Of a stretch of 64,000 nt of DNA, positions 1-64,000 are shown piece after piece. The notes beneath the pieces were generated by a model. That model saw only the letters and a program-made list of their open reading frames with translations. It did no database searches and had not been told where the DNA came from. The DNA comes from Eubacteriales bacterium. GTDB taxonomy: Bacteria; Bacillota; Clostridia; Oscillospirales; CAG-382. Each line of letters starts with the position of its first letter. Positions within the stretch are counted from its first letter, which is position 1. Position numbers and translations under genes: made by a program. Location: NCBI GenBank assembly GCA_028705495.1, contig JAQWDK010000003.1, positions 124,001 through 188,000 on the forward strand. Reading direction: 5' to 3'.

Positions 1-423
1 TCTAACAAATTCGTATCTTTTTACAGTAACACCCTTCTTTTTAATAACAGAAAACGCGGTGTAATTTGTAAGTTCTGAAATAACCCTGCTTGCCTCGTCC
101 ATAAATTTGGACATCTCACCGAGTTTAAAGTCAAGGAGCTCATTAAGCAGAGATACTTCCTCAACCGTTAATCTATATCTCTCCATCAAAAGTTCGATAT
201 AGGTTCGGTAGCCGCTGGTTGTCGGGACTCGTCCTGCGGAAGTGTGTGGCTGTTCAAGATATCCAAGGCTCTCAAGCTCGTTCATCTCGTTTCGCACAGT
301 GGCCGGTGATAGATTGAAGCTGCAGCTTTCAGTCAGGTACTTCGAACCGACAGGTTCGCCGAATGCGATATAAGCGTCAATTACAGATTTTAAAATTCTT
401 TTCTTGCGTTCGCTAAGCTCCAT
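1..423 (-). CDS. hrcA: Heat-inducible transcription repressor HrcA, N-terminal 141 codons (cut by window edge)
   Basis: The reverse strand reads from an ATG at 423 without a stop to the window edge. The start (MELSERKKRILKSVI) and the segment LSPATVRNEMNELESLGYLE with HTSAGRVPT following are typical of the HrcA winged-helix DNA-binding domain. HrcA represses class I heat-shock operons by binding CIRCE and needs GroEL to stay active. A strong ribosome site (GGAGGTGG, complement of 428-435) sits just before the ATG, and a CIRCE operator lies immediately upstream, so the gene is probably autoregulated. In most Firmicutes grpE-dnaK-dnaJ follow; here they would lie beyond the left edge. The C-terminal part is not visible. 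Confidence 0.95.
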   Translation of the reverse strand, partial: MELSERKKRILKSVIDAYIAFGEPVGSKYLTESCSFNLSPATVRNEMNELESLGYLEQPHTSAGRVPTTSGYRTYIELLMERYRLTVEEVSLLNELLDFKLGEMSKFMDEASRVISELTNYTAFSVIKKKGVTVKRYEFVR

Positions 424-444
424 CACTCCACCTCCTATAATAAT

Positions 445-471
445 TTAGCACTCTTGCACTTCAAGTGCTAA
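445..471 (-). promoter_or_regulatory. CIRCE operator
   Basis: TTAGCACTC, nine bases, then AAGTGCTAA. This matches the CIRCE inverted repeat (TTAGCACTC-N9-GAGTGCTAA) with one mismatch in the right arm. It lies 21 bases upstream of the hrcA start, the standard position for HrcA autoregulation. Confidence 0.93.
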
Positions 472-725
472 CAAATACACTTTATCATCTTTCTAAAATG
501 GTGTCAATAGCTCTTTTAATTTTATTTGTAAACAATATGTGAATGTGGCTTCTGTTTTATTTCGTTTGTTACGAAAGATAAAACCGTAAAATTAGCAGAC
601 AACCGCCGTGAGTGACGAATTTATAATGAAATTTGCGTAATACTCCGAATTTGATTGTTTTTTTGAGCAAGTGGGAGATATTTTTTGCTTTTACAGCAAA
701 CATAGCGGTTTTTTACGCCACGATT

Positions 726-758
726 TTGACAATTATCTCGTCATCCGAGGGATATTAT
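726..758 (+). promoter_or_regulatory. Candidate spoIIE promoter with a 21-base spacer
   Basis: TTGACA at 726-731 and TATTAT at 753-758 are separated by 21 bases, about 50 bases upstream of spoIIE. Normal sigma-A spacing is 17. The Bacillus subtilis spoIIE and spoIIG promoters are known for an over-long spacer and activation by phosphorylated Spo0A, so the spacing fits. A weak Spo0A-box-like TGACGAA (consensus TGTCGAA) occurs at 613-619. The rest of the 424-809 gap shows nothing else I can name. Confidence 0.5.
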
Positions 759-809
759 TTACATACTATTTAGTTTTGCCAAAGAATTTTGTAAAGGACG
801 GAAACTGGT

Positions 810-2996
810 ATGGATAATATAAGAACTGAAGGACAAGCTAAACGGAACCTATTTGCGAGTCTTGCTGGAAAAATCACTGCGGACAGGCAAGCGCTTATGT
901 CGGGCGCCATCTCCTTCTTTTTAGGGATGTGCTCGCTTATCGAGGGAGTAAATCCCTTCGGAATTACGATGCTAAGCGCTGCCGGGAAGAAGCTGAATGC
1001 CTTTTTTGTCGGCTCGGTGCTGTCGTCGGTGTTCGCTGGGAATATGGCGATACCCGTGGCGGCAGTAAATATTGTAGTCTATATAATAAGAAGGCTTTTT
1101 GAAGCAAAAAAGCCGATGTCAGTTCGCTCAAGGGTGGTAATAGCATCACTCAGCGCGCTTTTTCTTGCATCAATACGCTACATACTCAGTTCCCGTCAGT
1201 TCTATGTTGCGGCGGAAAGTTTAATTTACTACGCCACGATTCCGCTGTTCGCGGTGCTGTATATGGGGCTCAACAGGCGGGATGCTTTTCTCGGCAAAGG
1301 TCATAGAGAGGCGGGACTTTTGGCGGCTGCCTTCTCTATGACGGTGGTTATGACTGGTGCATCATACGGCTATTTCTCTTTAGGAATTGTCTGGGCGACG
1401 GGGCTGACACTGCTTGCAGCTAAAAAAGGCATGGCGGCAGGTTGCTTAACTGGATTTGTCTGCGGGCTGGGCTGTTTTGATGCTCTGCTTCTGCCGATGC
1501 TCGGGCTTTGTGGTTTGACGGCTGGTCTTATAATGAACAGCAACAGAAAAACAGCGATTCTTGCGGGGGGCGGTGTGGCAACTGTTTTTGCCGCTGTCAC
1601 ATCAGAACTGCCGAAGTTTGTAATAACCGACAGCGCATTATGGCTTGGCGCAGCTTTGTTTTTACTTGCTGAAAAGGCTGGAGCGGACAAGCTTTTGTTC
1701 GATGAGATGAACGATGGAGTTCTGGTTGATAAAGACTGCGACCCACGGTTTCAGCGTATTGCAGAATCTTTTTCGTCGCTTGCTACTGTATTTTTCAACG
1801 CTTGTGAAACTGCGTCGGAAAAGACAGCAAAGCTTGCGATACCGCTTAAACAATGCGGCAACTGCCTTGGTTGCAGTGTGCACGGGCTTGACGAGGACGA
1901 AAACAACCTCAAGCTCTCACAGCTTCTAAGAGGTGAGAGAAAACGTATGCCTAAGCATTTCGAGGAGCTTTGTCCAAATTCCGCGAAGATCGAGACAGCC
2001 GTGGCAGAAAGCTCGGATATCACCGGCAGCGCACAGATGAAGCGCATCGCCGAACAGTACCTTGATTTCGCTAAGATAATGGAATGTGTTGCGGAACGTG
2101 AAGCGGAGCGCACTGAGCCTCTACCCGAAAAGGAAGAACAGGTAAAAGCTGCGCTTGATGAGATGGGGCTGAGCTATGATAAGGTGACCGTCAACGGCGG
2201 ACGCAGGAGAAAGCTTGAAGTAATTGGGATAACTCCCGAAGCGGTCTGCGTTACAACAACGAATCTCAGGTACAACCTCTCAAAAGCGGTCGGTACAATG
2301 CTCGGTGATCCGCAATTTATACAAATTGGCGATGTATCGGTTATGAGGATGGAAACTGTACCAGCAATTTCGATTGAGTATGCCCAAACAAGCGGAGCGG
2401 CAGGCGGCGAGAGGGTCAACGGCGACTCAACATCTGTTTTCGAGAGCGAGGACGCGAGATTCTATGCGCTCATAAGCGACGGAATGGGCAGCGGTCCGGC
2501 AGCGGCTTCAAGCTCAAGACTAACGGCGATTTTCCTGGAAAAGCTGCTCGAGATGGGGGCAAAAAAAGAAGAGAGCATACGCCTTCTAAATAAACTGCTT
2601 ATTGCGAAGGAGGGGGAAATTTTTGCAGGGGTTGACCTTGCGGAAATTGATCGGGTGACAGCGACTGCCACTCTCACCAAAGCCGGAGCTGCCCCGTCGC
2701 TGCTTATCCGTAATAGCACAGCGCACCTGATTCAAAGCAGCACACCGCCTGCTGGTATATTGGATGATATAACAGCTGAACAGACAAAAGTCAGGCTCAA
2801 GAGGGGGGATATTATCCTGATGTTCTCCGATGGTGTTATCGGCAGTGCCGACAAAATACCGCTCTGGATGCTGACGATAATCGAAAGCGGTAAATACACC
2901 TCACCTGCAGAACTCGCAATGAAGATTAACGAGGGAGCAAAACGAGCCTATGCGATGAAAGACGATGTGACAACCCTTGCGATTAAAATAGTGTGA
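810..2996 (+). CDS. spoIIE: Stage II sporulation protein E, PP2C-type serine phosphatase
   Basis: SpoIIE dephosphorylates the anti-anti-sigma factor SpoIIAA in the forespore, releasing sigma-F, and also acts at the asymmetric division septum. The 728-residue protein has the family layout. A long hydrophobic N-terminal half (about residues 25-290) holds many membrane segments, then comes a central linker region with a Cys cluster (CGNCLGCSVH). A C-terminal PP2C/SpoIIE domain carries the metal-binding signature ISDGMGSG near residue 555 and a second acidic motif, MFSDGVIGSADK. It is about 100 residues shorter than the B. subtilis protein, mainly by a shorter middle. AAAGGACGG precedes the ATG. 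It is a single-gene unit, as in other spore formers. Confidence 0.96.
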   Translation: MDNIRTEGQAKRNLFASLAGKITADRQALMSGAISFFLGMCSLIEGVNPFGITMLSAAGKKLNAFFVGSVLSSVFAGNMAIPVAAVNIVVYIIRRLFEAKKPMSVRSRVVIASLSALFLASIRYILSSRQFYVAAESLIYYATIPLFAVLYMGLNRRDAFLGKGHREAGLLAAAFSMTVVMTGASYGYFSLGIVWATGLTLLAAKKGMAAGCLTGFVCGLGCFDALLLPMLGLCGLTAGLIMNSNRKTAILAGGGVATVFAAVTSELPKFVITDSALWLGAALFLLAEKAGADKLLFDEMNDGVLVDKDCDPRFQRIAESFSSLATVFFNACETASEKTAKLAIPLKQCGNCLGCSVHGLDEDENNLKLSQLLRGERKRMPKHFEELCPNSAKIETAVAESSDITGSAQMKRIAEQYLDFAKIMECVAEREAERTEPLPEKEEQVKAALDEMGLSYDKVTVNGGRRRKLEVIGITPEAVCVTTTNLRYNLSKAVGTMLGDPQFIQIGDVSVMRMETVPAISIEYAQTSGAAGGERVNGDSTSVFESEDARFYALISDGMGSGPAAASSSRLTAIFLEKLLEMGAKKEESIRLLNKLLIAKEGEIFAGVDLAEIDRVTATATLTKAGAAPSLLIRNSTAHLIQSSTPPAGILDDITAEQTKVRLKRGDIILMFSDGVIGSADKIPLWMLTIIESGKYTSPAELAMKINEGAKRAYAMKDDVTTLAIKIV

Positions 2997-3001
2997 AAAT
3001 T

Positions 3002-3029
3002 ATTCCGGGGCTGTAAAAAGCTCCGGAAT
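3002..3029 (+). terminator. Hairpin after spoIIE, possible terminator
   Basis: ATTCCGGGGCT and AGCTCCGGAAT form an 11-pair stem with one G-T pair around a 6-base loop, a few bases after the spoIIE stop. There is no T-run after it, so it may be a weak terminator or only a stabilising 3' hairpin. Confidence 0.4.
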
Positions 3030-3151
3030 ATATATTGGGAAGCAAAATGAAACAACCATCACATAATCCCTTCGTTTACACGCTTTGTCTTGACAAAGTG
3101 CTGTATTGATTGTAAAATAAGCATAATAATTACAATGAACGGAGAAGCTGC

Positions 3152-4084
3152 TTGATAGAGATACTGACTGACGATATGCTGCCGCTTGAAGGCGGTTGTG
3201 TGATGTCACTCGGAAATTTTGACGGAGTGCATATTGGCCATGCACAGCTCATTAAAGAGCTTGCGGCTGCTAAAAACAGCGAAAAAGCTGTTGTTTTTAC
3301 CTTTGCTCAGCACCCGCTCAACCTCATTTCCGATAAAAAGCCGGTTAAATACATAATTGGCTCATCAGATAAAATGAAATATCTCGGAGAGCTTGGAGCC
3401 GATGCGGTTTATTTTGCGGACTTTGCAGAGATGAAGGATTACAGCCCTGAGAGATTTGTCGATGAAGTGCTGATAAAACTCTTCAACCCGAAAACCGTTG
3501 TCTGCGGCGACAGCTTCACCTTCGGACAGGGTAAATCGGGGAATGCGGAGCTTCTCTCGGAAATGCTCAGGGAAAGAGGAGTCAGCTGCATCGTTGTGCC
3601 ACCGGTTAAAGTGCGTGGCAGGGTTGTAAGCTCAACGCTCATTCGCTCCCTTATCACAGAAGGCAAACTCGAAGAAGCTGAGGAACTACTCGGTAGAAAG
3701 TACAGCATCATCTTGCCCGTCATTCACGGCAGGGCTTATGGCAGGACAATAGGCGTCCCGACAATAAATCAGCTGTTCCCACCAGATAGAATCGTGCCGA
3801 AATTCGGTGTTTATGCATGCCTTTGTGAAATTGACGGGATACTATATGAAGGGGTTGCAAATGTCGGCGTCAGACCGACAATAGCCGAACCAACACCGGA
3901 ACCGCTTTGCGAAACCCACATTTTCGAGTTCTCGGAAAGGCTTTACGATAGGGATGTAAGGGTTATTTTCTGCTCCCTAATCAGAGAGGAAGAAAAATAC
4001 GGCTCCCTTGAAGAGCTGATCTCACAGATTATGAAGGACATAGAAGACTGCAAAAAGTATTTTGCTAATAGTTCGAAAGGATAA
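3152..4084 (+). CDS. ribF: Bifunctional riboflavin kinase / FAD synthetase
   Basis: It makes FMN from riboflavin and ATP, then FAD from FMN and ATP. The N-terminal nucleotidyltransferase domain shows the LGNFDGVHIGH motif near residue 20. The C-terminal flavokinase domain shows GRTIGVPTIN, and the 310-residue length is usual. The start is a TTG at 3152: GGAG lies 7 bases upstream, and the only nearby ATG (3134) runs into a stop. It is commonly next to truB or rbfA; here it is followed after 5 bases by a DacA-like gene, so the two are probably cotranscribed. No FMN riboswitch is visible upstream. Confidence 0.95.
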   Translation: MIEILTDDMLPLEGGCVMSLGNFDGVHIGHAQLIKELAAAKNSEKAVVFTFAQHPLNLISDKKPVKYIIGSSDKMKYLGELGADAVYFADFAEMKDYSPERFVDEVLIKLFNPKTVVCGDSFTFGQGKSGNAELLSEMLRERGVSCIVVPPVKVRGRVVSSTLIRSLITEGKLEEAEELLGRKYSIILPVIHGRAYGRTIGVPTINQLFPPDRIVPKFGVYACLCEIDGILYEGVANVGVRPTIAEPTPEPLCETHIFEFSERLYDRDVRVIFCSLIREEEKYGSLEELISQIMKDIEDCKKYFANSSKG

Positions 4085-4089
4085 CGGAT

Positions 4090-5586
4090 ATGACTAAACA
4101 AATTTTTTCCAAAAAAGCGAGAACGTCTTTAAAACGCACTGCTTCGCTCTTGTTTGTTTTTGTTTTCATGATCAGTTTTGCGTTTCCATTAGCTGTTAAT
4201 GCTGAAGTCAGCGGGCCAGTGCTTGCTGACCCGGAGATAAAATCACCTTATGCGGTGATACAAAACGTTAATAACGGACAGATTATCTTTGAAAAGGAAG
4301 CTGACACCAAAATCGCTCCCGCTTCGACGGTAAAGCTGATGGTCGCCCTTGTCACCTATGAAAAGCTTGGCGATGATTTGAATAAAACCTATGCCGCATC
4401 TTCATCTGCGATCAAAAACATTACCGGAAATAATATTAACATCCGAGAGAACGAGGAATTTAAGCTCAAAGACCTCTTAGCTGGTGTACTTGTCAGCTGC
4501 GCTAATGACGCATGCAATGTTGTTGCAGAAGCTGCGTCGGGAAGCATCTCCCAGTTCGTCAAGGATATGAACAAAAAAGCGGCGGAGCTTGGTATGACAA
4601 ACACCAACTACACCAACACCTCCGGCATCGACGACAAAGATATGTATACCACTGCGTCCGATGTAGCAAAACTTGCAGCGGCGGTCTTCAAGGTCAACGA
4701 TCTTGCGGTAATTTCCGATACGGATAAATATATAATACCAGCTACAAATAAATCAACCAATCAAAGAAACCTTCTTAATAAAAATCATCTTGTTTCAACT
4801 TACACCACAACAAAATACAACTACGACTCTGCGATAGGCTTAAACGCAGGTTTTACAGACGATGGCGGTCACTGCATTGTCACCGCAAGTGATAAAGATG
4901 AGCTACAGTATGTCTATGTTTTAATGGGTTGGCACGGACCGAGCAAAAGCTTTAACGAAGATAAGATTGAGCCCTATCTTGAAGCGAAAGAGCTTATAAA
5001 ATGGACTCATGAAACCTTCAAGAAAAAAACAATAGCCGCTGAATTATTAGGCGAGATAAAGGTTGATATGGGAAACAGTGCGGACACTGTTGTTGTTCGC
5101 CCCAAAATTCCTTTTGATTTTATTTACGACAGCAGAAAAGAACCTGAGATAACATATGTTACAAGTATCGATTTAAGCGACGAGAGTTTTTCTCTTGAGG
5201 CGCCGATTCAGGCAGATATGCCTGTGGGAACGGTTGACATAATAATAAACGGAAAATATTTTGCGACTACTGATTTAGTCACTATGACCTCTGTTTCAAG
5301 AGATGAGTTCGGTTATATAATGGGGAAAATCGGCGACTTTTTCAAAAGCAAGATGCTTAGAACAATTATAATTATTTTTCTTGTCCTAATAGGACTTTAT
5401 CTTCTCCTTTCAATCACCCTTAAGATATTAAATCTTGTAAAGAAGTATAAAAGAAAGCAAGAAAAGAAACAGCGTGCTATAGAACGCCGTGAGCTTGAAG
5501 AAAAGGGACTTGCACCGCCTTCCACTCGCCGCAGACGCTACGACGATGATGACGATGACGATGACGACGATGAATATGATTATTAA
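4090..5586 (+). CDS. DacA/DacF-like penicillin-binding protein with altered active-site motifs
   Basis: This is a secreted, membrane-anchored relative of D-alanyl-D-alanine carboxypeptidases (peptidase S11), which trim the peptidoglycan stem. An N-terminal signal peptide ends near AVNAEV. The nucleophile motif is intact (Ser79-Thr-Val-Lys82). The second motif, normally S-x-N, reads Cys137-Ala-Asn139. The third, normally K-T-G, reads Asn252-Ala-Gly254 (context GLNAGFT where the family has G-K-T-G-Y-T). A transmembrane segment near residue 430 is followed by a basic stretch and a tail with eleven consecutive Asp. Catalysis in the usual way is doubtful; it may bind peptidoglycan or use an altered mechanism. 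AAAGGA precedes the ATG, and a strong terminator follows. Confidence 0.88.
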   Translation: MTKQIFSKKARTSLKRTASLLFVFVFMISFAFPLAVNAEVSGPVLADPEIKSPYAVIQNVNNGQIIFEKEADTKIAPASTVKLMVALVTYEKLGDDLNKTYAASSSAIKNITGNNINIRENEEFKLKDLLAGVLVSCANDACNVVAEAASGSISQFVKDMNKKAAELGMTNTNYTNTSGIDDKDMYTTASDVAKLAAAVFKVNDLAVISDTDKYIIPATNKSTNQRNLLNKNHLVSTYTTTKYNYDSAIGLNAGFTDDGGHCIVTASDKDELQYVYVLMGWHGPSKSFNEDKIEPYLEAKELIKWTHETFKKKTIAAELLGEIKVDMGNSADTVVVRPKIPFDFIYDSRKEPEITYVTSIDLSDESFSLEAPIQADMPVGTVDIIINGKYFATTDLVTMTSVSRDEFGYIMGKIGDFFKSKMLRTIIIIFLVLIGLYLLLSITLKILNLVKKYKRKQEKKQRAIERRELEEKGLAPPSTRRRRYDDDDDDDDDDEYDY

Positions 5587-5601
5587 ATAAAAATAGTGCT
5601 A

Positions 5602-5639
5602 CTGCCGTAAATCGATCTACGATTTACGGCAGCTTTATT
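5602..5639 (+). terminator. Intrinsic terminator after the ribF-dacA-like unit
   Basis: CTGCCGTAAATCG (5602-5614) pairs perfectly with CGATTTACGGCAG (5620-5632) around a 5-base loop, followed by CTTTATTG. Confidence 0.8.
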
Positions 5640-5691
5640 GTCCAATCTTAACAGTTTATTAAATATGAAAAAACAAGAATAATGTATAATA

Positions 5692-5853
5692 GCGTGAGAT
5701 GTAACTCAGATTAATTTCAACCGCGATGCATTCACGCTATGAAATTCAATAAATTGAATTTCTGAACGTTATACTGTCTCAGATTAAGTTCAATTATGGT
5801 GCATTCACGCAATAAAGTTCAATAAATAAACAGCCGCTTAGCGGCAGAATGGA
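5692..5853 (+). repeat. Structured interspersed repeat, two tandem copies, ending at a gene start
   Basis: The first copy runs from GCGTGA (5692) to TTCACGC (ends 5737), enclosing AACTCAGATTAATTTCAAC and followed by a near-palindrome GAAATTCAAT/AAATTGAATTTC (5741-5762). A second, shorter copy at about 5777-5853 keeps TCAGATTAAGTTCAA and GCATTCACGC, and ends in the small hairpin CAGCCGCTTAGCGGCAGAATGG. The same arrangement, also with 46 bases from GCGTGA to TTCACGC, occurs at 16430. The 3' end touches the ATG of the next gene and seems to supply its ribosome site (ATGGAG). A TATAAT at 5685-5690 lies just before the repeat, but I see no good -35. Confidence 0.7.
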
Positions 5854-6556
5854 GACTGATATGTTTTTTGATCCTTTATATATCGTGCTTGTTATGCCGG
5901 CAGTTATTTTTGCTATGTGGGCAAGCCATAGAGTAAACTCAACTTTTAAGAAATATTCCGCCATGATGACACGCTCCGGAATGACCGGATACGATGCAGC
6001 GCGCCGAGTTCTCGACGAAAACGGGCTCAGTGCCGTAAAAATAGAGCGTGTCGAAGGCAACCTAACCGACCATTACGACCCGCGAAACAATATAATCAGG
6101 CTGTCCGACAGCGTTTACAACAGCCGCTCTGCTGCAGCAGTTGGTGTTGCGGCTCATGAGGCGGGGCATGCGATACAATATGCTCAGCACTATGCGCCCA
6201 TAAAGATACGCAATGCGATAATCCCTGTCACACGCATCGGCTCGACCCTCGCTTTCCCTCTTGTGCTTATCGGGCTTTTGTTGTCGCAATCAAGCCAAAG
6301 CTATATAGCTATAGCTTACGCAGGGCTTATTCTCTTCGCAGCGGTTGCGTTTTTTCAGCTTGTAACTCTGCCGACTGAATACAATGCCAGCTCAAGAGCT
6401 ATTGCCGCAATAGAAGGCGCTGGAATTCTTACAACTGAAGAAGTTGACGGCGCGAAAAGGGTGCTGTCAGCCGCCGCTCTGACCTATGTCGCCGCTCTCG
6501 CGGTTTCACTTATGCAGCTACTGCGCCTATTTTTACGAGTAAGGGACAGACGTTAG
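5849..6556 (+). CDS. Membrane zinc metallopeptidase, YugP family
   Basis: A 235-residue protein with an N-terminal membrane segment, the zinc-binding HEAGH motif at about residues 103-107 (context AAHEAGHAIQYAQHY) and two or three further hydrophobic segments after it. This matches the YugP/COG2738 neutral zinc peptidases of Firmicutes, whose substrates are mostly unknown. The motif LPTEYNAS after the membrane segments is also typical. It is a single gene: the tandem repeat described above abuts its start, and the next gene has its own promoter. The ATG at 5849 falls inside the repeat family's ATGGAG; the next ATG, at 5861 (MFFDPLYIV), has ATGGAGAC just upstream and is probably the true start, trimming 4 residues. 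Confidence 0.85.
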   Translation: METDMFFDPLYIVLVMPAVIFAMWASHRVNSTFKKYSAMMTRSGMTGYDAARRVLDENGLSAVKIERVEGNLTDHYDPRNNIIRLSDSVYNSRSAAAVGVAAHEAGHAIQYAQHYAPIKIRNAIIPVTRIGSTLAFPLVLIGLLLSQSSQSYIAIAYAGLILFAAVAFFQLVTLPTEYNASSRAIAAIEGAGILTTEEVDGAKRVLSAAALTYVAALAVSLMQLLRLFLRVRDRR

Positions 6557-6616
6557 ACTTAATTTTTTAACATTAAACGACAAAGCTATAAATTTATTTT
6601 AACATCTTTATATTCG

Positions 6617-6645
6617 TTGACCTTGATGTTTTTATATGTTATAAT
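6617..6645 (+). promoter_or_regulatory. Sigma-A-type promoter for the MBOAT/DHHW pair
   Basis: TTGACC (6617-6622), 17 bases, TATAAT (6640-6645), about 80 bases upstream of the MBOAT gene. Confidence 0.75.
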
Positions 6646-6727
6646 CAAAATCGTGTTCGATTAATTCATCGGCGATTAATCATCGTGTAAAAAATAGGGT
6701 TCGTAAAAAACTTTTCGAGGTCGCATT

Positions 6728-8134
6728 ATGGTATTCAGCAGCATCCCATTCCTACTTTACTTTCTGCCGTTCTTGTTAATAATCTATTACATTGCACCAA
6801 AAAAGTACAAGAACCTTGTAATGCTGCTTGCGAGCCTTATATTCTTCGCATGGGGTGAAATCCGTTATCTTTTCGTAATGATGTTTTTAACCGGAGTCGA
6901 CTATATCTGCGGAAAAAACATCGATAAAAACCTCGGCAACAAAAAGAAGATGCGCATGTTTATGCTCATCGACATCGGTTTGAACCTCACATCTTTGATT
7001 TTCTTCAAATATACAGACTTTATTATCGGAAACATCAATATGCTTTTTGGTATCGATATACCTCTGACCGGTATTCCGCTGCCCCTCGGTGTTTCCTTCA
7101 ACGCCTTCCAGTCAATGTCGTACATCATCGACGTTTATAAACGCAGGACAACCTCGGAAAAAAGCTACTACAACTATGTAACATATACAACGCTCTTTCC
7201 CCAAGTTATCGCAGGCCCCATCGTAAGGTATATCACGGTTGAAGAAGAAATTTCCGACCGTAACTTAAATCTCACCGACTTGTCAATGGGTATGCGCCGC
7301 TTCCTTCAGGGACTTGGCAAAAAGGTACTTATCGCAAACAATATCGGCTATCTCTGGACGCTTGTACAAACAGGTGAAGCGGGTGAGATGAGCGTTCTCC
7401 TTTACTGGCTCGGAATTCTCGCTTTCACATTTCAGCTTTATTTTGACTTTTCCGGTTATTCGGATATGGCAATCGGACTCTCGCAGATGTTCGGACTTTA
7501 CATCGATGAAAACTTCAATTTCCCCTATATATCCACAAGCATTACAGAATTTTGGCGCCGTTGGCACATGACCTTGGGGTCGTGGTTTAGGGACTATGTT
7601 TACATCCCCTTGGGTGGAAACAAAAGGGGAACTCTTATACAGATTCGAAACATTCTAATCGTCTGGGCTCTTACGGGACTCTGGCACGGTCCGTCATGGA
7701 ACTTCGTTATCTGGGGGCTGTTTTTCGCAGCTATTCTTGTGCTTGAAAAGTTTGTGCTGTTCAAGTTCTGGGAAAAGGTTTTTAGGCCTATACGGCATCT
7801 TTATACGATGTTCCTTGTAGTCATCAGCTGGGTTATCTTCTCGTTTGAGGACCTTGGAGAGCTTGGCAACTACCTTGCAGGTATGTTCGGATTCCTTGAT
7901 GTTCCGGCTTTCAACGGTCAGTCGCTGCATTATTTGGTATCATATGCTATGATATTTGTGATTGCAATAGTGCTTTCAACGCCAATACTCAAAAACATCC
8001 TTGTAAAGTTAGAGTCGTCGGACAAGCGTGTCGCATACTACGGTGCAACAGCGTTTTATATAGCGATTTTCCTCGGTTCACTTGTATATCTGATCTCAAG
8101 CACCTACAATCCGTTCCTTTACTTTAAGTTTTAA
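6728..8134 (+). CDS. MBOAT-family O-acyltransferase (AlgI/DltB-like)
   Basis: Membrane-bound O-acyltransferase, 468 residues, with about ten hydrophobic segments. It has the family motifs FWRRWHMTLGSWFRDYVYIP near residues 275-295 and GLWHGPSWNFVIWG near 315-330, the latter with the conserved His. Such proteins move acetyl groups from the cytosol across the membrane to extracellular polysaccharide. The next gene encodes the DHHW partner, the usual pairing. The closest recognised type is AlgI rather than DltB, since no dltA/C genes are present. The substrate cannot be told from the sequence. Cell-wall polymer and exopolysaccharide are both possible. Confidence 0.93.
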   Translation: MVFSSIPFLLYFLPFLLIIYYIAPKKYKNLVMLLASLIFFAWGEIRYLFVMMFLTGVDYICGKNIDKNLGNKKKMRMFMLIDIGLNLTSLIFFKYTDFIIGNINMLFGIDIPLTGIPLPLGVSFNAFQSMSYIIDVYKRRTTSEKSYYNYVTYTTLFPQVIAGPIVRYITVEEEISDRNLNLTDLSMGMRRFLQGLGKKVLIANNIGYLWTLVQTGEAGEMSVLLYWLGILAFTFQLYFDFSGYSDMAIGLSQMFGLYIDENFNFPYISTSITEFWRRWHMTLGSWFRDYVYIPLGGNKRGTLIQIRNILIVWALTGLWHGPSWNFVIWGLFFAAILVLEKFVLFKFWEKVFRPIRHLYTMFLVVISWVIFSFEDLGELGNYLAGMFGFLDVPAFNGQSLHYLVSYAMIFVIAIVLSTPILKNILVKLESSDKRVAYYGATAFYIAIFLGSLVYLISSTYNPFLYFKF

Positions 8135-8148
8135 CGGAGGGATAATCA

Positions 8149-9309
8149 ATGAAAATAAATAAATTTTTCGCTGTTGTGATGATTGCACTTTGGGGCTCTT
8201 TAGTTGTGCTCAACCTTATTGCCCCGAAAAAAGATTTTTCCGAACTTGAAAACCGCGCCCTTCAGCCTTGGCCGTCATGGGATACGGGTGAATTCATTGA
8301 GGGAAAACTGATGCTCGATGTGGAGCAGTACCTCAACGACCGTGTTATATGGCGCGACAAATGGGTTGAGATGAAGTGTTACGCTGAACTTGCGCTCGGA
8401 AAACGCGAAAACGGCGGAGTTTATATCGCAAAAGACAGGCTACTCGAAAAAATCAGCACACCTGATGCGGAGAAAGTTGAAGGAAATATCGCAGGTGTAA
8501 ATGCTCTGAGTAAGGTTTACAGCGGTAACATATATCTGATGATTGTACCTTCAGCTATGAGCGTACAGGAAAAATACTTGCCGACTTTTGCAACCTCATG
8601 GGATCAAAAGCTTTTCATGAAAAGCATCTACGAAAAACTTGATGATAAGGTTACACCGGTCAATGTTTACGATACCTTATCGGAACACAGCGATGAATAC
8701 ATCTTCTACCGCACTGACCATCACTGGACTGCAAAAGGTGCTTACTATTCATATTTAGAGTTTGCAAAAGCTGCAGAGCTAAAAGCCAGGGAAAGCAGCG
8801 AATTTAAAATCACAAAGCTCAGCGATGACTTCAATGGCACCCTTTTCTCAAAATCAGGTTTCCGCGGAATAGAAGATGATATAATTGAAAAATACGAAAT
8901 CGGAAAAGTAAAACTCTATGAAAAAAACCTTAAATACGCAGGCGGAAAAGCTTTTACAAACGAAAACTACGATACAATTTACTTTGATGAACAGCTTCAA
9001 GTCAAGGATAAATACGCTTACTTCTTAAAGGAAAATGTGCCCTTTTCGAGGATTACAACCGAGAGTGAAAGCGGCAAAAAGCTCCTTATTTTCAAAGATT
9101 CATATGCGATGAGCTTTGTTCCGATGCTCCTTGAGGACTACACCGAGATAATGCTTGTCGATATGAGGTACGACACACCGAGCTTTACCAAAATTGTGGA
9201 CTTTAGCGAGTACGACGATGTGCTATTCCTTTACAGCACCGACCTTTTCGCAAACCAAAACGCGACAAATAAACTCGTAACCATAAGCGATATACTACAA
9301 AATGATTAA
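8149..9309 (+). CDS. DHHW-domain protein, AlgJ/AlgX/DltD-like partner of the acyltransferase
   Basis: A 386-residue protein with one N-terminal membrane anchor (residues about 7-25) and an extracytoplasmic SGNH-hydrolase-like fold. The naming motif appears as RTDHHWTAKG near residue 190, and a later FKDSYAMSFVPML supplies the Ser-containing block. Proteins of this type sit outside the membrane and pass the acetyl group to the glycan. It starts 14 bases after the MBOAT gene with GGAGGGA ahead of the ATG, so the pair is an operon. A strong terminator follows. Confidence 0.9.
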   Translation: MKINKFFAVVMIALWGSLVVLNLIAPKKDFSELENRALQPWPSWDTGEFIEGKLMLDVEQYLNDRVIWRDKWVEMKCYAELALGKRENGGVYIAKDRLLEKISTPDAEKVEGNIAGVNALSKVYSGNIYLMIVPSAMSVQEKYLPTFATSWDQKLFMKSIYEKLDDKVTPVNVYDTLSEHSDEYIFYRTDHHWTAKGAYYSYLEFAKAAELKARESSEFKITKLSDDFNGTLFSKSGFRGIEDDIIEKYEIGKVKLYEKNLKYAGGKAFTNENYDTIYFDEQLQVKDKYAYFLKENVPFSRITTESESGKKLLIFKDSYAMSFVPMLLEDYTEIMLVDMRYDTPSFTKIVDFSEYDDVLFLYSTDLFANQNATNKLVTISDILQND

Positions 9310-9342
9310 AGCCGGATATTTTCTTCTCTATACAATATTAAA

Positions 9343-9378
9343 GCTGTTGCAAGTTTTTGGCTTGCAACAGCCTTTTTA
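9343..9378 (+). terminator. Intrinsic terminator, probably serving both converging genes
   Basis: GCTGTTGCAAG (9343-9353) and CTTGCAACAGC (9361-9371) form a perfect 11-pair stem followed by CTTTTTATTTT on the plus strand. On the minus strand the stem is followed by a less regular AT-rich run. Confidence 0.85.
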
Positions 9379-9380
9379 TT

Positions 9381-12300
9381 TTATTCCCAAATCTCATCGA
9401 TCAGCCGCCAAAACCACGCCGCCGACCCCGTATACCAGCTCCAACCGCCCCTGCCGGGGTGCTTCGGGTTCGAATAAATGTCTCCCGACAGGACGAAAGG
9501 TTCAATCTTGTACGCTTCCGCAAGCCTTTTGTCAGCGCATCTTATGACCGGATTAAGCGCTCTTGCCGCTTCAATCGCTTTGTCTTTCTTTCCTGCTCTC
9601 CAAAGTCCGAGCGCCATCCACATCGACGCATGGGTGTACTGACCGCCGTTCTCCCTGATTCCCGGCACATAGCTTTGAATATAGCCGATCTTTCGCGTGT
9701 CCTTATCAAAAGGCGGCGTGAATAGCTTCATAATCTGCCATTTACGGTCGAAGCACATCGAATAAGCCATGTCGAGCGCAATGCTGACCCTGCCCTCATC
9801 CGCGCCGCCAACAATCGCCGGCATGCACTGGGGCAGTATGTCAAGCTCCGCTTCACCGCTGCCGAAGGCACCGAGTGCTTCTCCGTTGTCGGTAAACGCT
9901 CGCAGATATCTGTCGCCGTCAAAACAGTAGCTCTCAATCGCACCTAACACACTGTTCGCTGCTTTTTGCAGCCCTTCCGCTCTCTCGTCGCCGCGCTCAA
10001 TCATTTGTGTTCCAAACTCCCGCACCGCCCAGATGAAAAGCCATGCGGTGAACACACTCTCTCCTCGTCCTTCCTCGCCAAGCTCCGAGAAGCCGTCGTT
10101 CCAATCACAGCTACCCATCAGCGGCAGTCCGTGTTTTCCAAAGCTTAAACTGCGCTGCAGAGCTCTTACACAGTGCTCATAAACGCTGTCCTTCCCCTCA
10201 CTTAGTCCCGCATGCTCGTACCTTTCGCTCTCTCCCTCTCTAAGTTCAGGCGAAACAAGCCATCTTGTTTTCACATCAAGCACAGAACCGTCACCTGTTT
10301 CCCTCAGATATTCTGCAGTAACAAGCGGCAACCAAAGGAAGTCGTCGGAACAGCGTGTCCGCACACCTTCCCTCAGCGGATGCCACCAGTGCTGAACACC
10401 GCCGTCCTCATATTGATGCGCACTGCATCTGACTATATGAGTTCGCACCAAATCGGGCCTTGTCTTCATTAGCATAAGGCTGTCCTGCAGTTGGTCGCGG
10501 TAGCCGTATGCTCCTCCCACCTGATAGTAGGCACAGCGTGAGAAAAAGCGGGAAATCGTCACCTGATAGGGCATAAAGTGATTGTACATAACCGCAAAAG
10601 GGGCTTCAAGCTTTTCTTTTGGCTTTGGCATCAGGCTTTTATAGAATATAGCGGCTGCTTTTTCCTGTTCTTCGGCAAACGACCTGTCAATCATTCCTGA
10701 AATTATTTCCGCTGTTTTCTGCTGCGGCGCCGCGCCGACATAGAACCAGACTTCAGAGGACTTCGTATATACTGCCGCGCAGTCCCGCCTTAGTGTTTCT
10801 TCACCGAACAGCGATGAAAAGTCGGTTACAACACCGGAATTCGCGCTGTGTTCTGTGTTAAACCCTTCTGCTTCTATTTTACTGGGTACAGTTCCGGCAA
10901 AACCGTAAACTTTTGACTTCCTTAGGTTTCTAAAACAGACAACGCCTTGATTTAACTTTGTTATTTCCGCAAGCCTGCCGCCGTCGGGTCTTAGCACAAG
11001 AGCTGTCACAATACCGTCGCCACCGCTGTGAGATAGCTTAATCAGCTTTACGGGGAACTTTTCGCATACAAACAGCGACATCTCGTAATCAATCCCACCC
11101 GCCGAGCCTTGCCAAATAACCTTACCTTCACCGAACCTCACAAAAGAGCTGACTGCGCAAAGGTCGTATGCCTTGCCTCCGACGAACATCAAAATCCTCT
11201 CACCCCTGTTAGGAAAATACGGGTTGTTTGAAAATTCAGTCAGCTTATTTTTTTGTGCATTTCTAAAATAGGAGAAACCTAACGAATTTTGCGTCTGAAC
11301 ACTGCCTAAACAGTGATTCGCGGTGATATAGCTCCATTCGAGAGGGATGCCTGACGATTTATCGATAATAAAACCGCCGTTTTCGTCAAAGCTGCCGCCC
11401 TCAACCTTAATTATTCCCTCACCAAACTTATTTTCGCGATTTTCTATTTGTGTGACAACCTCAGGTATAATGCCTCCGCTCCTGCCTTCTTCTGTAAGCG
11501 ACAGCAAGTCAATCGAATTCGCAAGCAGATAGTTATAGTCGTTTCGGCTCTCATCGATACGGAAGTCCTCGTAATCGATGACAAACACACCACCGCGCCT
11601 ACCGAGGAACGCCTCACAGTGGGCAAGGGACACCGCTTTCATCACGCTGCGCCTGCTCTCCCTTGCGTACCTATCCGCTTCTCTCACCACCACAACGAGC
11701 TCACATCTTACAGAAGCGATCGTCAGCGTTCTAAACAAAATGAGACTCTCGTAAACTGAGCTGTCGTCATTGGTGTCAGCGAGTAGTATCGGGTAATCGC
11801 CGCTGATACTGTACCTCCAGAGGCTGTGGATATCTCCGCTAACCCTCTCCGCTTGAGATAAAACAGGGGACGAAAAATATATTGCTCCGAGTACCCTTGA
11901 AAGCGCTGCAGGTTGAAGATGTCTGTATATACCTTGCTTTTTGCCGTTTTCCTTGTACTTCGCCCTGCCACTCCTGATTGCCGATAACGCTTCTTCCTTT
12001 GTGGCAGCGCATGATATCAGAAAACATGCCCTGCCTCCGGAAAGTTCTTGTGTCTTTATCCTAAGATAGGGATTTACGGAAGCACCGGTGCGCCCCATCA
12101 GCGGTTTTACAAGTTCTCTCACATCAGTAAGCCTCGTGTCGAATGAAAATCCCACCCCCTCATCAGCAAGAGCTACCGCTAAAAACAGCGGTCGAGCTTT
12201 GAGTTTTGGTTTTCTTGAGTACAATATTATTTTTTCACCTTCAATAAATTCTGCGCTAACCGAGAGCTTCGAGAAAGCCGGATGCGCTTTGAAAGTCTGC

Positions 12301-15300
12301 TCATCGTCGAGTGCTATCGGAAATTCAAGCTCAGCGAAACAGTTTGCCTTCTCACCAGCAAGTGTTTCAATTCTTATGCATTTCCCTTCAGTAGAAAAGC
12401 GCGCTCTTCCCGAAAACTCGCCAGATGTTCTGATATGGGAAACAGCTCCGTCTTTGTGTTCGACGGTGAATGAAGCCGATTCGTCTTCTTTTCCGCTTGT
12501 TGGAACAAAAGCTTTTCCAGAAAGTTTAAGCGAAAAGCCTGACTTTGCATTAAATAAATCAAAATCACATTCGTTTATAATAACCTTGCCGAATCGCATC
12601 GAAACATGTCCGAGGTCCCCCACAAGCATAGTCAGCCTACCGGAGTTTACAAGCCTGAGTTCAGGGTTTTGGATGCTGTATGAGAAAATACTGCCCTCGC
12701 TTCTGGTGTGGGGAGGAACAGGTGCAGGCTTCGCTTCGGGTGCGATATCGTGGTAGATGGACACATCCGGAACTTTCTCTTGAAGCAGCTCGTAAGCTGC
12801 CGCCATGGAGGGATTTCGAATAAATCTTCTAACAAACACTTCCGCGAAACAAGCGTTTGCCGCTGCTGTGATACTCATACCCAAATGGTGAGACATATAG
12901 CTTTTTATAACCGCAAAACCCGAACCGCCGGCTCTTGTGGGGGTGAAGTCGCAAGCCTCGTAATGCCCATGTTCGCCGATCATACCGTATTCTTCAAGTT
13001 TTTTGAGGTTGTTTACACAGGATTCCGGACTGATCTTCAGCATCAAAAAGCTTGAATATGGTGAAACGACGGGCTCATCCGTCAAATAACGTTTTAGACC
13101 GAGTTTTTGAACGCCTACCGCTTTATACTGGTAATTCATCTCGCTGTCAAAGGAGAAAAACGCGCTTTCCGAAAGCCCCCAAACACCGTCCGACAAGCCG
13201 GCGGCGATGTGTTTTTTGCGCTGCTGTTCAAAGGCGAATCTCAGCGCTTCGTATTCAAAAGAGTTGTCGTAAACAGGTAGGAATAGAGGCGGCATAAAGT
13301 ATTCAAACGTTGTACCCGTCCAGCTTGCCATCCCGATATAACCGCCGCCAGAAATAAGTGTTCTCGATAGCTTCGCCCAGTGCTTTTTAGGAACGATCCC
13401 TTTTGCAAGAGCATAATAGCTTGTAGTTCTCGCTTCGCTCATATAAAGGTCGTAGCAAATTTCACTCTGTCTTCCGCTCTCTCCAACTTCAAAACCCAAA
13501 GAAAACAGCGACTTTTTTGGGTTGTACAGCACAGAAAAATCAGCTTCAGTTTCGAGAAATGCAAACTCATCAGATAACTCCAACAGCCCGTACTCCTTGA
13601 GCCCCTCTCGCAGAGTGCAGATCGATGTGACGAAGTTTCCGCTGTCAACGGTGGAAACATAAGCCCCGCCGATTACATCAAGTGTGTCCGTAGCATACCA
13701 GTTATAGAGATGGCCGTTCCACTTTTGCATCTTCTGAAGGGTGGAAAGTGTAGCTCTCAACCGTCTCTCAAGCTCATCTGCATCGATAAACCCAAAATCC
13801 GCCGCCGCAAGACATGATAAAAGGTAAAGCCCGATATTTGTCGGCGACGTCCTGTCCGCTCTCGCATATACAGGTTCATACTGCACATTGTCAGGCGGCA
13901 GATGGTTTGTTTCGGAATTAACATGCTTAGAAAAGAAACTCCACATCGCCGCGGACTGTTTTATCAGGTATTCCCTGCAGTCGGCACTCAGCTTTTTATC
14001 CTCGCCGCTGGCGGGTTTCGAGATATAATATGCTGCTATCGGAAAGCAAAACCACAAAAGTCCGAGTAGCCTGAAGGTCCAGAACGGTGCGAAAACAAAA
14101 ATAGCGGCGCCGATAATTGCCGACGGCAGCATCTTTGACGCATATAGTGGAAATCCGCTGCCGCCCTGTTCGCCTTCTCCAGCAGTCACCCATTCAAGCA
14201 GCTTTTTCTTTGAGAAAAGCATCCTATAAGCCGATCGAATTGCCGCTGCCGCAGTTGTCTGCGCGGAGAAAGCTATTGCAGAAATTTCATAAAATAATCT
14301 TGATAGGTCACGGCGTACTGAGTGGGATATACGCGAAAAATATCGCCTTCTCGGCCGCCTAAAAAGCCTGCTCGGTGTGCTGATAATGCCGAGAAGCTGC
14401 GGTAGCAGCGTTGACGAAAGGATAAAAATCAGCAGAATCCCGGAAAACGCAGTTCCGATAAAATCAAAAGCAGACAACAGAAAAACCACAAACAAAGCTG
14501 TAAACTGCGTTATCGGCAGCAGTACATTTATCAGGTTTTCGACAATCATATATTTTCCGGCAGGTGAACCGAGCTTTTTCAGCAGTCCAAGATTCTGGAC
14601 ATCCCCCCTGATCCATCTTCCAGCGCGCCCGTAATACGACAGTACGCTTTTTGGCGCTGAGTCCGACAGCGTTACATCGGAAATTAATCTTGTACGAAGT
14701 ATTGCGCCCTCCGGCAAGTCGTGACTGAGCACAAAACCGTCGGGTATTTTGGGTATAACAAGCTCACGAAAACAGTCTGCATCAAAAAGTCCTTTTCCGC
14801 AGAAAACTCCTTCGCCAAGCACGCTCTGATATTTGTCGTATGCAGCGCTTTGGTATGCATCAACACCGCCGCTTCCGCCGATTAGGCGCGAAAACCCGGT
14901 TTTGGCGGCGCTTTCAAGGGATACCGCCATCGAAGGCTGGAACAGCGCCCAACCCGACACCACCCTGCCGTCCTTAATAACTGGGCGAGCGAGCGGATGA
15001 ACAGCAGCGCAAAGCAGCTCGCTGACTGCGCCGAGGGATAAATTTGTGTCCGCATCAAGTGTCAGAATATATTTTACGCCGCTGACTGCGCTCGAGTCAC
15101 CCTCAAAATAATCGATCGCATCCTTCTCACCACCGATAAAGCGCACCGCATCTGTAACAGCGCCTCTCTTGCGCTCCCTGCCACCGTAAAGTCCGTCGGC
15201 ATTTTTCACACGCTTCCTTGCAAGGAGAACAAAGCCACCACCGTGTTTTTTGTTTAACTCAGAAATTACCCTCTTTGCGTTTTCAATTATTCCATCATCT

Positions 15301-16292
15301 TCGGGCTTGACTTCTTCCGGCCCGTCACGGAAGTCACCGAGTATGCCGAAAATATGGTTGTCCCTTTTGTTTGAAAGGTAGAACCGCTCAAGCCTTGCAA
15401 AAAGACCGTCGTCTTTTTCACCGCCGAAAAGCAGTGATGTGATAACTATAAGGGTTTTGTCAGTAGCGTATTCGCTCTCAAGTCTGAAAACCGTTTTACC
15501 GGAGACAGCGTCTCTAAAGACGGTGTCTATTTTACTGCCCACCGCTCTAACGAAAAGCGAGAACAAGAAGTCGGAAATTATTTGTGATGATTTATAGAGC
15601 GGTAAAACGGCAAAAATCGCCCACACATCGCAAAGCCTTGAACAAATTCCGAGAAGCAAAGCAAAAATTAGAATTTCTGAAATAAAAAACGATGTTTTTA
15701 TACCCTTTTCCGGAAATAAGAGAAAGCCGATATGCGTCTTTTTGTCATGGGATAAAGCGACAAGTCTTTCTGCTTCATCATTGTATGATACGCCGTTTTT
15801 TTCAGCGAGTTCTTCAAGCTTTTTGCGGTACGCGCTTTTTGTAGCCTTATCCATTTTGGAATACTCTCTTGTGTATTCGCGCTCTAAAATCCGTTCGGCG
15901 GGAGACACGCATTCCAAAAATTCTTCAAAGTCCTCGCTTCCCAATTTGCGGAGCAGTTCTATTGCCGGTCCGCAGTTTTCAGCTCTTGCAATCTCAATTA
16001 TTGCCGCCGCAGCAAGAAACACGGGAACGCTTGACAGCTCCCCGTAGCCGAGATTTGTGTAATGGGAAAAAAAGCCGCAAAGCTTTTCTATGTCTAAGGC
16101 AAAGGAATACTTTTTGCAATATTTGTCGCAAATTTCCGCCATGTTTTCATGCTTTGCAAGGATAGCCTTACTGCGTTTCAAACCATCATAATTGCGGCTG
16201 ATTAGGTAGTAGTTGTCGGTAATCCACCTATTACCGCCTTCAAGATAGATTCTCTTAATTTTACCGAACGCCGCCTGAACTTGTCTCTGCAT
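9381..16292 (-). CDS. Cyclic beta-1,2-glucan synthase-like protein (GT84 + glucoamylase-like + GH94)
   Basis: A 2303-residue multidomain membrane protein. Order: an N-terminal helical region; membrane segments; a GT84-type glycosyltransferase with the DxD motif LTLDADTN near residue 410 and RWIRGDVQN downstream; more membrane segments near 550-660; a central (alpha/alpha)6 glucoamylase-like domain (LSTLQKMQKWNGHLYNWYAT); and a C-terminal GH94 phosphorylase-like domain with CDWNDG near residue 2060. This is the NdvB/ChvB architecture, which polymerises glucose from UDP-glucose into beta-1,2-glucan, closes it into a ring and sets its length. I start it at the ATG at 16292 (GGAG eight bases upstream) rather than 16331. 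Stand-alone, no exporter nearby. Confidence 0.88.
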   Translation of the reverse strand: MQRQVQAAFGKIKRIYLEGGNRWITDNYYLISRNYDGLKRSKAILAKHENMAEICDKYCKKYSFALDIEKLCGFFSHYTNLGYGELSSVPVFLAAAAIIEIARAENCGPAIELLRKLGSEDFEEFLECVSPAERILEREYTREYSKMDKATKSAYRKKLEELAEKNGVSYNDEAERLVALSHDKKTHIGFLLFPEKGIKTSFFISEILIFALLLGICSRLCDVWAIFAVLPLYKSSQIISDFLFSLFVRAVGSKIDTVFRDAVSGKTVFRLESEYATDKTLIVITSLLFGGEKDDGLFARLERFYLSNKRDNHIFGILGDFRDGPEEVKPEDDGIIENAKRVISELNKKHGGGFVLLARKRVKNADGLYGGRERKRGAVTDAVRFIGGEKDAIDYFEGDSSAVSGVKYILTLDADTNLSLGAVSELLCAAVHPLARPVIKDGRVVSGWALFQPSMAVSLESAAKTGFSRLIGGSGGVDAYQSAAYDKYQSVLGEGVFCGKGLFDADCFRELVIPKIPDGFVLSHDLPEGAILRTRLISDVTLSDSAPKSVLSYYGRAGRWIRGDVQNLGLLKKLGSPAGKYMIVENLINVLLPITQFTALFVVFLLSAFDFIGTAFSGILLIFILSSTLLPQLLGIISTPSRLFRRPRRRYFSRISHSVRRDLSRLFYEISAIAFSAQTTAAAAIRSAYRMLFSKKKLLEWVTAGEGEQGGSGFPLYASKMLPSAIIGAAIFVFAPFWTFRLLGLLWFCFPIAAYYISKPASGEDKKLSADCREYLIKQSAAMWSFFSKHVNSETNHLPPDNVQYEPVYARADRTSPTNIGLYLLSCLAAADFGFIDADELERRLRATLSTLQKMQKWNGHLYNWYATDTLDVIGGAYVSTVDSGNFVTSICTLREGLKEYGLLELSDEFAFLETEADFSVLYNPKKSLFSLGFEVGESGRQSEICYDLYMSEARTTSYYALAKGIVPKKHWAKLSRTLISGGGYIGMASWTGTTFEYFMPPLFLPVYDNSFEYEALRFAFEQQRKKHIAAGLSDGVWGLSESAFFSFDSEMNYQYKAVGVQKLGLKRYLTDEPVVSPYSSFLMLKISPESCVNNLKKLEEYGMIGEHGHYEACDFTPTRAGGSGFAVIKSYMSHHLGMSITAAANACFAEVFVRRFIRNPSMAAAYELLQEKVPDVSIYHDIAPEAKPAPVPPHTRSEGSIFSYSIQNPELRLVNSGRLTMLVGDLGHVSMRFGKVIINECDFDLFNAKSGFSLKLSGKAFVPTSGKEDESASFTVEHKDGAVSHIRTSGEFSGRARFSTEGKCIRIETLAGEKANCFAELEFPIALDDEQTFKAHPAFSKLSVSAEFIEGEKIILYSRKPKLKARPLFLAVALADEGVGFSFDTRLTDVRELVKPLMGRTGASVNPYLRIKTQELSGGRACFLISCAATKEEALSAIRSGRAKYKENGKKQGIYRHLQPAALSRVLGAIYFSSPVLSQAERVSGDIHSLWRYSISGDYPILLADTNDDSSVYESLILFRTLTIASVRCELVVVVREADRYARESRRSVMKAVSLAHCEAFLGRRGGVFVIDYEDFRIDESRNDYNYLLANSIDLLSLTEEGRSGGIIPEVVTQIENRENKFGEGIIKVEGGSFDENGGFIIDKSSGIPLEWSYITANHCLGSVQTQNSLGFSYFRNAQKNKLTEFSNNPYFPNRGERILMFVGGKAYDLCAVSSFVRFGEGKVIWQGSAGGIDYEMSLFVCEKFPVKLIKLSHSGGDGIVTALVLRPDGGRLAEITKLNQGVVCFRNLRKSKVYGFAGTVPSKIEAEGFNTEHSANSGVVTDFSSLFGEETLRRDCAAVYTKSSEVWFYVGAAPQQKTAEIISGMIDRSFAEEQEKAAAIFYKSLMPKPKEKLEAPFAVMYNHFMPYQVTISRFFSRCAYYQVGGAYGYRDQLQDSLMLMKTRPDLVRTHIVRCSAHQYEDGGVQHWWHPLREGVRTRCSDDFLWLPLVTAEYLRETGDGSVLDVKTRWLVSPELREGESERYEHAGLSEGKDSVYEHCVRALQRSLSFGKHGLPLMGSCDWNDGFSELGEEGRGESVFTAWLFIWAVREFGTQMIERGDERAEGLQKAANSVLGAIESYCFDGDRYLRAFTDNGEALGAFGSGEAELDILPQCMPAIVGGADEGRVSIALDMAYSMCFDRKWQIMKLFTPPFDKDTRKIGYIQSYVPGIRENGGQYTHASMWMALGLWRAGKKDKAIEAARALNPVIRCADKRLAEAYKIEPFVLSGDIYSNPKHPGRGGWSWYTGSAAWFWRLIDEIWE

Positions 16293-16387
16293 ATTTTTTT
16301 CTCCACTGATGTATTTTGTCATTGCCGGCAAATCAAAACTGCGGACTGTCTCTTAAATATTCTTGACTTTACCGGGAAATTTATTCA

Positions 16388-16416
16388 TTGACAAGGCGCG
16401 GGATTTGTAGTAAACT
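16388..16416 (+). promoter_or_regulatory. Promoter upstream of the 16430 repeat and small lipoprotein
   Basis: TTGACA (16388-16393), 17 bases, TAAACT (16411-16416). Transcription would begin close to the 5' end of the repeat, so the repeat would be the mRNA leader. Confidence 0.6.
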
Positions 16417-16429
16417 AATAAAAGCAAAA

Positions 16430-16599
16430 GCGTGAAACCTAACTCAGATAAAATTCAACTGCGAATTGTTCACGCCCCAAAATTCAATTAATTGAATTTC
16501 ATGATTCTTTGTTCAGCCGCTACGCGGCAGAATGGCAGCTGCGTGAAATTTAACTCGGATAAAATTCAACTGCGATAGCCGCTGCGCGGCAGAATGGAC
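16430..16599 (+). repeat. Structured interspersed repeat, one full and one short copy
   Basis: The full copy runs from GCGTGAA (16430) to TTCACGC (ends 16475), with AACTCAGATAAAATTCAAC inside. A perfect 20-base palindrome, AAATTCAATTAATTGAATTT (16480-16499), and the hairpin CAGCCGCTACGCGGCAGAATGG follow. The short copy (16540-16599) repeats GCGTGAAATTTAACTCGGAT and AAAATTCAACTGCGATAG, then GCCGCTGCGCGGCAGAATGG. It is the same family as 5692-5853. Its end again abuts a start codon. Confidence 0.72.
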
Positions 16600-16605
16600 G
16601 TTATA

Positions 16606-16899
16606 ATGAAAACAGAAAGAAAGCTCCTCACCTCACTCGCATTACTCCCGTTGATTTTCGCTCTTGTTATTTCTATATCACTTAGCTCCTGTGACCCCGA
16701 CAAAAACCACTCCAACGCTTCCGCAACCGTATCGGTTAATACAAGCGTTGCAGCAAGCGCCACTTCCGAAGAAAGCGACATCGTTTCATCCGACGAGGTT
16801 TCAGACTTAGAATCAGAAACCGTGTCAATGACGGAATCCGAAAGACAGGCATATCTCGACGAAATCAACAGCATCCTTAACGAAATAAGAGAAGGATAA
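16606..16899 (+). CDS. Small predicted lipoprotein, unknown function
   Basis: 97 residues from the ATG at 16606; an in-frame ATG 12 bases earlier (16594) lies inside the repeat and is less likely. The N-terminus is a lipoprotein signal (MKTERKLLTSLALLPLIF...) with a lipobox ending LSSC near residue 28. The mature part is almost entirely Ser, Thr, Ala, Glu, Asp and Val, a low-complexity tail likely exposed at the surface, and it ends in a short helix (RQAYLDEINSILNEIREG). No domain is recognised. It has its own promoter and a repeat-bearing leader. Confidence 0.6.
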   Translation: MKTERKLLTSLALLPLIFALVISISLSSCDPDKNHSNASATVSVNTSVAASATSEESDIVSSDEVSDLESETVSMTESERQAYLDEINSILNEIREG

Positions 16900-16926
16900 A
16901 TAAAATAAATAATTTCCATTTTCCTC

Positions 16927-16955
16927 TTGACAACCCGCAATTTTATTGATATACT
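16927..16955 (+). promoter_or_regulatory. Promoter of the riboswitch-controlled gene
   Basis: TTGACA (16927-16932), 17 bases, TATACT (16950-16955). Transcription would start near 16962, about 20 bases before the aptamer. Confidence 0.78.
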
Positions 16956-16982
16956 GCTTTTAGTCCCAAAAATAAAGCATTA

Positions 16983-17092
16983 TTTTGGCAAAACCGATGA
17001 AAATCGGTGACGCAAAGTTAAGTGTCTAATATAAGCCCCTAAAAATGCTTATGATGATTGACTGACTGCAAGAAAAGGTAGCAACCCTGCCT
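16983..17092 (+). promoter_or_regulatory. Cyclic di-GMP-I (GEMM-I) riboswitch aptamer
   Basis: The signature is clear in the 5' half: TTGGCAAAACC, a perfect six-pair stem ACCGAT/ATCGGT closed by a GAAA tetraloop, then TGACGCAAAG, the most conserved block of the family. A second arm follows (ATAAGC/GCTTAT, 17031-17053) flanked by TCTAA and ATGATGA, which resembles the tetraloop receptor, and AGTTAA can pair with TTGACT at its base. The two G residues before the first C suggest c-di-GMP rather than the cGAMP-type variant. The 3' part (GGTAG/CTGCC, 17077-17091) is less typical and overlaps the terminator hairpin, so ligand binding probably decides termination. Confidence 0.72.
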
Positions 17093-17118
17093 GTTTCGTG
17101 CAGTCAGTTTGTTTTTTA
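17061..17118 (+). terminator. Intrinsic terminator of the riboswitch expression platform
   Basis: ACTGACTGCA (17061-17070) pairs perfectly with TGCAGTCAGT (17099-17108), with a small inner hairpin, followed by TTGTTTTTT. Its 5' arm overlaps by ACT the strand that would close the aptamer, so the two folds compete. Confidence 0.78.
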
Positions 17119-17147
17119 TAAAAGAAAAGAAAGGTTAGAATTTAAAA

Positions 17148-17984
17148 ATGAAAAAAATAGTATCCTTTGTTCTCTCCCTCGCGCTCGTTCTCTCCCTTGG
17201 CGTATTCGCAACATTTGCAGCCGCCGACAGAGATGAGTACCTCGCAAAGTACGATGAATATGTTACATACTACGAAGGAACCTATGTTCCTTCCTACAAC
17301 AGCTATAACGAAGCTCTCGACGCTTTTTCCGCAAGAATTGATGCGGCAAAAGAGGAGCTTACCTTTGAGCAGTTTGAAGCGGTCTTAGCCTTTTTGAATG
17401 AGATTAAAGCCGAAAGATCAGCTTTCTACGGTGACCGCGAAACTCCCGGCACGAGCAGATACGAAGTACCCTTCTACCGTAACGCAATGTTTGCCGCTGC
17501 TGAAGATGAAGATTACGACCTTGCTCTGACCAACAGAGAAACGCTCTTAGCGCTTGTTACCGAAAGAGTCGAATTTTTAAGCGGTCTTGAAGAGCAGTTT
17601 GACGACTATGATTTAGAAGACGGAACTGTTCCCGAAGTTCCCGCAATCTCCGTTGATTTTAAAATCACCAATGACTACGGTTACGGCTCTCATGCGTTTG
17701 AGATTACTTTAACTAACAACTCCTCCGCTCCTGTTTCCGATTGGTTGCTCAACTTCACTTACACCGATGGAGATATTAATACCTTCTGGCTCGAAGGTTC
17801 ATCCATTGCATATCAAAAATCCGGTCAAAATTTTTCAATCTACCCCACCAACGAGCATCAAACCGTTTATACAATTTCAGCAGGCGAATCAATAATAATA
17901 CGCGGTAACGGTAATACGCTCGGAACTAGTATCACAAACGCAACCTTTAACGGTGAACCCATAACAATGACGTTCTCGAAATAA
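17148..17984 (+). CDS. Secreted protein with a C-terminal CBM2/CBM3-like domain
   Basis: 278 residues. A classical signal peptide (MKKIVSFVLSLALVLSLGVF, cleavage near TFAAA) is followed by a helical, Tyr- and Glu-rich region (about residues 28-155). The C-terminal beta-sandwich-like part, from about residue 165, contains ITLTNNSSAPVSDWLLNFTY and ISAGESIIIRGNG. The latter resembles carbohydrate-binding modules that bind cellulose or related glycans (conserved Trp and alternating strands). No catalytic domain or anchoring motif is seen, so an adhesin or matrix component is more likely than an enzyme. The c-di-GMP riboswitch upstream supports a role in attachment. It has its own promoter and terminator. 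Confidence 0.75.
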   Translation: MKKIVSFVLSLALVLSLGVFATFAAADRDEYLAKYDEYVTYYEGTYVPSYNSYNEALDAFSARIDAAKEELTFEQFEAVLAFLNEIKAERSAFYGDRETPGTSRYEVPFYRNAMFAAAEDEDYDLALTNRETLLALVTERVEFLSGLEEQFDDYDLEDGTVPEVPAISVDFKITNDYGYGSHAFEITLTNNSSAPVSDWLLNFTYTDGDINTFWLEGSSIAYQKSGQNFSIYPTNEHQTVYTISAGESIIIRGNGNTLGTSITNATFNGEPITMTFSK

Positions 17985-18088
17985 TCTAATCGACAGTCTC
18001 GCGAAATTTAATTTATAAAAGTTTTGATGTGTGCACGCTTCGGAATTGTCTTTTATATAATTTAAATTTCACACTATAACTCTCATAC

Positions 18089-18128
18089 AAGCCGAAAAGC
18101 CGAAAGGCTTTTTCGGCTTTTCTTTTTT
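18089..18128 (+). terminator. Intrinsic terminator after the CBM-like gene
   Basis: AAGCCGAAAAGCC and GGCTTTTTCGGCTT form a near-perfect stem closed by GAAA, followed by TTCTTTTTT. Just upstream (18002-18068) a loose inverted repeat, AAATTTAATTTATAAAAG with CTTTTATATAATTTAAATTT, is also present. Confidence 0.87.
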
Positions 18129-18167
18129 ATTTAGAAAGAGTAAGACCGGAGCTTTTGCTCCGGTCTT
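18121..18167 (-). terminator. Terminator hairpin for the solute-binding protein gene
   Basis: AAGACCGGAGC (18142-18152), TTTT, GCTCCGGTCTT (18157-18167) is a perfect 11-pair stem just past the stop of the leftward gene. The following bases on the minus strand (ACTCTTTCTAAATAAAAAAG) are only moderately T-rich. Confidence 0.65.
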
Positions 18168-18187
18168 GGATTGGATTTTATTTTGTT

Positions 18188-19759
18188 TTAGAGGCTGTTG
18201 TACTTTTCAACGATTGTGTTCATCGCTTCTTCTATAGCGCTTCTGTTCTCGTCGATTTTAGATGTTATATCTGTGCTCTTGGCTTCTACGAGCTGGCTGA
18301 TTATGCCTGCGATATTACCGAAGTTATAAATTCTACCTACATCGTAAATCGTGTTGGAGAATATGATATCGAGCATTTCAACTGTGTCGGGGTCCTGAGC
18401 TGCCTGCTTCTTAAGAACTGTGTCATAATAAGCGGGTGTGAGGTAGTTTTTGCCTTCAACTGCGTTTACTTCAATCATATAAGCAGAGAATTCAACATCC
18501 TCAGCTCCGGTTGTGATAGCGATACCGCTGACGGTCCCGTTATCTGCAACATAGGAGTAATATCCATCCTGCTCTTCGTTGATCTTGGGCATCGGAACTA
18601 TACCATAGTTTACTGAAAATCCTGATTTGAGCTTTTCAACGGCGGAGAATGCGCTTGTTCTAAAGAGTGCTCTATCTTCGCCGAATATCTGGAGTGACAT
18701 AGCCCACATCTCGTTGCCGGTAAGTCCGGTTTCCTGAGCGTGGATAACCCATGAGCGGTCGTTGAGCACTTCAAGAATCTTCTGGAGAGTTGCTTTCTGT
18801 GCTGCACCGTCAAGTGCGATTACGGGTTCTCTGTTGGAGTCGAGAGTTGCAAGGTGGTTTCCGGTAGAAACATATAAACCGATTGAGTCAGCATGAGCAG
18901 AAGAGAGGCCCCAGCTGTCTTTATACGTCATTACGCCGTCGCCATCGTTATCTCTTGAGTTATTCCTGCCCATTTCCATCATCTTGTCAATAGTCCATGT
19001 GCCGTCTCTGACAAGGTCGTAAGGAGAATCATAACCGCCGTTGGTAATAATATCTCTGTTAAAAGTGACTGCCATTGTACAAACCTTGTTAAGGAGGGTT
19101 ATATCACCTGCTGCAAAGAAAACTCTGTCTTGAATGGAGAGTTCGCTTATAGAGGACTGATCCCACCAAGGCATCGAGAAGTCGATTATCTTTGTGATGT
19201 CTACATCGTTTGCTCCGAAGGCAGTGTCAGCCATGTCGATGAGCTTACCTTCAGCTGCAAAACCTGCGAGAGTGATCATATAGGGCATAACAGCGTCGTA
19301 AGCAAAAGTTCCCGTTTGGATATCGGTGTTTATCAAGGTCGAAATACCGTTTGTTGCGTTGTTTTCAGCATATATCGGAACGTTTTCAACACCGTAACGC
19401 TCTTTGATATAGTCGTTCTTTCTACCTGCCGCGTCGTTGATAACGTCGCTCTGGAGTACATCTTCTTCAGAGAATGTAAATTCTCTCGAGGTGTATGTTC
19501 CATAAGAAGAACCGAGAACGAGAATCTTGAATTTTCTGTTTTCTCCCTTATACTTGTTGGGGTCAAGATTCGATACATATCTCTGACTTGCTTCATCCCA
19601 GCCGGGTTCGGAATTTCCTGATGTCGAAGTTGTGGAGGTTGTGTTGTCGGTCGATGTTGTACTTGTTGTGTCCTTTGTCTGGCATGACACAAGAAGAAGC
19701 GACAGTGCCAGCAACAAACAGATAATTGCCGAAGCTGTGCGTTTGCCGTTAATTTTCAT
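18188..19759 (-). CDS. Extracellular solute-binding lipoprotein (family 1-like), orphan
   Basis: 523 residues from the ATG at 19759, chosen because AAAGGG lies 8 bases upstream of it but only 2 from the ATG at 19765. A signal peptide with lipobox (LLLVSC) is followed by a Thr/Ser-rich linker (TSTTSTDNTTSTTSTSGNS). Then comes a binding-protein fold with typical segments such as NDRSWVIHAQETGLTG and YGIVPMPKINEEQDGYYSYV. The last kind of segment (VPMPKxNEEQ) is common in clostridial sugar-binding proteins. No permease or ATPase gene is adjacent, so it either works with a transporter elsewhere or has another role. A similar orphan lies at 38371. Confidence 0.85.
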   Translation of the reverse strand: MKINGKRTASAIICLLLALSLLLVSCQTKDTTSTTSTDNTTSTTSTSGNSEPGWDEASQRYVSNLDPNKYKGENRKFKILVLGSSYGTYTSREFTFSEEDVLQSDVINDAAGRKNDYIKERYGVENVPIYAENNATNGISTLINTDIQTGTFAYDAVMPYMITLAGFAAEGKLIDMADTAFGANDVDITKIIDFSMPWWDQSSISELSIQDRVFFAAGDITLLNKVCTMAVTFNRDIITNGGYDSPYDLVRDGTWTIDKMMEMGRNNSRDNDGDGVMTYKDSWGLSSAHADSIGLYVSTGNHLATLDSNREPVIALDGAAQKATLQKILEVLNDRSWVIHAQETGLTGNEMWAMSLQIFGEDRALFRTSAFSAVEKLKSGFSVNYGIVPMPKINEEQDGYYSYVADNGTVSGIAITTGAEDVEFSAYMIEVNAVEGKNYLTPAYYDTVLKKQAAQDPDTVEMLDIIFSNTIYDVGRIYNFGNIAGIISQLVEAKSTDITSKIDENRSAIEEAMNTIVEKYNSL

Positions 19760-19866
19760 AACCATATCCCTTTCATATAAAAAATGTTTTATTCAATCAT
19801 CGATCTCTGTTAAATAGCGCGGAAAGATGAATTGTGTTTTATGAGTCTTCGTGGAAATACGCATTA

Positions 19867-19908
19867 ATTCTACCATAGAAACTGCTTTTTTGTCAACACA
19901 TATGTGTT
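19867..19908 (-). promoter_or_regulatory. Promoter of the solute-binding protein gene with an adjacent palindrome
   Basis: On the minus strand TTGACA (complement of 19891-19896), 18 bases, TAGAAT (complement of 19867-19872). A perfect 14-base palindrome AACACATATGTGTT (19895-19908) overlaps the -35 edge, a place where a regulator could bind. Confidence 0.68.
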
Positions 19909-19963
19909 AAATCTACATTTATTTTACCACGAGTTAAAAATCTTTGGATGATTTTATAGAACG

Positions 19964-21820
19964 CTATGTCCTGTTAAACAGCTTTTCAATCGACTTTTTG
20001 TCGGCGGTATAAATTATAGGTCTACCGTGAGGACAGAATCTTATAGCAGTGTCGTTCAAAACATTTTGCACAATCCAGTCAAGCTGTGTGCCGTCGAGCA
20101 TTTTACCCGCTTTTATCGCCGCTTTACAAGCGACGGAGTACAGTGCGCTGTCCGCTCTCACATCAATCGGTATCTGCATTCCCTTTGAAACCTCGCTGAC
20201 AAAACAACCGATTAACGAATGTAAATCGCCGCCGGACTGCATCAGAAGGGCAGGTATGCCGTCAAGGAACAGCGCGCCATCCCTCTCCTTTATCACAAAC
20301 CCATAACTCTCAAGATATGTTTTGCTTTCGATAAGAAGTTCAATTTCCATCGGCGAAAAATCAAGTTTTAACGGTTCAAGCAGCAGTTGTGTATGCTTTT
20401 TGTTTGATTTTCTTAGCTTTTCGTAAATTATCCTCTCGTGCGCTGCATGTTTATCTATGAGTGAAACGCTTTCACCGACTTCTACGACTGCATATGTGGC
20501 AAATAACTCGCCTACAATCCTGTAAGTCGGTGCTTCCACAAGAGATTCGGGTGCGAACTCGTCCGTCTTTGCCTCATCAAAATCAGCGGTTTCCGCTTTA
20601 TTATATGTAGTTATCTCTACTTTAAAAGCCTCATCGGTAGAATTGTTTACATTTGGGGCAAAATTCGGCATCGTTTCGAGTACCGCTTTTTCTGTCAGCT
20701 TTGAAAAATCATAAAGCGGTTTATATTCCTGCGTCGAGGCTTTGGCTTCTTCAGCCTTTATTTCGGGAGTAAAATTCCAAGGCTGAGTTTCAAGCGGTGA
20801 ACGAGGTTTTTCCTCAGGCTCTGCTTTTTTGAATCCGCCTTCAAGTACACTTCTTACACCGTAGTAAACGGTATCGAAAACATTTTTTTCGTTTGAAAAC
20901 CTGACTTCTAATTTAGACGGGTGCACATTTACATCAACGCTGGAAAGTGAGGTTTCAAGAAACAGCACAGCGGCAGGGAAACGGCCTGACGGGATGTAGG
21001 ATTTATAAGCTTCCTCAAGTGCGGCGGTCATTGTTCTTGAGCGTATGTATCTGTTGTTAATAAAAAAGCTCTGAGAGCTCCTTGTTCCTTTCGCCGCATC
21101 CGGGCGAGAGATATAGCCGCGCAAAGTCATGCCCTCAAGCTCATAGCTGACGCTCTCAAGCCCTGCGGCAAAAGCACGCCCTGCGACTCCGTAAATCGCT
21201 GACAGGAGTTTTCCGTCACCCGGTGTTGTGAACTTTGTTTCACCGTCAGAAATTAGCCTAAAAGCGATTTCAGGATGCGACATCGCAAGCTTTTCCGTAA
21301 GTGCTGCGACCGCCATCGCTTCTGTCGCATCTCTTTTCATAAACTTGCGGCGGGCAGGAACGTTGTAAAACAAATCCCGAACTATAATTGTCGTTCCGTC
21401 GGGACAGCCAGTTTCTTTGATTACAACACCGTATTCGTCGTTGACCTCAAGCATGGAGCCTGTTTTTGCGGTTGGCTGTTTGCTGATAATCGTCATTCTC
21501 GCAACGGAGCTGACAGCTGCAAGCGCTTCGCCTCTGAAACCGAGGGTGCCAATTGCTTCAAGGTCAGAGCCGGTTTTTATCTTGCTTGTTGCGTGACGCA
21601 AGATCGTTTTCGGTATATCGTCCTCGCTGATGCCTTTGCCGTCGTCGCTGACACGGATATAGGAATTTCCGCCATGCTTAATCTCGACGGTTATGTTCTT
21701 AGCCGCCGCATCTATGCTGTTTTCGCAAAGCTCCTTGACAACGGACGCAGCCCTCTCAACCACCTCTCCGGCGGCGATAAGGTTTGCAGTCTGAAGATCA
21801 AGTAAATTTATTATGCCCAT
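19964..21820 (-). CDS. mutL: DNA mismatch repair protein MutL
   Basis: MutL couples mismatch recognition by MutS to strand removal. 618 residues from the ATG at 21820; an upstream in-frame start at 21868 lies inside the preceding gene and is not credible. The GHKL ATPase motifs are all present in the N-terminus: ELCENSIDAA, DDGKGI, GFRGEAL and NVPARRKF. The C-terminal region has the endonuclease signature QSxDKHAAHERIIYE as SLIDKHAAHERIIYE and the late CPHGRPI, as expected in bacteria lacking MutH. It starts 4 bases after the DUF2809 gene, so mutS-DUF2809-mutL is one unit. Confidence 0.97.
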   Translation of the reverse strand: MGIINLLDLQTANLIAAGEVVERAASVVKELCENSIDAAAKNITVEIKHGGNSYIRVSDDGKGISEDDIPKTILRHATSKIKTGSDLEAIGTLGFRGEALAAVSSVARMTIISKQPTAKTGSMLEVNDEYGVVIKETGCPDGTTIIVRDLFYNVPARRKFMKRDATEAMAVAALTEKLAMSHPEIAFRLISDGETKFTTPGDGKLLSAIYGVAGRAFAAGLESVSYELEGMTLRGYISRPDAAKGTRSSQSFFINNRYIRSRTMTAALEEAYKSYIPSGRFPAAVLFLETSLSSVDVNVHPSKLEVRFSNEKNVFDTVYYGVRSVLEGGFKKAEPEEKPRSPLETQPWNFTPEIKAEEAKASTQEYKPLYDFSKLTEKAVLETMPNFAPNVNNSTDEAFKVEITTYNKAETADFDEAKTDEFAPESLVEAPTYRIVGELFATYAVVEVGESVSLIDKHAAHERIIYEKLRKSNKKHTQLLLEPLKLDFSPMEIELLIESKTYLESYGFVIKERDGALFLDGIPALLMQSGGDLHSLIGCFVSEVSKGMQIPIDVRADSALYSVACKAAIKAGKMLDGTQLDWIVQNVLNDTAIRFCPHGRPIIYTADKKSIEKLFNRT

Positions 21821-21824
21821 AATT

Positions 21825-22220
21825 TTACCGTTTTCTTTTACCTTTTGCCACTTTGAATAGTTCGGCAATACCTAACACAGCGCATCCAATACCGTAGCTG
21901 AGGATATCATACCACGAAAAGGATGTGCCGAGAATCGTTCTAATAATCTTGTTGTCAGCAAAACCCAAAAGCGTCGCATAATCGTATTTCTGCGCAAATT
22001 CTATCCCGCAAGCAAACAATAATATAAAAAGCGGAAGGAGCATTATGCCGTCGGGGAAGAAAATTCTAATAAGGCAGTAGAGGAGTATCACCACAAGCAC
22101 ATCTCCGCCGTATGGACGGATTATGCTGTCTCTCACATACATTCCGATGTAGATTTCCACTCCCAAGAGTATGACAAAAAGCGCAAAGTAAATTAGCCTT
22201 CTTTTAGTCTTTGCTTCCAT
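21825..22220 (-). CDS. DUF2809 family small membrane protein
   Basis: 131 residues with four hydrophobic segments and the family's layout (R-L-I-Y-F-A at the start, YGGDVLVVILLYCLIRIFFP near the middle, and a basic end GKRKR). Its biochemical role is unknown. It lies between mutS (2-base gap) and mutL (4-base gap), so it is translated from the same message, but that position alone does not imply a repair function. Confidence 0.75.
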   Translation of the reverse strand: MEAKTKRRLIYFALFVILLGVEIYIGMYVRDSIIRPYGGDVLVVILLYCLIRIFFPDGIMLLPLFILLFACGIEFAQKYDYATLLGFADNKIIRTILGTSFSWYDILSYGIGCAVLGIAELFKVAKGKRKR

Positions 22221-22222
22221 TA

Positions 22223-24796
22223 CTATTGTCCTATTTCTTTCTTAAGTTCATATAAAAACGCAAGCGCTTCAAACGGTGTCAAGGTGTTAATGTCCAGCGA
22301 CCTTAGCTTTTCCGCTGCGTTTTTGAGTCTTAAATCTTCAAGTAAAAAGCTGTCTTCTTGCGTTTGAGATATGTTTTTTGAAACTGGCATATCTGTTTTT
22401 CCGTGGGAGCTTAGTATCTCTTTAGCTCGCTTAACGACCTGCTTAGGAACGCCTGCAAGTGCGGCAACTTCGATACCATAGCTCTCGTCCGCGCCGCCTT
22501 TTACAATCTTGCGAAGGAACACAATCTCCTCACCGCGCTTCTTTGCAGCGATGCTGTAGTTGACAACACCGGGGAGCTCATCCTCAAGAACTGTAAGCTC
22601 ATGGTAGTGCGTAGCAAACAGGGTTTTAGCGCCAATCTTCTTGACGGTGTATTCGATAACCGCCCGGGCGATACTCATTCCGTCATAAGTTGCGGTTCCC
22701 CTGCCGATTTCGTCGTATATTATAAGGCTTCTGTTTGTCGCGCCTGCAAGTATTGCTGCGACTTCAACCATCTCAACCATAAATGTAGATTGACCGCTTG
22801 CAAGGTCGTCCGATGCGCCTACTCTTGTATAAATCCTGTCGACAACGCCAATTCTCGCTTCTTTGGCAGGGACAAAAGAGCCGATTTGCGCCATAATCGT
22901 AATAACGGCAACCTGTCTCATATAGGTAGACTTGCCAGCCATATTCGGGCCGGTTATGAGCATTAACATATTGTTTTTGCAGTCAAGAAATGCATCATTA
23001 GGCACAAAATAGAAGTCTCCCGCGCTTTTTTCAACAACAGGGTGTCTTCCGTCTTTGATACTCATAATGTCGGAATAGTCTACCTCCGGGCGAACATAGC
23101 TGTTTCTGACAGCAACTGCCGCAAGGTTTGTGTAAACATCCAGTGTAGCAAGTGCGGATGCAGTGCTCTGCAGCCCTGTGAGGTTGTCGAGAACTTCCTC
23201 ACGAAGAGAAGCGAATATCTGCCCTTCAAGCTCCTTGCGCTTCTCGGATGCGGTAAGCACTTCATTTTCAAGGGTTTTCAGCTCCGGTATAACGTACCGC
23301 TCACCGTTTACAAGCGTCTGCCGTCTTATGTAATGCTCAGGTGCCTGATCGGCACTGCCTTTTGATATCTCTATATAATAACCGAAAACACGGTTAAAGC
23401 CGACTTTAAGCGTCCTTATACCTGTTGCCGCGCGCTCCCTCTCCTCAAATTCCTTTAGCAGTGTAACGCTGTTTTCCGCAACATCGATAAGCCTATCAAG
23501 TTCCGGACTTACGCCTTTGTTTATCATACCGCCTTCGCGAATAGAAAAGGGCGGGTTGTCTACAATCGTTCTTTCAATCTTTTCAGAAAGCTCATCAAAG
23601 CTGTCCAGTGCATCATAAAGAGTTTTCAGCCCCTGCTTTGAAAAGCCTTCAAGCTGGGATTTTATATACGGTATTTTCGACAGCGTAAGCCCGAGTGACT
23701 TAATATCCCTTGCGCTACCCGTTCCATAAACAAGGCGGGTCAGCAGTCTTTCGATATCCGTCACCTGTTTGAGCTCATCGATTATATTTTCTCTTTTTAT
23801 AGTGCTTTCAACAAGCGCTTCCACAGCATCCTGGCGCAGTGTGATCTGTTTGCAGTTGACAAGCGGCCTCTCAATCCATTTTCTAAGCAGTCTTGCTCCT
23901 GCGGCGGTCTTTGTGCGGTCAAGCACACCTAAAAGGCTGTCCTTTTTCTCTTTGTTCCTCATACTCTCCGTCAGCTCAAGACTGCGGCGGGTGAACATAT
24001 CGAGCTTGAGTGCGGCAGAACCGGTGTAAAACTCAATCTTTTTTATGTAATTTGTATCAATTTTCTGAGTGTCCTCCACAAATCTAAGGAGTGCTCCAAC
24101 TGCGACAACGGCGGGGCTATTTTCGTCCGCATCGTATTTTTTTACAAAATCTGCGCCGAGTTGCTTTTTGACTGCAGAGATGTTTTCGGTATTATCAAAG
24201 TACTCGCCGCCTTTTGTTATAAGGCTGCCGAGTTTGTCCCTAATAAAATCGGTGACAGCACCGGGAACTGAGCTTTGGCAGAGTGTCTCACTCGGTGAAT
24301 AAGCTGAAAGCTCGGAATAAAGCTCAGCATACTCGTTTTTCTCAAGCTCCCTCGCATAAATCTCACCTGTGGAAATATCAGCAAAAGCCACGCCGAATGC
24401 CGATTCTCCGGCATAAAGCGCAGCGAGATAGTTGTTTTTGTCCTCTGAAAGACAGCTGTTTTCAGTAACCGTGCCCGGGGAAATAATTCTTACTACATCA
24501 CGCTTGACGATACCTTTTGCAGCTGCAGGGTCCTCAAGCTGTTCGCATACGGCGATACGGTAACCCTTAGCGATAAGCTTCGCGATATAGCCCTCAACCG
24601 CATGATAGGGAACGCCGCACATCGGCGCTCTTTCTTCCTCGCCGCAGTCCCTGCCCGTCAGCACCAGGTCAAGCTCGCGGGATGCAGTTTTCGCATCCTC
24701 AAAGAAAAGCTCATAAAAATCCCCTAATCTGTAGAACAGAAGGCAGTCCTTGTTTCGCTCTTTGATTTCAAGATACTGCTGCATCATCGGCGTCAT
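22223..24796 (-). CDS. mutS: DNA mismatch recognition protein MutS
   Basis: 857 residues, full length for the MutS1 family. It begins MTPMMQQYLEIK, and the mismatch-contacting Phe-x-Glu motif is visible as FYELFFEDA near residue 26. The ATPase domain has Walker A GPNMAGKSTYMRQ, Walker B LIIYDEIGRGTATYDG and FATHYHEL. A strong ribosome site (GGAGG) lies 6 bases upstream. In many Firmicutes miaB and ylbF precede mutS; here those two genes lie 28 kb away beside recF. Confidence 0.98.
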   Translation of the reverse strand: MTPMMQQYLEIKERNKDCLLFYRLGDFYELFFEDAKTASRELDLVLTGRDCGEEERAPMCGVPYHAVEGYIAKLIAKGYRIAVCEQLEDPAAAKGIVKRDVVRIISPGTVTENSCLSEDKNNYLAALYAGESAFGVAFADISTGEIYARELEKNEYAELYSELSAYSPSETLCQSSVPGAVTDFIRDKLGSLITKGGEYFDNTENISAVKKQLGADFVKKYDADENSPAVVAVGALLRFVEDTQKIDTNYIKKIEFYTGSAALKLDMFTRRSLELTESMRNKEKKDSLLGVLDRTKTAAGARLLRKWIERPLVNCKQITLRQDAVEALVESTIKRENIIDELKQVTDIERLLTRLVYGTGSARDIKSLGLTLSKIPYIKSQLEGFSKQGLKTLYDALDSFDELSEKIERTIVDNPPFSIREGGMINKGVSPELDRLIDVAENSVTLLKEFEERERAATGIRTLKVGFNRVFGYYIEISKGSADQAPEHYIRRQTLVNGERYVIPELKTLENEVLTASEKRKELEGQIFASLREEVLDNLTGLQSTASALATLDVYTNLAAVAVRNSYVRPEVDYSDIMSIKDGRHPVVEKSAGDFYFVPNDAFLDCKNNMLMLITGPNMAGKSTYMRQVAVITIMAQIGSFVPAKEARIGVVDRIYTRVGASDDLASGQSTFMVEMVEVAAILAGATNRSLIIYDEIGRGTATYDGMSIARAVIEYTVKKIGAKTLFATHYHELTVLEDELPGVVNYSIAAKKRGEEIVFLRKIVKGGADESYGIEVAALAGVPKQVVKRAKEILSSHGKTDMPVSKNISQTQEDSFLLEDLRLKNAAEKLRSLDINTLTPFEALAFLYELKKEIGQ

Positions 24797-24817
24797 CTAT
24801 AACCTCCAGGTAAAAAC

Positions 24818-24866
24818 AGTGAATAGTGAAGTCGCTGCTCTAACGAGCAGCTAGTGAATAGTGAAG
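24818..24866. repeat. Short direct repeat around a hairpin between tgt and mutS
   Basis: AGTGAATAGTGAAG occurs at 24818-24831 and the same AGTGAATAGTGAAG at 24853-24866. Between them GCTGCTC and GAGCAGC form a hairpin (24834-24851). A fragment of the same word, TATTCACTATTA, appears at about 60190 after mnmG. It looks like a small dispersed intergenic repeat; no function is evident. Confidence 0.55.
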
Positions 24867-24903
24867 AGTTGCGGAAAGAATTTTCTGACGAAAATTCAAT
24901 TAT

Positions 24904-26040
24904 TTATATTCTTCTTGTAAGTAGGTCTAATTGTACTTTATAGTATTCTTCGAATCTGTCTTCATCAAGTGCTGCTCTGATTTCTTCCATTAAATTGTTG
25001 TAGAACCAGAGGTTGTGCATAACGCAAAGCTTCATCGCTGCAAGCTCGCCCGCCTTCAAAAGGTGTCTCAGATACGCTCTCGAAAAGTCTTTACATGCCG
25101 GACAACCGCATTCAGGGTCAATCGGCAGCGGGTCTTCCATGAATTTATTGTTCATCAAATTCATTCTTCCGCGTTTTGTGAAAAGGTGGCCGTGTCTTGC
25201 GTTTCTTGAGGGAAGTACACAGTCGAAGAAGTCAACGCCCCTTGCGACCGCTTCTAGTATATTCTCGGGTTTGCCAACACCCATCAGATAGCGCGGTTTT
25301 TCTTTTGGCATAAAGGGTTCCACCGCATCTATAATGCGGTACATGTCATCTGCATCCTCACCGACAGCAAGTCCGCCAATCGCATAGCCGTCAAGGTCAA
25401 GCTCCCTGATCTCGCACATATGCCTGATTCTCAGGTCCTCATAAACACCGCCCTGGTTGATACCGAAAAGCAGCTGATCCGGGTTCACCGCATCGGGTTT
25501 TGCGTTCTGTCTTGCCATTTCATCTTTGCATCTAATGAGCCAGCGGAAGGTACGGTCACAGCTTTTATCAACATACTCATAAGGGGAAGGGTTAGCAACG
25601 CATTCATCGAACGCCATCGCAATCGTTGAACCGAGATTCGCTTGGATTTGTATACTTGACTCGGGCGACATAAAAATCTTCGCACCGTCAACATGGGATG
25701 AAAAGGCAACTCCCTCTTCGGTTATCTTCCTGAGTGCGGCGAGTGAAAACACTTGAAATCCGCCGCTGTCAGTCAAAAGCGGTCCGTCCCACCTGATAAA
25801 GCGGCGCAGTCCGCCCTGCCTTTTTATCAGCTCATCTCCTGGGCGGATATGAAGGTGGTAGGTGTTAGACAGCTCAACTTGGCATTTAAGCTCCTTCAAG
25901 TCAATCGCTGTTACACCACCCTTAATCGCACCCTGTGTGCCCACATTCATAAAAACCGGGGTCTCTATAGTGCCGTGTACGGTTTCAAGTCTCCCTCTTC
26001 TTGCTCTTTTTTCCTCTTTGAGTAATGTAAAACCGCTCAT
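24904..26040 (-). CDS. tgt: Queuine tRNA-ribosyltransferase (tRNA-guanine transglycosylase)
   Basis: It exchanges G34 for preQ1 in tRNAs with GUN anticodons, the first RNA step of queuosine synthesis. 378 residues; the ATG at 26040 has GGAG 8 bases upstream, while the in-frame TTG at 26046 is too close to it. Active-site blocks LTDSGGFQVFSL and DCVLPSRNARHG are intact, as is the zinc site (CGCPAC followed by a His-containing helix YLRHLLKAGE). It sits between dnaN and mutS rather than beside queA. Confidence 0.97.
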   Translation of the reverse strand: MSGFTLLKEEKRARRGRLETVHGTIETPVFMNVGTQGAIKGGVTAIDLKELKCQVELSNTYHLHIRPGDELIKRQGGLRRFIRWDGPLLTDSGGFQVFSLAALRKITEEGVAFSSHVDGAKIFMSPESSIQIQANLGSTIAMAFDECVANPSPYEYVDKSCDRTFRWLIRCKDEMARQNAKPDAVNPDQLLFGINQGGVYEDLRIRHMCEIRELDLDGYAIGGLAVGEDADDMYRIIDAVEPFMPKEKPRYLMGVGKPENILEAVARGVDFFDCVLPSRNARHGHLFTKRGRMNLMNNKFMEDPLPIDPECGCPACKDFSRAYLRHLLKAGELAAMKLCVMHNLWFYNNLMEEIRAALDEDRFEEYYKVQLDLLTRRI

Positions 26041-26064
26041 CGGCAAATCTCCAAATTTTAGTTT

Positions 26065-27180
26065 TTAACGCAATCTTCTCGGCGCAATTACGTATATGTA
26101 TTCTCTATCTTTCTCCGGCTGTGTTGGTTTTATAACAATACCCATAAACGCCGTCGTCATTTCGATATTAAGGCTGTCGTCCTTGCATGTTCTGAGTACA
26201 TCCATAAGGAATCTGTTATCAAGTCCAATCTCAAGGTCTTCACCCTTCTTTTTGACGGGTATGCAGTCGACAGCTTTACCAAACTGGTTAGAACAAGATA
26301 TTTCGATGCTGTCGTCGCCAATCATACACCTTACCGGGGGTTTGAGCTTGTCGTCAACCATCAGCGACACCCTCTCAAGGCAGTCGAGGAAGGGTACTGC
26401 TTCAACTTCAACGAAAATCTTCGGTTCTTTGGGAATAAGCCCCTCGTAATCGACATAATCGCCTTCAAGCAGTCTTGTGAAAAGAACAATCGAATCGAAT
26501 TTGAAGATTATATTCTTTCTTGTCAAACCGATGTTTACCGGTTCTTCGCTGTCACCTAAGAGTTTTACAAGCTCTGCAAGGGCTTTTCCGGGTATAACAG
26601 CTTTGTAACTTTCTATGTTGTTTGCGATAACACCGAATGCCTTGCGCACCGCCATTCTGACACCGTCAAGCGCCACGACGGTTATATCGGCACCGTCAAT
26701 CATAAAGCATTCGCCTGTGAGAATCGGTCTGCTCTCAGTCTGTGCGACGGAAAACAGCGTTGAAACAATAAGCTCTTTGAGAACCTTTCTCGAAATTGCA
26801 AAAGCTGACTCGTTGTCGAGCATTGGCATTGAAGGGAACGCACTCGCAGACATACCATGAATGTTAAACTCAGCGTTGCCGCCGGTTATTGTGGCGTTGT
26901 TCTTGTCGTCCGACTCGAATACCACATCATCATCCGGCATATTACGTACAATAGCGGCGATTTTCTGGGCGTTGATTATAACCTCGCCGTCCTCGCTATT
27001 GCGTACCGTGCCGACAGCTCTGACACCTTTTTCAAGGTCATAGCCGCTGATTGTCAGCTCGTCTCCCCTGACGGACAGTAAAATCCCTTCAAGTGCGGGA
27101 AGTGTCGCTTTTGATGAAGCTGCAGAATGCGCCGGAATTACAAGCGAAAGCAGCTCATTTTTATCAATTACAAATTTCAT
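26065..27180 (-). CDS. dnaN: DNA polymerase III beta sliding clamp
   Basis: 371 residues, the normal length, starting MKFVIDKNELLSLVIPAHSA. The three-fold repeated clamp domains can be followed, ending in the usual peptide-binding C-terminus (PTQPEKDREYIYVIAPRRL). It follows dnaA by 55 bases. recF, the usual next gene, is absent here and is found at 51581; tgt follows instead. Confidence 0.97.
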   Translation of the reverse strand: MKFVIDKNELLSLVIPAHSAASSKATLPALEGILLSVRGDELTISGYDLEKGVRAVGTVRNSEDGEVIINAQKIAAIVRNMPDDDVVFESDDKNNATITGGNAEFNIHGMSASAFPSMPMLDNESAFAISRKVLKELIVSTLFSVAQTESRPILTGECFMIDGADITVVALDGVRMAVRKAFGVIANNIESYKAVIPGKALAELVKLLGDSEEPVNIGLTRKNIIFKFDSIVLFTRLLEGDYVDYEGLIPKEPKIFVEVEAVPFLDCLERVSLMVDDKLKPPVRCMIGDDSIEISCSNQFGKAVDCIPVKKKGEDLEIGLDNRFLMDVLRTCKDDSLNIEMTTAFMGIVIKPTQPEKDREYIYVIAPRRLR

Positions 27181-27235
27181 ATACTTTAATTACCGCTTTA
27201 TCCCCTGCGGTGTTCCTCCGTTCCGAATTTTATAT

Positions 27236-28600
27236 TTAGGAATTCTTGATTGACTCAAGCAAGTCCTCGATTTCATTTTCAAGAGAAGCGTTGGTTTTCA
27301 GCTCCGCTTCAACATTAGTAACAGAGTTGAGTATTGTCGTATGGTCACGCTCAAAAAACCGCCCGATTGCCGGGAGTGACATGCCTATTGAGGAGCGCAT
27401 TATATGTATTGCGATGTTCCTTGCTCTTAAGATATTTGCGCTGCGTTTTCTGCCTTTTATATCAGAAATCGAGATACTATATCTCTCCGAAACCCCTCTG
27501 ACAACATTGTCCGCAGTCAGCTCTTTTGACTTTGATTCTGAGATTATATCATTCGCAGAACGCTTTGCGTTCTCAAGTGTTACCTCACTGCCTGAAACAA
27601 GACTGTAGGCATTGAGCTTTTTAATCGCTCCCTCGATTTGTCTGACATTGTCTTTGATGTTCTCCGCAAGGTAAGAAAGAACTTCAATAGGCATCGAGAT
27701 ATTAAGCGCTTCCGCTTTACGTTTGAGAATCGCCATACGCAGCTCATAGTCAGGCTGCTGGACATCAGCAATAAGTCCCCACTCAAAGCGTGAGCGAAGT
27801 CTGCCTTCAAGCAGCTGTATATCTCTTGGAGGTCTATCACTTGTCAAAACAATCTGTTTGTTCTGCTCATAAAGGGCGTTGAAGGTGTGGAAGAATTCTT
27901 CCTGCGTTCCTTCTTTACCTGCTATAAACTGAATATCGTCCACAAAAAGCACATCGGCGTTTCTAAATTTATCGCGAAATTCGACAGGCTTATGCCTCGC
28001 TAAGGACTCAATCATCTGGTTTGTGAAATCCTCACCTCTAACATAGAGCACATTAAAGGAAGGATGCTTTTTCTTTATCTCGTTTATCGTCGCAAAAAGA
28101 AGGTGAGTTTTGCCAAGTCCGGAGTCACCATAGATGAACAGCGGATTATAAGCGCGCGCAGGTGAGTTCGCGACTGCAATACATGCTGCATGCGCGAGTT
28201 TGTTTGAAGAACCGATGACGAAGTTTTCGAAAGTGTATTCGGGGTTCAAGCTTGGCTCTGGTGCTTGTCCGCTGCTTTCTGTGTGATCCTCGGTAATTTC
28301 TGCGTAAGGATTTTTGCGTGCGGTCGCTTCGGCAGCTTCTTGCTCAACTGCTTTTAAAGTAAATTTGACATCCACCGGAAACCCGAGTATTCTTTCAAGA
28401 TGAGTTTTTATCTCGTCTTTGTATTTATTTTCTACGATATCTTTTTTAAATTCGTTGTCAGCGGCAATATAAGCCGTTTCATCACTAACATACTTTAGCT
28501 CAAGACAGTTGAACCAAAGGCGCATTGTGAAATCGCTGTAATGCTGTGAGAGCGACTCGAGAACTCCGTCCCAAACATCTTTGAAAACTGCGGTTTCCAT
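27236..28600 (-). CDS. dnaA: Chromosomal replication initiator DnaA
   Basis: 454 residues with all four domains. N-terminal domain I is followed by an acidic linker, then the AAA+ domain with Walker A GDSGLGKTHLL, Walker B VLFVDDIQFIAGK and the sensor region LTSDRPPRDI. Domain IV carries the DnaA-box-reading signature FFERDHTTILNSV. AAAGGAATGG precedes the ATG. It heads a leftward block dnaA-dnaN-tgt-mutS-DUF2809-mutL. The 315 bases upstream hold promoters for both directions but no perfect DnaA box, unlike most oriC-linked dnaA genes. Confidence 0.98.
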   Translation of the reverse strand: METAVFKDVWDGVLESLSQHYSDFTMRLWFNCLELKYVSDETAYIAADNEFKKDIVENKYKDEIKTHLERILGFPVDVKFTLKAVEQEAAEATARKNPYAEITEDHTESSGQAPEPSLNPEYTFENFVIGSSNKLAHAACIAVANSPARAYNPLFIYGDSGLGKTHLLFATINEIKKKHPSFNVLYVRGEDFTNQMIESLARHKPVEFRDKFRNADVLFVDDIQFIAGKEGTQEEFFHTFNALYEQNKQIVLTSDRPPRDIQLLEGRLRSRFEWGLIADVQQPDYELRMAILKRKAEALNISMPIEVLSYLAENIKDNVRQIEGAIKKLNAYSLVSGSEVTLENAKRSANDIISESKSKELTADNVVRGVSERYSISISDIKGRKRSANILRARNIAIHIMRSSIGMSLPAIGRFFERDHTTILNSVTNVEAELKTNASLENEIEDLLESIKNS

Positions 28601-28732
28601 ATATTCCGTCCATTCCTTTCGCTTCTTTGTTGTGTCGCCCTTCGTATATAAAAACAGCGCTGAAAACGCGCCGATGGGGGATTTTAGAGGTTTTTGCGAT
28701 AGTTCTTAAGAAATCAAATAATCGCACGATAA

Positions 28733-28761
28733 TTATAACACAGTCCTGTGTGTTTTGCAAA
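28733..28761 (-). promoter_or_regulatory. dnaA promoter with a palindromic spacer
   Basis: On the minus strand TTGCAA (28756-28761), 17 bases, TATAAT (complement of 28733-28738). The spacer contains ACACAG-TC-CTGTGT (28739-28752), a 14-base inverted repeat where a repressor could act. Confidence 0.72.
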
Positions 28762-28825
28762 TACCAATTCAGGACAAAATACGCTAACTTTCACTATTAT
28801 TAATAGCTTATCCGCCTTAATATCC

Positions 28826-28854
28826 TTGAATTCCGTCAATAATTATGATAAAGT
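28826..28854 (+). promoter_or_regulatory. Candidate promoter for the methionine cluster
   Basis: TTGAAT (28826-28831), 17 bases, TAAAGT (28849-28854), about 60 bases upstream of metH. No SAM riboswitch or T-box is recognisable in the leader. Confidence 0.5.
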
Positions 28855-28915
28855 AAGGAAGATTATAAGATAAATCTTTCAACCTTCCAGGTGTAAGAAA
28901 GGCACGAAAATAAAG

Positions 28916-31261
28916 ATGAATAAATTCAGAGCTCTGCTTGATAAAAATTTAATATTCCTTGATGGTGCGATGGGTACAATGCTACAGGACGGCATCCTTC
29001 CTGCTGGTTTTCTGCCGGAATTGCTTAATCTGACCGACCCGGAAAAAGTCACCGCTGTCCACGAAAAATACCTCTCCGCAGGTTCGGACATCCTATACAC
29101 GAACACCTTCGGCGCGAATAAATATAAAATACTCCCTCCTCACAAAGCTGAAGAAGTAATTGAAGCGGCTGTTAAGCTTGCGATAAGGGCAGCAAAGCCA
29201 TACGGCGCCGCAGTTGCTCTTGATATCGGTTCACTCGGGAAGATGTTTATGAGTATCGACGAGCTCTACGATGCGTTTGTCCCACTTGTTAAAGCAGGGG
29301 AGAAGGCGGGAGCTGACCTTGTGGTGTTTGAAACCATGTCGGACCTTGCGGAAATGAGAGCGGCGGTGCTTGCCGCCAAAGAAAACACATCCCTTCCAAT
29401 ACTTGCGACAATGACCTTCGAGAAAAACGCCAGAACCTTCCTCGGCGTCTCCGCAGAAAGCTTTGCAAGAACCATCACCGCTTTAGGCGTGGATGCGATA
29501 GGCTTGAACTGTTCTTTAGGACCTGAGGATGTGCTTGATACAGTCAGACAGCTGCGCCGCAATACTCATCTGCCACTTGCCGTAAAACCAAATGCGGGAC
29601 TGCCCGACGGTGATGGCTGTTATCATATTGATTCCACTATGTTTTCTGATTTTTTTGAAGAAATTATATCCGAAGGCGTTCAGCTTATCGGAGGATGTTG
29701 CGGAACGAGTCCAGACTTTATCAAAAAGCTAAAAAGTAGCTATAAAGACACCATTATTCCTTCGTTTGAAATGGAGCAAAAAAGTATAATATGTTCTGCA
29801 ACTAAGACAGTTGATCTCAGCAAAGGTCTACTTGTCGTCGGTGAAAGGCTCAATCCCACGGGCAAGAAAAAACTCACAGCAGCAATTCTTGAAGAGGACC
29901 TCGACTTTCTTCTCGAACAGGCCTCGAGTCAGGCTGAAGATGGAGCTGAAATTCTTGATGTAAATGTAGGTGTAGCTGGTGTCGACGAAGCGAAGACGAT
30001 GAAGTTGGTCGTTCAAGAGGTGCAGACAGTCACAAACTTGCCGCTACAGATTGACTCCTCCGAGACGGCGGCAATTGAAGCGGGACTGCGCAGTTTCAAC
30101 GGTGTCGCAATAATCAACTCCGTCAACGGAAAGCAGTCAGTGCTCGATTCCGTACTGCCGCTCGCGCAAAAATACGGCGCTTATGTTGTCGGACTCTGCC
30201 TTGACGAGGACGGAATACCCCAAACTGCTGAAAAAAGAGTGCAAATAGCCGAAAAAATCATGAATGAAGCCGCGAAATACGGCATACCAAAACACAGGCT
30301 GATCATCGACTGCCTTGTGCTGACGGTATCTGCACAGCAAGAACAGGCTGCTGAAACCCTGAAGGCGGTACGGGAAGTGCGCGAAAAGCTCGGTCTTTTG
30401 ACCTTGCTTGGCGTTTCAAATGTTTCCTACGGACTGCCCGACCGGCCGCTTATAAACTCAACCTTCCTCGCAATGGCAGCAGAGGCAGGGCTGAACCTTG
30501 CAATTCTAAACCCATCCGATTCGGAAGTCAAGCGCACTGTAGCAGCAATTCGAGTGCTTTCAGGGGAGGATGTCAATTCAACAACATATATATCCTCCAT
30601 ATCCCAGATGAAAAAAGCGCCTGCTGCAATTTCTCAAGCGGCTGACCCTCTAAAAGATGCTGTAATCAAGGGGCTTTCAGGTGAAGCCGCTGATTTAACG
30701 ATAGAAGCATTAAAAACTGATTTTGCTGAGAATATTATACAAAACACTCTCATTCCTGCTTTAGATATTGTCGGGGAGCTTTTCGAAAAAGGCGACTTTT
30801 TCCTGCCGCAGCTAATCGCATCAGCTAATGCAGCAGAAGCGGCTTTCGGTGTGATAAAAGAGCAGTATAGGAAAAGCGGAACAGAAGTTAAAGGCAAGGG
30901 AACAATTGTTCTTTGCACTGTCAAAGGTGATATTCACGATATCGGTAAAAATATCGTAAAAATACTGCTTGAAAACTACGGATTTGATGTCATCGACCTC
31001 GGTAAGGACGTTTCAAAAGAAATGGTGCTCGATGCGGTCTTGTCATCAGGAGCAAAGCTTGTCGGGCTAAGCGCGCTTATGACGACCACCGTCGCTTCAA
31101 TGGAGGAGACGATAGCATATCTACGCAAAAATGCGCCCAGAGTGAAAATCATGGTAGGCGGCGCGGTGTTAACTGAAGAAATTACAAAGCGAATCGGCGC
31201 GGACTTTTATTCGAGCGACGCAAAGCAGGGCGTTGATATCGCAAAGAAAATTTATGCATAA
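28916..31261 (+). CDS. metH: Cobalamin-dependent methionine synthase lacking the activation domain
   Basis: It transfers the methyl group of methyl-tetrahydrofolate to homocysteine through cobalamin. 781 residues: homocysteine-binding domain (DGAMGTMLQ; zinc Cys in GLNCS and IGGCCGTSPD), folate-binding domain (GERLNPTGKK, DVNVG), the cap domain, and the B12-binding domain with the axial-His motif GDIHDIGKNI. It stops after the B12 domain, whereas the E. coli enzyme (about 1,230 residues) continues into an AdoMet reactivation domain. The shortened form is common in Clostridia and implies a separate reactivation protein. First gene of metH-msrA-HMT/MTHFR-LysR. Confidence 0.95.
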   Translation: MNKFRALLDKNLIFLDGAMGTMLQDGILPAGFLPELLNLTDPEKVTAVHEKYLSAGSDILYTNTFGANKYKILPPHKAEEVIEAAVKLAIRAAKPYGAAVALDIGSLGKMFMSIDELYDAFVPLVKAGEKAGADLVVFETMSDLAEMRAAVLAAKENTSLPILATMTFEKNARTFLGVSAESFARTITALGVDAIGLNCSLGPEDVLDTVRQLRRNTHLPLAVKPNAGLPDGDGCYHIDSTMFSDFFEEIISEGVQLIGGCCGTSPDFIKKLKSSYKDTIIPSFEMEQKSIICSATKTVDLSKGLLVVGERLNPTGKKKLTAAILEEDLDFLLEQASSQAEDGAEILDVNVGVAGVDEAKTMKLVVQEVQTVTNLPLQIDSSETAAIEAGLRSFNGVAIINSVNGKQSVLDSVLPLAQKYGAYVVGLCLDEDGIPQTAEKRVQIAEKIMNEAAKYGIPKHRLIIDCLVLTVSAQQEQAAETLKAVREVREKLGLLTLLGVSNVSYGLPDRPLINSTFLAMAAEAGLNLAILNPSDSEVKRTVAAIRVLSGEDVNSTTYISSISQMKKAPAAISQAADPLKDAVIKGLSGEAADLTIEALKTDFAENIIQNTLIPALDIVGELFEKGDFFLPQLIASANAAEAAFGVIKEQYRKSGTEVKGKGTIVLCTVKGDIHDIGKNIVKILLENYGFDVIDLGKDVSKEMVLDAVLSSGAKLVGLSALMTTTVASMEETIAYLRKNAPRVKIMVGGAVLTEEITKRIGADFYSSDAKQGVDIAKKIYA

Positions 31262-31274
31262 AGGGGAAATTGCT

Positions 31275-31790
31275 ATGGCTGAAATATATCTTGCTGCTGG
31301 TTGCTTTTGGGGCGCTGAAAAATACTTTGCACTCATCTCCGGCGTAATTTCGACCACTGTCGGTTACGCAGCGGGGGAGAGCACAATAAAATATAAAGGC
31401 AAGCCGACTTATGAAGAGGTCTGCACCGGCTCGACAGGCCTTTCGGAAACAGTCAAAGTTGTTTATAACCCTGAAAACCTCAGCTTAAAGAAGCTTCTTT
31501 TGCTGTTTTTCGATGTGATTGACCCAACTGCAGTTAACCGCCAGGGTTATGATGTCGGCACACAGTACAGAAGCGCCATTTTTTACACCGATCCCGCCGA
31601 TACCCAAACAATAAACGAAGTTTTCGACACCATACAGTCGAGTTATAAAAAGCCTATTGTAACTGAGAGGGATAAACTCGGTGCATTCTTTGACGCGGAA
31701 GAATATCACCAAAAGTACCTCGACAAAAACCCAGGCGGATACTGCCATATCGGTGCGGCGGCTTTTGACAAGGCAAAAAATGCAAATTGA
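31275..31790 (+). CDS. msrA: Peptide-methionine (S)-S-oxide reductase
   Basis: MsrA reduces methionine-S-sulfoxide in proteins. 171 residues from the ATG at 31275 (AAGGGG upstream); the frame is open earlier but overlaps metH. The catalytic GCFWG motif is at residues 9-13, and VGYAAGEST, DPTAVNRQGYDVGTQYRS and AEEYHQKYL complete the family pattern. It lies 13 bases after metH and 7 bases before the next gene, so repair of oxidised methionine is co-expressed with methionine synthesis. No MsrB domain is fused. Confidence 0.95.
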   Translation: MAEIYLAAGCFWGAEKYFALISGVISTTVGYAAGESTIKYKGKPTYEEVCTGSTGLSETVKVVYNPENLSLKKLLLLFFDVIDPTAVNRQGYDVGTQYRSAIFYTDPADTQTINEVFDTIQSSYKKPIVTERDKLGAFFDAEEYHQKYLDKNPGGYCHIGAAAFDKAKNAN

Positions 31791-31797
31791 GGAAGAA

Positions 31798-33573
31798 ATG
31801 AACACGAATAAATGTATCAGAGAATACCTATCGGATAACAGCAAATTGCTTTTTGACGGAGCGATGGGGACTTATTATGCCTCGCTCTATGGCAGCAGTC
31901 TGCCATGTGAGCTTGCGCTCCTTGAATACCCGGAGAGAATCAAAGCAATTCACAGCGAATACATCCAGTCCGGCGCAGTAGCAATCAAAACTAACACCTT
32001 TGCCGCAAACACATCAGCAATTTCCGGAGGTTTTCCTCTTGTAAAAACGCTGATAGAAAAAGCATGGCATGTCGCAAATGAAGCGGCAGAATCAGCACAA
32101 AACGATGTTTTTGTGTTTGCCGATATCGGTGTTATCTCGGGTGAAGACTCTCAGGACGAATATCGCAAAATCTCTGATTTATTCCTGTCCCTCGGGGCGG
32201 AAAACTTTATCTTTGAAACCCTTTCCGACCTTTCCGACGCAGTTTTAACAGCGGAATATATAAAATCGGTAAAGAGCGATGCATATATTATTGTTTCCGT
32301 CGCTGCACAGCCCGACGGTTTCACAAGGAGCGGTGATTCCGTCTTTTCGCTTCTTTCTGAGCTTGACAGAAACCCAAATATCGACGCTTCGGGCCTTAAC
32401 TGTATTTCAGGTCCAACTCATCTTCTAAAAATCACCGAACAGCTCCCATCTTTGTTAAAACCGCTTGCAGTCATGCCTAATTCCGGCTACCCATCGGTTG
32501 TCGGCGGCAGAACATATTATCCTGACGGCGCAGGCTATTTTGCGGAGCAAACGGTGAGAATTGCACGCCGTGCCGATATTATAGGCGGTTGCTGCGGTAC
32601 AACGCCGGAATATATTAGAGCAGTGTCGCAAATCTTACCCGGAATTAAAAATGAAGCAAAAGTTCATTATGGGCAGGTAGCTACCGAGCCTATCTCCGGA
32701 ACAGGGAGGTTTCTTGAAAAGCTCAAGGCGGGAAAGCGTGTGATTGCCGTTGAACTTGACCCTCCATCAGACCCTAAAATCAGCGGTTTCATGAGCGGAG
32801 CAAAATTCCTTGCTGAAAAAGAGGCCGATGCGATCACAATTGCGGACTGTCCGGTAGCACGAGTTAGAGCGGATTCATCTATGCTTGCCGCAAAGCTCAA
32901 AAGGGAACTCGGGATTGACACAATCCCTCACATGACTTGCCGTGACAGGAATATCAATGCGACAAAAGCACTGCTTTTAGGGCTTGGAATCGAAGAGGTG
33001 GAGAATGTTCTCGTTGTTACGGGCGATCCGATACCAAGCGCAAACAGGGACGAGATAAAAGCAGTTTTCAGCTTTAACTCCGCTGTGCTTGCAAAATATA
33101 TCAAACAGTTAGGGCAGCAAACGGGAAAAACCTTCGCTGTCGGCGGTGCTTTAAATGTAAATGCACCTAATTTCACCGCAGAACTAAAAAAAGCTCAGCG
33201 AAAAGAAGCGGCAGGCGTTGACTTTTTCTTAACTCAGCCGATTTTCACAGAAAAAGCTAAAGAAAACTTATCTCTTGCCCATAAAACCCTAAACAGTTTT
33301 GTTTTAGGCGGCATAATACCTATTGTCAGCTACCGCAACGCAAAATTTATGCAGACGGAAATGGCGGGAATAGATATACCCGACGAAATCGCTGAGAAAT
33401 ACCGTGATTTAGACAGAGAAAAGGCCGAAGTTTTAGCAGTCGATATATCCTTCCAGATAGCAAAAGAAATACGCGATATCTGCGATGGATATTACCTTAT
33501 CACGCCCTTTGCCCGAGTTGGAATCATCGGTAAGATCATCGACGAGATCAGAGGGATGGAGGAAAATTTGTGA
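31798..33573 (+). CDS. Fused homocysteine S-methyltransferase / methylenetetrahydrofolate reductase
   Basis: 591 residues from the ATG at 31798 (GAGGAAG upstream, just after the msrA stop). Residues about 10-285 are a homocysteine methyltransferase domain with LFDGAMGTYY, GLNCIS and the zinc motif IGGCCGTTPEY. From about residue 305 a MetF-type TIM barrel follows (VIAVELDPPSDP, PHMTCRDRN, VLVVTGDP), which reduces methylene-THF to methyl-THF. This YitJ-like fusion could feed methyl-THF to MetH. It carries a second homocysteine domain although MetH already has one. The next gene overlaps its stop by 4 bases. Confidence 0.93.
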   Translation: MNTNKCIREYLSDNSKLLFDGAMGTYYASLYGSSLPCELALLEYPERIKAIHSEYIQSGAVAIKTNTFAANTSAISGGFPLVKTLIEKAWHVANEAAESAQNDVFVFADIGVISGEDSQDEYRKISDLFLSLGAENFIFETLSDLSDAVLTAEYIKSVKSDAYIIVSVAAQPDGFTRSGDSVFSLLSELDRNPNIDASGLNCISGPTHLLKITEQLPSLLKPLAVMPNSGYPSVVGGRTYYPDGAGYFAEQTVRIARRADIIGGCCGTTPEYIRAVSQILPGIKNEAKVHYGQVATEPISGTGRFLEKLKAGKRVIAVELDPPSDPKISGFMSGAKFLAEKEADAITIADCPVARVRADSSMLAAKLKRELGIDTIPHMTCRDRNINATKALLLGLGIEEVENVLVVTGDPIPSANRDEIKAVFSFNSAVLAKYIKQLGQQTGKTFAVGGALNVNAPNFTAELKKAQRKEAAGVDFFLTQPIFTEKAKENLSLAHKTLNSFVLGGIIPIVSYRNAKFMQTEMAGIDIPDEIAEKYRDLDREKAEVLAVDISFQIAKEIRDICDGYYLITPFARVGIIGKIIDEIRGMEENL

Positions 33574-34460
33574 GCGCAAATTATGAGCATTACAGAATTT
33601 TCAACACTGTCGCTGAATGCGGGAGTATAACCGCTGCTGCCGAAAAACTTTTCATCTCCCAGCCAGCTGTCAGTCAATCTCTTAAATCACTTGAGGCTGC
33701 TTTAGGTTGTACACTTTTTCTGCGCTTTTCAAAGGGAGTTAAACTCACACAAGAAGGGGATTTGCTGTATTCCTATGTTAAAAGAGGTTGCGAGAGCTTT
33801 GAAAACGGGGAAAGAAAGTTAAAAAAGATGCTTGATATGGAAAAGGGAGAAATCCGCATCGGCGCAAGCGATATGACGCTGAAGTTCTTCCTTCTCCCTT
33901 GGCTTGAAAAATATCACAGGTCTTATCCAGGCATAAAAATAACCGTCACTAATGGCCCGACACCGGAAACACTCCAGTATCTTAGAGACGGCAAAATTGA
34001 TTTCGGTGCAGTCAGCGCACCTTTTGATTGTGACAGTGATTTCGCTGTACAAAAAGTAAGGAGAATCAAAGATATTTTCGTTGCAGGAGCTGGTTTTTTT
34101 GAACTTAAAGATAAGGTTCTACCGATATCTAAGCTTTCAAAACTTCCGCTTATTTGCCTTGACAAGAGGACAAGCACAAGGCGGTATGTGGATGACTTCT
34201 TGAGAAACACGGGTGACTACGAACCCTCTGTGCCTGAGTTCGAGCTTGCAACAAGCGAGCTAATCGTTGAATTTGCAAAACGCGGTCTCGGTGTCGGTTT
34301 AGTTGTCGCCGACTTCGCTGAAAAAGCGATCGAGAGCGGAAGTCTTTTCAAGCTTAAGTTCGAAAAAGAACCGCCGGAGCGGGATATTTGCATCGTCACC
34401 GACAGTAGAGTTCCTGTTTCACCAGCCGCAAGGCGACTTTTGTCGATACTTAACACTTAA
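33570..34460 (+). CDS. LysR-family transcriptional regulator
   Basis: 296 residues from a GTG that overlaps the previous stop (GTGA), so it is translationally coupled to the methionine genes. The N-terminal winged helix is standard (FNTVAECGSITAAAEKLF, ISQPAVSQSLKSLE), followed by the periplasmic-binding-like effector domain (GEIRIGASDMTLKFFLLPWL). Being last in the operon it may control the genes before it or sulfur metabolism elsewhere; the sequence does not show the inducer. It converges on gpsA with only 4 bases between stops and no visible terminator. Confidence 0.92.
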   Translation: MSANYEHYRIFNTVAECGSITAAAEKLFISQPAVSQSLKSLEAALGCTLFLRFSKGVKLTQEGDLLYSYVKRGCESFENGERKLKKMLDMEKGEIRIGASDMTLKFFLLPWLEKYHRSYPGIKITVTNGPTPETLQYLRDGKIDFGAVSAPFDCDSDFAVQKVRRIKDIFVAGAGFFELKDKVLPISKLSKLPLICLDKRTSTRRYVDDFLRNTGDYEPSVPEFELATSELIVEFAKRGLGVGLVVADFAEKAIESGSLFKLKFEKEPPERDICIVTDSRVPVSPAARRLLSILNT

Positions 34461-34464
34461 TTTA

Positions 34465-35439
34465 TCAGAACTCAGTTTTAAGACTCCGGAGAAAGAGCTT
34501 TTTCAACATTTCTTCGGTGTCTTCATTTTCATACAGCACTTTGTAAACCGCTTCACAAATTGGAAGTTCCGAAGATGTTTCACGTGAAACGTCCATGATA
34601 GCTTTCGCGGTATAATATCCTTCAGCGAGGTAGTTTTGCTCTACAATTTCTCCCTTTGACTTTCTTACTACATATTCACCAAAGCGGCGGTTGTGGCTAT
34701 GCTCCGAGAACACCGTCGCTTCATAGTCCCCTAAATGGCAAAGTCCGTATGCTGAAAGTTCGTTCCCGCCGCAAGCTTTGATAAGCCTTGATATTTCTCT
34801 TGCACCCCTCGCCATAAGCGCACCTTTAAGCGATGGCAATCCTAGACCATCGAGCATTCCGGCAGCAATTCCTATGACGTTTTTTGCCGCTGCACCAAGT
34901 TCGTTGCCAATTAGATCGTCGCCGACATAAAACCTTATAAGTCCTCCCGAAAGAGCGCTGATAATTTGTTTTGACAAAGCATTATCAGAGGAATCAATAA
35001 CCATACAGTTTGGAATTCCCGCACTAAAGTCCTGGACATGACCCGGACCTAACCAAACGGCAATTGAACAACCCGTCCCCTCAAGCTCCTCGCCAACGAC
35101 AACACTGAGCCTTTTTCCGCTGCCAATCTCAAGCCCTTTCATACAAAGCACAACGGTGGTATTTTTAATTCCTGCAACCTTAAGCTCTGCCGCGACAGAT
35201 CTTAGACTTTGTGAGTCAACAGAAATAATAATTGTTTCACGTGAAACCACATCGCCAAGGGTGTCGGTTATTTTTATGCTATCTTTTAGTGCCACATATT
35301 CATTTCTGCGTATTTCTTTAAGCTGCGCAAGCTTTTTTGAGCTTTTCCGTCCGTAAATCGTCACATCATGACCGAGCATAGAGCAAAACCAAGCGATAAA
35401 GCTTCCCCATCTACCACAACCAACAACTGCAATTCTCAT
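34465..35439 (-). CDS. gpsA: NAD(P)-dependent glycerol-3-phosphate dehydrogenase
   Basis: GpsA reduces dihydroxyacetone phosphate to glycerol-3-phosphate for phospholipid synthesis. 324 residues: the Rossmann motif GCGRWGSFIAW at the N-terminus, WLGPGHVQDF, and the conserved active-site lysine block ELGAAAKNVIGIAAGMLDGL. It overlaps the sirtuin gene by 4 bases, so the two are one message. Two parS-like 16-mers lie inside its coding sequence. Its substrate is made by TpiA, encoded just upstream on the same strand. Confidence 0.93.
   Translation of the reverse strand: MRIAVVGCGRWGSFIAWFCSMLGHDVTIYGRKSSKKLAQLKEIRRNEYVALKDSIKITDTLGDVVSRETIIISVDSQSLRSVAAELKVAGIKNTTVVLCMKGLEIGSGKRLSVVVGEELEGTGCSIAVWLGPGHVQDFSAGIPNCMVIDSSDNALSKQIISALSGGLIRFYVGDDLIGNELGAAAKNVIGIAAGMLDGLGLPSLKGALMARGAREISRLIKACGGNELSAYGLCHLGDYEATVFSEHSHNRRFGEYVVRKSKGEIVEQNYLAEGYYTAKAIMDVSRETSSELPICEAVYKVLYENEDTEEMLKKLFLRSLKTEF
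34576..34591. other. parS-like ParB-binding site 1
   Basis: TGTTTCACGTGAAACG matches the bacterial parS consensus TGTTTCACGTGAAACA at 15 of 16 positions; the 14-base inverted core GTTTCACGTGAAAC is perfect. It lies inside gpsA. parS sites cluster near chromosome origins. Confidence 0.88.
35233..35248. other. parS-like ParB-binding site 2
   Basis: TGTTTCACGTGAAACC matches the parS consensus at 15 of 16 positions with the same perfect 14-base core. It is 657 bases from site 1, also inside gpsA. Confidence 0.88.
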
Positions 35440-36188
35440 ATTCTTTCCTTTATGGTTTCTATAATATCAATAATATCCGCATTAATCACTATATCTGCAG
35501 CGGAGTCATAATCCGTCGCGCTTTTGTTTATCAGCGCAAGCGTCTCTCCCTTGAAGTACGAAACGAAGGATGCCGCAGGGTAGACTCTAAGTGAAGTTCC
35601 GACAATAATCATTGTGTCGGCGCTTCTTACTGCGTTAATTGCGCGGCATACTACCTGAGTATTCAGCGATTCACCGTACAAAACGACATCAGGTCGCACT
35701 ATACATCCATCTTTGGCGCAAACCGGAACGCTCACGAAGCCGAGAACGTAGTCTAAATCGTATTTCTCTCCGCATTTTACACAGTAATTTTTCCTCGCGC
35801 ATCCGTGAAGCTCTTCAACCGACGTGCTTCCTGCATCAGAATGAAGGCAGTCTATGTTTTGTGTGACAACAGTTACTTCTCTGCTATCATTTTCGAGCTG
35901 AGCAAAGAATAGATGCGCCGCATTTGGTTTTGCTCTCGGGTAAATCATTTTTTCTTTGTAAAAACTATAAAACAGCTCCGGGTTCTTTATGAAAAAGTCA
36001 TGTGAAACCACATCCTCGGGCGAATAACCCCCGGGTGTCTTTTCGGAAAAAAGTCCTTCTGCGGAACGAAAGTCGGGGATACCGGAAGGTACACTAATGC
36101 CTGCTCCGGTAAACACACAGAGCTTTTTGCTGTTTTTTATTATTTCAGCAAGTCTAACGGCTTTTTCATAAGTCTGATCTTCAATCAT
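35436..36188 (-). CDS. Sir2-family NAD-dependent protein deacylase
   Basis: About 250 residues. Sirtuin motifs are complete: GAGISVPSGIPDFRS, the catalytic His block TQNIDCLHSDAG, and a four-Cys zinc site (CVKC ... CAKDGC). Then VVLYGE and GTSLRVYPAASF bind NAD. It removes acyl groups from lysines using NAD. Start is uncertain: ATG at 36188 is used here; a TTG at 36194 has AAGGA at a slightly better distance. Its stop overlaps the gpsA start (4 bases). Confidence 0.94.
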   Translation of the reverse strand: MIEDQTYEKAVRLAEIIKNSKKLCVFTGAGISVPSGIPDFRSAEGLFSEKTPGGYSPEDVVSHDFFIKNPELFYSFYKEKMIYPRAKPNAAHLFFAQLENDSREVTVVTQNIDCLHSDAGSTSVEELHGCARKNYCVKCGEKYDLDYVLGFVSVPVCAKDGCIVRPDVVLYGESLNTQVVCRAINAVRSADTMIIVGTSLRVYPAASFVSYFKGETLALINKSATDYDSAADIVINADIIDIIETIKERI

Positions 36189-36274
36189 TATCAAATTAAT
36201 CCTTCCAAACTAACACAAAGATTTACCTTTTAATCTATCCCTGGGTGTATTATAACCCAAAAAAGAAGTTGAAT

Positions 36275-36319
36275 CAACAAAGAAATAACAAAGCGGCTGC
36301 CAAAATCAAGGCAACCGCT
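36275..36319 (-). terminator. Intrinsic terminator after tpiA
   Basis: On the minus strand AGCGGTTGCC and GGCAGCCGCT pair over 10 positions (one G-T) around an 8-base loop, followed by TTGTTATTTCTTTGTTG. Confidence 0.75.
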
Positions 36320-36335
36320 ATTTGTTTGTTGTTTA

Positions 36336-37094
36336 TTATCTAACCGCTTTGACAATTACGGCAAAGTCAGCGCTCTTGAGTGATGCGCCGCCGATAAGGC
36401 CGCCGTCAACGTTCGGCATCGAAAGAAGCTCTGCAGCATTAGCAGCATTCATCGAACCGCCGTACTGAATTGTAAGCTCTTCCGCTGTCTTTCCACAGTA
36501 AAGTGTTGCAACAACATTTCTGATGATCTCGCAAACCTCGTCAGCTTGCTCAGAAGAGGCTGTTTTGCCTGTTCCAATAGCCCAAACTGGCTCGTATGCG
36601 ATGATAACATCCTTCATCTGCTCTGCAGTTACGCCCATAAGCGCGATTTTTGTCTGCTTTGCGACGATTTCTGCTGTTATGCCCTGTTCACGCTCTTCAA
36701 GGAGTTCGCCAACACAGAGAATAACCTTAAGTCCAGCAGCGATAGCTGCTTTTACGCGCTGATTAACGGTTATGTCGGTTTCGCCAAAATACTGGCGTCT
36801 TTCGCTATGACCGATAATTACATACTCTGCGCCGACAGCTTTTAGCATATCTGCGGAAATTTCGCCTGTGAATGCGCCTTTTTCAGCCCAGTGCACATTC
36901 TGTGCGCCAACTTTTATCTTTGTGTCCTTGCAAGCTTCTACTGCTGCTGCAAGATCGATGAAAGGGGGACATATAACAACTTCTGCTTTGAGTTCAGAAG
37001 CGAAAAGCTCAGCTTTGATTCCGTCGATAAGTGTTTTTGTCTGATCGGGCGTCATATTCATCTTCCAGTTGCCCGCGATAACGTATTTTCTCAT
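36336..37094 (-). CDS. tpiA: Triosephosphate isomerase
   Basis: Interconverts dihydroxyacetone phosphate and glyceraldehyde-3-phosphate. 252 residues; GNWKMN at the N-terminus, the catalytic His in IGHSERR, the catalytic Glu in AYEPVWAIGTGKTAS, and the phosphate-binding GGLIGGASL at the end. All active-site residues are present. It follows pgk by 28 bases as a glycolytic operon and ends in a terminator. Confidence 0.98.
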   Translation of the reverse strand: MRKYVIAGNWKMNMTPDQTKTLIDGIKAELFASELKAEVVICPPFIDLAAAVEACKDTKIKVGAQNVHWAEKGAFTGEISADMLKAVGAEYVIIGHSERRQYFGETDITVNQRVKAAIAAGLKVILCVGELLEEREQGITAEIVAKQTKIALMGVTAEQMKDVIIAYEPVWAIGTGKTASSEQADEVCEIIRNVVATLYCGKTAEELTIQYGGSMNAANAAELLSMPNVDGGLIGGASLKSADFAVIVKAVR

Positions 37095-37122
37095 TTTTAT
37101 GACCTTTCCTTAAGTGGGAGTT

Positions 37123-38307
37123 TTATTTGTCAAGAAGGCAGGCAATTCCGGGAAGCTCTATACCCTCGAGGAATTCGAGAGATGCGCCGCCGCCTGTCGA
37201 AATATGTGTAATTCTGTCGGCATAACCGAGTTTTTCAACAGCTGCTGCGCTATCGCCACCGCCGATTATAGAAACCGCACCGCTGTCAGCAACAGCTTTT
37301 GCTACAGCTTCAGTACCTTTCGCGAATTTATCAAACTCGAAAACACCCATCGGGCCGTTCCAGATAACAGTGCCTGCGCCTTTAATTTGTTCGGCAAACA
37401 TCTCCGCAGTCTTCGGTCCGATATCAAGTCCCTGCCAACCGTCGGGGATTGTATTTGAATCGAATATTTGCGCTTCTGCATCTGCTGCAAACTCTTTAGC
37501 ACAAACAGTGTCGGTAGGAAGAAGGAATTTAATGCCCCTCTTCTCTGCTTTTTCAACTAGTTCTTTAGCGAGTTCGAATTTGTCGCTCTCACAAAGTGAG
37601 TTACCGATTTTACCGCCGAAAGCAGCGTCAAATGTGTAGGCCATTGCTCCGCCGATAATGAGTGCGTCAACTTTGTCGATAAGGTTGTTGATAACACCGA
37701 TTTTATCAGAAACTTTTGCACCTCCGAGTATTGCGACAAAGGGACGTTTCGGATTTGCAAGCGCACCACCCATAACGGAAATTTCCTTCTGGATTAAATA
37801 ACCGCAAACTGCAGGAAGGTAATCTGCAACACCAGCTGTTGAAGCATGTGCTCTGTGGGAAGTGCCAAATGCGTCGTTGACATAGATTTCAGCAAGAGAT
37901 GCGAGCTGTTTTGAGAATTCAGCGTCGTTTTTCTCTTCTTCTTTATGGAATCTGACATTTTCGAGGAGCATTACATCACCGTCACGAAGTGCGGCAACTT
38001 TCGCTTTTGCATCTTCTCCGACTACGTCAGAAGCAAGTACAACTTTTTTACCGAGGAGCTCAGAAAGGCGAGCGGCAACGGGAGCGAGAGAGTATTTGAG
38101 ATTGAATTCACCCTTAGGTCTGCCGAGATGAGAGCAGAGTATAACTTTTGCACCGTTTTTGATAAGGTAATTAATTGTTGGTAGTGCGCCTTGGATACGG
38201 TTGTCATCGGTGATTACCGATCCGTCCAGCGGTACGTTGAAGTCGCATCTGACAAGTACCTTTTTACCGGATACTTCGATGTCTTCAATAGTCTTCTTGT
38301 TTAGCAT
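37123..38307 (-). CDS. pgk: Phosphoglycerate kinase
   Basis: Makes ATP from 1,3-bisphosphoglycerate in lower glycolysis. 394 residues with [22 protein letters not shown], the hinge region, [11 protein letters not shown] and the nucleotide-binding [19 protein letters not shown] lies upstream of the ATG. gapA and gpmI, often in the same cluster, are not here. There are only 63 bases between this gene and the solute-binding protein gene upstream, with no obvious terminator, so read-through is possible. Confidence 0.98.
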
Positions 38308-38370
38308 AATTTCAAGTCCTTTCTATATCAACGGCCTTGCTTTCGAATTTTAGTGCAAAACCGGTATACG

Positions 38371-39816
38371 CTATTTGAAATAAGCGGCTGCTTCTTTGCC
38401 GATACCGTCCATTACATTCTTTTTCTGGAAATGTTCTTCAAGATTAAGTTTTTTTATTCTGATTTCGTTTAGAAGCTCATAGGTGTTGTTTGAAATGCTG
38501 TTGATTCCGCCGCCGTAAAGGAAGGTGAAATCAATTGCGGTAGATTCGATTATTCTATTGAGCATAAGTGCTGAGGAGTTGTTTCTTAAATAGAAGTTGA
38601 TGTATGAATTTTTAGCGGCTTGTTCCACATGCTCATAAGACCCTGCGAACAGCGCATTAAGTATAATCCCGGTGCGTTCGCTGTCCTGCGTAAAATATGG
38701 TACACCAATAACGCTCACGCTTTGATCAACGTATGAAAAATAGTCACTCTGCACCTCATTAACTTTCGGAAGCGGAACAATGCTCCATTCCCTTCTGTTG
38801 TCGGCAATCGCTGAAGCAAGGTCAAGACGGTACACATAAAACAGCGTTTTACCCGCCTTAAAGCTCTCAATCGAAGGCTGTTTTTGGACGCCCGAATAAG
38901 CGCTTGACTTTAAAAGTGTATTTGCCTTGTCAAGTATTTCTGCTGCGGAATCAAGATCAATTCCAAGTTTAAGCGGTTTTTTGTAGACATCCCCGATAAA
39001 TTTTACCCCTGATGAACCCCAAAGAGCGTTCAAAAAGTTTGCGGAGTCGGCATATGACGCGAAACCGTTGTAGCCATCGCCAAGTTTTGCGACTTCTTCA
39101 GCCATCTGTAAAAACTTTTCCCATGTCCAGCTACCGTTCTTTACATAAACCGAAGGGTCCTCAAGTTCGAGCTGTGAGAGGAGCGCAAGGTCATAAAAAA
39201 CACACCACTGCGCACCGATATATTCGCTGACAGAGTCGACCATCATATAGACGGTGTTTTCGCCTGTGGCAGCTTTCAAATAATCAGCATTAACATACTC
39301 CGCGCTCATATTAAAATAAGGCAGAGTCGTTAAGTTCATTAAAAGTCCGTCGGGGATGAGCCTTGACATCGCATTTGCCGGACCTAAGAGAAGGTCACCG
39401 ACATATTCGCCTGCTTGTTGTGCATTGCGCACTTCCGAATAGTAGGAGCTTTCGGGAATCACCTTTGTAACAAAGCGCACATTGAATTTGTTTTGTACCC
39501 ATTCGTTGCGTGTGTTAATCGACTGCTGAAAAAGCCCGTCATCAACAGGTATAAAATCACCTTCAGATGCGGTTACAACGGTAAATTCATATTCGCCGAA
39601 ATTCTTTTTCTCAAGGGAGTTGATCCATTCTTCCGCAGTCAAAAACTCCGAGCCAATCGCAGGCTCCTTAGAAACATTCGCATCGGGTTTAAGTGGGTCA
39701 ACCTCGCTGAAAGGCGAGGTTTTACCGCATCCTGTGAAGAGAAGGAGCATTGATGTGGCAATAGCCATAGCAATAACACGGCGGAAAATTATCTTTTTTG
39801 TCAAAGTGTTCTCCAT
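38371..39816 (-). CDS. Extracellular solute-binding lipoprotein, second orphan
   Basis: 481 residues. A lipoprotein signal ends in LLLFTGC (Cys near residue 30), then a binding-protein fold with segments such as GSWTWEKFLQMAEEVAKLGD and WSIVPLPKVNEVQSDYFSYV. These closely resemble the equivalent segments in the orphan at 18188 (VPMPKINEEQDGYYSYV), so the two are paralogues. Again no permease or ATPase gene is adjacent. It starts 15 bases after the RNase R-like gene with no good ribosome site, suggesting coupling. Substrate unknown, probably a sugar. Confidence 0.83.
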   Translation of the reverse strand: MENTLTKKIIFRRVIAMAIATSMLLLFTGCGKTSPFSEVDPLKPDANVSKEPAIGSEFLTAEEWINSLEKKNFGEYEFTVVTASEGDFIPVDDGLFQQSINTRNEWVQNKFNVRFVTKVIPESSYYSEVRNAQQAGEYVGDLLLGPANAMSRLIPDGLLMNLTTLPYFNMSAEYVNADYLKAATGENTVYMMVDSVSEYIGAQWCVFYDLALLSQLELEDPSVYVKNGSWTWEKFLQMAEEVAKLGDGYNGFASYADSANFLNALWGSSGVKFIGDVYKKPLKLGIDLDSAAEILDKANTLLKSSAYSGVQKQPSIESFKAGKTLFYVYRLDLASAIADNRREWSIVPLPKVNEVQSDYFSYVDQSVSVIGVPYFTQDSERTGIILNALFAGSYEHVEQAAKNSYINFYLRNNSSALMLNRIIESTAIDFTFLYGGGINSISNNTYELLNEIRIKKLNLEEHFQKKNVMDGIGKEAAAYFK

Positions 39817-39831
39817 GGGTGCTTTGAATAA

Positions 39832-41832
39832 TTAGCGGACAAACTTATACAGCATCTTTACAAGGGTTCCGTCCTTATCGACATACTCAGTGAAATTGTC
39901 GCGAATTGCTTTAATCTGTGTACCAAAAGTCAGCTTTGTTGAGCCTATCTCAATAGACCGTTGCGACCTATTGTAATTTCCTCCCATTATGGAAGAAAGC
40001 GGGATAAAGCCATAGGCGTTGTTCGGGAGCAGCACTTCTGCGCCCTCCTGGGACACCATAGTCACAATTGCAGAAAGCGGCATATTTCCGTTCTTCTCCG
40101 CAAGGCTTTCGTTAATCTGCTTTTCGATTCTATCGAGCGCATTTTTCTTACGAAGTCCGTTTATTTTAGCTGACACAAGAGCCTTTTGGCGCATGTCAGT
40201 AAGTTCTTCGGTGGAAGAGCCTTCAAGATGTGCTTTCAAAATCCTAAGAAGTGTTAAATCAATATAGCTCTCGCAGGGGTTGGTGAAATTAACGAATCCA
40301 AATCTTGAAAGGGTAAAGTGTGCTCCCGGGCTTGTCGTCTGGGTCGGCGTTGGCAGAACATTCTTCATAACAACGCTTGCCGCACGAACTTTTCTGTCTG
40401 TGTTGGGGTTCAAGACAAAGTTATACATAAACAGCAGACGGCAAATAGTCGTTTCATCAACAACAAGAGGTGTATCAAGGTGTGGAAGAGTTATCAGCGA
40501 CTCGTATGACGGCGGAAGCTGGCTTTCAAAGAGGAATGGGATTGCGTTATCATTTACATATTTCGAAAGACTTACACCAACAAGAGTATCAATAATATTG
40601 AGCATCATGTCGATATCATTCATCGAAGTGTATTCAAAACCTGTAACGCTGTCACCGGTGAATGTATATTTTTTATTGTTAACATCTTTAAGCTGGCAGA
40701 ACTCATAGGTTTTATCCTGGCTAAGCACTGCGCAAATGTCGAACATCGTCCAGATTTCGTTTGTAATTGTGCTGTATTTTGCGCTGAGCTTCATTGTTTT
40801 GGTTTTGTCAATATTAGAAAACAGCTCATTGACCTCGGTAGTTGTACCATTGGCTGAGACATTGACAATCGCATTTTCCAAGCTGATTCCTGTGCATTCG
40901 CCCTTGCTGTCAAGCTCCATAATTATAGCGAAAACACTCTTGTCTTCACCAGCTTTAAGGTAGAATTTGTTTCGTAAAGTTTCAGGGAAGAGCCTGAAGT
41001 CGCCGTCAAGCAATGAATATGAAGCGAATCTTGAAAATAAATCGTTTTCAAGCTCACTGTTTCCATTTGCGTAAAGAGAAGCATCGGAGTAATAAACGCC
41101 GAGCCTAAAACCTTCTTCGAGTCTTTCGAAAGAATAAGCTTTTGTCGGCATTACGCCGTCACTCGCAAGTGTGAAGAGGTTGCGGCTTCTTAAATCCTTT
41201 CCCTTGCCTTCTAAAAGGTCTGCGTTTGACTTTGAAGCGGCAATTTCAGCTTCCTGGAGCGCGCCCTCGGAAAAGCTTGCTGCAAGTCCTCCATTTAGGA
41301 GCTCAGACTTATAGCTTGTTTTAAAATTTCCGTCTTCTCCGATTACTTCAAGAATAGAAGCGCGAATAGTTCCGTTTGGTTTTCTCGAAATCAGCGCAAG
41401 AACGATGTCGCCTATCTGCGCACCGTTTAAATCTGCATTAAAAACAGGCGCGCGCAAAGTACTGCCCGAGCCGGCAACAAACATATTGTGAACATTGCCT
41501 TCTTCGAGCTTACCAGCGAGCGTAAACTCTTTCGGTGATATAATCGACTGCACGGTTGCATAACCCTGTGCTGAGTTGTTGACATGGTATTTTGCTCTGC
41601 CAGTGTAAGCGTTGGTAAAAACCGCTCTCTGACGTTTCTTCGGCGTTTTAACATAAACATTGACATCAACGATGTCGCCGATCATCGCTCCTTTTGTGAA
41701 GGCGAGAGGTATCGTAACGTCGGTTATACCCAGGGTTACACCCTGTTCCTTCGCTCCGGAGAGATAGGCACCAAGGCCGTTCTCGTCGGAAGAATATATT
41801 GTAGCTTGTGTATTAAACTTTTTCTCAGGCAT
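39832..41832 (-). CDS. RNB-domain (RNase R-like) protein lacking catalytic residues
   Basis: 666 residues. Two N-terminal OB-like segments (GDIVDVNVYV; AQIGDIVLALISRKPNGTIRA) are followed by a recognisable RNB core. RLGVYYSDASLYA corresponds to the RNase R block R-L-x-V-x-I-A-D-V-S, and HFTLSRFGFVNFTNP to the late F-x-S-P-I-R-R-Y block. A C-terminal S1-like domain (IVTMVSQEGAEVLLPNNAYGFIPLSSI) follows. The metal-binding Asp cluster (normally D-A-R-D-F-D-D-A just before the first block) is replaced by residues without it, and SPIRRY is NPCESY. Its position after secG is where rnr lies in Firmicutes. Exonuclease activity is very unlikely; it may still bind RNA. Confidence 0.8.
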   Translation of the reverse strand: MPEKKFNTQATIYSSDENGLGAYLSGAKEQGVTLGITDVTIPLAFTKGAMIGDIVDVNVYVKTPKKRQRAVFTNAYTGRAKYHVNNSAQGYATVQSIISPKEFTLAGKLEEGNVHNMFVAGSGSTLRAPVFNADLNGAQIGDIVLALISRKPNGTIRASILEVIGEDGNFKTSYKSELLNGGLAASFSEGALQEAEIAASKSNADLLEGKGKDLRSRNLFTLASDGVMPTKAYSFERLEEGFRLGVYYSDASLYANGNSELENDLFSRFASYSLLDGDFRLFPETLRNKFYLKAGEDKSVFAIIMELDSKGECTGISLENAIVNVSANGTTTEVNELFSNIDKTKTMKLSAKYSTITNEIWTMFDICAVLSQDKTYEFCQLKDVNNKKYTFTGDSVTGFEYTSMNDIDMMLNIIDTLVGVSLSKYVNDNAIPFLFESQLPPSYESLITLPHLDTPLVVDETTICRLLFMYNFVLNPNTDRKVRAASVVMKNVLPTPTQTTSPGAHFTLSRFGFVNFTNPCESYIDLTLLRILKAHLEGSSTEELTDMRQKALVSAKINGLRKKNALDRIEKQINESLAEKNGNMPLSAIVTMVSQEGAEVLLPNNAYGFIPLSSIMGGNYNRSQRSIEIGSTKLTFGTQIKAIRDNFTEYVDKDGTLVKMLYKFVR

Positions 41833-42043
41833 CTTTTTTTCAGTTTGTCCGCCGTAAAGCGAATAAACTCTCCTTTATTAGATTATAACCCGTCGAGTTT
41901 CCCCGATTCTTGTCCGAAAATACGCTTCTTACTGCTTTTTTTCCTGTGCTATACAGATGTATATCTAACATCCATGTAATATTATCGACCTGTTTTATGA
42001 CGGATTATGCAGATGCGCTGTTCATACGGGCTTTTGAATAAAT

Positions 42044-42114
42044 TGTGACAAGAAATGCCGAAATAGGCCTCTTGGGGGAAGCCTATTTAGCCCGGTTCAA
42101 TAAACTTTGTCACA
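42044..42114. other. Long stem-loop between secG and the RNase R-like gene
   Basis: An outer pair TGTGACAA (42044-42051) / TTTGTCACA (42106-42114) encloses an inner pair AAATAGGC (42061-42068) / GCCTATTT (42081-42088). It lies in a 311-base gap (41833-42143) with no gene. It could terminate secG, be a processing site, or be a small RNA. A TATAAT-like sequence on the minus strand near 41884, without a good -35, is the only other feature seen in the gap. Confidence 0.55.
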
Positions 42115-42143
42115 CATTTTTGATACGGACTTTACGTAAAATA

Positions 42144-42548
42144 CTAGTCGGCTGAGGTTTCTGATACTTCCTCTACGCTCTCATCAGCTTCAGAAGTTGC
42201 CTCAGACACAGTTTCACTTGCTTCGGTGCTCTCTTCAGTGCTTGCTTCGGTGCTTGTCGTTGTACTGGTATTTGAAGGTAAACTTGTAGTTCCGACGGTG
42301 TCTTTCTCAGGCTGGAAAACATAGATTGCAATTGTGAGAATAGCGAGGATTATAACGAGAACAGTTGTGACTTTGTTAAGAATAATATCTGCTTTTTTAC
42401 CTTTTTCCTTGCCGAGGAAAGTCTCAGCACCGCCGCTTATCGCTCCTCCGAGCCTTTTACTTTTGGCGCTTTGTCCGAGGATTGCGAGGATAACTCCTAC
42501 GGCGCAAATTATGAGAAGGACAGCGAGTACAGTCTGTATAGCATTCAT
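42144..42548 (-). CDS. secG: Preprotein translocase subunit SecG with an extended acidic Ser/Thr tail
   Basis: SecG is the small third subunit of the SecYEG channel. Residues 1-85 are a normal SecG: first membrane helix from MNAIQTVLAVLLIICAVGVI, the family motif AKSKRLGGAISGGAETFLG, and a second helix near 60-80. The remaining 50 residues are almost only Ser, Thr, Glu, Ala and Asp (STEASTEESTEASETVSE). Typical bacterial SecG proteins are 70-110 residues and lack such a tail. The promoter at 42719-42747 gives a leader of about 160 bases. Confidence 0.88.
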   Translation of the reverse strand: MNAIQTVLAVLLIICAVGVILAILGQSAKSKRLGGAISGGAETFLGKEKGKKADIILNKVTTVLVIILAILTIAIYVFQPEKDTVGTTSLPSNTSTTTSTEASTEESTEASETVSEATSEADESVEEVSETSAD

Positions 42549-42718
42549 TTTTTTAATCCGTGATCTGCCGTTTAATCAAAAGGCTTTTGTTGCCGACGGC
42601 AAATTTCCCTTTCCTTGATGGTTATAATTTAAAATTCTTTATTAATGTTGACTGCTTTGGGAAAACCCGTTTACCCATCTTAGGATGCGAGAATATCTAA
42701 CCGCAATACAACATTATA

Positions 42719-42747
42719 ATAATATCATAAAATTGTTTTAGTTTCAA
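42719..42747 (-). promoter_or_regulatory. Candidate secG promoter
   Basis: On the minus strand TTGAAA (complement of 42742-42747), 17 bases, TATTAT (complement of 42719-42724). The rest of the 42549-42889 gap is AT-rich with no gene seen. Confidence 0.6.
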
Positions 42748-42819
42748 GAGTTATTATAGGTTTTCACAAGATTTTAGATAAAAATTCATTATATTTTGAA
42801 ACTAATCCTATTTATATAA

Positions 42820-42862
42820 AGGCGAAACAGTCCGCAGTCGAAGTTTACTCTTCGGCTGCGGA
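42820..42862 (-). terminator. Intrinsic terminator after the HPr-like gene
   Basis: On the minus strand CCGCAGCCGAAG and CTTCGACTGCGG pair over 12 positions with one mismatch around AGTAAA, followed by ACTGTTTCGCCTTT. Confidence 0.75.
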
Positions 42863-42889
42863 TTGCGTCTGATTAAATTTAGTAAAGTG

Positions 42890-43120
42890 TTATTCTGCCA
42901 AGAACTTCGAGAGAGCAGACTTGAGTTCCGAAGCGTCGTCGGTGTGAGCAACAATTTCAATTTTTTGTGCTAAATCAAGGCTGAATATACCCATAATCGA
43001 CTTACCGTCAACTATGTATCTGCCGGAGTGGAGGTCGATGGAATAAGGCATAGCTGTAGCTATTTTCGCAAATTCCTGAACGTCAGCAATCTGTTTTAAT
43101 CTTATCGAGAACTTTTCCAT
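42890..43120 (-). CDS. HPr-like protein without the phosphorylatable histidine
   Basis: 76 residues with the HPr fold pattern. The block GRYIVDGKSIMGIFSLDLA corresponds to HPr around its regulatory Ser46 (K-S-I-M-G), which is kept as Ser41. The region that should hold the active-site His15 (G-x-H-A-R-P) reads QIADVQEF, with an Asp about where the His would be. It therefore cannot relay PTS phosphate. It could be a Crh-like regulator, which in Bacillus also lacks His15 but keeps Ser46. It lies 16 bases after a DUF4430 lipoprotein gene and is followed by a terminator. Confidence 0.85.
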   Translation of the reverse strand: MEKFSIRLKQIADVQEFAKIATAMPYSIDLHSGRYIVDGKSIMGIFSLDLAQKIEIVAHTDDASELKSALSKFLAE

Positions 43121-43136
43121 ATCGATTTATCCTTTT

Positions 43137-43598
43137 CTATTTTTTGCTTTCATCAGCGTATTTCATCCAGCTGTAGTGGATAATAATCTGGTCGCCTTCT
43201 TTAATTTGGTCTACTGAGGGATCAACAAGATCGGTTGTGTCGTCAACCTGTTCAGCGCCGTTAATGGAATATGTCCAGAAGAAAACTCCGGTTGCTGATG
43301 CGTCCTCCTGGTTTTTAAAATCACCGATTTGTTCAATCGATGTGTTATTATCGTTCATTTTTAGATTTGAGATAGCTTCGCTATCATTAAGTCCTACGAG
43401 AAGGTCGGCGATAACAGGGTTCTGGCCATCAGGACCAATATTTTGTGTAGCAATTGCGCTGCCTTCAAACAAAACCGCGCTGTTATGCCCGACAACTTTT
43501 ACGCTGACTGTAACTTTCTTGGGAGCCGGCTTACAAGCGGTCATTGTCATAATCGCCAAAGCTGCCATAAGAAGTAATGAAACTGTTTTCTTGAACAT
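43137..43598 (-). CDS. DUF4430-domain lipoprotein
   Basis: 153 residues; signal peptide with lipobox MTMTAC, then a DUF4430-like domain (related to the C-terminal domain of cobalamin carriers and common in clostridial surface proteins). The visible part includes VGLNDSEAISNL, GVFFWTYSINGAEQ and the ending EGDQIIIHYSW. The ligand is unknown. It has a good promoter at 43695-43723 and is cotranscribed with the HPr-like gene. Confidence 0.78.
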   Translation of the reverse strand: MFKKTVSLLLMAALAIMTMTACKPAPKKVTVSVKVVGHNSAVLFEGSAIATQNIGPDGQNPVIADLLVGLNDSEAISNLKMNDNNTSIEQIGDFKNQEDASATGVFFWTYSINGAEQVDDTTDLVDPSVDQIKEGDQIIIHYSWMKYADESKK

Positions 43599-43694
43599 GA
43601 GAATATTTCAATCCTTTCTTCGTGCATGTGTCTTTTGGTGCGTGAAATTTGTTTTTTGTAAATTAATTTATAAAATCTGTTAAGATTGAGATAA

Positions 43695-43723
43695 TTATAC
43701 AATAAAGCTTGGTGCAAGTCAAC
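43695..43723 (-). promoter_or_regulatory. Promoter of the DUF4430/HPr-like operon
   Basis: On the minus strand TTGACT (complement of 43718-43723), 17 bases, TATAAT (complement of 43695-43700). Confidence 0.78.
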
Positions 43724-43744
43724 ATGTTTTTATGTCGATTTAAG

Positions 43745-44302
43745 TCACTTAATTTTATTTTCTGCGCTTCTTTCAGAAAAGTAGTCCGCAATTCCTTTGC
43801 CGACGAATGCAGATGCAAGGGGCAAAGCCGCAGTCAGTGCATGAATCCAGCCAATTCCCTCCATTCCCAAAAGCCCGATAAATGCCGCGCCAAAGGGCAT
43901 TGCGTCCAGCGCATAGCTCATCCAACCCAAGGAGTCGCAGATGCCGTAAATAGTAGCACAGCGTATCCAGTAAATAAGGTAAACTGCGGAGATACCTGCA
44001 TACGGCAACAGATAAAGCCATAGCTTTTTTGGAGACGGCAGAAACTTTCTTTGGAGAAAGCAAAAAATAGCCATTATAAAAATAAACAAAATCGAGAGGT
44101 CGTCAGGGTTTATTCCAATGATAATCCCGCCTAAATAGATCAGCGCAAGTGCGGAATATATCGCAAGACAAAGAAGAACATATAGTAGAGGTTTTGTCTT
44201 TGATATGATTTTGTTTGCTTTTATTTTTGGATAAAGAAAAATAGAGCAAAGAATAAGCGGAATCGAACCAATTATACCAAACCAAAGGATAAATCCGAAC
44301 AT
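43745..44302 (-). CDS. Membrane protein of unknown function
   Basis: 185 residues with about five hydrophobic segments (first MFGFILWFGIIGSIPLILCS) and a basic-acidic C-terminus (YFSERSAENKIK). I recognise no family. It follows the AEC transporter gene by 22 bases on the same strand and may be the last gene of that unit. Confidence 0.6.
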   Translation of the reverse strand: MFGFILWFGIIGSIPLILCSIFLYPKIKANKIISKTKPLLYVLLCLAIYSALALIYLGGIIIGINPDDLSILFIFIMAIFCFLQRKFLPSPKKLWLYLLPYAGISAVYLIYWIRCATIYGICDSLGWMSYALDAMPFGAAFIGLLGMEGIGWIHALTAALPLASAFVGKGIADYFSERSAENKIK

Positions 44303-44324
44303 TCTATTTGCTCCTATACTTTTC

Positions 44325-45263
44325 TTACGTTAACGAAAGTATCCATGTCGTCAAAAGCAGCATCAGCGGTATTGTCGCAACGGAAAACAGTGTTGAAAGA
44401 CCAACAAGCTTCGCTCCAAGAGGTGCGTCGGCATTGTACAGCTCCGCAAAAATTGCATTGTTTGCCGCACTCGGTACTGAAGTCATCGCAACGAGAAGCA
44501 GAGTTAAGCCTTTATCAAGCCTGAAGATTACGCATATCAAAAGTGTTATTGCAGGAAGCAGAAGCAGTTTTACGATGGAATAAAAATACCCGTCCTGACC
44601 GGAAAACATATTTTTGATACCGAGTCCGCCTATAAGTGCTCCGACAATCAGCATCGCAAGCGGGAAAGTCATGCTTCCGATATCCGTAACTGCATTTAAG
44701 ACCGGAGCGGGCAGGCGAATTTGGAAAACAAACATCAAAAAGCTGATAACGCATGAAATTGTTCCGACATTAAGCAGTGATTTCAGCGGGTTGTACTGTT
44801 TGGAACTGCCTTTTGCGAGTATGAATGTGCCGTAGGTCCAAAGATAGAAGTTGAAGAAGAAGGTGTAAAACGCGCCATAGAATAAACCATCCGCCGGGAA
44901 CATCGCTATAAGAATCGGAAAGCCCATAAAGGCGCAGTTACCGAAAACTGTCCCCATTATGTAAACCTTGCGCTGCCTTTGCGGGTGCTTGCGGTACAAA
45001 AATGAGGCGAAAACGGTGATGGCGATATGAGTTATGCCCGATATGAGGATAAGCCAAAGTCCGGTACTTAGCTTTTCTTTTGTGAAGTCGATTTGTAAGG
45101 ATGCGATTATCAGCATCGGCTGGGTGATCTTTACAAGAACTTCGGAAAGGCTTTTTGTTGTTTTCGGGTTTAGGATTCCGGTAATTCGTCCGATTATTCC
45201 GACAATCATTACAACAAAAAGCGTCACAACCGCTTCCATGACCGGCATTACATTTATATTCAT
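44325..45263 (-). CDS. AEC (auxin efflux carrier) family transporter
   Basis: 312 residues with about ten membrane segments in two halves. Family features: MEAVVTLFVVMIVGIIGRITG at the start, FGNCAFMGFPILIAMF in the first half and SVPSAANNAIFAELYN in the second. Bacterial members export or import organic acids such as malate; the substrate cannot be predicted here. It follows the small zinc-ribbon gene by 28 bases in the order alpha-galactosidase, zinc ribbon, transporter. Confidence 0.85.
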   Translation of the reverse strand: MNINVMPVMEAVVTLFVVMIVGIIGRITGILNPKTTKSLSEVLVKITQPMLIIASLQIDFTKEKLSTGLWLILISGITHIAITVFASFLYRKHPQRQRKVYIMGTVFGNCAFMGFPILIAMFPADGLFYGAFYTFFFNFYLWTYGTFILAKGSSKQYNPLKSLLNVGTISCVISFLMFVFQIRLPAPVLNAVTDIGSMTFPLAMLIVGALIGGLGIKNMFSGQDGYFYSIVKLLLLPAITLLICVIFRLDKGLTLLLVAMTSVPSAANNAIFAELYNADAPLGAKLVGLSTLFSVATIPLMLLLTTWILSLT

Positions 45264-45291
45264 TCAATAATCCTTCGGAGTTTTTTACTTA

Positions 45292-45489
45292 TTACTTGAA
45301 CAACACGCATCCGCTCTTCCTAAAATGCTCAATCTTTTCAAGCAGCATCTCTCTTGAGCAGTACAGTTTTTTTGCAAGGCAGTCGAGGCACAGAAATTGC
45401 ACTGCGCCTCTGTTGACTGCTTTTTTGTATATTCCGATCTCATCGTTTGAAAGGGACGCGCCGCAGTTAAAACAACTGTTGAAAGACAT
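45292..45489 (-). CDS. Small protein with two CxxC motifs (zinc-ribbon-like)
   Basis: 65 residues: CFNCGASL near the start and CLDCLAKKLYC in the middle, giving two C-x2-C pairs suited to one zinc ion, followed by a helical stretch. The rest matches no family I know. The ATG lies 1 base after the stop of the alpha-galactosidase gene, so it is likely translationally coupled to it. Confidence 0.65.
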   Translation of the reverse strand: MSFNSCFNCGASLSNDEIGIYKKAVNRGAVQFLCLDCLAKKLYCSREMLLEKIEHFRKSGCVLFK

Positions 45490-45490
45490 T

Positions 45491-46633
45491 TTACAGCTTT
45501 ACAACCTTCGCTTTGTAGATAGCACATCCGTGAGCTTCTATGATGGGATTGTAAAAATCCTTGAATACGCCTATGACCTCATGCTTGAAACAGTCATAAA
45601 GCTCAACGCCATAACCTGAAAGTGAGGGCACACCGATATCCCAGAAGTGAAGGAGTACGTCGGTTCTGTTGTCGCTGAGGTTAAAATAGCCGATTGCATA
45701 CTCGCCGTTTGCCATGGGTTTTATCCAAGTGTGGCGGTCGCCGTTTGTGTTGTTTGCAAGATAAGGCTGTCTGCCTTCGGGGTCTTGGTTTATGGAAATG
45801 AGGTCTTTGTTCTGGAGCAGTTCTTTTGCGCTGTCACTGATATTGTTGATATCACAGCCGATCATAAGAGGGGAATTGAACATACACCAGAGCGCGAAAT
45901 GAGTGCGATATTCTTCTTCTGAGCATCCGCCGAAGCCGACATTACCCTTGCCGTACATACCGACAACAAGCATGTCCATATCGTTGAAACATCCGGGTCC
46001 GCTATATGGTCCCTTTTCCATCTGTGAACGATAAAGGTTCTTTATTGAGTCCCAATTATCGACAATATCTCCGGTCGAACGGAACATATGGGCGCCGCTT
46101 GAGCGTATCCAGTCGTAAACATTGTCAGCGCCCCAGTTGCAAGCGGAGAAAAGTATATCCCGCCCGGCCCTGCGCAGAGCCATAGCCATCTTTCTGTAAA
46201 GGTGTTTACCGTCTGAAATCGTCGGTCTTAAGCAGTAGTCATATTTGAGAAAATCGATTCCCCATGATGCGAAAGTTTCTGCATCTATGTACTCATACTC
46301 AAAGCTGCCCGGGTAACCGGCGCAGGTTCTTGTTCCGCAGCAGGAATACATACCGAATTTGAGGCCTTTTGAATGGACATAATCTGCAACGGCCTTCATT
46401 CCGTCTGGAAATTTTTCCTTGCTTGCGGCAAGTCTTCCATTCTCATCCCTCTTCATCTCACTCCAGCAATCGTCGATGACAAGGTAGTTGTAACCAGCTT
46501 CCAGAAAACCTTTGGCAACCATATTGTCAGCAGTATTTCTGATGAGCTCCTCGTTGATGTTTGAACCAAATGTGTTCCATGAGTTCCAGCCCATGGGCGG
46601 TGTTCTTGAAAGCATAGCTTTTTTCGGCAGCAT
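45491..46633 (-). CDS. Alpha-galactosidase, glycoside hydrolase family 27
   Basis: Cleaves terminal alpha-galactose from oligosaccharides such as raffinose or galactomannan fragments. 380 residues beginning with the family signature RTPPMGWNSWNTFG. The nucleophile Asp is in FLKYDYC, and the likely acid/base Asp in FRSTGDIVDNW. No signal peptide, so it is intracellular and acts on imported oligosaccharides. No GH-associated transporter is adjacent except the orphan binding proteins further away. Confidence 0.95.
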   Translation of the reverse strand: MLPKKAMLSRTPPMGWNSWNTFGSNINEELIRNTADNMVAKGFLEAGYNYLVIDDCWSEMKRDENGRLAASKEKFPDGMKAVADYVHSKGLKFGMYSCCGTRTCAGYPGSFEYEYIDAETFASWGIDFLKYDYCLRPTISDGKHLYRKMAMALRRAGRDILFSACNWGADNVYDWIRSSGAHMFRSTGDIVDNWDSIKNLYRSQMEKGPYSGPGCFNDMDMLVVGMYGKGNVGFGGCSEEEYRTHFALWCMFNSPLMIGCDINNISDSAKELLQNKDLISINQDPEGRQPYLANNTNGDRHTWIKPMANGEYAIGYFNLSDNRTDVLLHFWDIGVPSLSGYGVELYDCFKHEVIGVFKDFYNPIIEAHGCAIYKAKVVKL

Positions 46634-46678
46634 ATTTTTATATACCGTTACCTTTCTTTTTTTATGAAAACATCTTCG

Positions 46679-47527
46679 TTATTCGTTATTTATAAGGGCT
46701 TTCCTTGCTCCTTGCCCCTCGGATATCTCCACAAGCGCAAAAAGCCTTGCGAGGATATAAAGAGAGATAAACAAATCGATTGCGGTTAAAATAGACTTCA
46801 TAGAAAAGCCTAAAAGCCAAAACGCTGAAAGTGCAATATCAGGAATTTGGAACAAAAGGTTTAGAAAAACCGCTGTAAGTCCGAAGAACACCGTCGCTCT
46901 GCGGTCAACGACACCGTTTACGGTTTTGAGTTCGCTGACAAAGAACAGCATTGTAAATGCGAGTCCGAAAAGGCGGAATAAAATCGTAGAATCTGCCGCG
47001 CTCTCTCTTGCGGGAATGAAAACTTCCATAACACGAAGCGCGGAATATATAACCGGGAAAAAGCTAAGGGCGATATAAATACCGCTGCCCTGCTTTTTTG
47101 CCCGAGAGGAGGTATAGAAATAGTAAACCGAGGATAAAATCAATGCTGAAAGAACCGCAATATCAATCGCGGAAGCTTTAAGTTTGTTTGATATGTAGTG
47201 GTAAGAATAAAGACCGGCGGTTGAAATGCCCATAAAACCAATGAGCGCCGCAAAGAAAATCGTCGGCGAGTCATCATAACTTGCACAAACAGCACAGCTT
47301 TTCTTCGTTGCAAAAAGAGCATAAGCCGCAAAAACACCGATGATTACAAGCACAGCTACCGAAAAAGTCTGCGTGCTGGCATTGTTCGCCACCGTATAGA
47401 CAGGATTAGTGCCGGAGGGCAGCGTTACATTGCTTTTTACAAGAGAAATCCTAACAAAAGAAAAAACTAAAATCACTATCGTAGAAGCAATTAAAAAGTT
47501 TCTAAGGCGCTTATCACAATACTGCAT
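46679..47527 (-). CDS. Polytopic membrane protein of unknown function
   Basis: 282 residues with about eight hydrophobic segments spread over the whole length and short charged loops (FATKKSCAVCASYDD between the second and third). No motif I can assign. It ends 45 bases before the alpha-galactosidase gene on the same strand, and may share its transcript. The gap to the next, divergent gene holds a possible promoter region but no clear -35/-10 pair. Confidence 0.65.
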   Translation of the reverse strand: MQYCDKRLRNFLIASTIVILVFSFVRISLVKSNVTLPSGTNPVYTVANNASTQTFSVAVLVIIGVFAAYALFATKKSCAVCASYDDSPTIFFAALIGFMGISTAGLYSYHYISNKLKASAIDIAVLSALILSSVYYFYTSSRAKKQGSGIYIALSFFPVIYSALRVMEVFIPARESAADSTILFRLFGLAFTMLFFVSELKTVNGVVDRRATVFFGLTAVFLNLLFQIPDIALSAFWLLGFSMKSILTAIDLFISLYILARLFALVEISEGQGARKALINNE

Positions 47528-47746
47528 ACGCGAATAACCATTTCCTTTTTTTGGCCGGACAGAGATGCCGTTATTTTATCTTAGATTATACATCCTGCGC
47601 TCTGCTTTGTCAAACAAGAACGGGGCAGTTCTAATCATTTTATAATTTGTTTACAATCTTATCCAAATTGAATCAAATAGAATAATCGCCGCCCTATTAC
47701 TAATAATAGTTAATGCCAAAGAAAATAAACGAAGGAATAAAAGTAT

Positions 47747-49894
47747 ATGAAATCTGGTGCGATTATTCTTGCAGGTGGTTTTGGCACAAGACTGCGCCCG
47801 CTGACTGAGTTTTTTCCAAAACCCCTCGCTCCCGTCCTTGCTAAGAGCGCATATGAACATATCCTCGACCTGCTCGCAAAGCACGGAATAAATAAAGCCG
47901 CTGCTGCCGTCGCATATAAAGCGGAACAGATAATGGCGATAAAGCATGACAAAGTTTCGGTCAGTTTTTTTACTGAAGATAAACCGCTCGGTACTGCGGG
48001 ATGTGTAAAAAATGCCGCTGATGCGCTTGATGAGAGTTTTGTTGTTATCAGCGGCGACGCAGTATGCGATTTTAACCTGACTACGGCAATCGAATACCAC
48101 AAAAAAAGCGGCGCTGAAGCGACAATTCTGCTCTCCCGTGTCACCTCACCCCTTGAATACGGCGGTGTTATGACGGAAGACGGCTATGTTTTGCGTTTTG
48201 TGGAAAAGCCTTCAAGACGGCAAGCACTGACGGACACAGTCAGCACCGGGGTTTACATTATCGAAAAAACTCTGCTTGAACGCGTTCCCGTAGGGGTACA
48301 ATATGATTTTGCAAAAGATATATTCCATAAAATGCAGAAAAACGGCGAAAAAATTGCCGCTTTCGTTTGTGACGGTTATTGGTGCGACATAGGCGATCTT
48401 GGGGCATATTACCGCTGCAATTTCGACGCACTCAGCGGAAAGATAAAACTAAACGGCGCACAAAGCACTGTTTTCAATGATTTTCAAGGCGAAAATGCGA
48501 CTGTTACAAAAAGTATAATACACAAAAATGTCCTCGTAGGCGGTGGAACAACAATCGACGAGAGCATAATCTGTGAAGGCGCTCGTATCGGCAGAGGTTG
48601 TGTCATTCCTGCCGGATGCGTTATCGGTGCTTTTTCTGTGCTTGGTGACGGTGTTGTACTGTCGCCGGGTACAATAATCGGGGTAAATAAAAAGATAAGG
48701 ACGGGTAGCAGTATGTTTTACAGTGGTGAAAGCGGAAGTATCTCGGAAGGAAAGCTAAGCGGAAAGTCAGCGACAATAGACTGCGCTTTTTGCCTGAGGC
48801 TCGGGCGCGCCTTCGGTACGGTTTTTGGAAAAAATGCACCCGTCGGCATCTCTTTTGGCCTCCACGCCGCCCTTCTTGCAGAAGCTTTTTCCTGCGGAAT
48901 CAGAGAAAGCGGCGCGCACTGTGTGACATGTGGTGAGGGTACAGTAGGGCAAGCATCAGCCGCGGTTCTTTCCGCCGCCCTCGGTGGTATTGCTCATATT
49001 GTAACGAGTGGTGAAAATGTTTTTATATCGCTATTCGATTCCCTTGGGCTACCTCCTGAAAGAAGCGTAGAAAGAAAGCTAACAGCTGAATTTCTCGACC
49101 GTAAACCACCAAAGACTTCTGGAAAACAAACCTTTTTTGATGCAGAAATTTCATATTATACTCTTCTTATTAGACTTTGCGGTGATCTATCGAAGTTGTC
49201 TCTCGTTGTCAGTTCACGCACTCCGCCTTTCTTTGCAAAACTGCTCGCCGCTTGCGGTGCAAAGATTGAAGTCGCCAATGAAAAAACCGGAATCGATATA
49301 ATTGAAGATATTTCAGGTCATTCAAAACCCATGTTTTATAAGCTCGATTTTTGGCACAGTGTAGCAGTGGCAGCAGCGGTCTTTCAAAAAGATGAAACAA
49401 AAAAATTTGCACTTCCCTATGTTTCTCCCGACTCCGTTGCAGACTATATACGCTCTCTCCCGGCTGAGGTTTTGTTCTATTCACCTTCTCCGTCTGATTC
49501 TTCGGACGCAGAAGCGAGAGAACTGGCGTCAAAGCAGCCTTGGATGAGGGACGGTTTTATGTTATGCTCTGTTCTCTGCTGTGCATCTGCGAAACTTGGA
49601 GTAAAACCAGAAAACCTTACGGAAATATTGTCCGGTTCACTCCGTGAGTTCCAAACAGCTGAAAGAGAACTTGAATATGACGGCGAAAAAATTGCCGCTT
49701 TAATGCGCAAGGTATGCGATAAGAAAGCCGCACCCCAAAATGATGGAGTACGGCTTGAACTTGACAAAGGCAGCGTAATAATTGTGCCATCCGATACAGG
49801 TTTTAGACTTTTTGCACAGTCAGTATCAGCGGAAGCGGCCCAAGAGCTTTGCGCCGATGCAGAAAGGTTGATTTCGGACACTGATAAAGCTTAA
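47747..49894 (+). CDS. Sugar-phosphate nucleotidyltransferase fused to a degenerate phosphomannomutase-like domain
   Basis: 715 residues. Residues 1-235 are a nucleotidyltransferase (ILAGGFGTRLRPLTEFFPKPLAPV; later GVYIIEKTLL and YWCDIGDLGAY). Residues about 240-320 form a left-handed hexapeptide repeat (IICEGARIGRGCVIPAGCVIG). The last 380 residues resemble phosphomannomutase/phosphoglucomutase but look inactive. I see no active-site Ser loop (T-A-S-H-N-P) or metal loop (D-G-D-x-D-R), and the phosphate-binding RPSGTEP is VPSDTGF. Similar three-part proteins are annotated as mannose-1-phosphate guanylyltransferases; the actual sugar is uncertain. GAAGGAA precedes the ATG. Confidence 0.82.
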   Translation: MKSGAIILAGGFGTRLRPLTEFFPKPLAPVLAKSAYEHILDLLAKHGINKAAAAVAYKAEQIMAIKHDKVSVSFFTEDKPLGTAGCVKNAADALDESFVVISGDAVCDFNLTTAIEYHKKSGAEATILLSRVTSPLEYGGVMTEDGYVLRFVEKPSRRQALTDTVSTGVYIIEKTLLERVPVGVQYDFAKDIFHKMQKNGEKIAAFVCDGYWCDIGDLGAYYRCNFDALSGKIKLNGAQSTVFNDFQGENATVTKSIIHKNVLVGGGTTIDESIICEGARIGRGCVIPAGCVIGAFSVLGDGVVLSPGTIIGVNKKIRTGSSMFYSGESGSISEGKLSGKSATIDCAFCLRLGRAFGTVFGKNAPVGISFGLHAALLAEAFSCGIRESGAHCVTCGEGTVGQASAAVLSAALGGIAHIVTSGENVFISLFDSLGLPPERSVERKLTAEFLDRKPPKTSGKQTFFDAEISYYTLLIRLCGDLSKLSLVVSSRTPPFFAKLLAACGAKIEVANEKTGIDIIEDISGHSKPMFYKLDFWHSVAVAAAVFQKDETKKFALPYVSPDSVADYIRSLPAEVLFYSPSPSDSSDAEARELASKQPWMRDGFMLCSVLCCASAKLGVKPENLTEILSGSLREFQTAERELEYDGEKIAALMRKVCDKKAAPQNDGVRLELDKGSVIIVPSDTGFRLFAQSVSAEAAQELCADAERLISDTDKA

Positions 49895-49956
49895 TAAAAG
49901 ACGCACCTTATTTAAAACAAAATGCTTCTAAAAGACCAAGTGTGCAAATCTTTTTC

Positions 49957-50169
49957 TTTTCCACAGCTTTTTCAAAAGGAAATCCAAAGAAATTTTTAGC
50001 CTTTTTTCATTACCCAATAAAGCGAATTTGCCTTTTCCACAGAATGCACATGCCCTACTACTAATACTACTAACTCTATATACTATTATATAGCAGCGTA
50101 TTTGGTTTTTCAGGAAAATCAAAGTCCACAGGGTTTTGGGTGTGGAATTCAACAGAACGCTGTGGAAAA
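49957..50169 (+). other. Origin-like element, left copy (inverted relative to 54713-54935)
   Basis: Within a 402-base gap. Order: TTTTCCACA (49957-49965), a 33-base block identical to the right copy's complement (49957-49989), TTTTCCACA (50033-50041), a 13-base spacer with GC, then CTACTACTAATACTACTAAC (from 50055), an AT tract to 50095, AAGTCCACA (50122-50130), TGTGGAATT (50141-50149), TGTGGAAAA (50161-50169). DnaA box, spacer, repeated CTA/ATA triplets and AT-rich tract is the layout of the basal unwinding region with DnaA-trios described in Bacillus. The boxes here are one or more mismatches from TTATCCACA. Opening would proceed rightward, toward recF. Confidence 0.75.
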
Positions 50170-50251
50170 GGCAATTAATATATGAAGAGTAGTAGAGGTG
50201 CGGCAGAATTTTGCTTTAAATATCAGCTGATATAAAACCAGGACTCGTAGT

Positions 50252-50296
50252 AAAGGAGGCCCCTTCAAAAGGAGCCTCCTTTGCTTGTGTTTTTTT
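50252..50296 (+). terminator. Intrinsic terminator facing right, between the left origin element and the next gene
   Basis: AAAGGAGGC (50252-50260) and GCCTCCTTT (50274-50282) form a perfect 9-pair stem, followed after GCTTGTG by TTTTTTT. It would stop rightward transcription leaving the origin element; on the minus strand no T-run follows. Confidence 0.65.
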
Positions 50297-51472
50297 CTAT
50301 TTGTCTAACACTTTTCGGTCTAATGCATTCATAAATGCTGTTGCTGTATAAACTTTATATTTTCCTACAATTTCGCCGTTATCAATCTGATAGCTTCCAT
50401 TGCCGTTATTGGTTAACACGCTTTTTGGCGCAGGGTTTAATATAAGAATTTTTTTGTGTTCGGATTCATAGCCAAAGTGATATTTTCTGGAGAACTGAAA
50501 AAGTCTTATTTTAAAAAGAGTTATCGAATAAATAAAAGCGCAAATTCCATTCGAGTAGATTGCGAGTGGTGTATTTTTTCGCTTTGCACTGATAAATTTA
50601 CAAGAATAGCATTTATCCCCCACTGTAACAGTAAAACTCTCGCCTTTTTTAATTTTAATAAGGTTTTTAAAGCTATCATTAATTTCTGAAAGCTGGTATC
50701 CTTTTTCTTCGCATATCTCTCTGAGTCTTTTTATACATGCTTTACGTTTTGATGACGCCCGAAGCAGCCTGATTACAGGTGGAAAAACTACCAAAATAAA
50801 AACAATGACTAAAACTGCAGGATTTAGAACAAGTTTCAAAAGTTCCTCGAAAACTGGAGTTAAAGAAACAAGTGCGGAGACTAAAATATTAAGTAAAATT
50901 ACAGCGGTGGCATAGATGATAAAAACAAATGTTGTCCCTCTTGAATACGCTTTTTTGTTGTCTTCGGGAAGGTTGTATTTATCTTTTTGCCAAAATCTTA
51001 TTGCGGAAAGATGAGCTAATATGTAAAGAATAAAAAGAACAGGAAAAAGGACCGCCAAAGCTTTTAATTTTTCCGTTTGAAATAGAACATCGAGAGATCT
51101 GAAAGTCCATTTTAGAGGTAAAATCATATAAATAACGACGAAAATGAATGCTTTTAACCATATCTCTCTTTTCTTAAAAATGAAACGAAAGTTCTCTTTT
51201 AAGGTGTTTTTTTCACCTGATTCAATATAAAGGTCATGTATTGGCTCATTATAAATAACCGTTTGCCTTACAAGTGAATAAAAAAACGGAACCATTAAGA
51301 AAATGGAAATTAAAAACGGAGCCTTTACATAAATGTCTTCTTCCGTGAACTCCAAAAGATTTGAATAAATCGGCAAAAAATAAAGCAAATTAGACATAAG
51401 TACGCTCATCAAAACAACAGTTAGAAACCTATAGGCAGTAATATAATACCGCTTCAATTTTTCTTTTATCAT
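50297..51472 (-). CDS. Membrane protein of unknown function, AT-rich
   Basis: 391 residues from the ATG at 51472 (AGGGG eight bases upstream). About six hydrophobic segments lie in the first 240 residues, then a basic cytoplasmic-looking part (RLLRASSKRKACIKRLREIC) and a small Cys-containing globular tail (DKCYSCKFISAKRKN). No family recognised. Its codons are visibly richer in A and T than the neighbouring recF and miaB genes. It is the only leftward gene between the two origin-like elements. Confidence 0.65.
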   Translation of the reverse strand: MIKEKLKRYYITAYRFLTVVLMSVLMSNLLYFLPIYSNLLEFTEEDIYVKAPFLISIFLMVPFFYSLVRQTVIYNEPIHDLYIESGEKNTLKENFRFIFKKREIWLKAFIFVVIYMILPLKWTFRSLDVLFQTEKLKALAVLFPVLFILYILAHLSAIRFWQKDKYNLPEDNKKAYSRGTTFVFIIYATAVILLNILVSALVSLTPVFEELLKLVLNPAVLVIVFILVVFPPVIRLLRASSKRKACIKRLREICEEKGYQLSEINDSFKNLIKIKKGESFTVTVGDKCYSCKFISAKRKNTPLAIYSNGICAFIYSITLFKIRLFQFSRKYHFGYESEHKKILILNPAPKSVLTNNGNGSYQIDNGEIVGKYKVYTATAFMNALDRKVLDK

Positions 51473-51522
51473 CACCAAAACCCCTACGTTTTTTTTGCTG
51501 TTCTATTTTAACATATTCAATG

Positions 51523-51551
51523 TTGAAAATCCATCAAAATTAATATATACT
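51523..51551 (+). promoter_or_regulatory. recF promoter
   Basis: TTGAAA (51523-51528), 17 bases, TATACT (51546-51551), 30 bases upstream of the recF ATG. recF therefore has its own promoter instead of relying on dnaA-dnaN. Confidence 0.75.
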
Positions 51552-51580
51552 AAGCTGATAATATATTTTATTGGTGGGAT

Positions 51581-52666
51581 ATGCTTCTTAATTCTGTTTC
51601 CTTCTACAATTTCAGAAATAACGACACCGCAACCCTGCCTTTTTCCGAAGGAGTTAACGTCATCTGCGGAAAAAATGCTGCCGGGAAGACAAACATCCTT
51701 GAAGCGGTGTTCTTTTTTGCTGCCGGAAAATCCTTCCGCTCCTGTAAGGAAAGAGATATGATCCGCTTCGGGGAACAGGATGCGAAAATTGAGATAGCTT
51801 TCAGCGGTGCTGAAGGCACTCATACACTTGCCGCTTCCCTTTCAAGGCGCAGAAAAAAGGAGATGTTCCGCGACGGTATCAAAATCAGCCGCCTTTCGGA
51901 GTATCTCGGAAAATTCCGCGCAGTTGTTTTCACTCCCGACCATCTCAGCCTTGTAAAAGGCTCACCCGAAAGAAGAAGACGGTTTCTCGATATTGCAATC
52001 TGCCAAAATGCGCCGAAATATGTCGCGCTGCTTAATGAATACAACCGTGTTCTACTCCAGAAAAATGCGCTGCTTCGTTCTTTTGAAGCTTCTCCCCAAC
52101 TTCTGGAGGTGTACAACGAACGTCTTGCCTATCTTGGAGCGCAAATCAGTGTGCGCCGCTACAGATACCTCTCAAGGCTTGGTAAATCGGCGGAAGAAAT
52201 TCACTCAGAGATGTCAAGCGGAACGGAACAGCTAACTCTCAGATATATCTCCCCGATTTGTTCGACAATCACAAGCGAAGAAGAATCAGAAAAAGCCTAT
52301 CTTTCGCTTTATAAAGCAAAAACTGCAGCGGAGTTAAAATGCGGAGTTTCGCTCGTCGGCTCTCACAAAGATGACTTTGAAACGCAGATTAATGCCCGAG
52401 ACGCTAGGCTTTTCTGCTCACAAGGTCAGCAGCGGAGCGCGGTGCTGTCGCTGAAACTTGCCGAAGGGGAACTCTCAAAGTTTTACACAGGCGAATATCC
52501 GGTGTTTTTGCTCGACGACATTCTAAGCGAACTCGATGTCGGAAGACGCTCGTTTATCCTTGGAAACCTTGTCGGCAAACAGGTCATTATCACCGCCTGC
52601 GAGGATATACCAACACCCGTTGACAATAGGATTTTTGTTGAAAACGGAAAGTATACAGTTCAGTGA
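51581..52666 (+). CDS. recF: DNA replication and repair protein RecF
   Basis: RecF loads RecA at gaps together with RecO and RecR. 361 residues, normal length: FYNFRNNDTATLPF at the start, Walker A ICGKNAAGKTNILEAV, the ABC-type signature CSQGQQRSAVLSLKLAE and Walker B VFLLDDILSELD. The start at 51581 (GGTGGG upstream) agrees with other RecF proteins. In most bacteria recF follows dnaN; here it lies 24 kb from dnaN between two inverted origin-like elements and leads into miaB (41-base gap). Confidence 0.97.
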   Translation: MLLNSVSFYNFRNNDTATLPFSEGVNVICGKNAAGKTNILEAVFFFAAGKSFRSCKERDMIRFGEQDAKIEIAFSGAEGTHTLAASLSRRRKKEMFRDGIKISRLSEYLGKFRAVVFTPDHLSLVKGSPERRRRFLDIAICQNAPKYVALLNEYNRVLLQKNALLRSFEASPQLLEVYNERLAYLGAQISVRRYRYLSRLGKSAEEIHSEMSSGTEQLTLRYISPICSTITSEEESEKAYLSLYKAKTAAELKCGVSLVGSHKDDFETQINARDARLFCSQGQQRSAVLSLKLAEGELSKFYTGEYPVFLLDDILSELDVGRRSFILGNLVGKQVIITACEDIPTPVDNRIFVENGKYTVQ

Positions 52667-52707
52667 ACTAAAATTAAATATACTAAAAATTTTCAAAGGC
52701 AAAGTAA

Positions 52708-54132
52708 ATGGCGAATATTATAGATTTTACAAATGAAATAGAACAGGCGAAGTATTCTTCACTTGTCAAAAATGCACTTTCTCATCGAACTTCCTCATCG
52801 GCTGAAATAATCACCTTCGGATGTCAGCAAAACGAAGCTGACAGCGAACGCATCGCGGGTCTTTGCTCTCTTATGGGCTTTGACACAAACCCAGCCGGGT
52901 CGATGAGTTCTGATGAAATTTCTGTTGCGGGACTTATTATAATAAATACCTGTGCAATCAGAGAACATGCGGAACTGAAAGCGCTCTCAAACACTGGCCG
53001 ACTTAAAAAACTCAAAGAGACAAATCCGGAGCTTATCTTGGGAATTTGCGGATGTATGGTTCAGGAAAAACACCGCTTCGACCAGATAAAAAAGAGCTAC
53101 CCATATGTCGATTTTATGCTCGGAACTGACAGCATACATAAACTGCCGGAGGTTCTCTGGCGGGTTATTTCCGAACAAAGGCGAATTTACGGAGTTTCAG
53201 CTCTTCCCCATTCCGAACTTGGTGTTATCGAAGAAAATATGCCTGTACTTCGTAAATCGCCCTTCAAAGTTTGGGTTCCGATTATGTACGGCTGCAACAA
53301 TTTCTGCACCTACTGCGTTGTTCCGAGAGTTAGAGGGCATGAGAGATCAAGGAGCGAGGCGGCAATAATCGAAGAAGTCAAAACACTCCTAGACGGCGGA
53401 TGCAAAGAGATTACGCTGCTCGGGCAGAATGTCAACTCGTACAGTGGAGAAAACGGTGGTTTTGTAAAGCTGCTTGAAAACCTTTTGTCCCTTGACGGAG
53501 ATTTTAGACTGCGCTTTATGACTTCCCACCCAAAGGATGCATCTGACGAATTAATCGAGCTGATGAACCATCCGAAAATGGCAAAACATTTTCACCTTCC
53601 GTTCCAGGCTGGAAGCGACAGGATCTTAAAGCTGATGAATCGCCGCTACACAAAGGAAAAATACCTTGAAAGAGCGCTTAAAATCAGGCAAGCCTCACCC
53701 GACTGTGCAATAACGACCGATGTCATCTGCGGTTTTCCGGGAGAAACAGCGGAGGAATTTGAAGAAACTCTCGAAGTCGTCAGAGCGGTTGAATTTGATA
53801 CACTGTTTTCTTTTGTTTTTTCACCGAGGAAGGGGACACCTGCGGCAAATTTTGACGACCAGATTTCTCATGACGAAAAAATCCGCCGTTTTGAGAAGCT
53901 GACAAAGCTGACAAACAGCCTATCTGAAAAGAGAAACTCTCTCCTTGTTGGCAAGACCGAAAGGGTTTTATGCGACACTGAAGCTGACAACGAAGGTTTT
54001 TCCGGCGGAAAAAGCAGTCAGAATAAGCTAATCAGGTTCCAAAATCCAGAAAACCAGATAAAAGTTGGAGAATTTGCCGATGTTGAGATAACAGAAGCAT
54101 TCAGAGCTTCACTTAACGGCAAACTTTTGTGA
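52708..54132 (+). CDS. miaB: tRNA-2-methylthio-N6-dimethylallyladenosine synthase
   Basis: Radical-SAM enzyme that adds the methylthio group to i6A37 of tRNA. 474 residues. The N-terminal domain supplies three Cys for the auxiliary cluster (FGCQQNEADSE, INTCAIREHAE, GICGCMVQ). The radical-SAM motif is CNNFCTYCVVPRVRG, followed by ITLLGQNVNSY, and a C-terminal TRAM domain. The first motif is Q-Q-N where many MiaB proteins have Q-M-N. It is followed by ylbF after about 100 bases, as in other Firmicutes, but mutS, which usually comes next, is elsewhere. Confidence 0.96.
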   Translation: MANIIDFTNEIEQAKYSSLVKNALSHRTSSSAEIITFGCQQNEADSERIAGLCSLMGFDTNPAGSMSSDEISVAGLIIINTCAIREHAELKALSNTGRLKKLKETNPELILGICGCMVQEKHRFDQIKKSYPYVDFMLGTDSIHKLPEVLWRVISEQRRIYGVSALPHSELGVIEENMPVLRKSPFKVWVPIMYGCNNFCTYCVVPRVRGHERSRSEAAIIEEVKTLLDGGCKEITLLGQNVNSYSGENGGFVKLLENLLSLDGDFRLRFMTSHPKDASDELIELMNHPKMAKHFHLPFQAGSDRILKLMNRRYTKEKYLERALKIRQASPDCAITTDVICGFPGETAEEFEETLEVVRAVEFDTLFSFVFSPRKGTPAANFDDQISHDEKIRRFEKLTKLTNSLSEKRNSLLVGKTERVLCDTEADNEGFSGGKSSQNKLIRFQNPENQIKVGEFADVEITEAFRASLNGKLL

Positions 54133-54235
54133 CTTGGTTACATTTATAGAATCGCTAATAATATATAATTAAACTATAATGATTTACCTTAATAAGGGTA
54201 TAATTTATATAACATAACCGAAAGGAAGAACCAAA

Positions 54236-54634
54236 ATGAACAAAAAAATTACAGACCTTGTCTTAGAACTCGGAAAGGCTATTGAAGCTGATCCGGAAAT
54301 ACTCAAATATCGTCAAGCAAAAAACGCTTATTACAATGATATGGCGCTGATGACCAAAATCAGCGAATACAACGCACTTCAGCAGAAACTTGAAACAGAA
54401 GCTAATAAGGAAAACGCTGATGAGAAACACCTCGCTGACCTTGAAGCATCTGCAGATGAAAAGCGTAACGAAATTTATGATAACAAAACTTATCTTGCAC
54501 TTCAGGACTCAGAAAACAAAATCAACGAGCTTCTCAACCTTGTCAACGATGAAATTATGCGTAGTGTGACTGGAGAAGAGCCTCATTCATGCGGAAGCGG
54601 CGGATGCAGCGGATGCGGTGGCGGCTGTCATTAA
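54236..54634 (+). CDS. YlbF/YmcA-family protein with a Cys-rich C-terminus
   Basis: 132 residues, strongly helical (LELGKAIEADPEILKYRQAK, later NKINELLNLVNDEI), the YlbF fold of the Bacillus Y-complex (YlbF-YmcA-YaaT), which influences RNase Y-dependent mRNA processing, competence and sporulation. The tail CGSGGCSGCGGGCH holds four Cys and a His. Members of the Y-complex bind [4Fe-4S] clusters, so this tail probably does too. GAAAGGAAG precedes the ATG. Whether it corresponds to YlbF or YmcA is not decided by the sequence alone. Confidence 0.85.
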   Translation: MNKKITDLVLELGKAIEADPEILKYRQAKNAYYNDMALMTKISEYNALQQKLETEANKENADEKHLADLEASADEKRNEIYDNKTYLALQDSENKINELLNLVNDEIMRSVTGEEPHSCGSGGCSGCGGGCH

Positions 54635-54712
54635 TTCCCACCTTAATAGATTGTTAACCATCCGATCAAAGTAAATTACAAGTCTATTGTTGTTTTTTGG
54701 TCACAAATACAG

Positions 54713-54935
54713 TTATCCACAGAGTTATCCACACAATCCACAGCTTTACACAGGGAAAACCCTGTGGACTTTGATTTTTCTAAAAAACCAAATACGCTGC
54801 TATATAATAGTATATAGAGTTAGTAGTATTAGTAGTAGAGCGTGTGTATTCTGTGGATAACTCGAACTTTTTAAAAACGGCAACCCAAAAAGAATTTTTA
54901 TGCTTTGGATTTCCTTTTGAAAAAGCTGTGGAAAA
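54713..54935 (-). other. Origin-like element, right copy, with three perfect DnaA boxes
   Basis: Within a 346-base gap. TTATCCACA at 54713-54721 and 54725-54733, weaker CAATCCACA (54734) and TGTGGACTT (54763-54771). Then AT tract 54795-54817, the triplet run 54818-54838 (TTAGTAGTATTAGTAGTAG reading plus), a 13-base spacer, a perfect TGTGGATAA (54852-54860), and TGTGGAAAA (54927-54935). The complement of 54756-54860 matches 50033-50137 at 99 of 105 positions without gaps; 54903-54935 matches 49957-49989 at 33 of 33. Opening would proceed leftward, toward recF. This copy has the better boxes and is the stronger oriC candidate. Confidence 0.82.
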
Positions 54936-54980
54936 CTAAAAGTTTTACACAGAGAGAAAAATTACAATTCGGAGGCGTTT

Positions 54981-55793
54981 ATGAAACTATTTATTTCAGC
55001 AGATATCGAAGGCACTTGCGGAATTTGCGACTGGCAGGAAACCAATATCGGAACGCCCTACACAGATTTTTTTATAACTCAAATGACAAAAGAAGTAGCC
55101 GCAGTTTGTCGTGCGGCTCTTAATAATGGTTTTTCTGAGGTTGTAGTAAAAGATGCTCACGACAGCGCGCGGAATTTGATTCCAAACCTTCTGCCCCGCG
55201 GAACAAAGCTAATACGCGGCTGGAGCGGCGACCCGCTGGTGATGATGTCGGGAATAGACAGCAGCTTTGATGCGGCAGCCTTTACCGGATGCCATTCAAA
55301 AGCAGGAAGCGGTGGAAACCCGCTTTCCCACACTATGTCAACAAAGATGTTTCTTGTAAAAATAAACGGAGAGCCGGTAAGTGAATTCGATATAAACTCA
55401 ATGACAGCTTCTTATTTCGGCGTTCCGAGTGTGATGCTGACAGGAGATGAGGAGCTTTGCGAGAAGGCGAAGAACGATTTACCATACATAAAAACAGCAG
55501 CTTTAAGCAGAGGTTTCGGCGGTGCTTCTTTTTCTCTTAACCCCGACGATGCCGTCGCCTTAATCGAGGAAAAAGCAAACGAAGCTTTTTCAGATTTTAA
55601 AGCCAACAAAGTGCGCGAGAGCGTGAAAAAACTGCCGCAGCAATTCTTTGCGGAACTCACATATAAAGACCATGTCGCAGCATATAGAAAATCATTCTAC
55701 CCGGGCGCAAAACTTTCTTCCGACCCGAAAACGGTGGAATTTAGAACAGATGACTTTTATGAGCTTCTGCGGTGCTTTTTGTTTTTACTATGA
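54981..55793 (+). CDS. D-aminopeptidase, M55 family (DppA-like)
   Basis: 270 residues, usual for the family. Zinc ligands are visible as Asp8 and Glu10 (SADIEGTCG), a His in KDAHDSARN near residue 60, and a His in TGCHSKAG near residue 104. DppA-type enzymes form self-compartmentalised decamers that cleave D-amino-acid dipeptides such as D-Ala-D-Ala from cell-wall turnover. A strong ribosome site (GGAGG) lies 9 bases upstream. It begins 45 bases after the right origin-like element and converges on the next gene with 3 bases between stops. Confidence 0.92.
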   Translation: MKLFISADIEGTCGICDWQETNIGTPYTDFFITQMTKEVAAVCRAALNNGFSEVVVKDAHDSARNLIPNLLPRGTKLIRGWSGDPLVMMSGIDSSFDAAAFTGCHSKAGSGGNPLSHTMSTKMFLVKINGEPVSEFDINSMTASYFGVPSVMLTGDEELCEKAKNDLPYIKTAALSRGFGGASFSLNPDDAVALIEEKANEAFSDFKANKVRESVKKLPQQFFAELTYKDHVAAYRKSFYPGAKLSSDPKTVEFRTDDFYELLRCFLFLL

Positions 55794-55796
55794 GAA

Positions 55797-56744
55797 TTAT
55801 TGTTGGTCTAAAATAAGTCCCGACAAAAATTCCGGATCAACATGGACCTTAGAATAAATATAGATATTATAATCTATATTATCAACAGAAACATAAAACG
55901 AACCTTCATTAAAATCAGGCTCAGAGCTTGGTGAAGGGGAAACATATTGTTCTTCAACGACATATTCAGTTTCGTTAATTTTATAGGTCCAAAATTTATG
56001 AACAAACTTAATTCCGGTTTCGGATGTAAAAGAATAAACGATCTTTTGATATCCTTCAAATTCTTCGGTAGTTTTGGTCTTTTTAGGTTTGCTGCTTGTC
56101 ACTCTTTTTATTTTTTCTTCGAGGGATTCAAAATGGGTCTCATTTTTATCGGAGTAAAAAATATCAATCAGTTTTTGATCATTTGATAAATAACGAAAAG
56201 AATACCAGCCTGACCCTAAAGATATATTTCTAAAAGAAAATTCGTCAGATAAACACTTTGGATAATAGATTTTATCAGGGTTAATAAAAAGTATACCGTT
56301 TTTGGATTTTTCAAAAGAAGCTTTAATTGTATAAATTTCATCTTTGTTAAAATCGAGTTTTTTCAGTTTTGTTTTAAACTCATCAAAACTTTTGTATTCT
56401 GGACTGGCAGCTACCGGAAAATTTGGATAGATTATTTCTACATCGTTTCCGTCTTTAAAATTGATGTAAAAGCTACCATCAACCTCGCTTAAAACAATTC
56501 TATCCGACAGTTCTTCTGAAACATCTGAAACCAAAGATTCTTCGGGTATACTTTCTTCTAAACTTTCTTCCGGTATGCTTTCCTTGGCGCTTTCTTCAAT
56601 TACCGAACTTGTGGCATTGTCAGGTTCGCTCTCCGGGTTATCGGGTAAAGGTTTTTTCGATGCTAAAAAAAAGATTAAAACTATTGAAAACAGAATGACA
56701 ATTGCAATTAAAACAAAAAACGAGAATGTTTTGTTTTTTAACAT
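55797..56744 (-). CDS. Membrane-anchored extracytoplasmic protein of unknown function
   Basis: 315 residues: one N-terminal membrane anchor (FFVLIAIVILFSIVLIFFLA), then a Ser/Glu/Pro-rich stalk with a tandem 9-residue unit (EESIPEESL twice). A Tyr- and Lys-rich globular part with alternating strand-like stretches follows (VVEEQYVSPSPSSEPDFNEG near the end). No family recognised. Like the gene at 50297 it is AT-rich compared with its neighbours. Minus-strand TTGACA (complement of 56810-56815) and TATATT (complement of 56788-56793), 16 bases apart, form its likely promoter. Confidence 0.65.
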   Translation of the reverse strand: MLKNKTFSFFVLIAIVILFSIVLIFFLASKKPLPDNPESEPDNATSSVIEESAKESIPEESLEESIPEESLVSDVSEELSDRIVLSEVDGSFYINFKDGNDVEIIYPNFPVAASPEYKSFDEFKTKLKKLDFNKDEIYTIKASFEKSKNGILFINPDKIYYPKCLSDEFSFRNISLGSGWYSFRYLSNDQKLIDIFYSDKNETHFESLEEKIKRVTSSKPKKTKTTEEFEGYQKIVYSFTSETGIKFVHKFWTYKINETEYVVEEQYVSPSPSSEPDFNEGSFYVSVDNIDYNIYIYSKVHVDPEFLSGLILDQQ

Positions 56745-56858
56745 AATAATGCCTCCTCTTATGTAAAAATTTACTGTCCATAACTATAATATACCATATT
56801 AAAACAAAGTGTCAATAATGTAAATTAATTTATATATTTACCCATAGAAAGGGAAAAC

Positions 56859-58235
56859 ATGAGCACTGTTGCAGCAATATCAACTCCGGTAGGAAAAGGC
56901 GGAATAGCGGTTATAAGAATAAGCGGTGATGCGGCGACCGAGATCGCAGACCGTGTGTTTTTGCCTGCAAACAAAAAGCCGCTCTCCGAAACCGAAGCTG
57001 ACAGGGCTGTTTACGGCGGCATTTTTTGCGGAAAGACACAAATTGACGATGGAATTGCGGTCGTTTTCAAAGCTCCGAGGTCTTTTACGGGTGAGGACAC
57101 TGTGGAAATCTCATGCCATGGAGGTGTGCTGATAACAAAGCGTGTGCTTGAAGCGGTATTTGCCGCCGGAGCGCATCCTGCGGGAGCAGGTGAATTCACA
57201 AAGAGAGCGTTTCTCAACGGAAAGCTGTCGCTGAGTGAAGCGGAAGCAATCGGCGGCTTAATCGATGCGAAGACCGACAAATATATATCCGTAAGCCTTG
57301 CCCAGTCAAAGGGTTCTTTGGGTAAAGCGGTTAAGGCGCTGTCTGACAGGCTTGTGTTTTTAGCAGCTTCTGTTTACGCTTTTATCGACTATCCCGACGA
57401 GGATATGACGGATGTGAGCGTTGAAGAGATGAGAAAAGAGCTGAATTCGATCCTTTACCGCCTTGACGAGCTAATTTCCACCCACCGCTACGGAAAAGCC
57501 ATCAGCGAAGGGGTCGACACCGCAATTGTCGGCAAACCCAATACAGGCAAGTCGAGCCTTTTGAATATGCTCTGCGGCGAGGATCGCGCGATTGTGACGG
57601 ATATCGCAGGAACGACAAGAGATATTGTCACCGAACAAGTAAATTTTGGCGGTGTGCTGCTTAGACTTTCAGACACCGCAGGAATAAGACAAACTGGAAC
57701 AGACAGCATAGTCGAAGAGATCGGAATAAATAAATCAAAGAAAAAGATATCCGATGCGGAAGTGCTGCTTGCTGTTTTTGACGGCAGTATGCCACCGTCG
57801 AGCGAGGACAGGGAACTAATGATGCTCCTTGCCGACAGGAGAGAGGACACGGTTGCGATTGTCAACAAAACGGATATATTAGAGCCGAACAGCGAACTTT
57901 TAGCAGAGCTTAGGGAAAAGTTTAAGGGGGTTGTCAAAATTTCAGCAAAAACCGGAGAAGGCGCGGAAAGACTGCAGATGGAGATTGAAGAAATCTGCGG
58001 CAAGAGAAACCGTGTTTCCGAGGGCGAAATCGTCACAAGCGCGAGACAGAATGCCGCACTTTTGAAGGCGAGGGGATTTATCGCCTCCGCTCTTGAATCG
58101 CTGTCGCTCTACACCCAGGACATCGCATCGCTTGACATCGAAAACGCAGTCGCAGCACTTGATGAAGTCGACGCAAGAGTCGCCTCGGAGCAGATTGTAA
58201 ACGAAATCTTCTCGAAGTTTTGCGTAGGTAAATAA
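56859..58235 (+). CDS. mnmE: tRNA modification GTPase MnmE
   Basis: With MnmG it installs the carboxymethylaminomethyl group on wobble U34. 458 residues: N-terminal folate-binding domain (AAISTPVGKGGIAVIRISG), helical domain, inserted GTPase domain with G1 GKPNTGKSSLLN, G3 DTAGIRQT and G4 NKTD, and the C-terminal catalytic Cys in FCVGK (commonly FCIGK). AAGGG precedes the ATG. mnmE-mnmG pairs usually lie next to oriC, as here. Confidence 0.98.
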   Translation: MSTVAAISTPVGKGGIAVIRISGDAATEIADRVFLPANKKPLSETEADRAVYGGIFCGKTQIDDGIAVVFKAPRSFTGEDTVEISCHGGVLITKRVLEAVFAAGAHPAGAGEFTKRAFLNGKLSLSEAEAIGGLIDAKTDKYISVSLAQSKGSLGKAVKALSDRLVFLAASVYAFIDYPDEDMTDVSVEEMRKELNSILYRLDELISTHRYGKAISEGVDTAIVGKPNTGKSSLLNMLCGEDRAIVTDIAGTTRDIVTEQVNFGGVLLRLSDTAGIRQTGTDSIVEEIGINKSKKKISDAEVLLAVFDGSMPPSSEDRELMMLLADRREDTVAIVNKTDILEPNSELLAELREKFKGVVKISAKTGEGAERLQMEIEEICGKRNRVSEGEIVTSARQNAALLKARGFIASALESLSLYTQDIASLDIENAVAALDEVDARVASEQIVNEIFSKFCVGK

Positions 58236-58302
58236 TAACAGGCAGAAAACGTTGATTTTGAGAGCTTTGCAAGTTATAATAGGAATAATTGAAAGTTGAG
58301 CC

Positions 58303-60171
58303 ATGATTACATACACCAACAAAAATTACAATATAGCAGTCATCGGTGCGGGACATGCCGGATGCGAGGCAGCCCTTGCTGCTGCGAGGATGGGGTTCAG
58401 GACAGTTTTGTTCACCCTCACGATGGACCTCGTGGCGAATTTGCCATGCAATCCTTCAATTGGAGGGACGGGCAAGGGGCATATCGTCTTTGAAATTGAC
58501 GCACTTGGCGGCACGATGGGCAAGATTGCTGACGGCGCGATGCTCCAGAGCAGGATGCTCAATGTCAGCAAAGGCCCTGCGGTTCATTCACTGCGTATGC
58601 AGGCTGACAGGGTTCGTTATAGGGAGCTTATGAGACATGAGCTTGAGAGCTGTCCTAATCTACTTCTCTCTCAGGCCGAGGTCGTTGAAGTCAAGACCGA
58701 GAACGGCAAAGTTCGCGGCGTTGTCACCAAAACAGGAGCGTTTTACGAGTGCGATGCTGTTATTGTCACTACCGGAACATCCCTTGGCGGCAGGATAATA
58801 ATCGGCGAATGCGTCTATTCGGCAGGTCCGGACAACACTGTCGCAGCGACGGAGCTAACAAAAAGTCTCTTGAGCGCAGGTGTTAAAATGCAGAGGTTCA
58901 AAACCGGTACACCTCCGAGAGTCCACTCCGACAGCATCGACTATTCGGTTATGGAACGCCAGCCCGGAGACGAAAGGGCTGTACTTTTTTCTTCAAAAGA
59001 ATACGGTGTCAATAAAAACGACTGCTTTGTAACTTATACAAACGAAAAAACACATCAGATAATAAAAGATAACCTCCACCGCTCACCGCTGTTTTCGGGA
59101 ATTATCGAAGGTGTCGGAGCAAGATATTGCCCTTCTATCGAGGACAAGGTCACCCGCTTTGCCGACAAGGAGCGCCATCAGCTGTTTATTGAGCCGATGG
59201 GCGAGAACACAAAGGAAATGTACATCCAAGGGCTTAGCTCATCCATGCCCGAGGAAGTGCAGATGCAGATAATAAAGAGCATAAAGGGTCTTGAAAACGC
59301 TGTTGTAATGCGAACTGCTTACGCGATCGAATACGACTGCTGCGACCCGACACAGCTATATCCGACACTTGAGTTTAAGGAAATCAAGGGGCTCTATGGT
59401 GCTGGACAGTTCAACGGAACATCAGGTTATGAAGAAGCCGCCGCGCAGGGACTTGTGGCCGGAATCAATGCCGCACTGAAGCTTCAGGGTAGGGAGCCGA
59501 TGATAATCGACCGCTCCGAGGGCTATATAGGCACGCTCATTGATGATATTGTCATCAAGGGCACAAACGAACCGTATAGAATGATGACATCCCGAAGCGA
59601 ATACAGGCTTGTCTTAAGGCAGGACAATGCGGAAGAGAGGCTTATCGAAAAGGGCAGGTATGCCGGACTTATTGACGATGAAAGATACAGCCGCTTCCTT
59701 GCCGATAAAAATGCGCTTGAAGCTGAAGTCGAGAGGTTGCGGCGGCAGACGCTGCCGCTGTCGGAAGGGCTAAAAAAGGTGTTCACCGATGCGGGATTTG
59801 AAGAACCAAGTGGCGGAATCAAAATTGCCGAAGCGCTGAAACGACCGGGAATAACATACGAAGCGCTCGGGGAGCTTGACAAAGGCCGCGGGGATGTGCC
59901 GGAGTATATTAGAAACAAAGCAGAAATCGAGATAAAGTACGAGGGGTATATAAAAAAGCAGCTTGCCCAGATTGAGCAATTCAAAAAGCTCGAATCAAAG
60001 CAGCTGCCTGCGGATATTGACTATTCAAAAATTAAGGGAATCAGGATTGAGGCGGCACAAAAGCTCGCAAAAAACCGCCCTGCAAGTGTCGGACAAGCCT
60101 CGCGCATCTCGGGTATATCCCCGGCGGATGTGTCGGTGCTGCTGATATGGCTACAGCAAAGGGGCAGATAA
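58303..60171 (+). CDS. mnmG: tRNA uridine-5-carboxymethylaminomethyl modification enzyme MnmG
   Basis: FAD-dependent partner of MnmE. 622 residues: GAGHAGCEAALAAARMG binds FAD, NPSIGGTGKGH and GTFLxG-type VTTGTSLGGRIIIGE follow. The tRNA-binding C-terminus includes RISGISPADVSVLLIWLQQ. Length and motifs are normal. rsmG, parA and parB, which usually follow, are absent; a DUF6062 gene faces it instead. Confidence 0.98.
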   Translation: MITYTNKNYNIAVIGAGHAGCEAALAAARMGFRTVLFTLTMDLVANLPCNPSIGGTGKGHIVFEIDALGGTMGKIADGAMLQSRMLNVSKGPAVHSLRMQADRVRYRELMRHELESCPNLLLSQAEVVEVKTENGKVRGVVTKTGAFYECDAVIVTTGTSLGGRIIIGECVYSAGPDNTVAATELTKSLLSAGVKMQRFKTGTPPRVHSDSIDYSVMERQPGDERAVLFSSKEYGVNKNDCFVTYTNEKTHQIIKDNLHRSPLFSGIIEGVGARYCPSIEDKVTRFADKERHQLFIEPMGENTKEMYIQGLSSSMPEEVQMQIIKSIKGLENAVVMRTAYAIEYDCCDPTQLYPTLEFKEIKGLYGAGQFNGTSGYEEAAAQGLVAGINAALKLQGREPMIIDRSEGYIGTLIDDIVIKGTNEPYRMMTSRSEYRLVLRQDNAEERLIEKGRYAGLIDDERYSRFLADKNALEAEVERLRRQTLPLSEGLKKVFTDAGFEEPSGGIKIAEALKRPGITYEALGELDKGRGDVPEYIRNKAEIEIKYEGYIKKQLAQIEQFKKLESKQLPADIDYSKIKGIRIEAAQKLAKNRPASVGQASRISGISPADVSVLLIWLQQRGR

Positions 60172-60204
60172 GAGTGAAGCAGTTCAAGTATTCACTATTA
60201 CAGA

Positions 60205-60894
60205 TTACCTCATCACTCCTTTAAGGTATTTCATCGTTCTTTCGACTGCGTCTTTGGAGTTTTTCCAAGGCTCCTTATCGTAGCGGTAGTCGAACTTTTT
60301 GCAGAACCAAGAAACATCCTCTGTTAGTTCTGCGAGGTATGCGGACTGGATGCGGTCAAGCTCTTTGACAAATTCGGCAAAATCTTTTTTAGAAATCGTC
60401 GTTTTTGCCGACTGCAACAGAGTTCGGTAGTGGGGCAGGCAGAACATTTTACGTGCGGCAAGCTTTTTCCGGAATTCCGGTTCTCTAAGCCAAAGGATTA
60501 TTGCGGTGTTAATCATCTTTGAGAGAGAAAACTCAATGCGGTCGCAGACATAGCAGCTTTTTTCCAAAGCGGCGATATTATCCGGGCATTTTCCCGACGC
60601 ATCTTTTGCGAGAAGTCCACCGGTTTTCAGTCTGTCGGCGAGAGTTCCGAGATGGCTCTCAAACATAAGTCCGAGTCCGAGTCGGTTCTTCATCGTGAAC
60701 ATCACATCAAGGTGCGTTCCGCAAAAGCCCTTTTTATTGGTTTCAATGCGTATATCGGGTTCCATCATTGAAGCGCCGAGTATTAGATCAAGCTCATTTG
60801 CTTCAAGTTTTTTATAAAGCGCACAAAAGGGGCAACCGTCATCTGCGGAATCGAACGCTTCATTTACTGGAATTGTGTAGATTGTCTCTTTCAT
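60205..60894 (-). CDS. DUF6062-like Cys-rich protein
   Basis: 229 residues with spaced Cys/His motifs: GCPFCAL, GFCGTHLD, CYVCDRI and FCLPHY, arranged as two C-x2-C plus C-x2-H pairs, which suggests metal binding. I recognise the start (MKETIYTIPVNEAF) and the Cys spacing as the DUF6062 family of Firmicutes, with unknown function. No signal peptide. Divergent from the OGG-type glycosylase gene. Confidence 0.65.
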   Translation of the reverse strand: MKETIYTIPVNEAFDSADDGCPFCALYKKLEANELDLILGASMMEPDIRIETNKKGFCGTHLDVMFTMKNRLGLGLMFESHLGTLADRLKTGGLLAKDASGKCPDNIAALEKSCYVCDRIEFSLSKMINTAIILWLREPEFRKKLAARKMFCLPHYRTLLQSAKTTISKKDFAEFVKELDRIQSAYLAELTEDVSWFCKKFDYRYDKEPWKNSKDAVERTMKYLKGVMR

Positions 60895-60939
60895 CTTATT
60901 GTCTACTTTCGATTAAAATTTTATTAGGGCGGAATTTAT

Positions 60940-61797
60940 TTGAATAATCTTATAATAACCCAAGTGGAGGAAAAAATAAAGGTTTCCGGTGCAGGAGTTT
61001 TTTCAGCTTCACAAACATTTGAGTGCGGGCAGTGTTTTCGATTTGATAAAAACGAAAACGGCGAATATGAAGGTGTCGCAACTGATTCACCAAGTGCATC
61101 GGGGCATTTTGCGCGCATTTCAAATAGCGATGACGGCGAAGTGCTGTTTAGCGGAACAACGATGGATGAAGTCAAAAACTTTTGGATTTCGTTTCTTGAT
61201 CTTGAACGAGATTATGAAAAAATCGTAAGCACATATTCCGAGGACAGCCATATCGGTGTTGCCGCAAGGACTTGTTCGGGCATCAGAATCCTAAAGCAGG
61301 ACCCGTGGGAGGCGCTCTGTTCTTTTATTATATCACAAAACAACAATATTCCAAGAATAAAAAAGATAATCCGCTCACTTTGCGAGAATTTCGGTGAGAA
61401 AACTAAAAGCGGTCATTTCACATTCCCCGACGCGAGAGTTCTTGCGGAAGCTGAAAGCCTTGCGGTGATCAGAAGCGGATTCCGTGAGAAGTACATAAAA
61501 GACGCGGCGCAAAAGGTCGCGGATGGGGAGATAAAGCTTGAGGTTTTGAAGATGATGCCCTATGAGCAGGCCAAAGCCGAGCTTATGAGAATAAAGGGTG
61601 TCGGTGAAAAGATTTCATCTTGTGTATCACTCTTCGGGCTAGGCTTTTTGGGAGCTTTTCCGGTGGATGTCTGGATAAAAAGAGTGCTTGAAAAGCACTA
61701 TGATGCAGACTTTGACCCGTCAAGCTTTGGCGAATACGCAGGAGTGGCACAGCAATACCTTTTTCATTACGAGCGTTGTTATGCATCTGATGAATAA
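60940..61797 (+). CDS. 8-oxoguanine DNA glycosylase (OGG1/AlkA type)
   Basis: 285 residues from a TTG at 60940 (AGGGCGG about 8 bases upstream). The N-terminal domain has FECGQCFRFDKN. The helix-hairpin-helix reads MRIKGVGEKISSCVSLFGLG with the catalytic Lys, followed by FPVDVWIKRVL with the catalytic Asp, the OGG1 arrangement. It removes oxidised guanine opposite C and nicks the strand. A plus-strand terminator follows. Confidence 0.9.
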   Translation: MNNLIITQVEEKIKVSGAGVFSASQTFECGQCFRFDKNENGEYEGVATDSPSASGHFARISNSDDGEVLFSGTTMDEVKNFWISFLDLERDYEKIVSTYSEDSHIGVAARTCSGIRILKQDPWEALCSFIISQNNNIPRIKKIIRSLCENFGEKTKSGHFTFPDARVLAEAESLAVIRSGFREKYIKDAAQKVADGEIKLEVLKMMPYEQAKAELMRIKGVGEKISSCVSLFGLGFLGAFPVDVWIKRVLEKHYDADFDPSSFGEYAGVAQQYLFHYERCYASDE

Positions 61798-61813
61798 TTG
61801 CGAAAGAAAATAA

Positions 61814-61851
61814 AACCGTTGCTTGGTTTCAACCTTGCAACGGTTATTTTT
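61814..61851 (+). terminator. Intrinsic terminator after the OGG-type gene
   Basis: AACCGTTGC (61814-61822) and GCAACGGTT (61837-61845) form a perfect 9-pair stem followed by ATTTTT. Confidence 0.82.
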
Positions 61852-61867
61852 AATCACTGGAATTTTA

Positions 61868-62752
61868 TCACACAAGTCTTCTCACAATCTCCTCCGCGTC
61901 TCCTTCAAGGAAATGTATCGGCGCTATTTCGATCATTGTGTAGCAGCCGGGAGCTTGTTTAACAACAGCTCTTGCTGAGGAAACAAGTATTTGCCCCGTA
62001 AGCGCAGGGTTGTTTATCGACATAGTAAATCTTGCGTTCTGGTTGTGGGTGTCGCCGGAAACGCCTTTTCTGACAATCTCCGCTCCGTGACCGACATCTT
62101 TTAGAGCTTCAACGCTGTCAACCTTAATAACATGGGTTTCATCATGGACAAAATACGCATCGTTTTTAATCGCTTCAGAAACGGCGTTAAAGTCTGCTCC
62201 GTCCTCGGTTTCGATGTAAACCATCCTCCTGTGAATACCCGAACCCTTTGGCACGGTGAGGGAAAAAGCATTCTTAACGCCTTTAATCGCCTTGACCGCA
62301 ACCGTGTGACCCATACTCATACCGGGTCCGAAATTGGTATATGTGAGCCCTCTTGGCATCATCGCTTCAAGGAGTGCGCGTATGACTGAGTCGCTGCCGG
62401 GGTCCCAACCTGCGGACAGCACAGAAGCGCAGCCACCGCTTTTTGCAGCCTTATCAAGCCTTTTTCTTACATCGGCAATCGAGCTGTGTATATCGTAGCT
62501 GTCAACCGTGTTAATGCCCGACAAGAGGAGCTTTTCCGCCAGATCGGGAACGGCTCTGCTGGGTGTGCTGAGTATTGCAACATCGACTTTGCCTAACTCG
62601 CTGATATCTCTTACAACACGAACACCGTCCGTTCCGCCTTCCGGAAGGCTTCTCGATACAATACCGACTGCAGTTATGTCTTCGCTGTGTTTTATCGCTT
62701 CAAGTACCGCTTTTCCGATGTTTCCGTATCCGATTACTGCAACTTTGATCAT
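61868..62752 (-). CDS. ddh: meso-Diaminopimelate dehydrogenase
   Basis: One-step conversion of tetrahydrodipicolinate to meso-DAP with NADPH and ammonia, bypassing the succinylase or acetylase routes. 294 residues: Rossmann motif GYGNIGKAVLEA, then DSYDIHSS, SAGWDPGSDSVIRALLEAM and NFGPGMSMGHTVA, all characteristic of Ddh. AAGGGATGG precedes the ATG. Implies DAP-type peptidoglycan, consistent with a Clostridia member. The terminator of the ABC gene lies just upstream. Confidence 0.95.
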   Translation of the reverse strand: MIKVAVIGYGNIGKAVLEAIKHSEDITAVGIVSRSLPEGGTDGVRVVRDISELGKVDVAILSTPSRAVPDLAEKLLLSGINTVDSYDIHSSIADVRKRLDKAAKSGGCASVLSAGWDPGSDSVIRALLEAMMPRGLTYTNFGPGMSMGHTVAVKAIKGVKNAFSLTVPKGSGIHRRMVYIETEDGADFNAVSEAIKNDAYFVHDETHVIKVDSVEALKDVGHGAEIVRKGVSGDTHNQNARFTMSINNPALTGQILVSSARAVVKQAPGCYTMIEIAPIHFLEGDAEEIVRRLV

Positions 62753-62773
62753 AATATGACCATCCCTTTCATA

Positions 62774-62808
62774 AAAACTTCGAGATTGAAAGATTTGTCT
62801 TTCAATCT
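62774..62808 (-). terminator. Intrinsic terminator after the ABC exporter gene
   Basis: AGATTGAAAGA (62783-62793), TTTG, TCTTTCAATCT (62798-62808) is a perfect 11-pair stem. On the minus strand it is followed by CGAAGTTTTTATG. Confidence 0.82.
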
Positions 62809-62824
62809 TATTCCTCCTGATTTT

Positions 62825-64000
62825 TTATTCCAACTCAAACATACCATTATAGAGCTGATAGTACTTGCCCTTTTGTGCGATCAAATCATCGTGGTCGCCA
62901 CGCTCGATGATCTCACCTGCCTCAAGCACCAAAATAGCATCAGCGTTCCTGACAGTTGAGAGCCTGTGGGCGATAACAAATACAGTTCTGCCTTCCATGA
63001 GCTTGTTCATGCCCTTTTCGATAAGAAGCTCAGTTCTTGTGTCGATTGAGCTTGTTGCCTCGTCAAGAACAAGTACAGGAGGGTCCGCAGCCGCTGTTCT
63101 GGCGATTGATAAAAGCTGTCTCTGTCCCTGACTGAGGTTTGCACCGTCGCCTGTGAGGAGTGTGTCAAAGCCTTCGGGCAGATGTTTTATAAAGCTGTCA
63201 GCGTTGGCGATTTCAGCCGCATTATAGACTGTTTTGTCGTCCGCTTCGAGGTTGCCGTACCTGATATTTTCCTTTACAGTGCCTGTAAAGAGGTGAGTGT
63301 CTTGCAAAACCATACCAAGGGAACGGCGCAGGTCTGCCTTTTTAATATTCTTTATGTCTATACCATCATACAAAATTACGCCGTCGTTTATATCGTAGAA
63401 CCTGTTGAGAAGGTTGGTTATTGTGGTTTTACCAGCACCGGTGGAACCGACAAAAGCGATTTTCTGACCGGGTTTTGCGTAGAGGGATATATTTTTGAGG
63501 ACGGTTTTGTTTTCTTCATAGCCGAAGGTGACATTTTTGAATACAACATCACCGCAAAGCTTTTTGTAGGAATTGTCCTTAGGATTTTTCCAAACCCAAA
63601 CAGCTTTTTTGCCATCTACCGCAACTTCGCTATAGCTACCGTCTTTGTTTTCGAAAGCTTTAACAAGCGTGATATATCCTTCGTCCGTTTCCGGCTCGGA
63701 GTCAATGACTTCGAAGATACGTTCCGCACCAGCAAGCGCCATCAGTATAGCATTTGCCTGTGTGGAAATTTGTGTCAGCGGCATCGAAAACTGTCTTGTA
63801 CTCTGGAGAAAAGCGGTTACTGCACCGATTTTGAGACTTCCGTTTATCGCGAGCACCGCTCCGACGGTTGCGGTCAAGGCGTAGTGGAGGTATGAGAGGT
63901 TGCCCATTATCGGCATCAGAATATTAGCATAGACATTCGCGTTTTTAGAAGCTTTGCGAAGGCCGTCGTTGATTTTCGAGAAATCACCGAGGATTTTCTC
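62825..64000 (-). CDS. ABC exporter, fused membrane and ATPase domains (cut by window edge)
   Basis: 391 codons visible; the frame stays open to the window edge, so the N-terminal membrane part is missing. The visible part has the last membrane helices (ATVGAVLAINGSLKIGAVTA) and then a complete nucleotide-binding domain. This includes Walker A GSTGAGKTTITNLL, Q-loop VLQDTHLF, signature LSQGQRQLLSIART, Walker B PVLVLDEATSSID and the H-loop IAHRLS. It belongs to the MdlB/LmrA-like multidrug or lipid exporters, which often occur as heterodimer pairs. A Lys- and Asp-rich insertion (EVAVDGKKAVWVWKNPKD) sits before the ATPase core. Confidence 0.92.
   Translation of the reverse strand, partial: EKILGDFSKINDGLRKASKNANVYANILMPIMGNLSYLHYALTATVGAVLAINGSLKIGAVTAFLQSTRQFSMPLTQISTQANAILMALAGAERIFEVIDSEPETDEGYITLVKAFENKDGSYSEVAVDGKKAVWVWKNPKDNSYKKLCGDVVFKNVTFGYEENKTVLKNISLYAKPGQKIAFVGSTGAGKTTITNLLNRFYDINDGVILYDGIDIKNIKKADLRRSLGMVLQDTHLFTGTVKENIRYGNLEADDKTVYNAAEIANADSFIKHLPEGFDTLLTGDGANLSQGQRQLLSIARTAAADPPVLVLDEATSSIDTRTELLIEKGMNKLMEGRTVFVIAHRLSTVRNADAILVLEAGEIIERGDHDDLIAQKGKYYQLYNGMFELE

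Follow-up and report, generated by a model that had tools for sequence, protein, structure and literature searches.

In a family-level clade of Clostridia, the descendant of rnr encodes an RNB-domain protein whose catalytic centre has been erased; purifying selection has maintained it among relatives, and it is the sole RNB protein of the genome in which it was found. We lean towards reading this protein as a pseudonuclease that binds RNA or the 30S ribosomal subunit, of which we infer the RNA binding. The gene lies on the minus strand of the window, the whole 64,000-nucleotide stretch that was analysed, where it occupies exactly one open reading frame. A previous sequence-only reading had described an intact frame of 666 codons, leaving the strand unstated, and the frame proved to be as described. 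The gene and its domains are as follows.

39832..41832, minus strand: pseudo-RNase R gene, 666 aa, supported by the open reading frame and by profile and structure matches
Residues 36-69 of the window protein: weak CSD1-like OB match, OB_RNB 12 bits, below the cut-off
41272..41439, minus strand: CSD2-like domain, residues 132-187, 27.6 bits, just above the cut-off of 26.2
40222..41199, minus strand: RNB domain, residues 212-537, Pfam profile
39940..40077, minus strand: S1-like C-terminal domain, residues 586-631, 17.9 bits, below the cut-off of 22

The window protein belongs to the RNB superfamily (Pfam PF00773, 96.1 bits against a cut-off of 29.3) and scored only 100.9 bits against the 597.85 demanded by the NCBIfam RNase_R equivalog TIGR02063. 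It resembles RNase R of the Bacillota type, which that model describes, in fold, in the CSD-RNB-S1 order and in its place behind secG, but it begins directly at the CSD1-like part and lacks the Asp cluster, the catalytic Arg and the Tyr253 clamp. Its sequence-closest solved relatives are the RNase R chains 8cdu (Bacillus subtilis) and 5xgu (Escherichia coli). An AlphaFold model built with 32 homologues reached a mean pLDDT of 79.4 and a pTM of 0.81, with a stretch below pLDDT 50 at residues 451-478. The top Foldseek match of this model was E. coli RNase R (E 2e-38, TM 0.69/0.72), and VIA aligned it to B. subtilis RNase R 8cdu over 596 residues (Z 35.8, rmsd 7.0) and to the RNB part of 8cdv over 367 residues (Z 34.6, rmsd 2.6). 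Matches to RNase R by both programs spanned the whole length, which places the protein in the RNase II/R fold and agrees with the RNB fold traced earlier from the letters. The VIA matches also included S1/OB structures and the Ssd1 structure 7am1 (Z 28.6). A different fold was rejected, as all 38 VIA rows above Z 9 were RNB proteins.

The two sites at which catalysis should reside are altered beyond recognition.

41137..41166, minus strand: erased Asp cluster, residues 223-232 reading ASDGVMPTKA, against D-x5-D-x-D-D-A in RNase R
40264..40281, minus strand: erased catalytic Arg site, residues 518-523, NPCESY, where RNase R has SPIRRY

To read these sites by position, the window protein and 27 clade proteins were placed in one alignment with 12 intact RNase R proteins and the RNase II and RNase R of E. 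coli; catalytic and clamp residues are given in RNase II numbering. The four Asp of RNase II/R bind Mg2+ or the RNA 3′ end and Tyr253 and Tyr313 clamp the RNA, according to PMC8097288, PMC10901742 and PMC12320835. The window protein retains none of the four Mg-binding Asp, reading A, P, K and a gap at D201, D207, D209 and D210, respectively. In the same alignment, Y253 is replaced by Ser, Y313 by Thr and E390 by Asn, while R500 has become Glu and K501, an Arg in RNase R, has become Ser. Arg500 and Glu390 serve in catalysis or line the RNA channel. Both losses called by the sequence-only reading, that of the Asp cluster and that of the catalytic Arg pair (SPIRRY to NPCESY), are therefore evident against intact RNase R. 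Nor has the cluster moved: the pattern D-x(3-8)-D-x-D-D, with Glu also allowed, occurs nowhere in the whole window protein, whereas its strict form was found in 51/51 intact proteins, so the Asp cluster is not restored elsewhere. The sole strict match in the pseudo set (L026, residue 112) falls outside the aligned site, and a shifted cluster was rejected there as well.

The same erosion runs through the clade. Per-position counts, for which 12 of the 51 intact proteins were used, gave retention of D201, D207, D210, Y253, E390 and R500 in 0/28 clade proteins each and of D209 in 3/28, against 12/12 intact proteins at each of these seven positions. Y313 is less affected, being Tyr in 14/28 and Phe in 8/28. 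Averaged over eight catalytic and RNA-clamp columns, retention was 7.6%, compared with 54% over 62 further invariant columns of RNB (p 1.2e-4 in a Mann-Whitney test that takes columns as independent); this selective loss argues for erosion aimed at the active centre. We infer that RNA hydrolysis via the RNB mechanism is impossible for the window protein. A nuclease with a rearranged metal site, using for instance a Glu at D209 together with other acids, is a very slight chance in our judgement: D209 is indeed Glu in 16/28 clade proteins, but none of the 28 has an Asp at 201, 207 or 210, Arg500, Tyr253 and Glu390 are gone from all, and the window copy carries Lys at 209 and has no D/E cluster of the required spacing. 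In addition, RNase R loses its activity when a single one of these Asp is mutated, as reported in PMC10901742 and PMC8097288.

A profile search of its own genome (assembly 97.2% complete) returned the window protein as the only RNB match, which answers the earlier question about another, intact rnr: none was found. The clade to which this genome belongs, its own family-level group (f1, 63 genomes), has members whose metagenome-assembled genome records are labelled Clostridia, three of them with the NCBI family Oscillospiraceae. An RNB match was found in 28/63 of these genomes, with best scores all between 71 and 210 bits, and the gene is absent from the other 35/63; a profile built from the 28 proteins themselves recovered the same 28/63 and no extra genome. 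The catalytic site is lost in all 28 proteins, whereas 51/51 RNase R proteins from outside the clade have both the Asp cluster and SPIRRY. The family sharing these losses that the sequence-only reading had surmised is therefore real, comprising 27 further genomes, which also disposes of a single odd genome or a sequencing error as the explanation.

Among 396 genomes of the order, 150 had an RNB match, 17 of these in f1; matches of the other families scored 325-383 bits among those listed, except for one contig-edge fragment. The remaining 246/396 genomes of the order gave no RNB match, which suggests that many of these bacteria can do without RNase R. Sampling of the class gave RNB matches in 267/323 genomes, and best E-values outside f1 were at the intact level apart from three fragmented cases. 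Motifs were read in the 28 f1 proteins, the 51 outside proteins and four low scorers, and most other genomes are represented by best E-values only. The low scorers did not qualify as further pseudo-RNases. Both motifs are present in G509 and G711, on fragments or in frame-shifted sequence. In G107, SPIRRYPDL is preserved at the edge of a contig that stops short of the Asp region, and G465 shows only its Arg site, the letters of its Asp region all being N.

A single origin of the pseudonuclease fits the protein tree. From 91 proteins, 22 duplicates or near copies were dropped, and an IQ-TREE tree was computed for the remaining 69; L001, which is identical to the window protein, and the fragment L029 were left out beforehand. 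A single branch set all 28 pseudo proteins apart (SH-aLRT 100), and the pseudo set was still separated in this way when the long-branch row L028 was removed (SH-aLRT 99). The window row is itself a long branch, its end branch measuring 2.5-3.3 changes per column; it joined L028 in the full tree and, without L028, took a place intermediate between the intact set and the remaining pseudo proteins, so the exact place of the window copy is unsure. Its membership in the pseudo set is supported by tree-independent characters. A short shared insertion fills window positions 342 (Asp/Glu) and 344 (Ser/Thr) in 28/28 pseudo proteins and in 2/14 others, and Asp at window residue 406 shows the same distribution (28/28 and 2/14).

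Sequence comparison between relatives points to purifying selection on pseudo-RNase R. Values of dN/dS ranged from 0.08 to 0.28 over nine pairs, with 0.08, 0.135 and 0.205 in the three pairs with dS < 1, and this range indicates that the proteins are maintained. The corresponding values were 0.03-0.21 for six pairs of intact RNase R and 0.03-0.09 for the neighbouring pgk in 8/9 pairs, the ninth (0.20) involving a partial gene. No internal stop was present within the RNB matches of all 28 proteins. No close relative of the window copy was found for a dN/dS estimate, the only congener compared (G001) being without the gene. The earlier description of the frame as maintained and not decaying therefore stands for the relatives, where selection is seen, while for the window copy itself it rests on indirect evidence. 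A missing Shine-Dalgarno site was rejected as a sign of decay, as secG and the downstream lipoprotein gene also have none; across the window, counting both strands and shadow frames, such a site precedes the first start of 17/43 open frames of at least 200 aa.

These data bear on a rival interpretation, in which RNase R became dispensable, the site was lost first and the gene is now vanishing everywhere with no present function. Its absence from 35/63 f1 genomes, the long branch of the window copy and the lack of the gene in the congener would all fit. So would a clean later loss in four genomes of genus g3 (G026-G029), in which secG is followed by the lipoprotein gene and the RNase R slot is gone; this deletion in sister lineages, together with the frequent absence, indicates that the gene is dispensable. 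However, uninterrupted matches in 28/28 proteins and the low dN/dS speak against decay, the fold is still predicted with a pTM of about 0.8 in the two members that were modelled (the window copy and L089), and a frame of 666 codons would hardly have stayed open over more than two changes per column if unconstrained. We therefore regard mere decay as quite improbable.

The gene sits in the slot of rnr, as had been proposed from the order of secG and this gene.

42890..43120, minus strand: HPr-like protein, 76 aa, upstream of secG
42144..42548, minus strand: secG, directly upstream of the pseudo-RNase R gene, 51.8 bits
38371..39816, minus strand: solute-binding-protein-like lipoprotein gene, starting 15 bases past the end of the pseudo-RNase R gene
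37123..38307, minus strand: pgk, PGK 562.5 bits
36339..37109, minus strand: triosephosphate isomerase frame (tpiA), TIM 323.9 bits

Within the clade, secG is directly upstream in 14/28 genomes, the window included, and the lipoprotein gene directly downstream in 26/28; in the other two the contig ends, and in one of them (G046) the remainder of the gene and, after it, the lipoprotein gene are found on a second contig. Most clade loci continue with pgk and tpiA. The lipoprotein-pgk-tpiA block also stands without pseudo-RNase R in further genomes, and the persistence of the lipoprotein gene when pseudo-RNase R is lost indicates that it is not an obligate partner. The order secG-rnr-smpB is common in Gram-positive bacteria according to PMC3534368, and the sequence-only reading had remarked on a lipoprotein gene standing in place of smpB. 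That arrangement is correct, but it is no oddity: smpB was found near intact rnr of the same order in 0/20 loci within the fetched flanks, in a search that did recover its positive controls (the smpB of the window genome and three rnr-linked smpB genes elsewhere), and the lipoprotein gene is a conserved clade neighbour. The missing smpB is thus uninformative on the loss of activity. As to where smpB lies, the window genome encodes SmpB (182 bits) on another contig.

Other features of the window were noted in passing. The lipoprotein of 38371-39816 belongs to an expanded family, with 16 matches in its own genome, itself included. The HPr-like protein matches PTS-HPr at 30 bits over residues 15-75 and keeps KSIMGIFSL, with no His at what we take to be the place of the phosphorylated His of HPr; such a protein could be Crh-like, or another kind of HPr that does not transfer phosphate. 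Farther away, a c-di-GMP-I riboswitch (16977-17073, plus strand, 62 bits) lies directly upstream of a 278-aa CBM_2 protein (17148-17984), CBM_2 being a cellulose-binding domain, and a 2316-aa protein (9381-16331, minus strand) with GH94, glucoamylase-like and DUF3131 domains resembles cyclic beta-glucan synthases.

Conservation within the clade suggests where the retained function lies. Mean identity in the pseudo set was 34% for RNB, 29% for CSD2, 28% for CSD1 and 22% for S1; the intact proteins gave 47%, 24%, 30% and 37% in the same domain order. As RNB is the best-conserved domain of the pseudo set, the selected function should reside mostly in the RNB body. Furthermore, 15/28 pseudo proteins have at most 500 aa and no cold-shock region, these lengths being approximate as starts were set at the first start codon or first M. 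In window numbering, R530 and K533 are present in 28/28 proteins, R522 in 24/28 and a Glu at position 253 in 27/28. Few members are as eroded as the window copy, which has lost five residues kept by 24-27 of the 28 (R211, H247, E253, R350 and R522). In many members the former metal site is neutral or basic (in RNase II numbering, E390 is Arg in 21/28 and D207 is Arg in 10/28), and it may have become a metal-free phosphate-binding pocket; these Arg substitutions, along with the invariant R530 and K533, would fit such a pocket with more local positive charge.

The same pattern could be claimed for a scaffold, in which the RNB body would now serve contacts between proteins, e.g., with PNPase, a helicase or the ribosome, and RNA would no longer be bound. 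The domains that usually bind RNA, S1 and the cold-shock domains, show weak conservation or, in 15/28, are lacking, and the insertion, Asp406 and Glu253 (window numbering) could mark a new surface. We hold this to be unlikely, though less so than decay: the basic RNB residues R530 and K533 are invariant, and gene order suggests no partner beyond secG and the lipoprotein, which stays after the gene is lost.

Fungi and, with Zam, cyanobacteria are already known to have RNB pseudonucleases, and the protein described here is best read as a bacterial RNB pseudonuclease analogous to both. Ssd1 and its kin in the fungal RNase II family likewise combine an RNB fold without the Asp cluster with long retention of the protein (PMC8097288 and PMC8934651), and Ssd1 binds RNA on its cold-shock domains (PMC8934651). 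Zam, beside which our protein can be set by description, is a bacterial RNB-family clade with a degenerate site; its conservation clusters in the OB domains, and its deletion has phenotypes, according to PMC9145284. The window protein shares with these proteins an RNB fold maintained without the Asp cluster. In Ssd1, the cold-shock domains are conserved and used and the funnel is blocked by insertions; in the clade, it is the RNB core that is conserved instead, the reverse of the pattern in both Zam and Ssd1. Conserved cold-shock domains, a trait of the Ssd1/Zam type, are not general in the clade, as more than half of its proteins have none. The two redox cysteines in the CSD1 of Zam (PMC9145284) also find no counterpart in the window protein, which has no Cys in residues 1-100. 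Finally, ascomycete yeasts still have Dis3, and cyanobacteria also have an intact Rnb family (PMC9145284), whereas the window genome has no other RNB protein. A literature search for an RNB pseudonuclease in Bacillota found none, Zam being the only bacterial case, although this is not proof of absence. What sets this case apart is that the place of rnr is held with no active RNB paralogue, that the RNB core is conserved and that the gene has been repeatedly deleted.

The earlier suggestion of a pseudo-nuclease family derived from RNase R is thus borne out by the fold, the rnr slot and 28/28 erased sites, and we propose the following scenario. A descendant of rnr would have become a pseudonuclease a single time, no later than in the ancestor of f1, and been kept as a protein, with later clean gene loss in several lineages. 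The retained RNB core and S1 would bind RNA or the 30S subunit without degradation, in the role of an accessory RNA-holding or regulatory factor, and bulk 3′-5′ decay would be left to PNPase. The window genome encodes PNPase (933 bits) and RNase Y (750 bits), both above their cut-offs; RNase J (TIGR00649) was not found in it at E 0.001 in a search that was positive in 13/14 control genomes. B. subtilis RNase R docks on the 30S subunit via its HTH, its cold-shock domains and the RNB tri-helix, according to PMC10901742. In the model of L089, an orthologue from a sheep-rectum metagenome-assembled genome, three helices are predicted to be kept at 438-487, the putative tri-helix stretch, for which the model of the window copy is poor.

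That the core binds RNA or the 30S subunit is plausible across the clade. The window copy is the weakest case: Tyr313 is gone, conserved residues have been lost and residues 451-478 are poorly modelled, which leaves RNA binding in the channel least secure in this member. The poor conservation of S1, the dispensability of the gene and the unclear charge difference also count against an RNA-holding role; net core charge was in fact dropped as evidence of RNA binding, as pseudo and intact proteins did not differ clearly. On balance, the pseudonuclease would probably hold RNA or ribosomes in place of destroying RNA, across a family of gut bacteria. We judge the chances to be even that the clade remodelled its sole RNase R into a factor that holds RNA or the 30S subunit without degrading it and whose function lies in the RNB core, which would make it a bacterial counterpart of Ssd1 in cells with no RNB nuclease left.

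Automatic annotation would call these genes ribonucleases, and the clade is a warning against equating an RNB domain with RNase R activity in gut Clostridia. Within this clade, a core RNase of bacteria has turned into a pseudoenzyme, and full-length, RNB-S1-trimmed and deleted forms occur beside sister families with the intact enzyme. The clade is thus a natural experiment on which RNase R functions, among them ribosome degradation, trans-translation and cold shock, need catalysis and which need binding.

Follow-up and report, generated by a model that had tools for sequence, protein, structure and literature searches.

A bacterial chromosome has, by the textbook rule, one origin of replication. 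In Bacillus subtilis, DnaA bound to the pair of BUS boxes seeds an oligomer along the DnaA-trios and separates the strands, and the rules derived for such elements ask for a DnaA box with at most 2 mismatches, a spacer of at most 16 nt (typically 13) and at least 3 DnaA-trios (PMC8287927). The locus described here is built like the BUS of B. subtilis oriC, with a DnaA box and a degenerate box, a 13-nt spacer, CTA-type trios and an AT-rich tract in the same order; B. subtilis, however, has one BUS, located in dnaA-dnaN, whereas the present locus has two in inverted orientation, separated by 4.7 kb and located away from dnaA. The bipartite origins of B. subtilis, H. pylori and C. difficile also have their DnaA boxes grouped in two distinct intergenic regions close to the skew minimum, but they flank dnaA, while the two arms of our locus enclose recF-miaB-ylbF and an extra ORF. 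An origin parted from dnaA is known from E. coli (oriC at gidA/mnmG-mioC) and here too mnmE-mnmG are nearby (56.9-60.2 kb), although E. coli oriC is a single continuous origin from another lineage with another DnaA-box layout. DnaA-box groups outside the main origin are further represented by the B. subtilis DBCs and E. coli datA/DARS. To our knowledge, neither DBCs nor datA/DARS have been described as carrying a BUS with trios.

The putative double origins compiled by Gao in 2015 resemble our locus in having two origin-like regions per chromosome, some of them near the skew minimum, and that both regions function is unproven there too (PMC4403523). At that time there was no evidence for two functional origins on one bacterial chromosome, and the cases, such as Acidaminococcus fermentans with two dnaA genes, go back to duplicated dnaA regions or a putative island, or involve sites separated by 150-882 kb, none of them being presented as an inverted BUS pair lacking dnaA (PMC4403523). 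The program used for the BUS survey narrows each genome to one candidate (PMC8287927), so pairs of this kind would have been overlooked.

Anatomy of the two inverted arms

The host is an uncultured clostridium represented by one metagenome assembly, a draft genome of 2.55 Mb in 63 contigs that is about 97% complete. The window, that is, the whole stretch of 64,000 nucleotides under analysis, covers positions 124001-188000 of contig 37, and all coordinates given below without further mention are window positions. The features of the two arms are:

49941-50169, plus strand: arm L, a putative inverted copy of the origin module, flanked by a nucleotidyltransferase-like gene (47747-49894) and the ORF at 50297-51478
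49957-49965, plus strand: outer DnaA box TTTTCCACA of arm L, inside the 33-bp block common to both arms
50033-50041, plus strand: BUS DnaA box TTTTCCACA of arm L; the 13-nt spacer after it starts with the degenerate 9-mer GAATGCACA
50055-50072, plus strand: six DnaA-trios CTACTACTAATACTACTA of arm L
50073-50093, plus strand: AT tract of arm L, with the same sequence as in arm R
50161-50169, minus strand: distal DnaA box TTTTCCACA of arm L
54713-54951, minus strand: arm R, the candidate origin module between ylbF and the M55-peptidase gene, a position at which it is conserved in the congener G001
54713-54721 and 54725-54733, plus strand: two perfect DnaA boxes TTATCCACA of arm R
54800-54820, minus strand: AT tract of arm R
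54821-54838, minus strand: six DnaA-trios of arm R
54852-54860, minus strand: BUS DnaA box TTATCCACA of arm R
54927-54935, minus strand: outer DnaA box TTTTCCACA of arm R, mirroring 49957-49965

Re-measurement reproduced exactly the identities given by the first-pass annotation, with 99 of 105 positions shared by 50033-50137 and the reverse complement of 54756-54860, and 33 of 33 by 49957-49989 and 54903-54935 in inverted orientation. A repeat finder delimited the corresponding blocks as 50033-50147/54746-54860 (115 nt) and 49941-49989/54903-54951 (49 nt), and none of 500 shuffles came near the match of either one. The stretch between the blocks (43 and 42 bp) is nearly equal in length in the two arms and has no detectable similarity between them. 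Read in its own direction, each arm presents an outer DnaA box, about 43 bp, a DnaA box, a 13-nt spacer containing a degenerate second DnaA box, CTACTACTAATACTACTA, an AT tract and more boxes, which confirms in both copies the succession of box, spacer, triplet run, AT tract and further boxes proposed at first. Arm L reads rightwards and arm R leftwards, so that their opening sides face each other over about 4.7 kb (4.6-4.7 kb). The BUS box departs from TTATCCACA at no position in arm R and at one in arm L, within the two mismatches allowed, and the 13-nt spacer and six trios of each arm likewise comply with the BUS rules; perfect TTATCCACA boxes number three in arm R and zero in arm L.

The trio run CTACTACTAATACTACTA was found twice in a whole-genome pattern search, both times in the arms, and a DNA search with arm L as query returned the two arms only. 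Membership in a family of many dispersed repeats, which would have spoken against the initial proposal, is thus not seen. In the window, the BUS profile scored the arms at 48.6 and 45.9 bits and the next best site at 9.7 bits, both arms belonging to the training set, so that their own E-values are not independent. Homology of the arms to the dnaA-dnaN BUS of relatives was found by the profile as well as by direct alignments. A third, decayed BUS considered beside arm L at about 50176-50210 (minus strand) was rejected, its profile score being only 3.7 bits.

The genes between and around the arms, together with dnaA and dnaN, are:

50297-51478, minus strand: ORF of 393 aa without Pfam match, not found in G001
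51581-52666, plus strand: recF (Pfam SMC_N; family-wide RecF search)
52708-54132, plus strand: miaB (radical SAM, UPF0004, TRAM)
54236-54634, plus strand: ylbF-like gene (PF06133)
54981-55793, plus strand: M55 D-aminopeptidase gene, adjoining arm R on its right, likewise in G001
26065-28600, minus strand: dnaA (27236-28600) and dnaN (26065-27180), separated by a 55-bp gap without BUS; Pfam confirms DnaA

The BUS elements and the Pfam assignments bear out the arrangement first put forward, with two BUS copies facing each other across recF-miaB-ylbF and dnaA elsewhere, about 21 kb from arm L. The enclosed interval also holds the ORF 50297-51478, absent from the first-pass annotation, and that its homologue is missing from G001 says little on its own. 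The mnmE-mnmG genes (56859-60171) lie about 2 kb from arm R and are transcribed away from it. Elsewhere in the window, an unusually long minus-strand ORF of 2316 aa (9381-16331) was assigned by eye as a putative glycan phosphorylase.

Probable relocation from dnaA-dnaN and likely placement of the origin

The usual gene order in the family is dnaA-dnaN-recF, RecF having been located in 60 of the 63 family genomes, and in all 20 family loci whose contig includes dnaA as well as dnaN (20/20) a BUS is present in the gap between these genes. No BUS was found in the dnaA-dnaN gap of this genome (55 bp) or of its sole available congener, Clostridiales bacterium GWF2_38_85 (G001; 161 bp), and the ancestral origin site is therefore taken to be empty here. 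The single BUS of G001 stands at the ylbF / M55-peptidase junction, like arm R, within the order recF-miaB-ylbF-BUS-M55-mnmE and without arm L, and the skew minimum of the G001 contig, at 3.0 kb, is 3.2 kb from it. This shared junction, together with the disappearance of the BUS from dnaA-dnaN, indicates that the origin left dnaA in this genus. The gene upstream of recF in G001 differs from that of our genome and the G001 contig begins 3.1 kb before recF, so that the absence of arm L is drawn mainly from the whole-genome profile and pattern searches.

This is one instance among several, since the separation of oriC from dnaA has occurred repeatedly within the family. In genera g4/g9 (L148 in G004, L149 in G016, L150 in G024 and L151 in G009) dnaN-gyrA is immediately preceded by a BUS and dnaA is not next to this BUS, as in G004, and the gene order in G009 is recR-BUS-dnaN-gyrA. 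Moreover, the BUS of relatives is on the same strand as dnaA in 14 cases and on the opposite one in 6 (e.g. L076, L077, L087 versus L057, L058), from which it follows that the module has flipped within the dnaA-dnaN gap.

The cumulative GC skew of the 198-kb contig has its minimum at 42.2 kb of the window, with a plateau at about 37-55 kb, and a minimum far from 50-55 kb, which would have weighed against the initial placement, was thus not observed. As the contig runs on for only about 19 kb beyond arm R on the right and the assembly is in 63 contigs, the coincidence of locus and minimum is a weak one, and the skew fits an origin in the 37-55 kb zone while being unable to separate arm L from arm R. 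Per-gene GC skew at fourfold sites was tried as a discriminator between the arms and dropped as too noisy. Nonetheless, given the homology of the arms to the dnaA-dnaN BUS of the family, the dnaA-dnaN gap without BUS and the skew minimum across the zone, the recF-region locus is very probably the chromosomal origin, which makes the original placement of the paired segments a likely one.

Copy number and the age of the left arm

A BUS profile built from 25 family BUS elements was run over whole genomes, with stricter filters for scans over 40 genomes. The profile matched in 44 of the 63 family genomes, nearly all with exactly one copy, and in 58/396 genomes of the order sample, where more than one match was obtained only in this genome, G029, G052 and G139. 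In the class sample 123 of 393 genomes had a match, 122 of these 123 with one copy and only this genome with two, counts to be read bearing in mind that identical BUS copies may collapse in short-read drafts; the 13 single-contig assemblies among the 123 have one BUS each. The second pair of G139 was rejected, as two contig ends overlap there within dnaA-dnaN (94.8% over 992 bp), and the two copies of G028, near-identical sequence at two contig ends, were counted as one. The pattern TCCACAN{10,15}CTACTA was discarded as a BUS counter in favour of the profile, its control counts being about as high as its match counts.

BUS-plus-box sites away from dnaA-dnaN were found in five species of genus g10, two each in G029 and G057 (at matching places in both), one in G052 and two each in G043 and G045:

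G029, contig 6 at about 4.0-4.2 kb (L144) and contig 30 at about 3.9-4.1 kb (L145): extra sites, complete and origin-like, DnaA-box cluster and BUS with trios
G057, contigs 4 and 32 (L142, L143), and G052, contig 53 (L199): extra sites, complete and origin-like, DnaA-box cluster and BUS with trios
G043, contigs 41 and 79 (L205, L206), and G045, contigs 46 and 94 (L207, L208): dispersed BUS-like copies within repeats of about 250-375 bp

The copies of one genome have in common a lineage-specific 30-mer that differs between lineages; that of G043/G045 is identical within and between both genomes and unlike that of the G029/G057 group. Two of the extra sites adjoin ordinary chromosomal genes, e.g. 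an Orn/Lys/Arg decarboxylase gene. At the extra sites of G029 there is no skew inflection, the skew minimum of this genome being at its dnaA-dnaN site, and a BUS copy therefore need not be a working origin. These sites suggest that an origin module gives rise to further copies of itself, which at times take the place of the original one. A copy-then-lose route could join origin relocation and flipping across the family, linking the g10 genomes, which have both old and new copies, G001, which has the new one alone, and this genome, in which the new one is accompanied by an inverted copy.

On the age of arm L, the BUS alignment gives 52/59 identities for each arm against G001 and 55/59 for arm L against arm R; the arms being closer to each other than to G001, arm L either arose after the species split or the two have been kept alike. 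Over the trios and AT tract the arms have 56 consecutive identical bases. The identity of the conserved blocks, next to an intervening stretch of 43/42 bp that lost similarity and kept its length, suggests that both arms are maintained, with selection on the two as the simplest explanation and patchy gene conversion or fairly recent copying as another possible source of the block identity. As G001 carries the equivalent of arm R alone, at the same junction, arm R looks like the genus-level oriC and arm L like a later inverted copy upstream of recF.

Proposed working and competing explanations

The reading that we favour, since both arms hold every sequence element for BUS opening, is that of a single origin zone, relocated from dnaA-dnaN, with two sites that serve as alternatives for opening, and we give it about an even chance of being correct. 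DnaA binding, unwinding and use of either arm are inferred by analogy with the B. subtilis BUS mechanism. In each arm DnaA would bind the outer boxes, dock on the BUS box together with the degenerate one and then extend along the trio strand, thereby opening the AT tract. Because every BUS element is kept in both, either arm could be opened; forks from the first to open would reach and copy the other in a matter of seconds, and the pair would thus act as one origin with one opening site used per round. It is likely that arm R opens, whereas for arm L the capacity to open is evenly balanced on the present sequence comparison.

The main rival, conceivable although we rather doubt it, is that only arm R is the origin and arm L a non-firing DnaA-binding copy, serving titration or timing, or slowly decaying. 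Arm R is the one conserved in G001 and the one with perfect boxes, the g10 genomes have extra BUS-like sites away from skew minima, and a precedent for a non-firing arm L is found in the DnaA-box clusters outside oriC that restrain initiation in B. subtilis (reviewed in PMC5295017). Nevertheless, the trios and AT tract, elements with a role in opening alone, are perfectly kept in arm L, and its BUS box, TTTTCCACA, is the one that occurs most often in the family. A DnaA-titrating cluster consists of boxes without an unwinding element, unlike arm L, and we know of no B. subtilis titration cluster described as carrying trios.

We consider improbable a true bipartite origin in which DnaA would bridge the arms and loop out recF-miaB-ylbF, opening needing both. 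DnaA-box clusters in two separate intergenic regions, a common outer box block and similar internal spacing would suit this arrangement, as would the C. difficile origin, both parts of which are required for opening in vitro (PMC7561715). However, in the known bipartite origins the two parts lie on either side of dnaA and the unwinding element is confined to one of them (PMC7561715), whereas here dnaA is at 27.2-28.6 kb, the arms flank recF-miaB-ylbF and complete trios and AT tract are present in both, 4.6 kb apart; a need for two arms is also at odds with the single arm of G001. Thus, of the initial description as "bipartite or duplicated", the second term is supported, the sole congener having one arm, and the first is not supported in the Bacillus/Helicobacter sense, as the arms do not flank dnaA and are both of the unwinding type.

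An assembly artefact, through strain mixture or a false join in a metagenome-assembled genome, might be suspected in a 63-contig draft, all the more so as the related G139 gave a false pair from overlapping contig ends, but it is very unlikely here: 6 of 105 positions differ between the arms, whose flanks are unrelated and which sit in inverted orientation on a single 198-kb contig, and arm R with its neighbours matches an independent assembly. Finally, although the gene block is bounded by inverted repeats, it is hardly credible that these are the termini of a mobile element carrying recF-miaB-ylbF, as no transposase or integrase occurs among the ORFs at 50297-54634 (the ORF without Pfam match, recF, miaB and ylbF), G001 has the recF-miaB-ylbF-BUS-M55-mnmE order without arm L, and the repeats are BUS modules that are single-copy elsewhere.

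Beyond the favoured reading, it is tempting, if only tentatively, to see in this locus two firing-competent inverted opening sites 4.7 kb apart amid an ongoing copy-then-lose relocation of oriC. In any case, two complete BUS modules stand at this distance from each other while relatives almost always show one, an arrangement that makes testable whether a second BUS can be used or must be silenced, as well as how an origin leaves dnaA in evolution.
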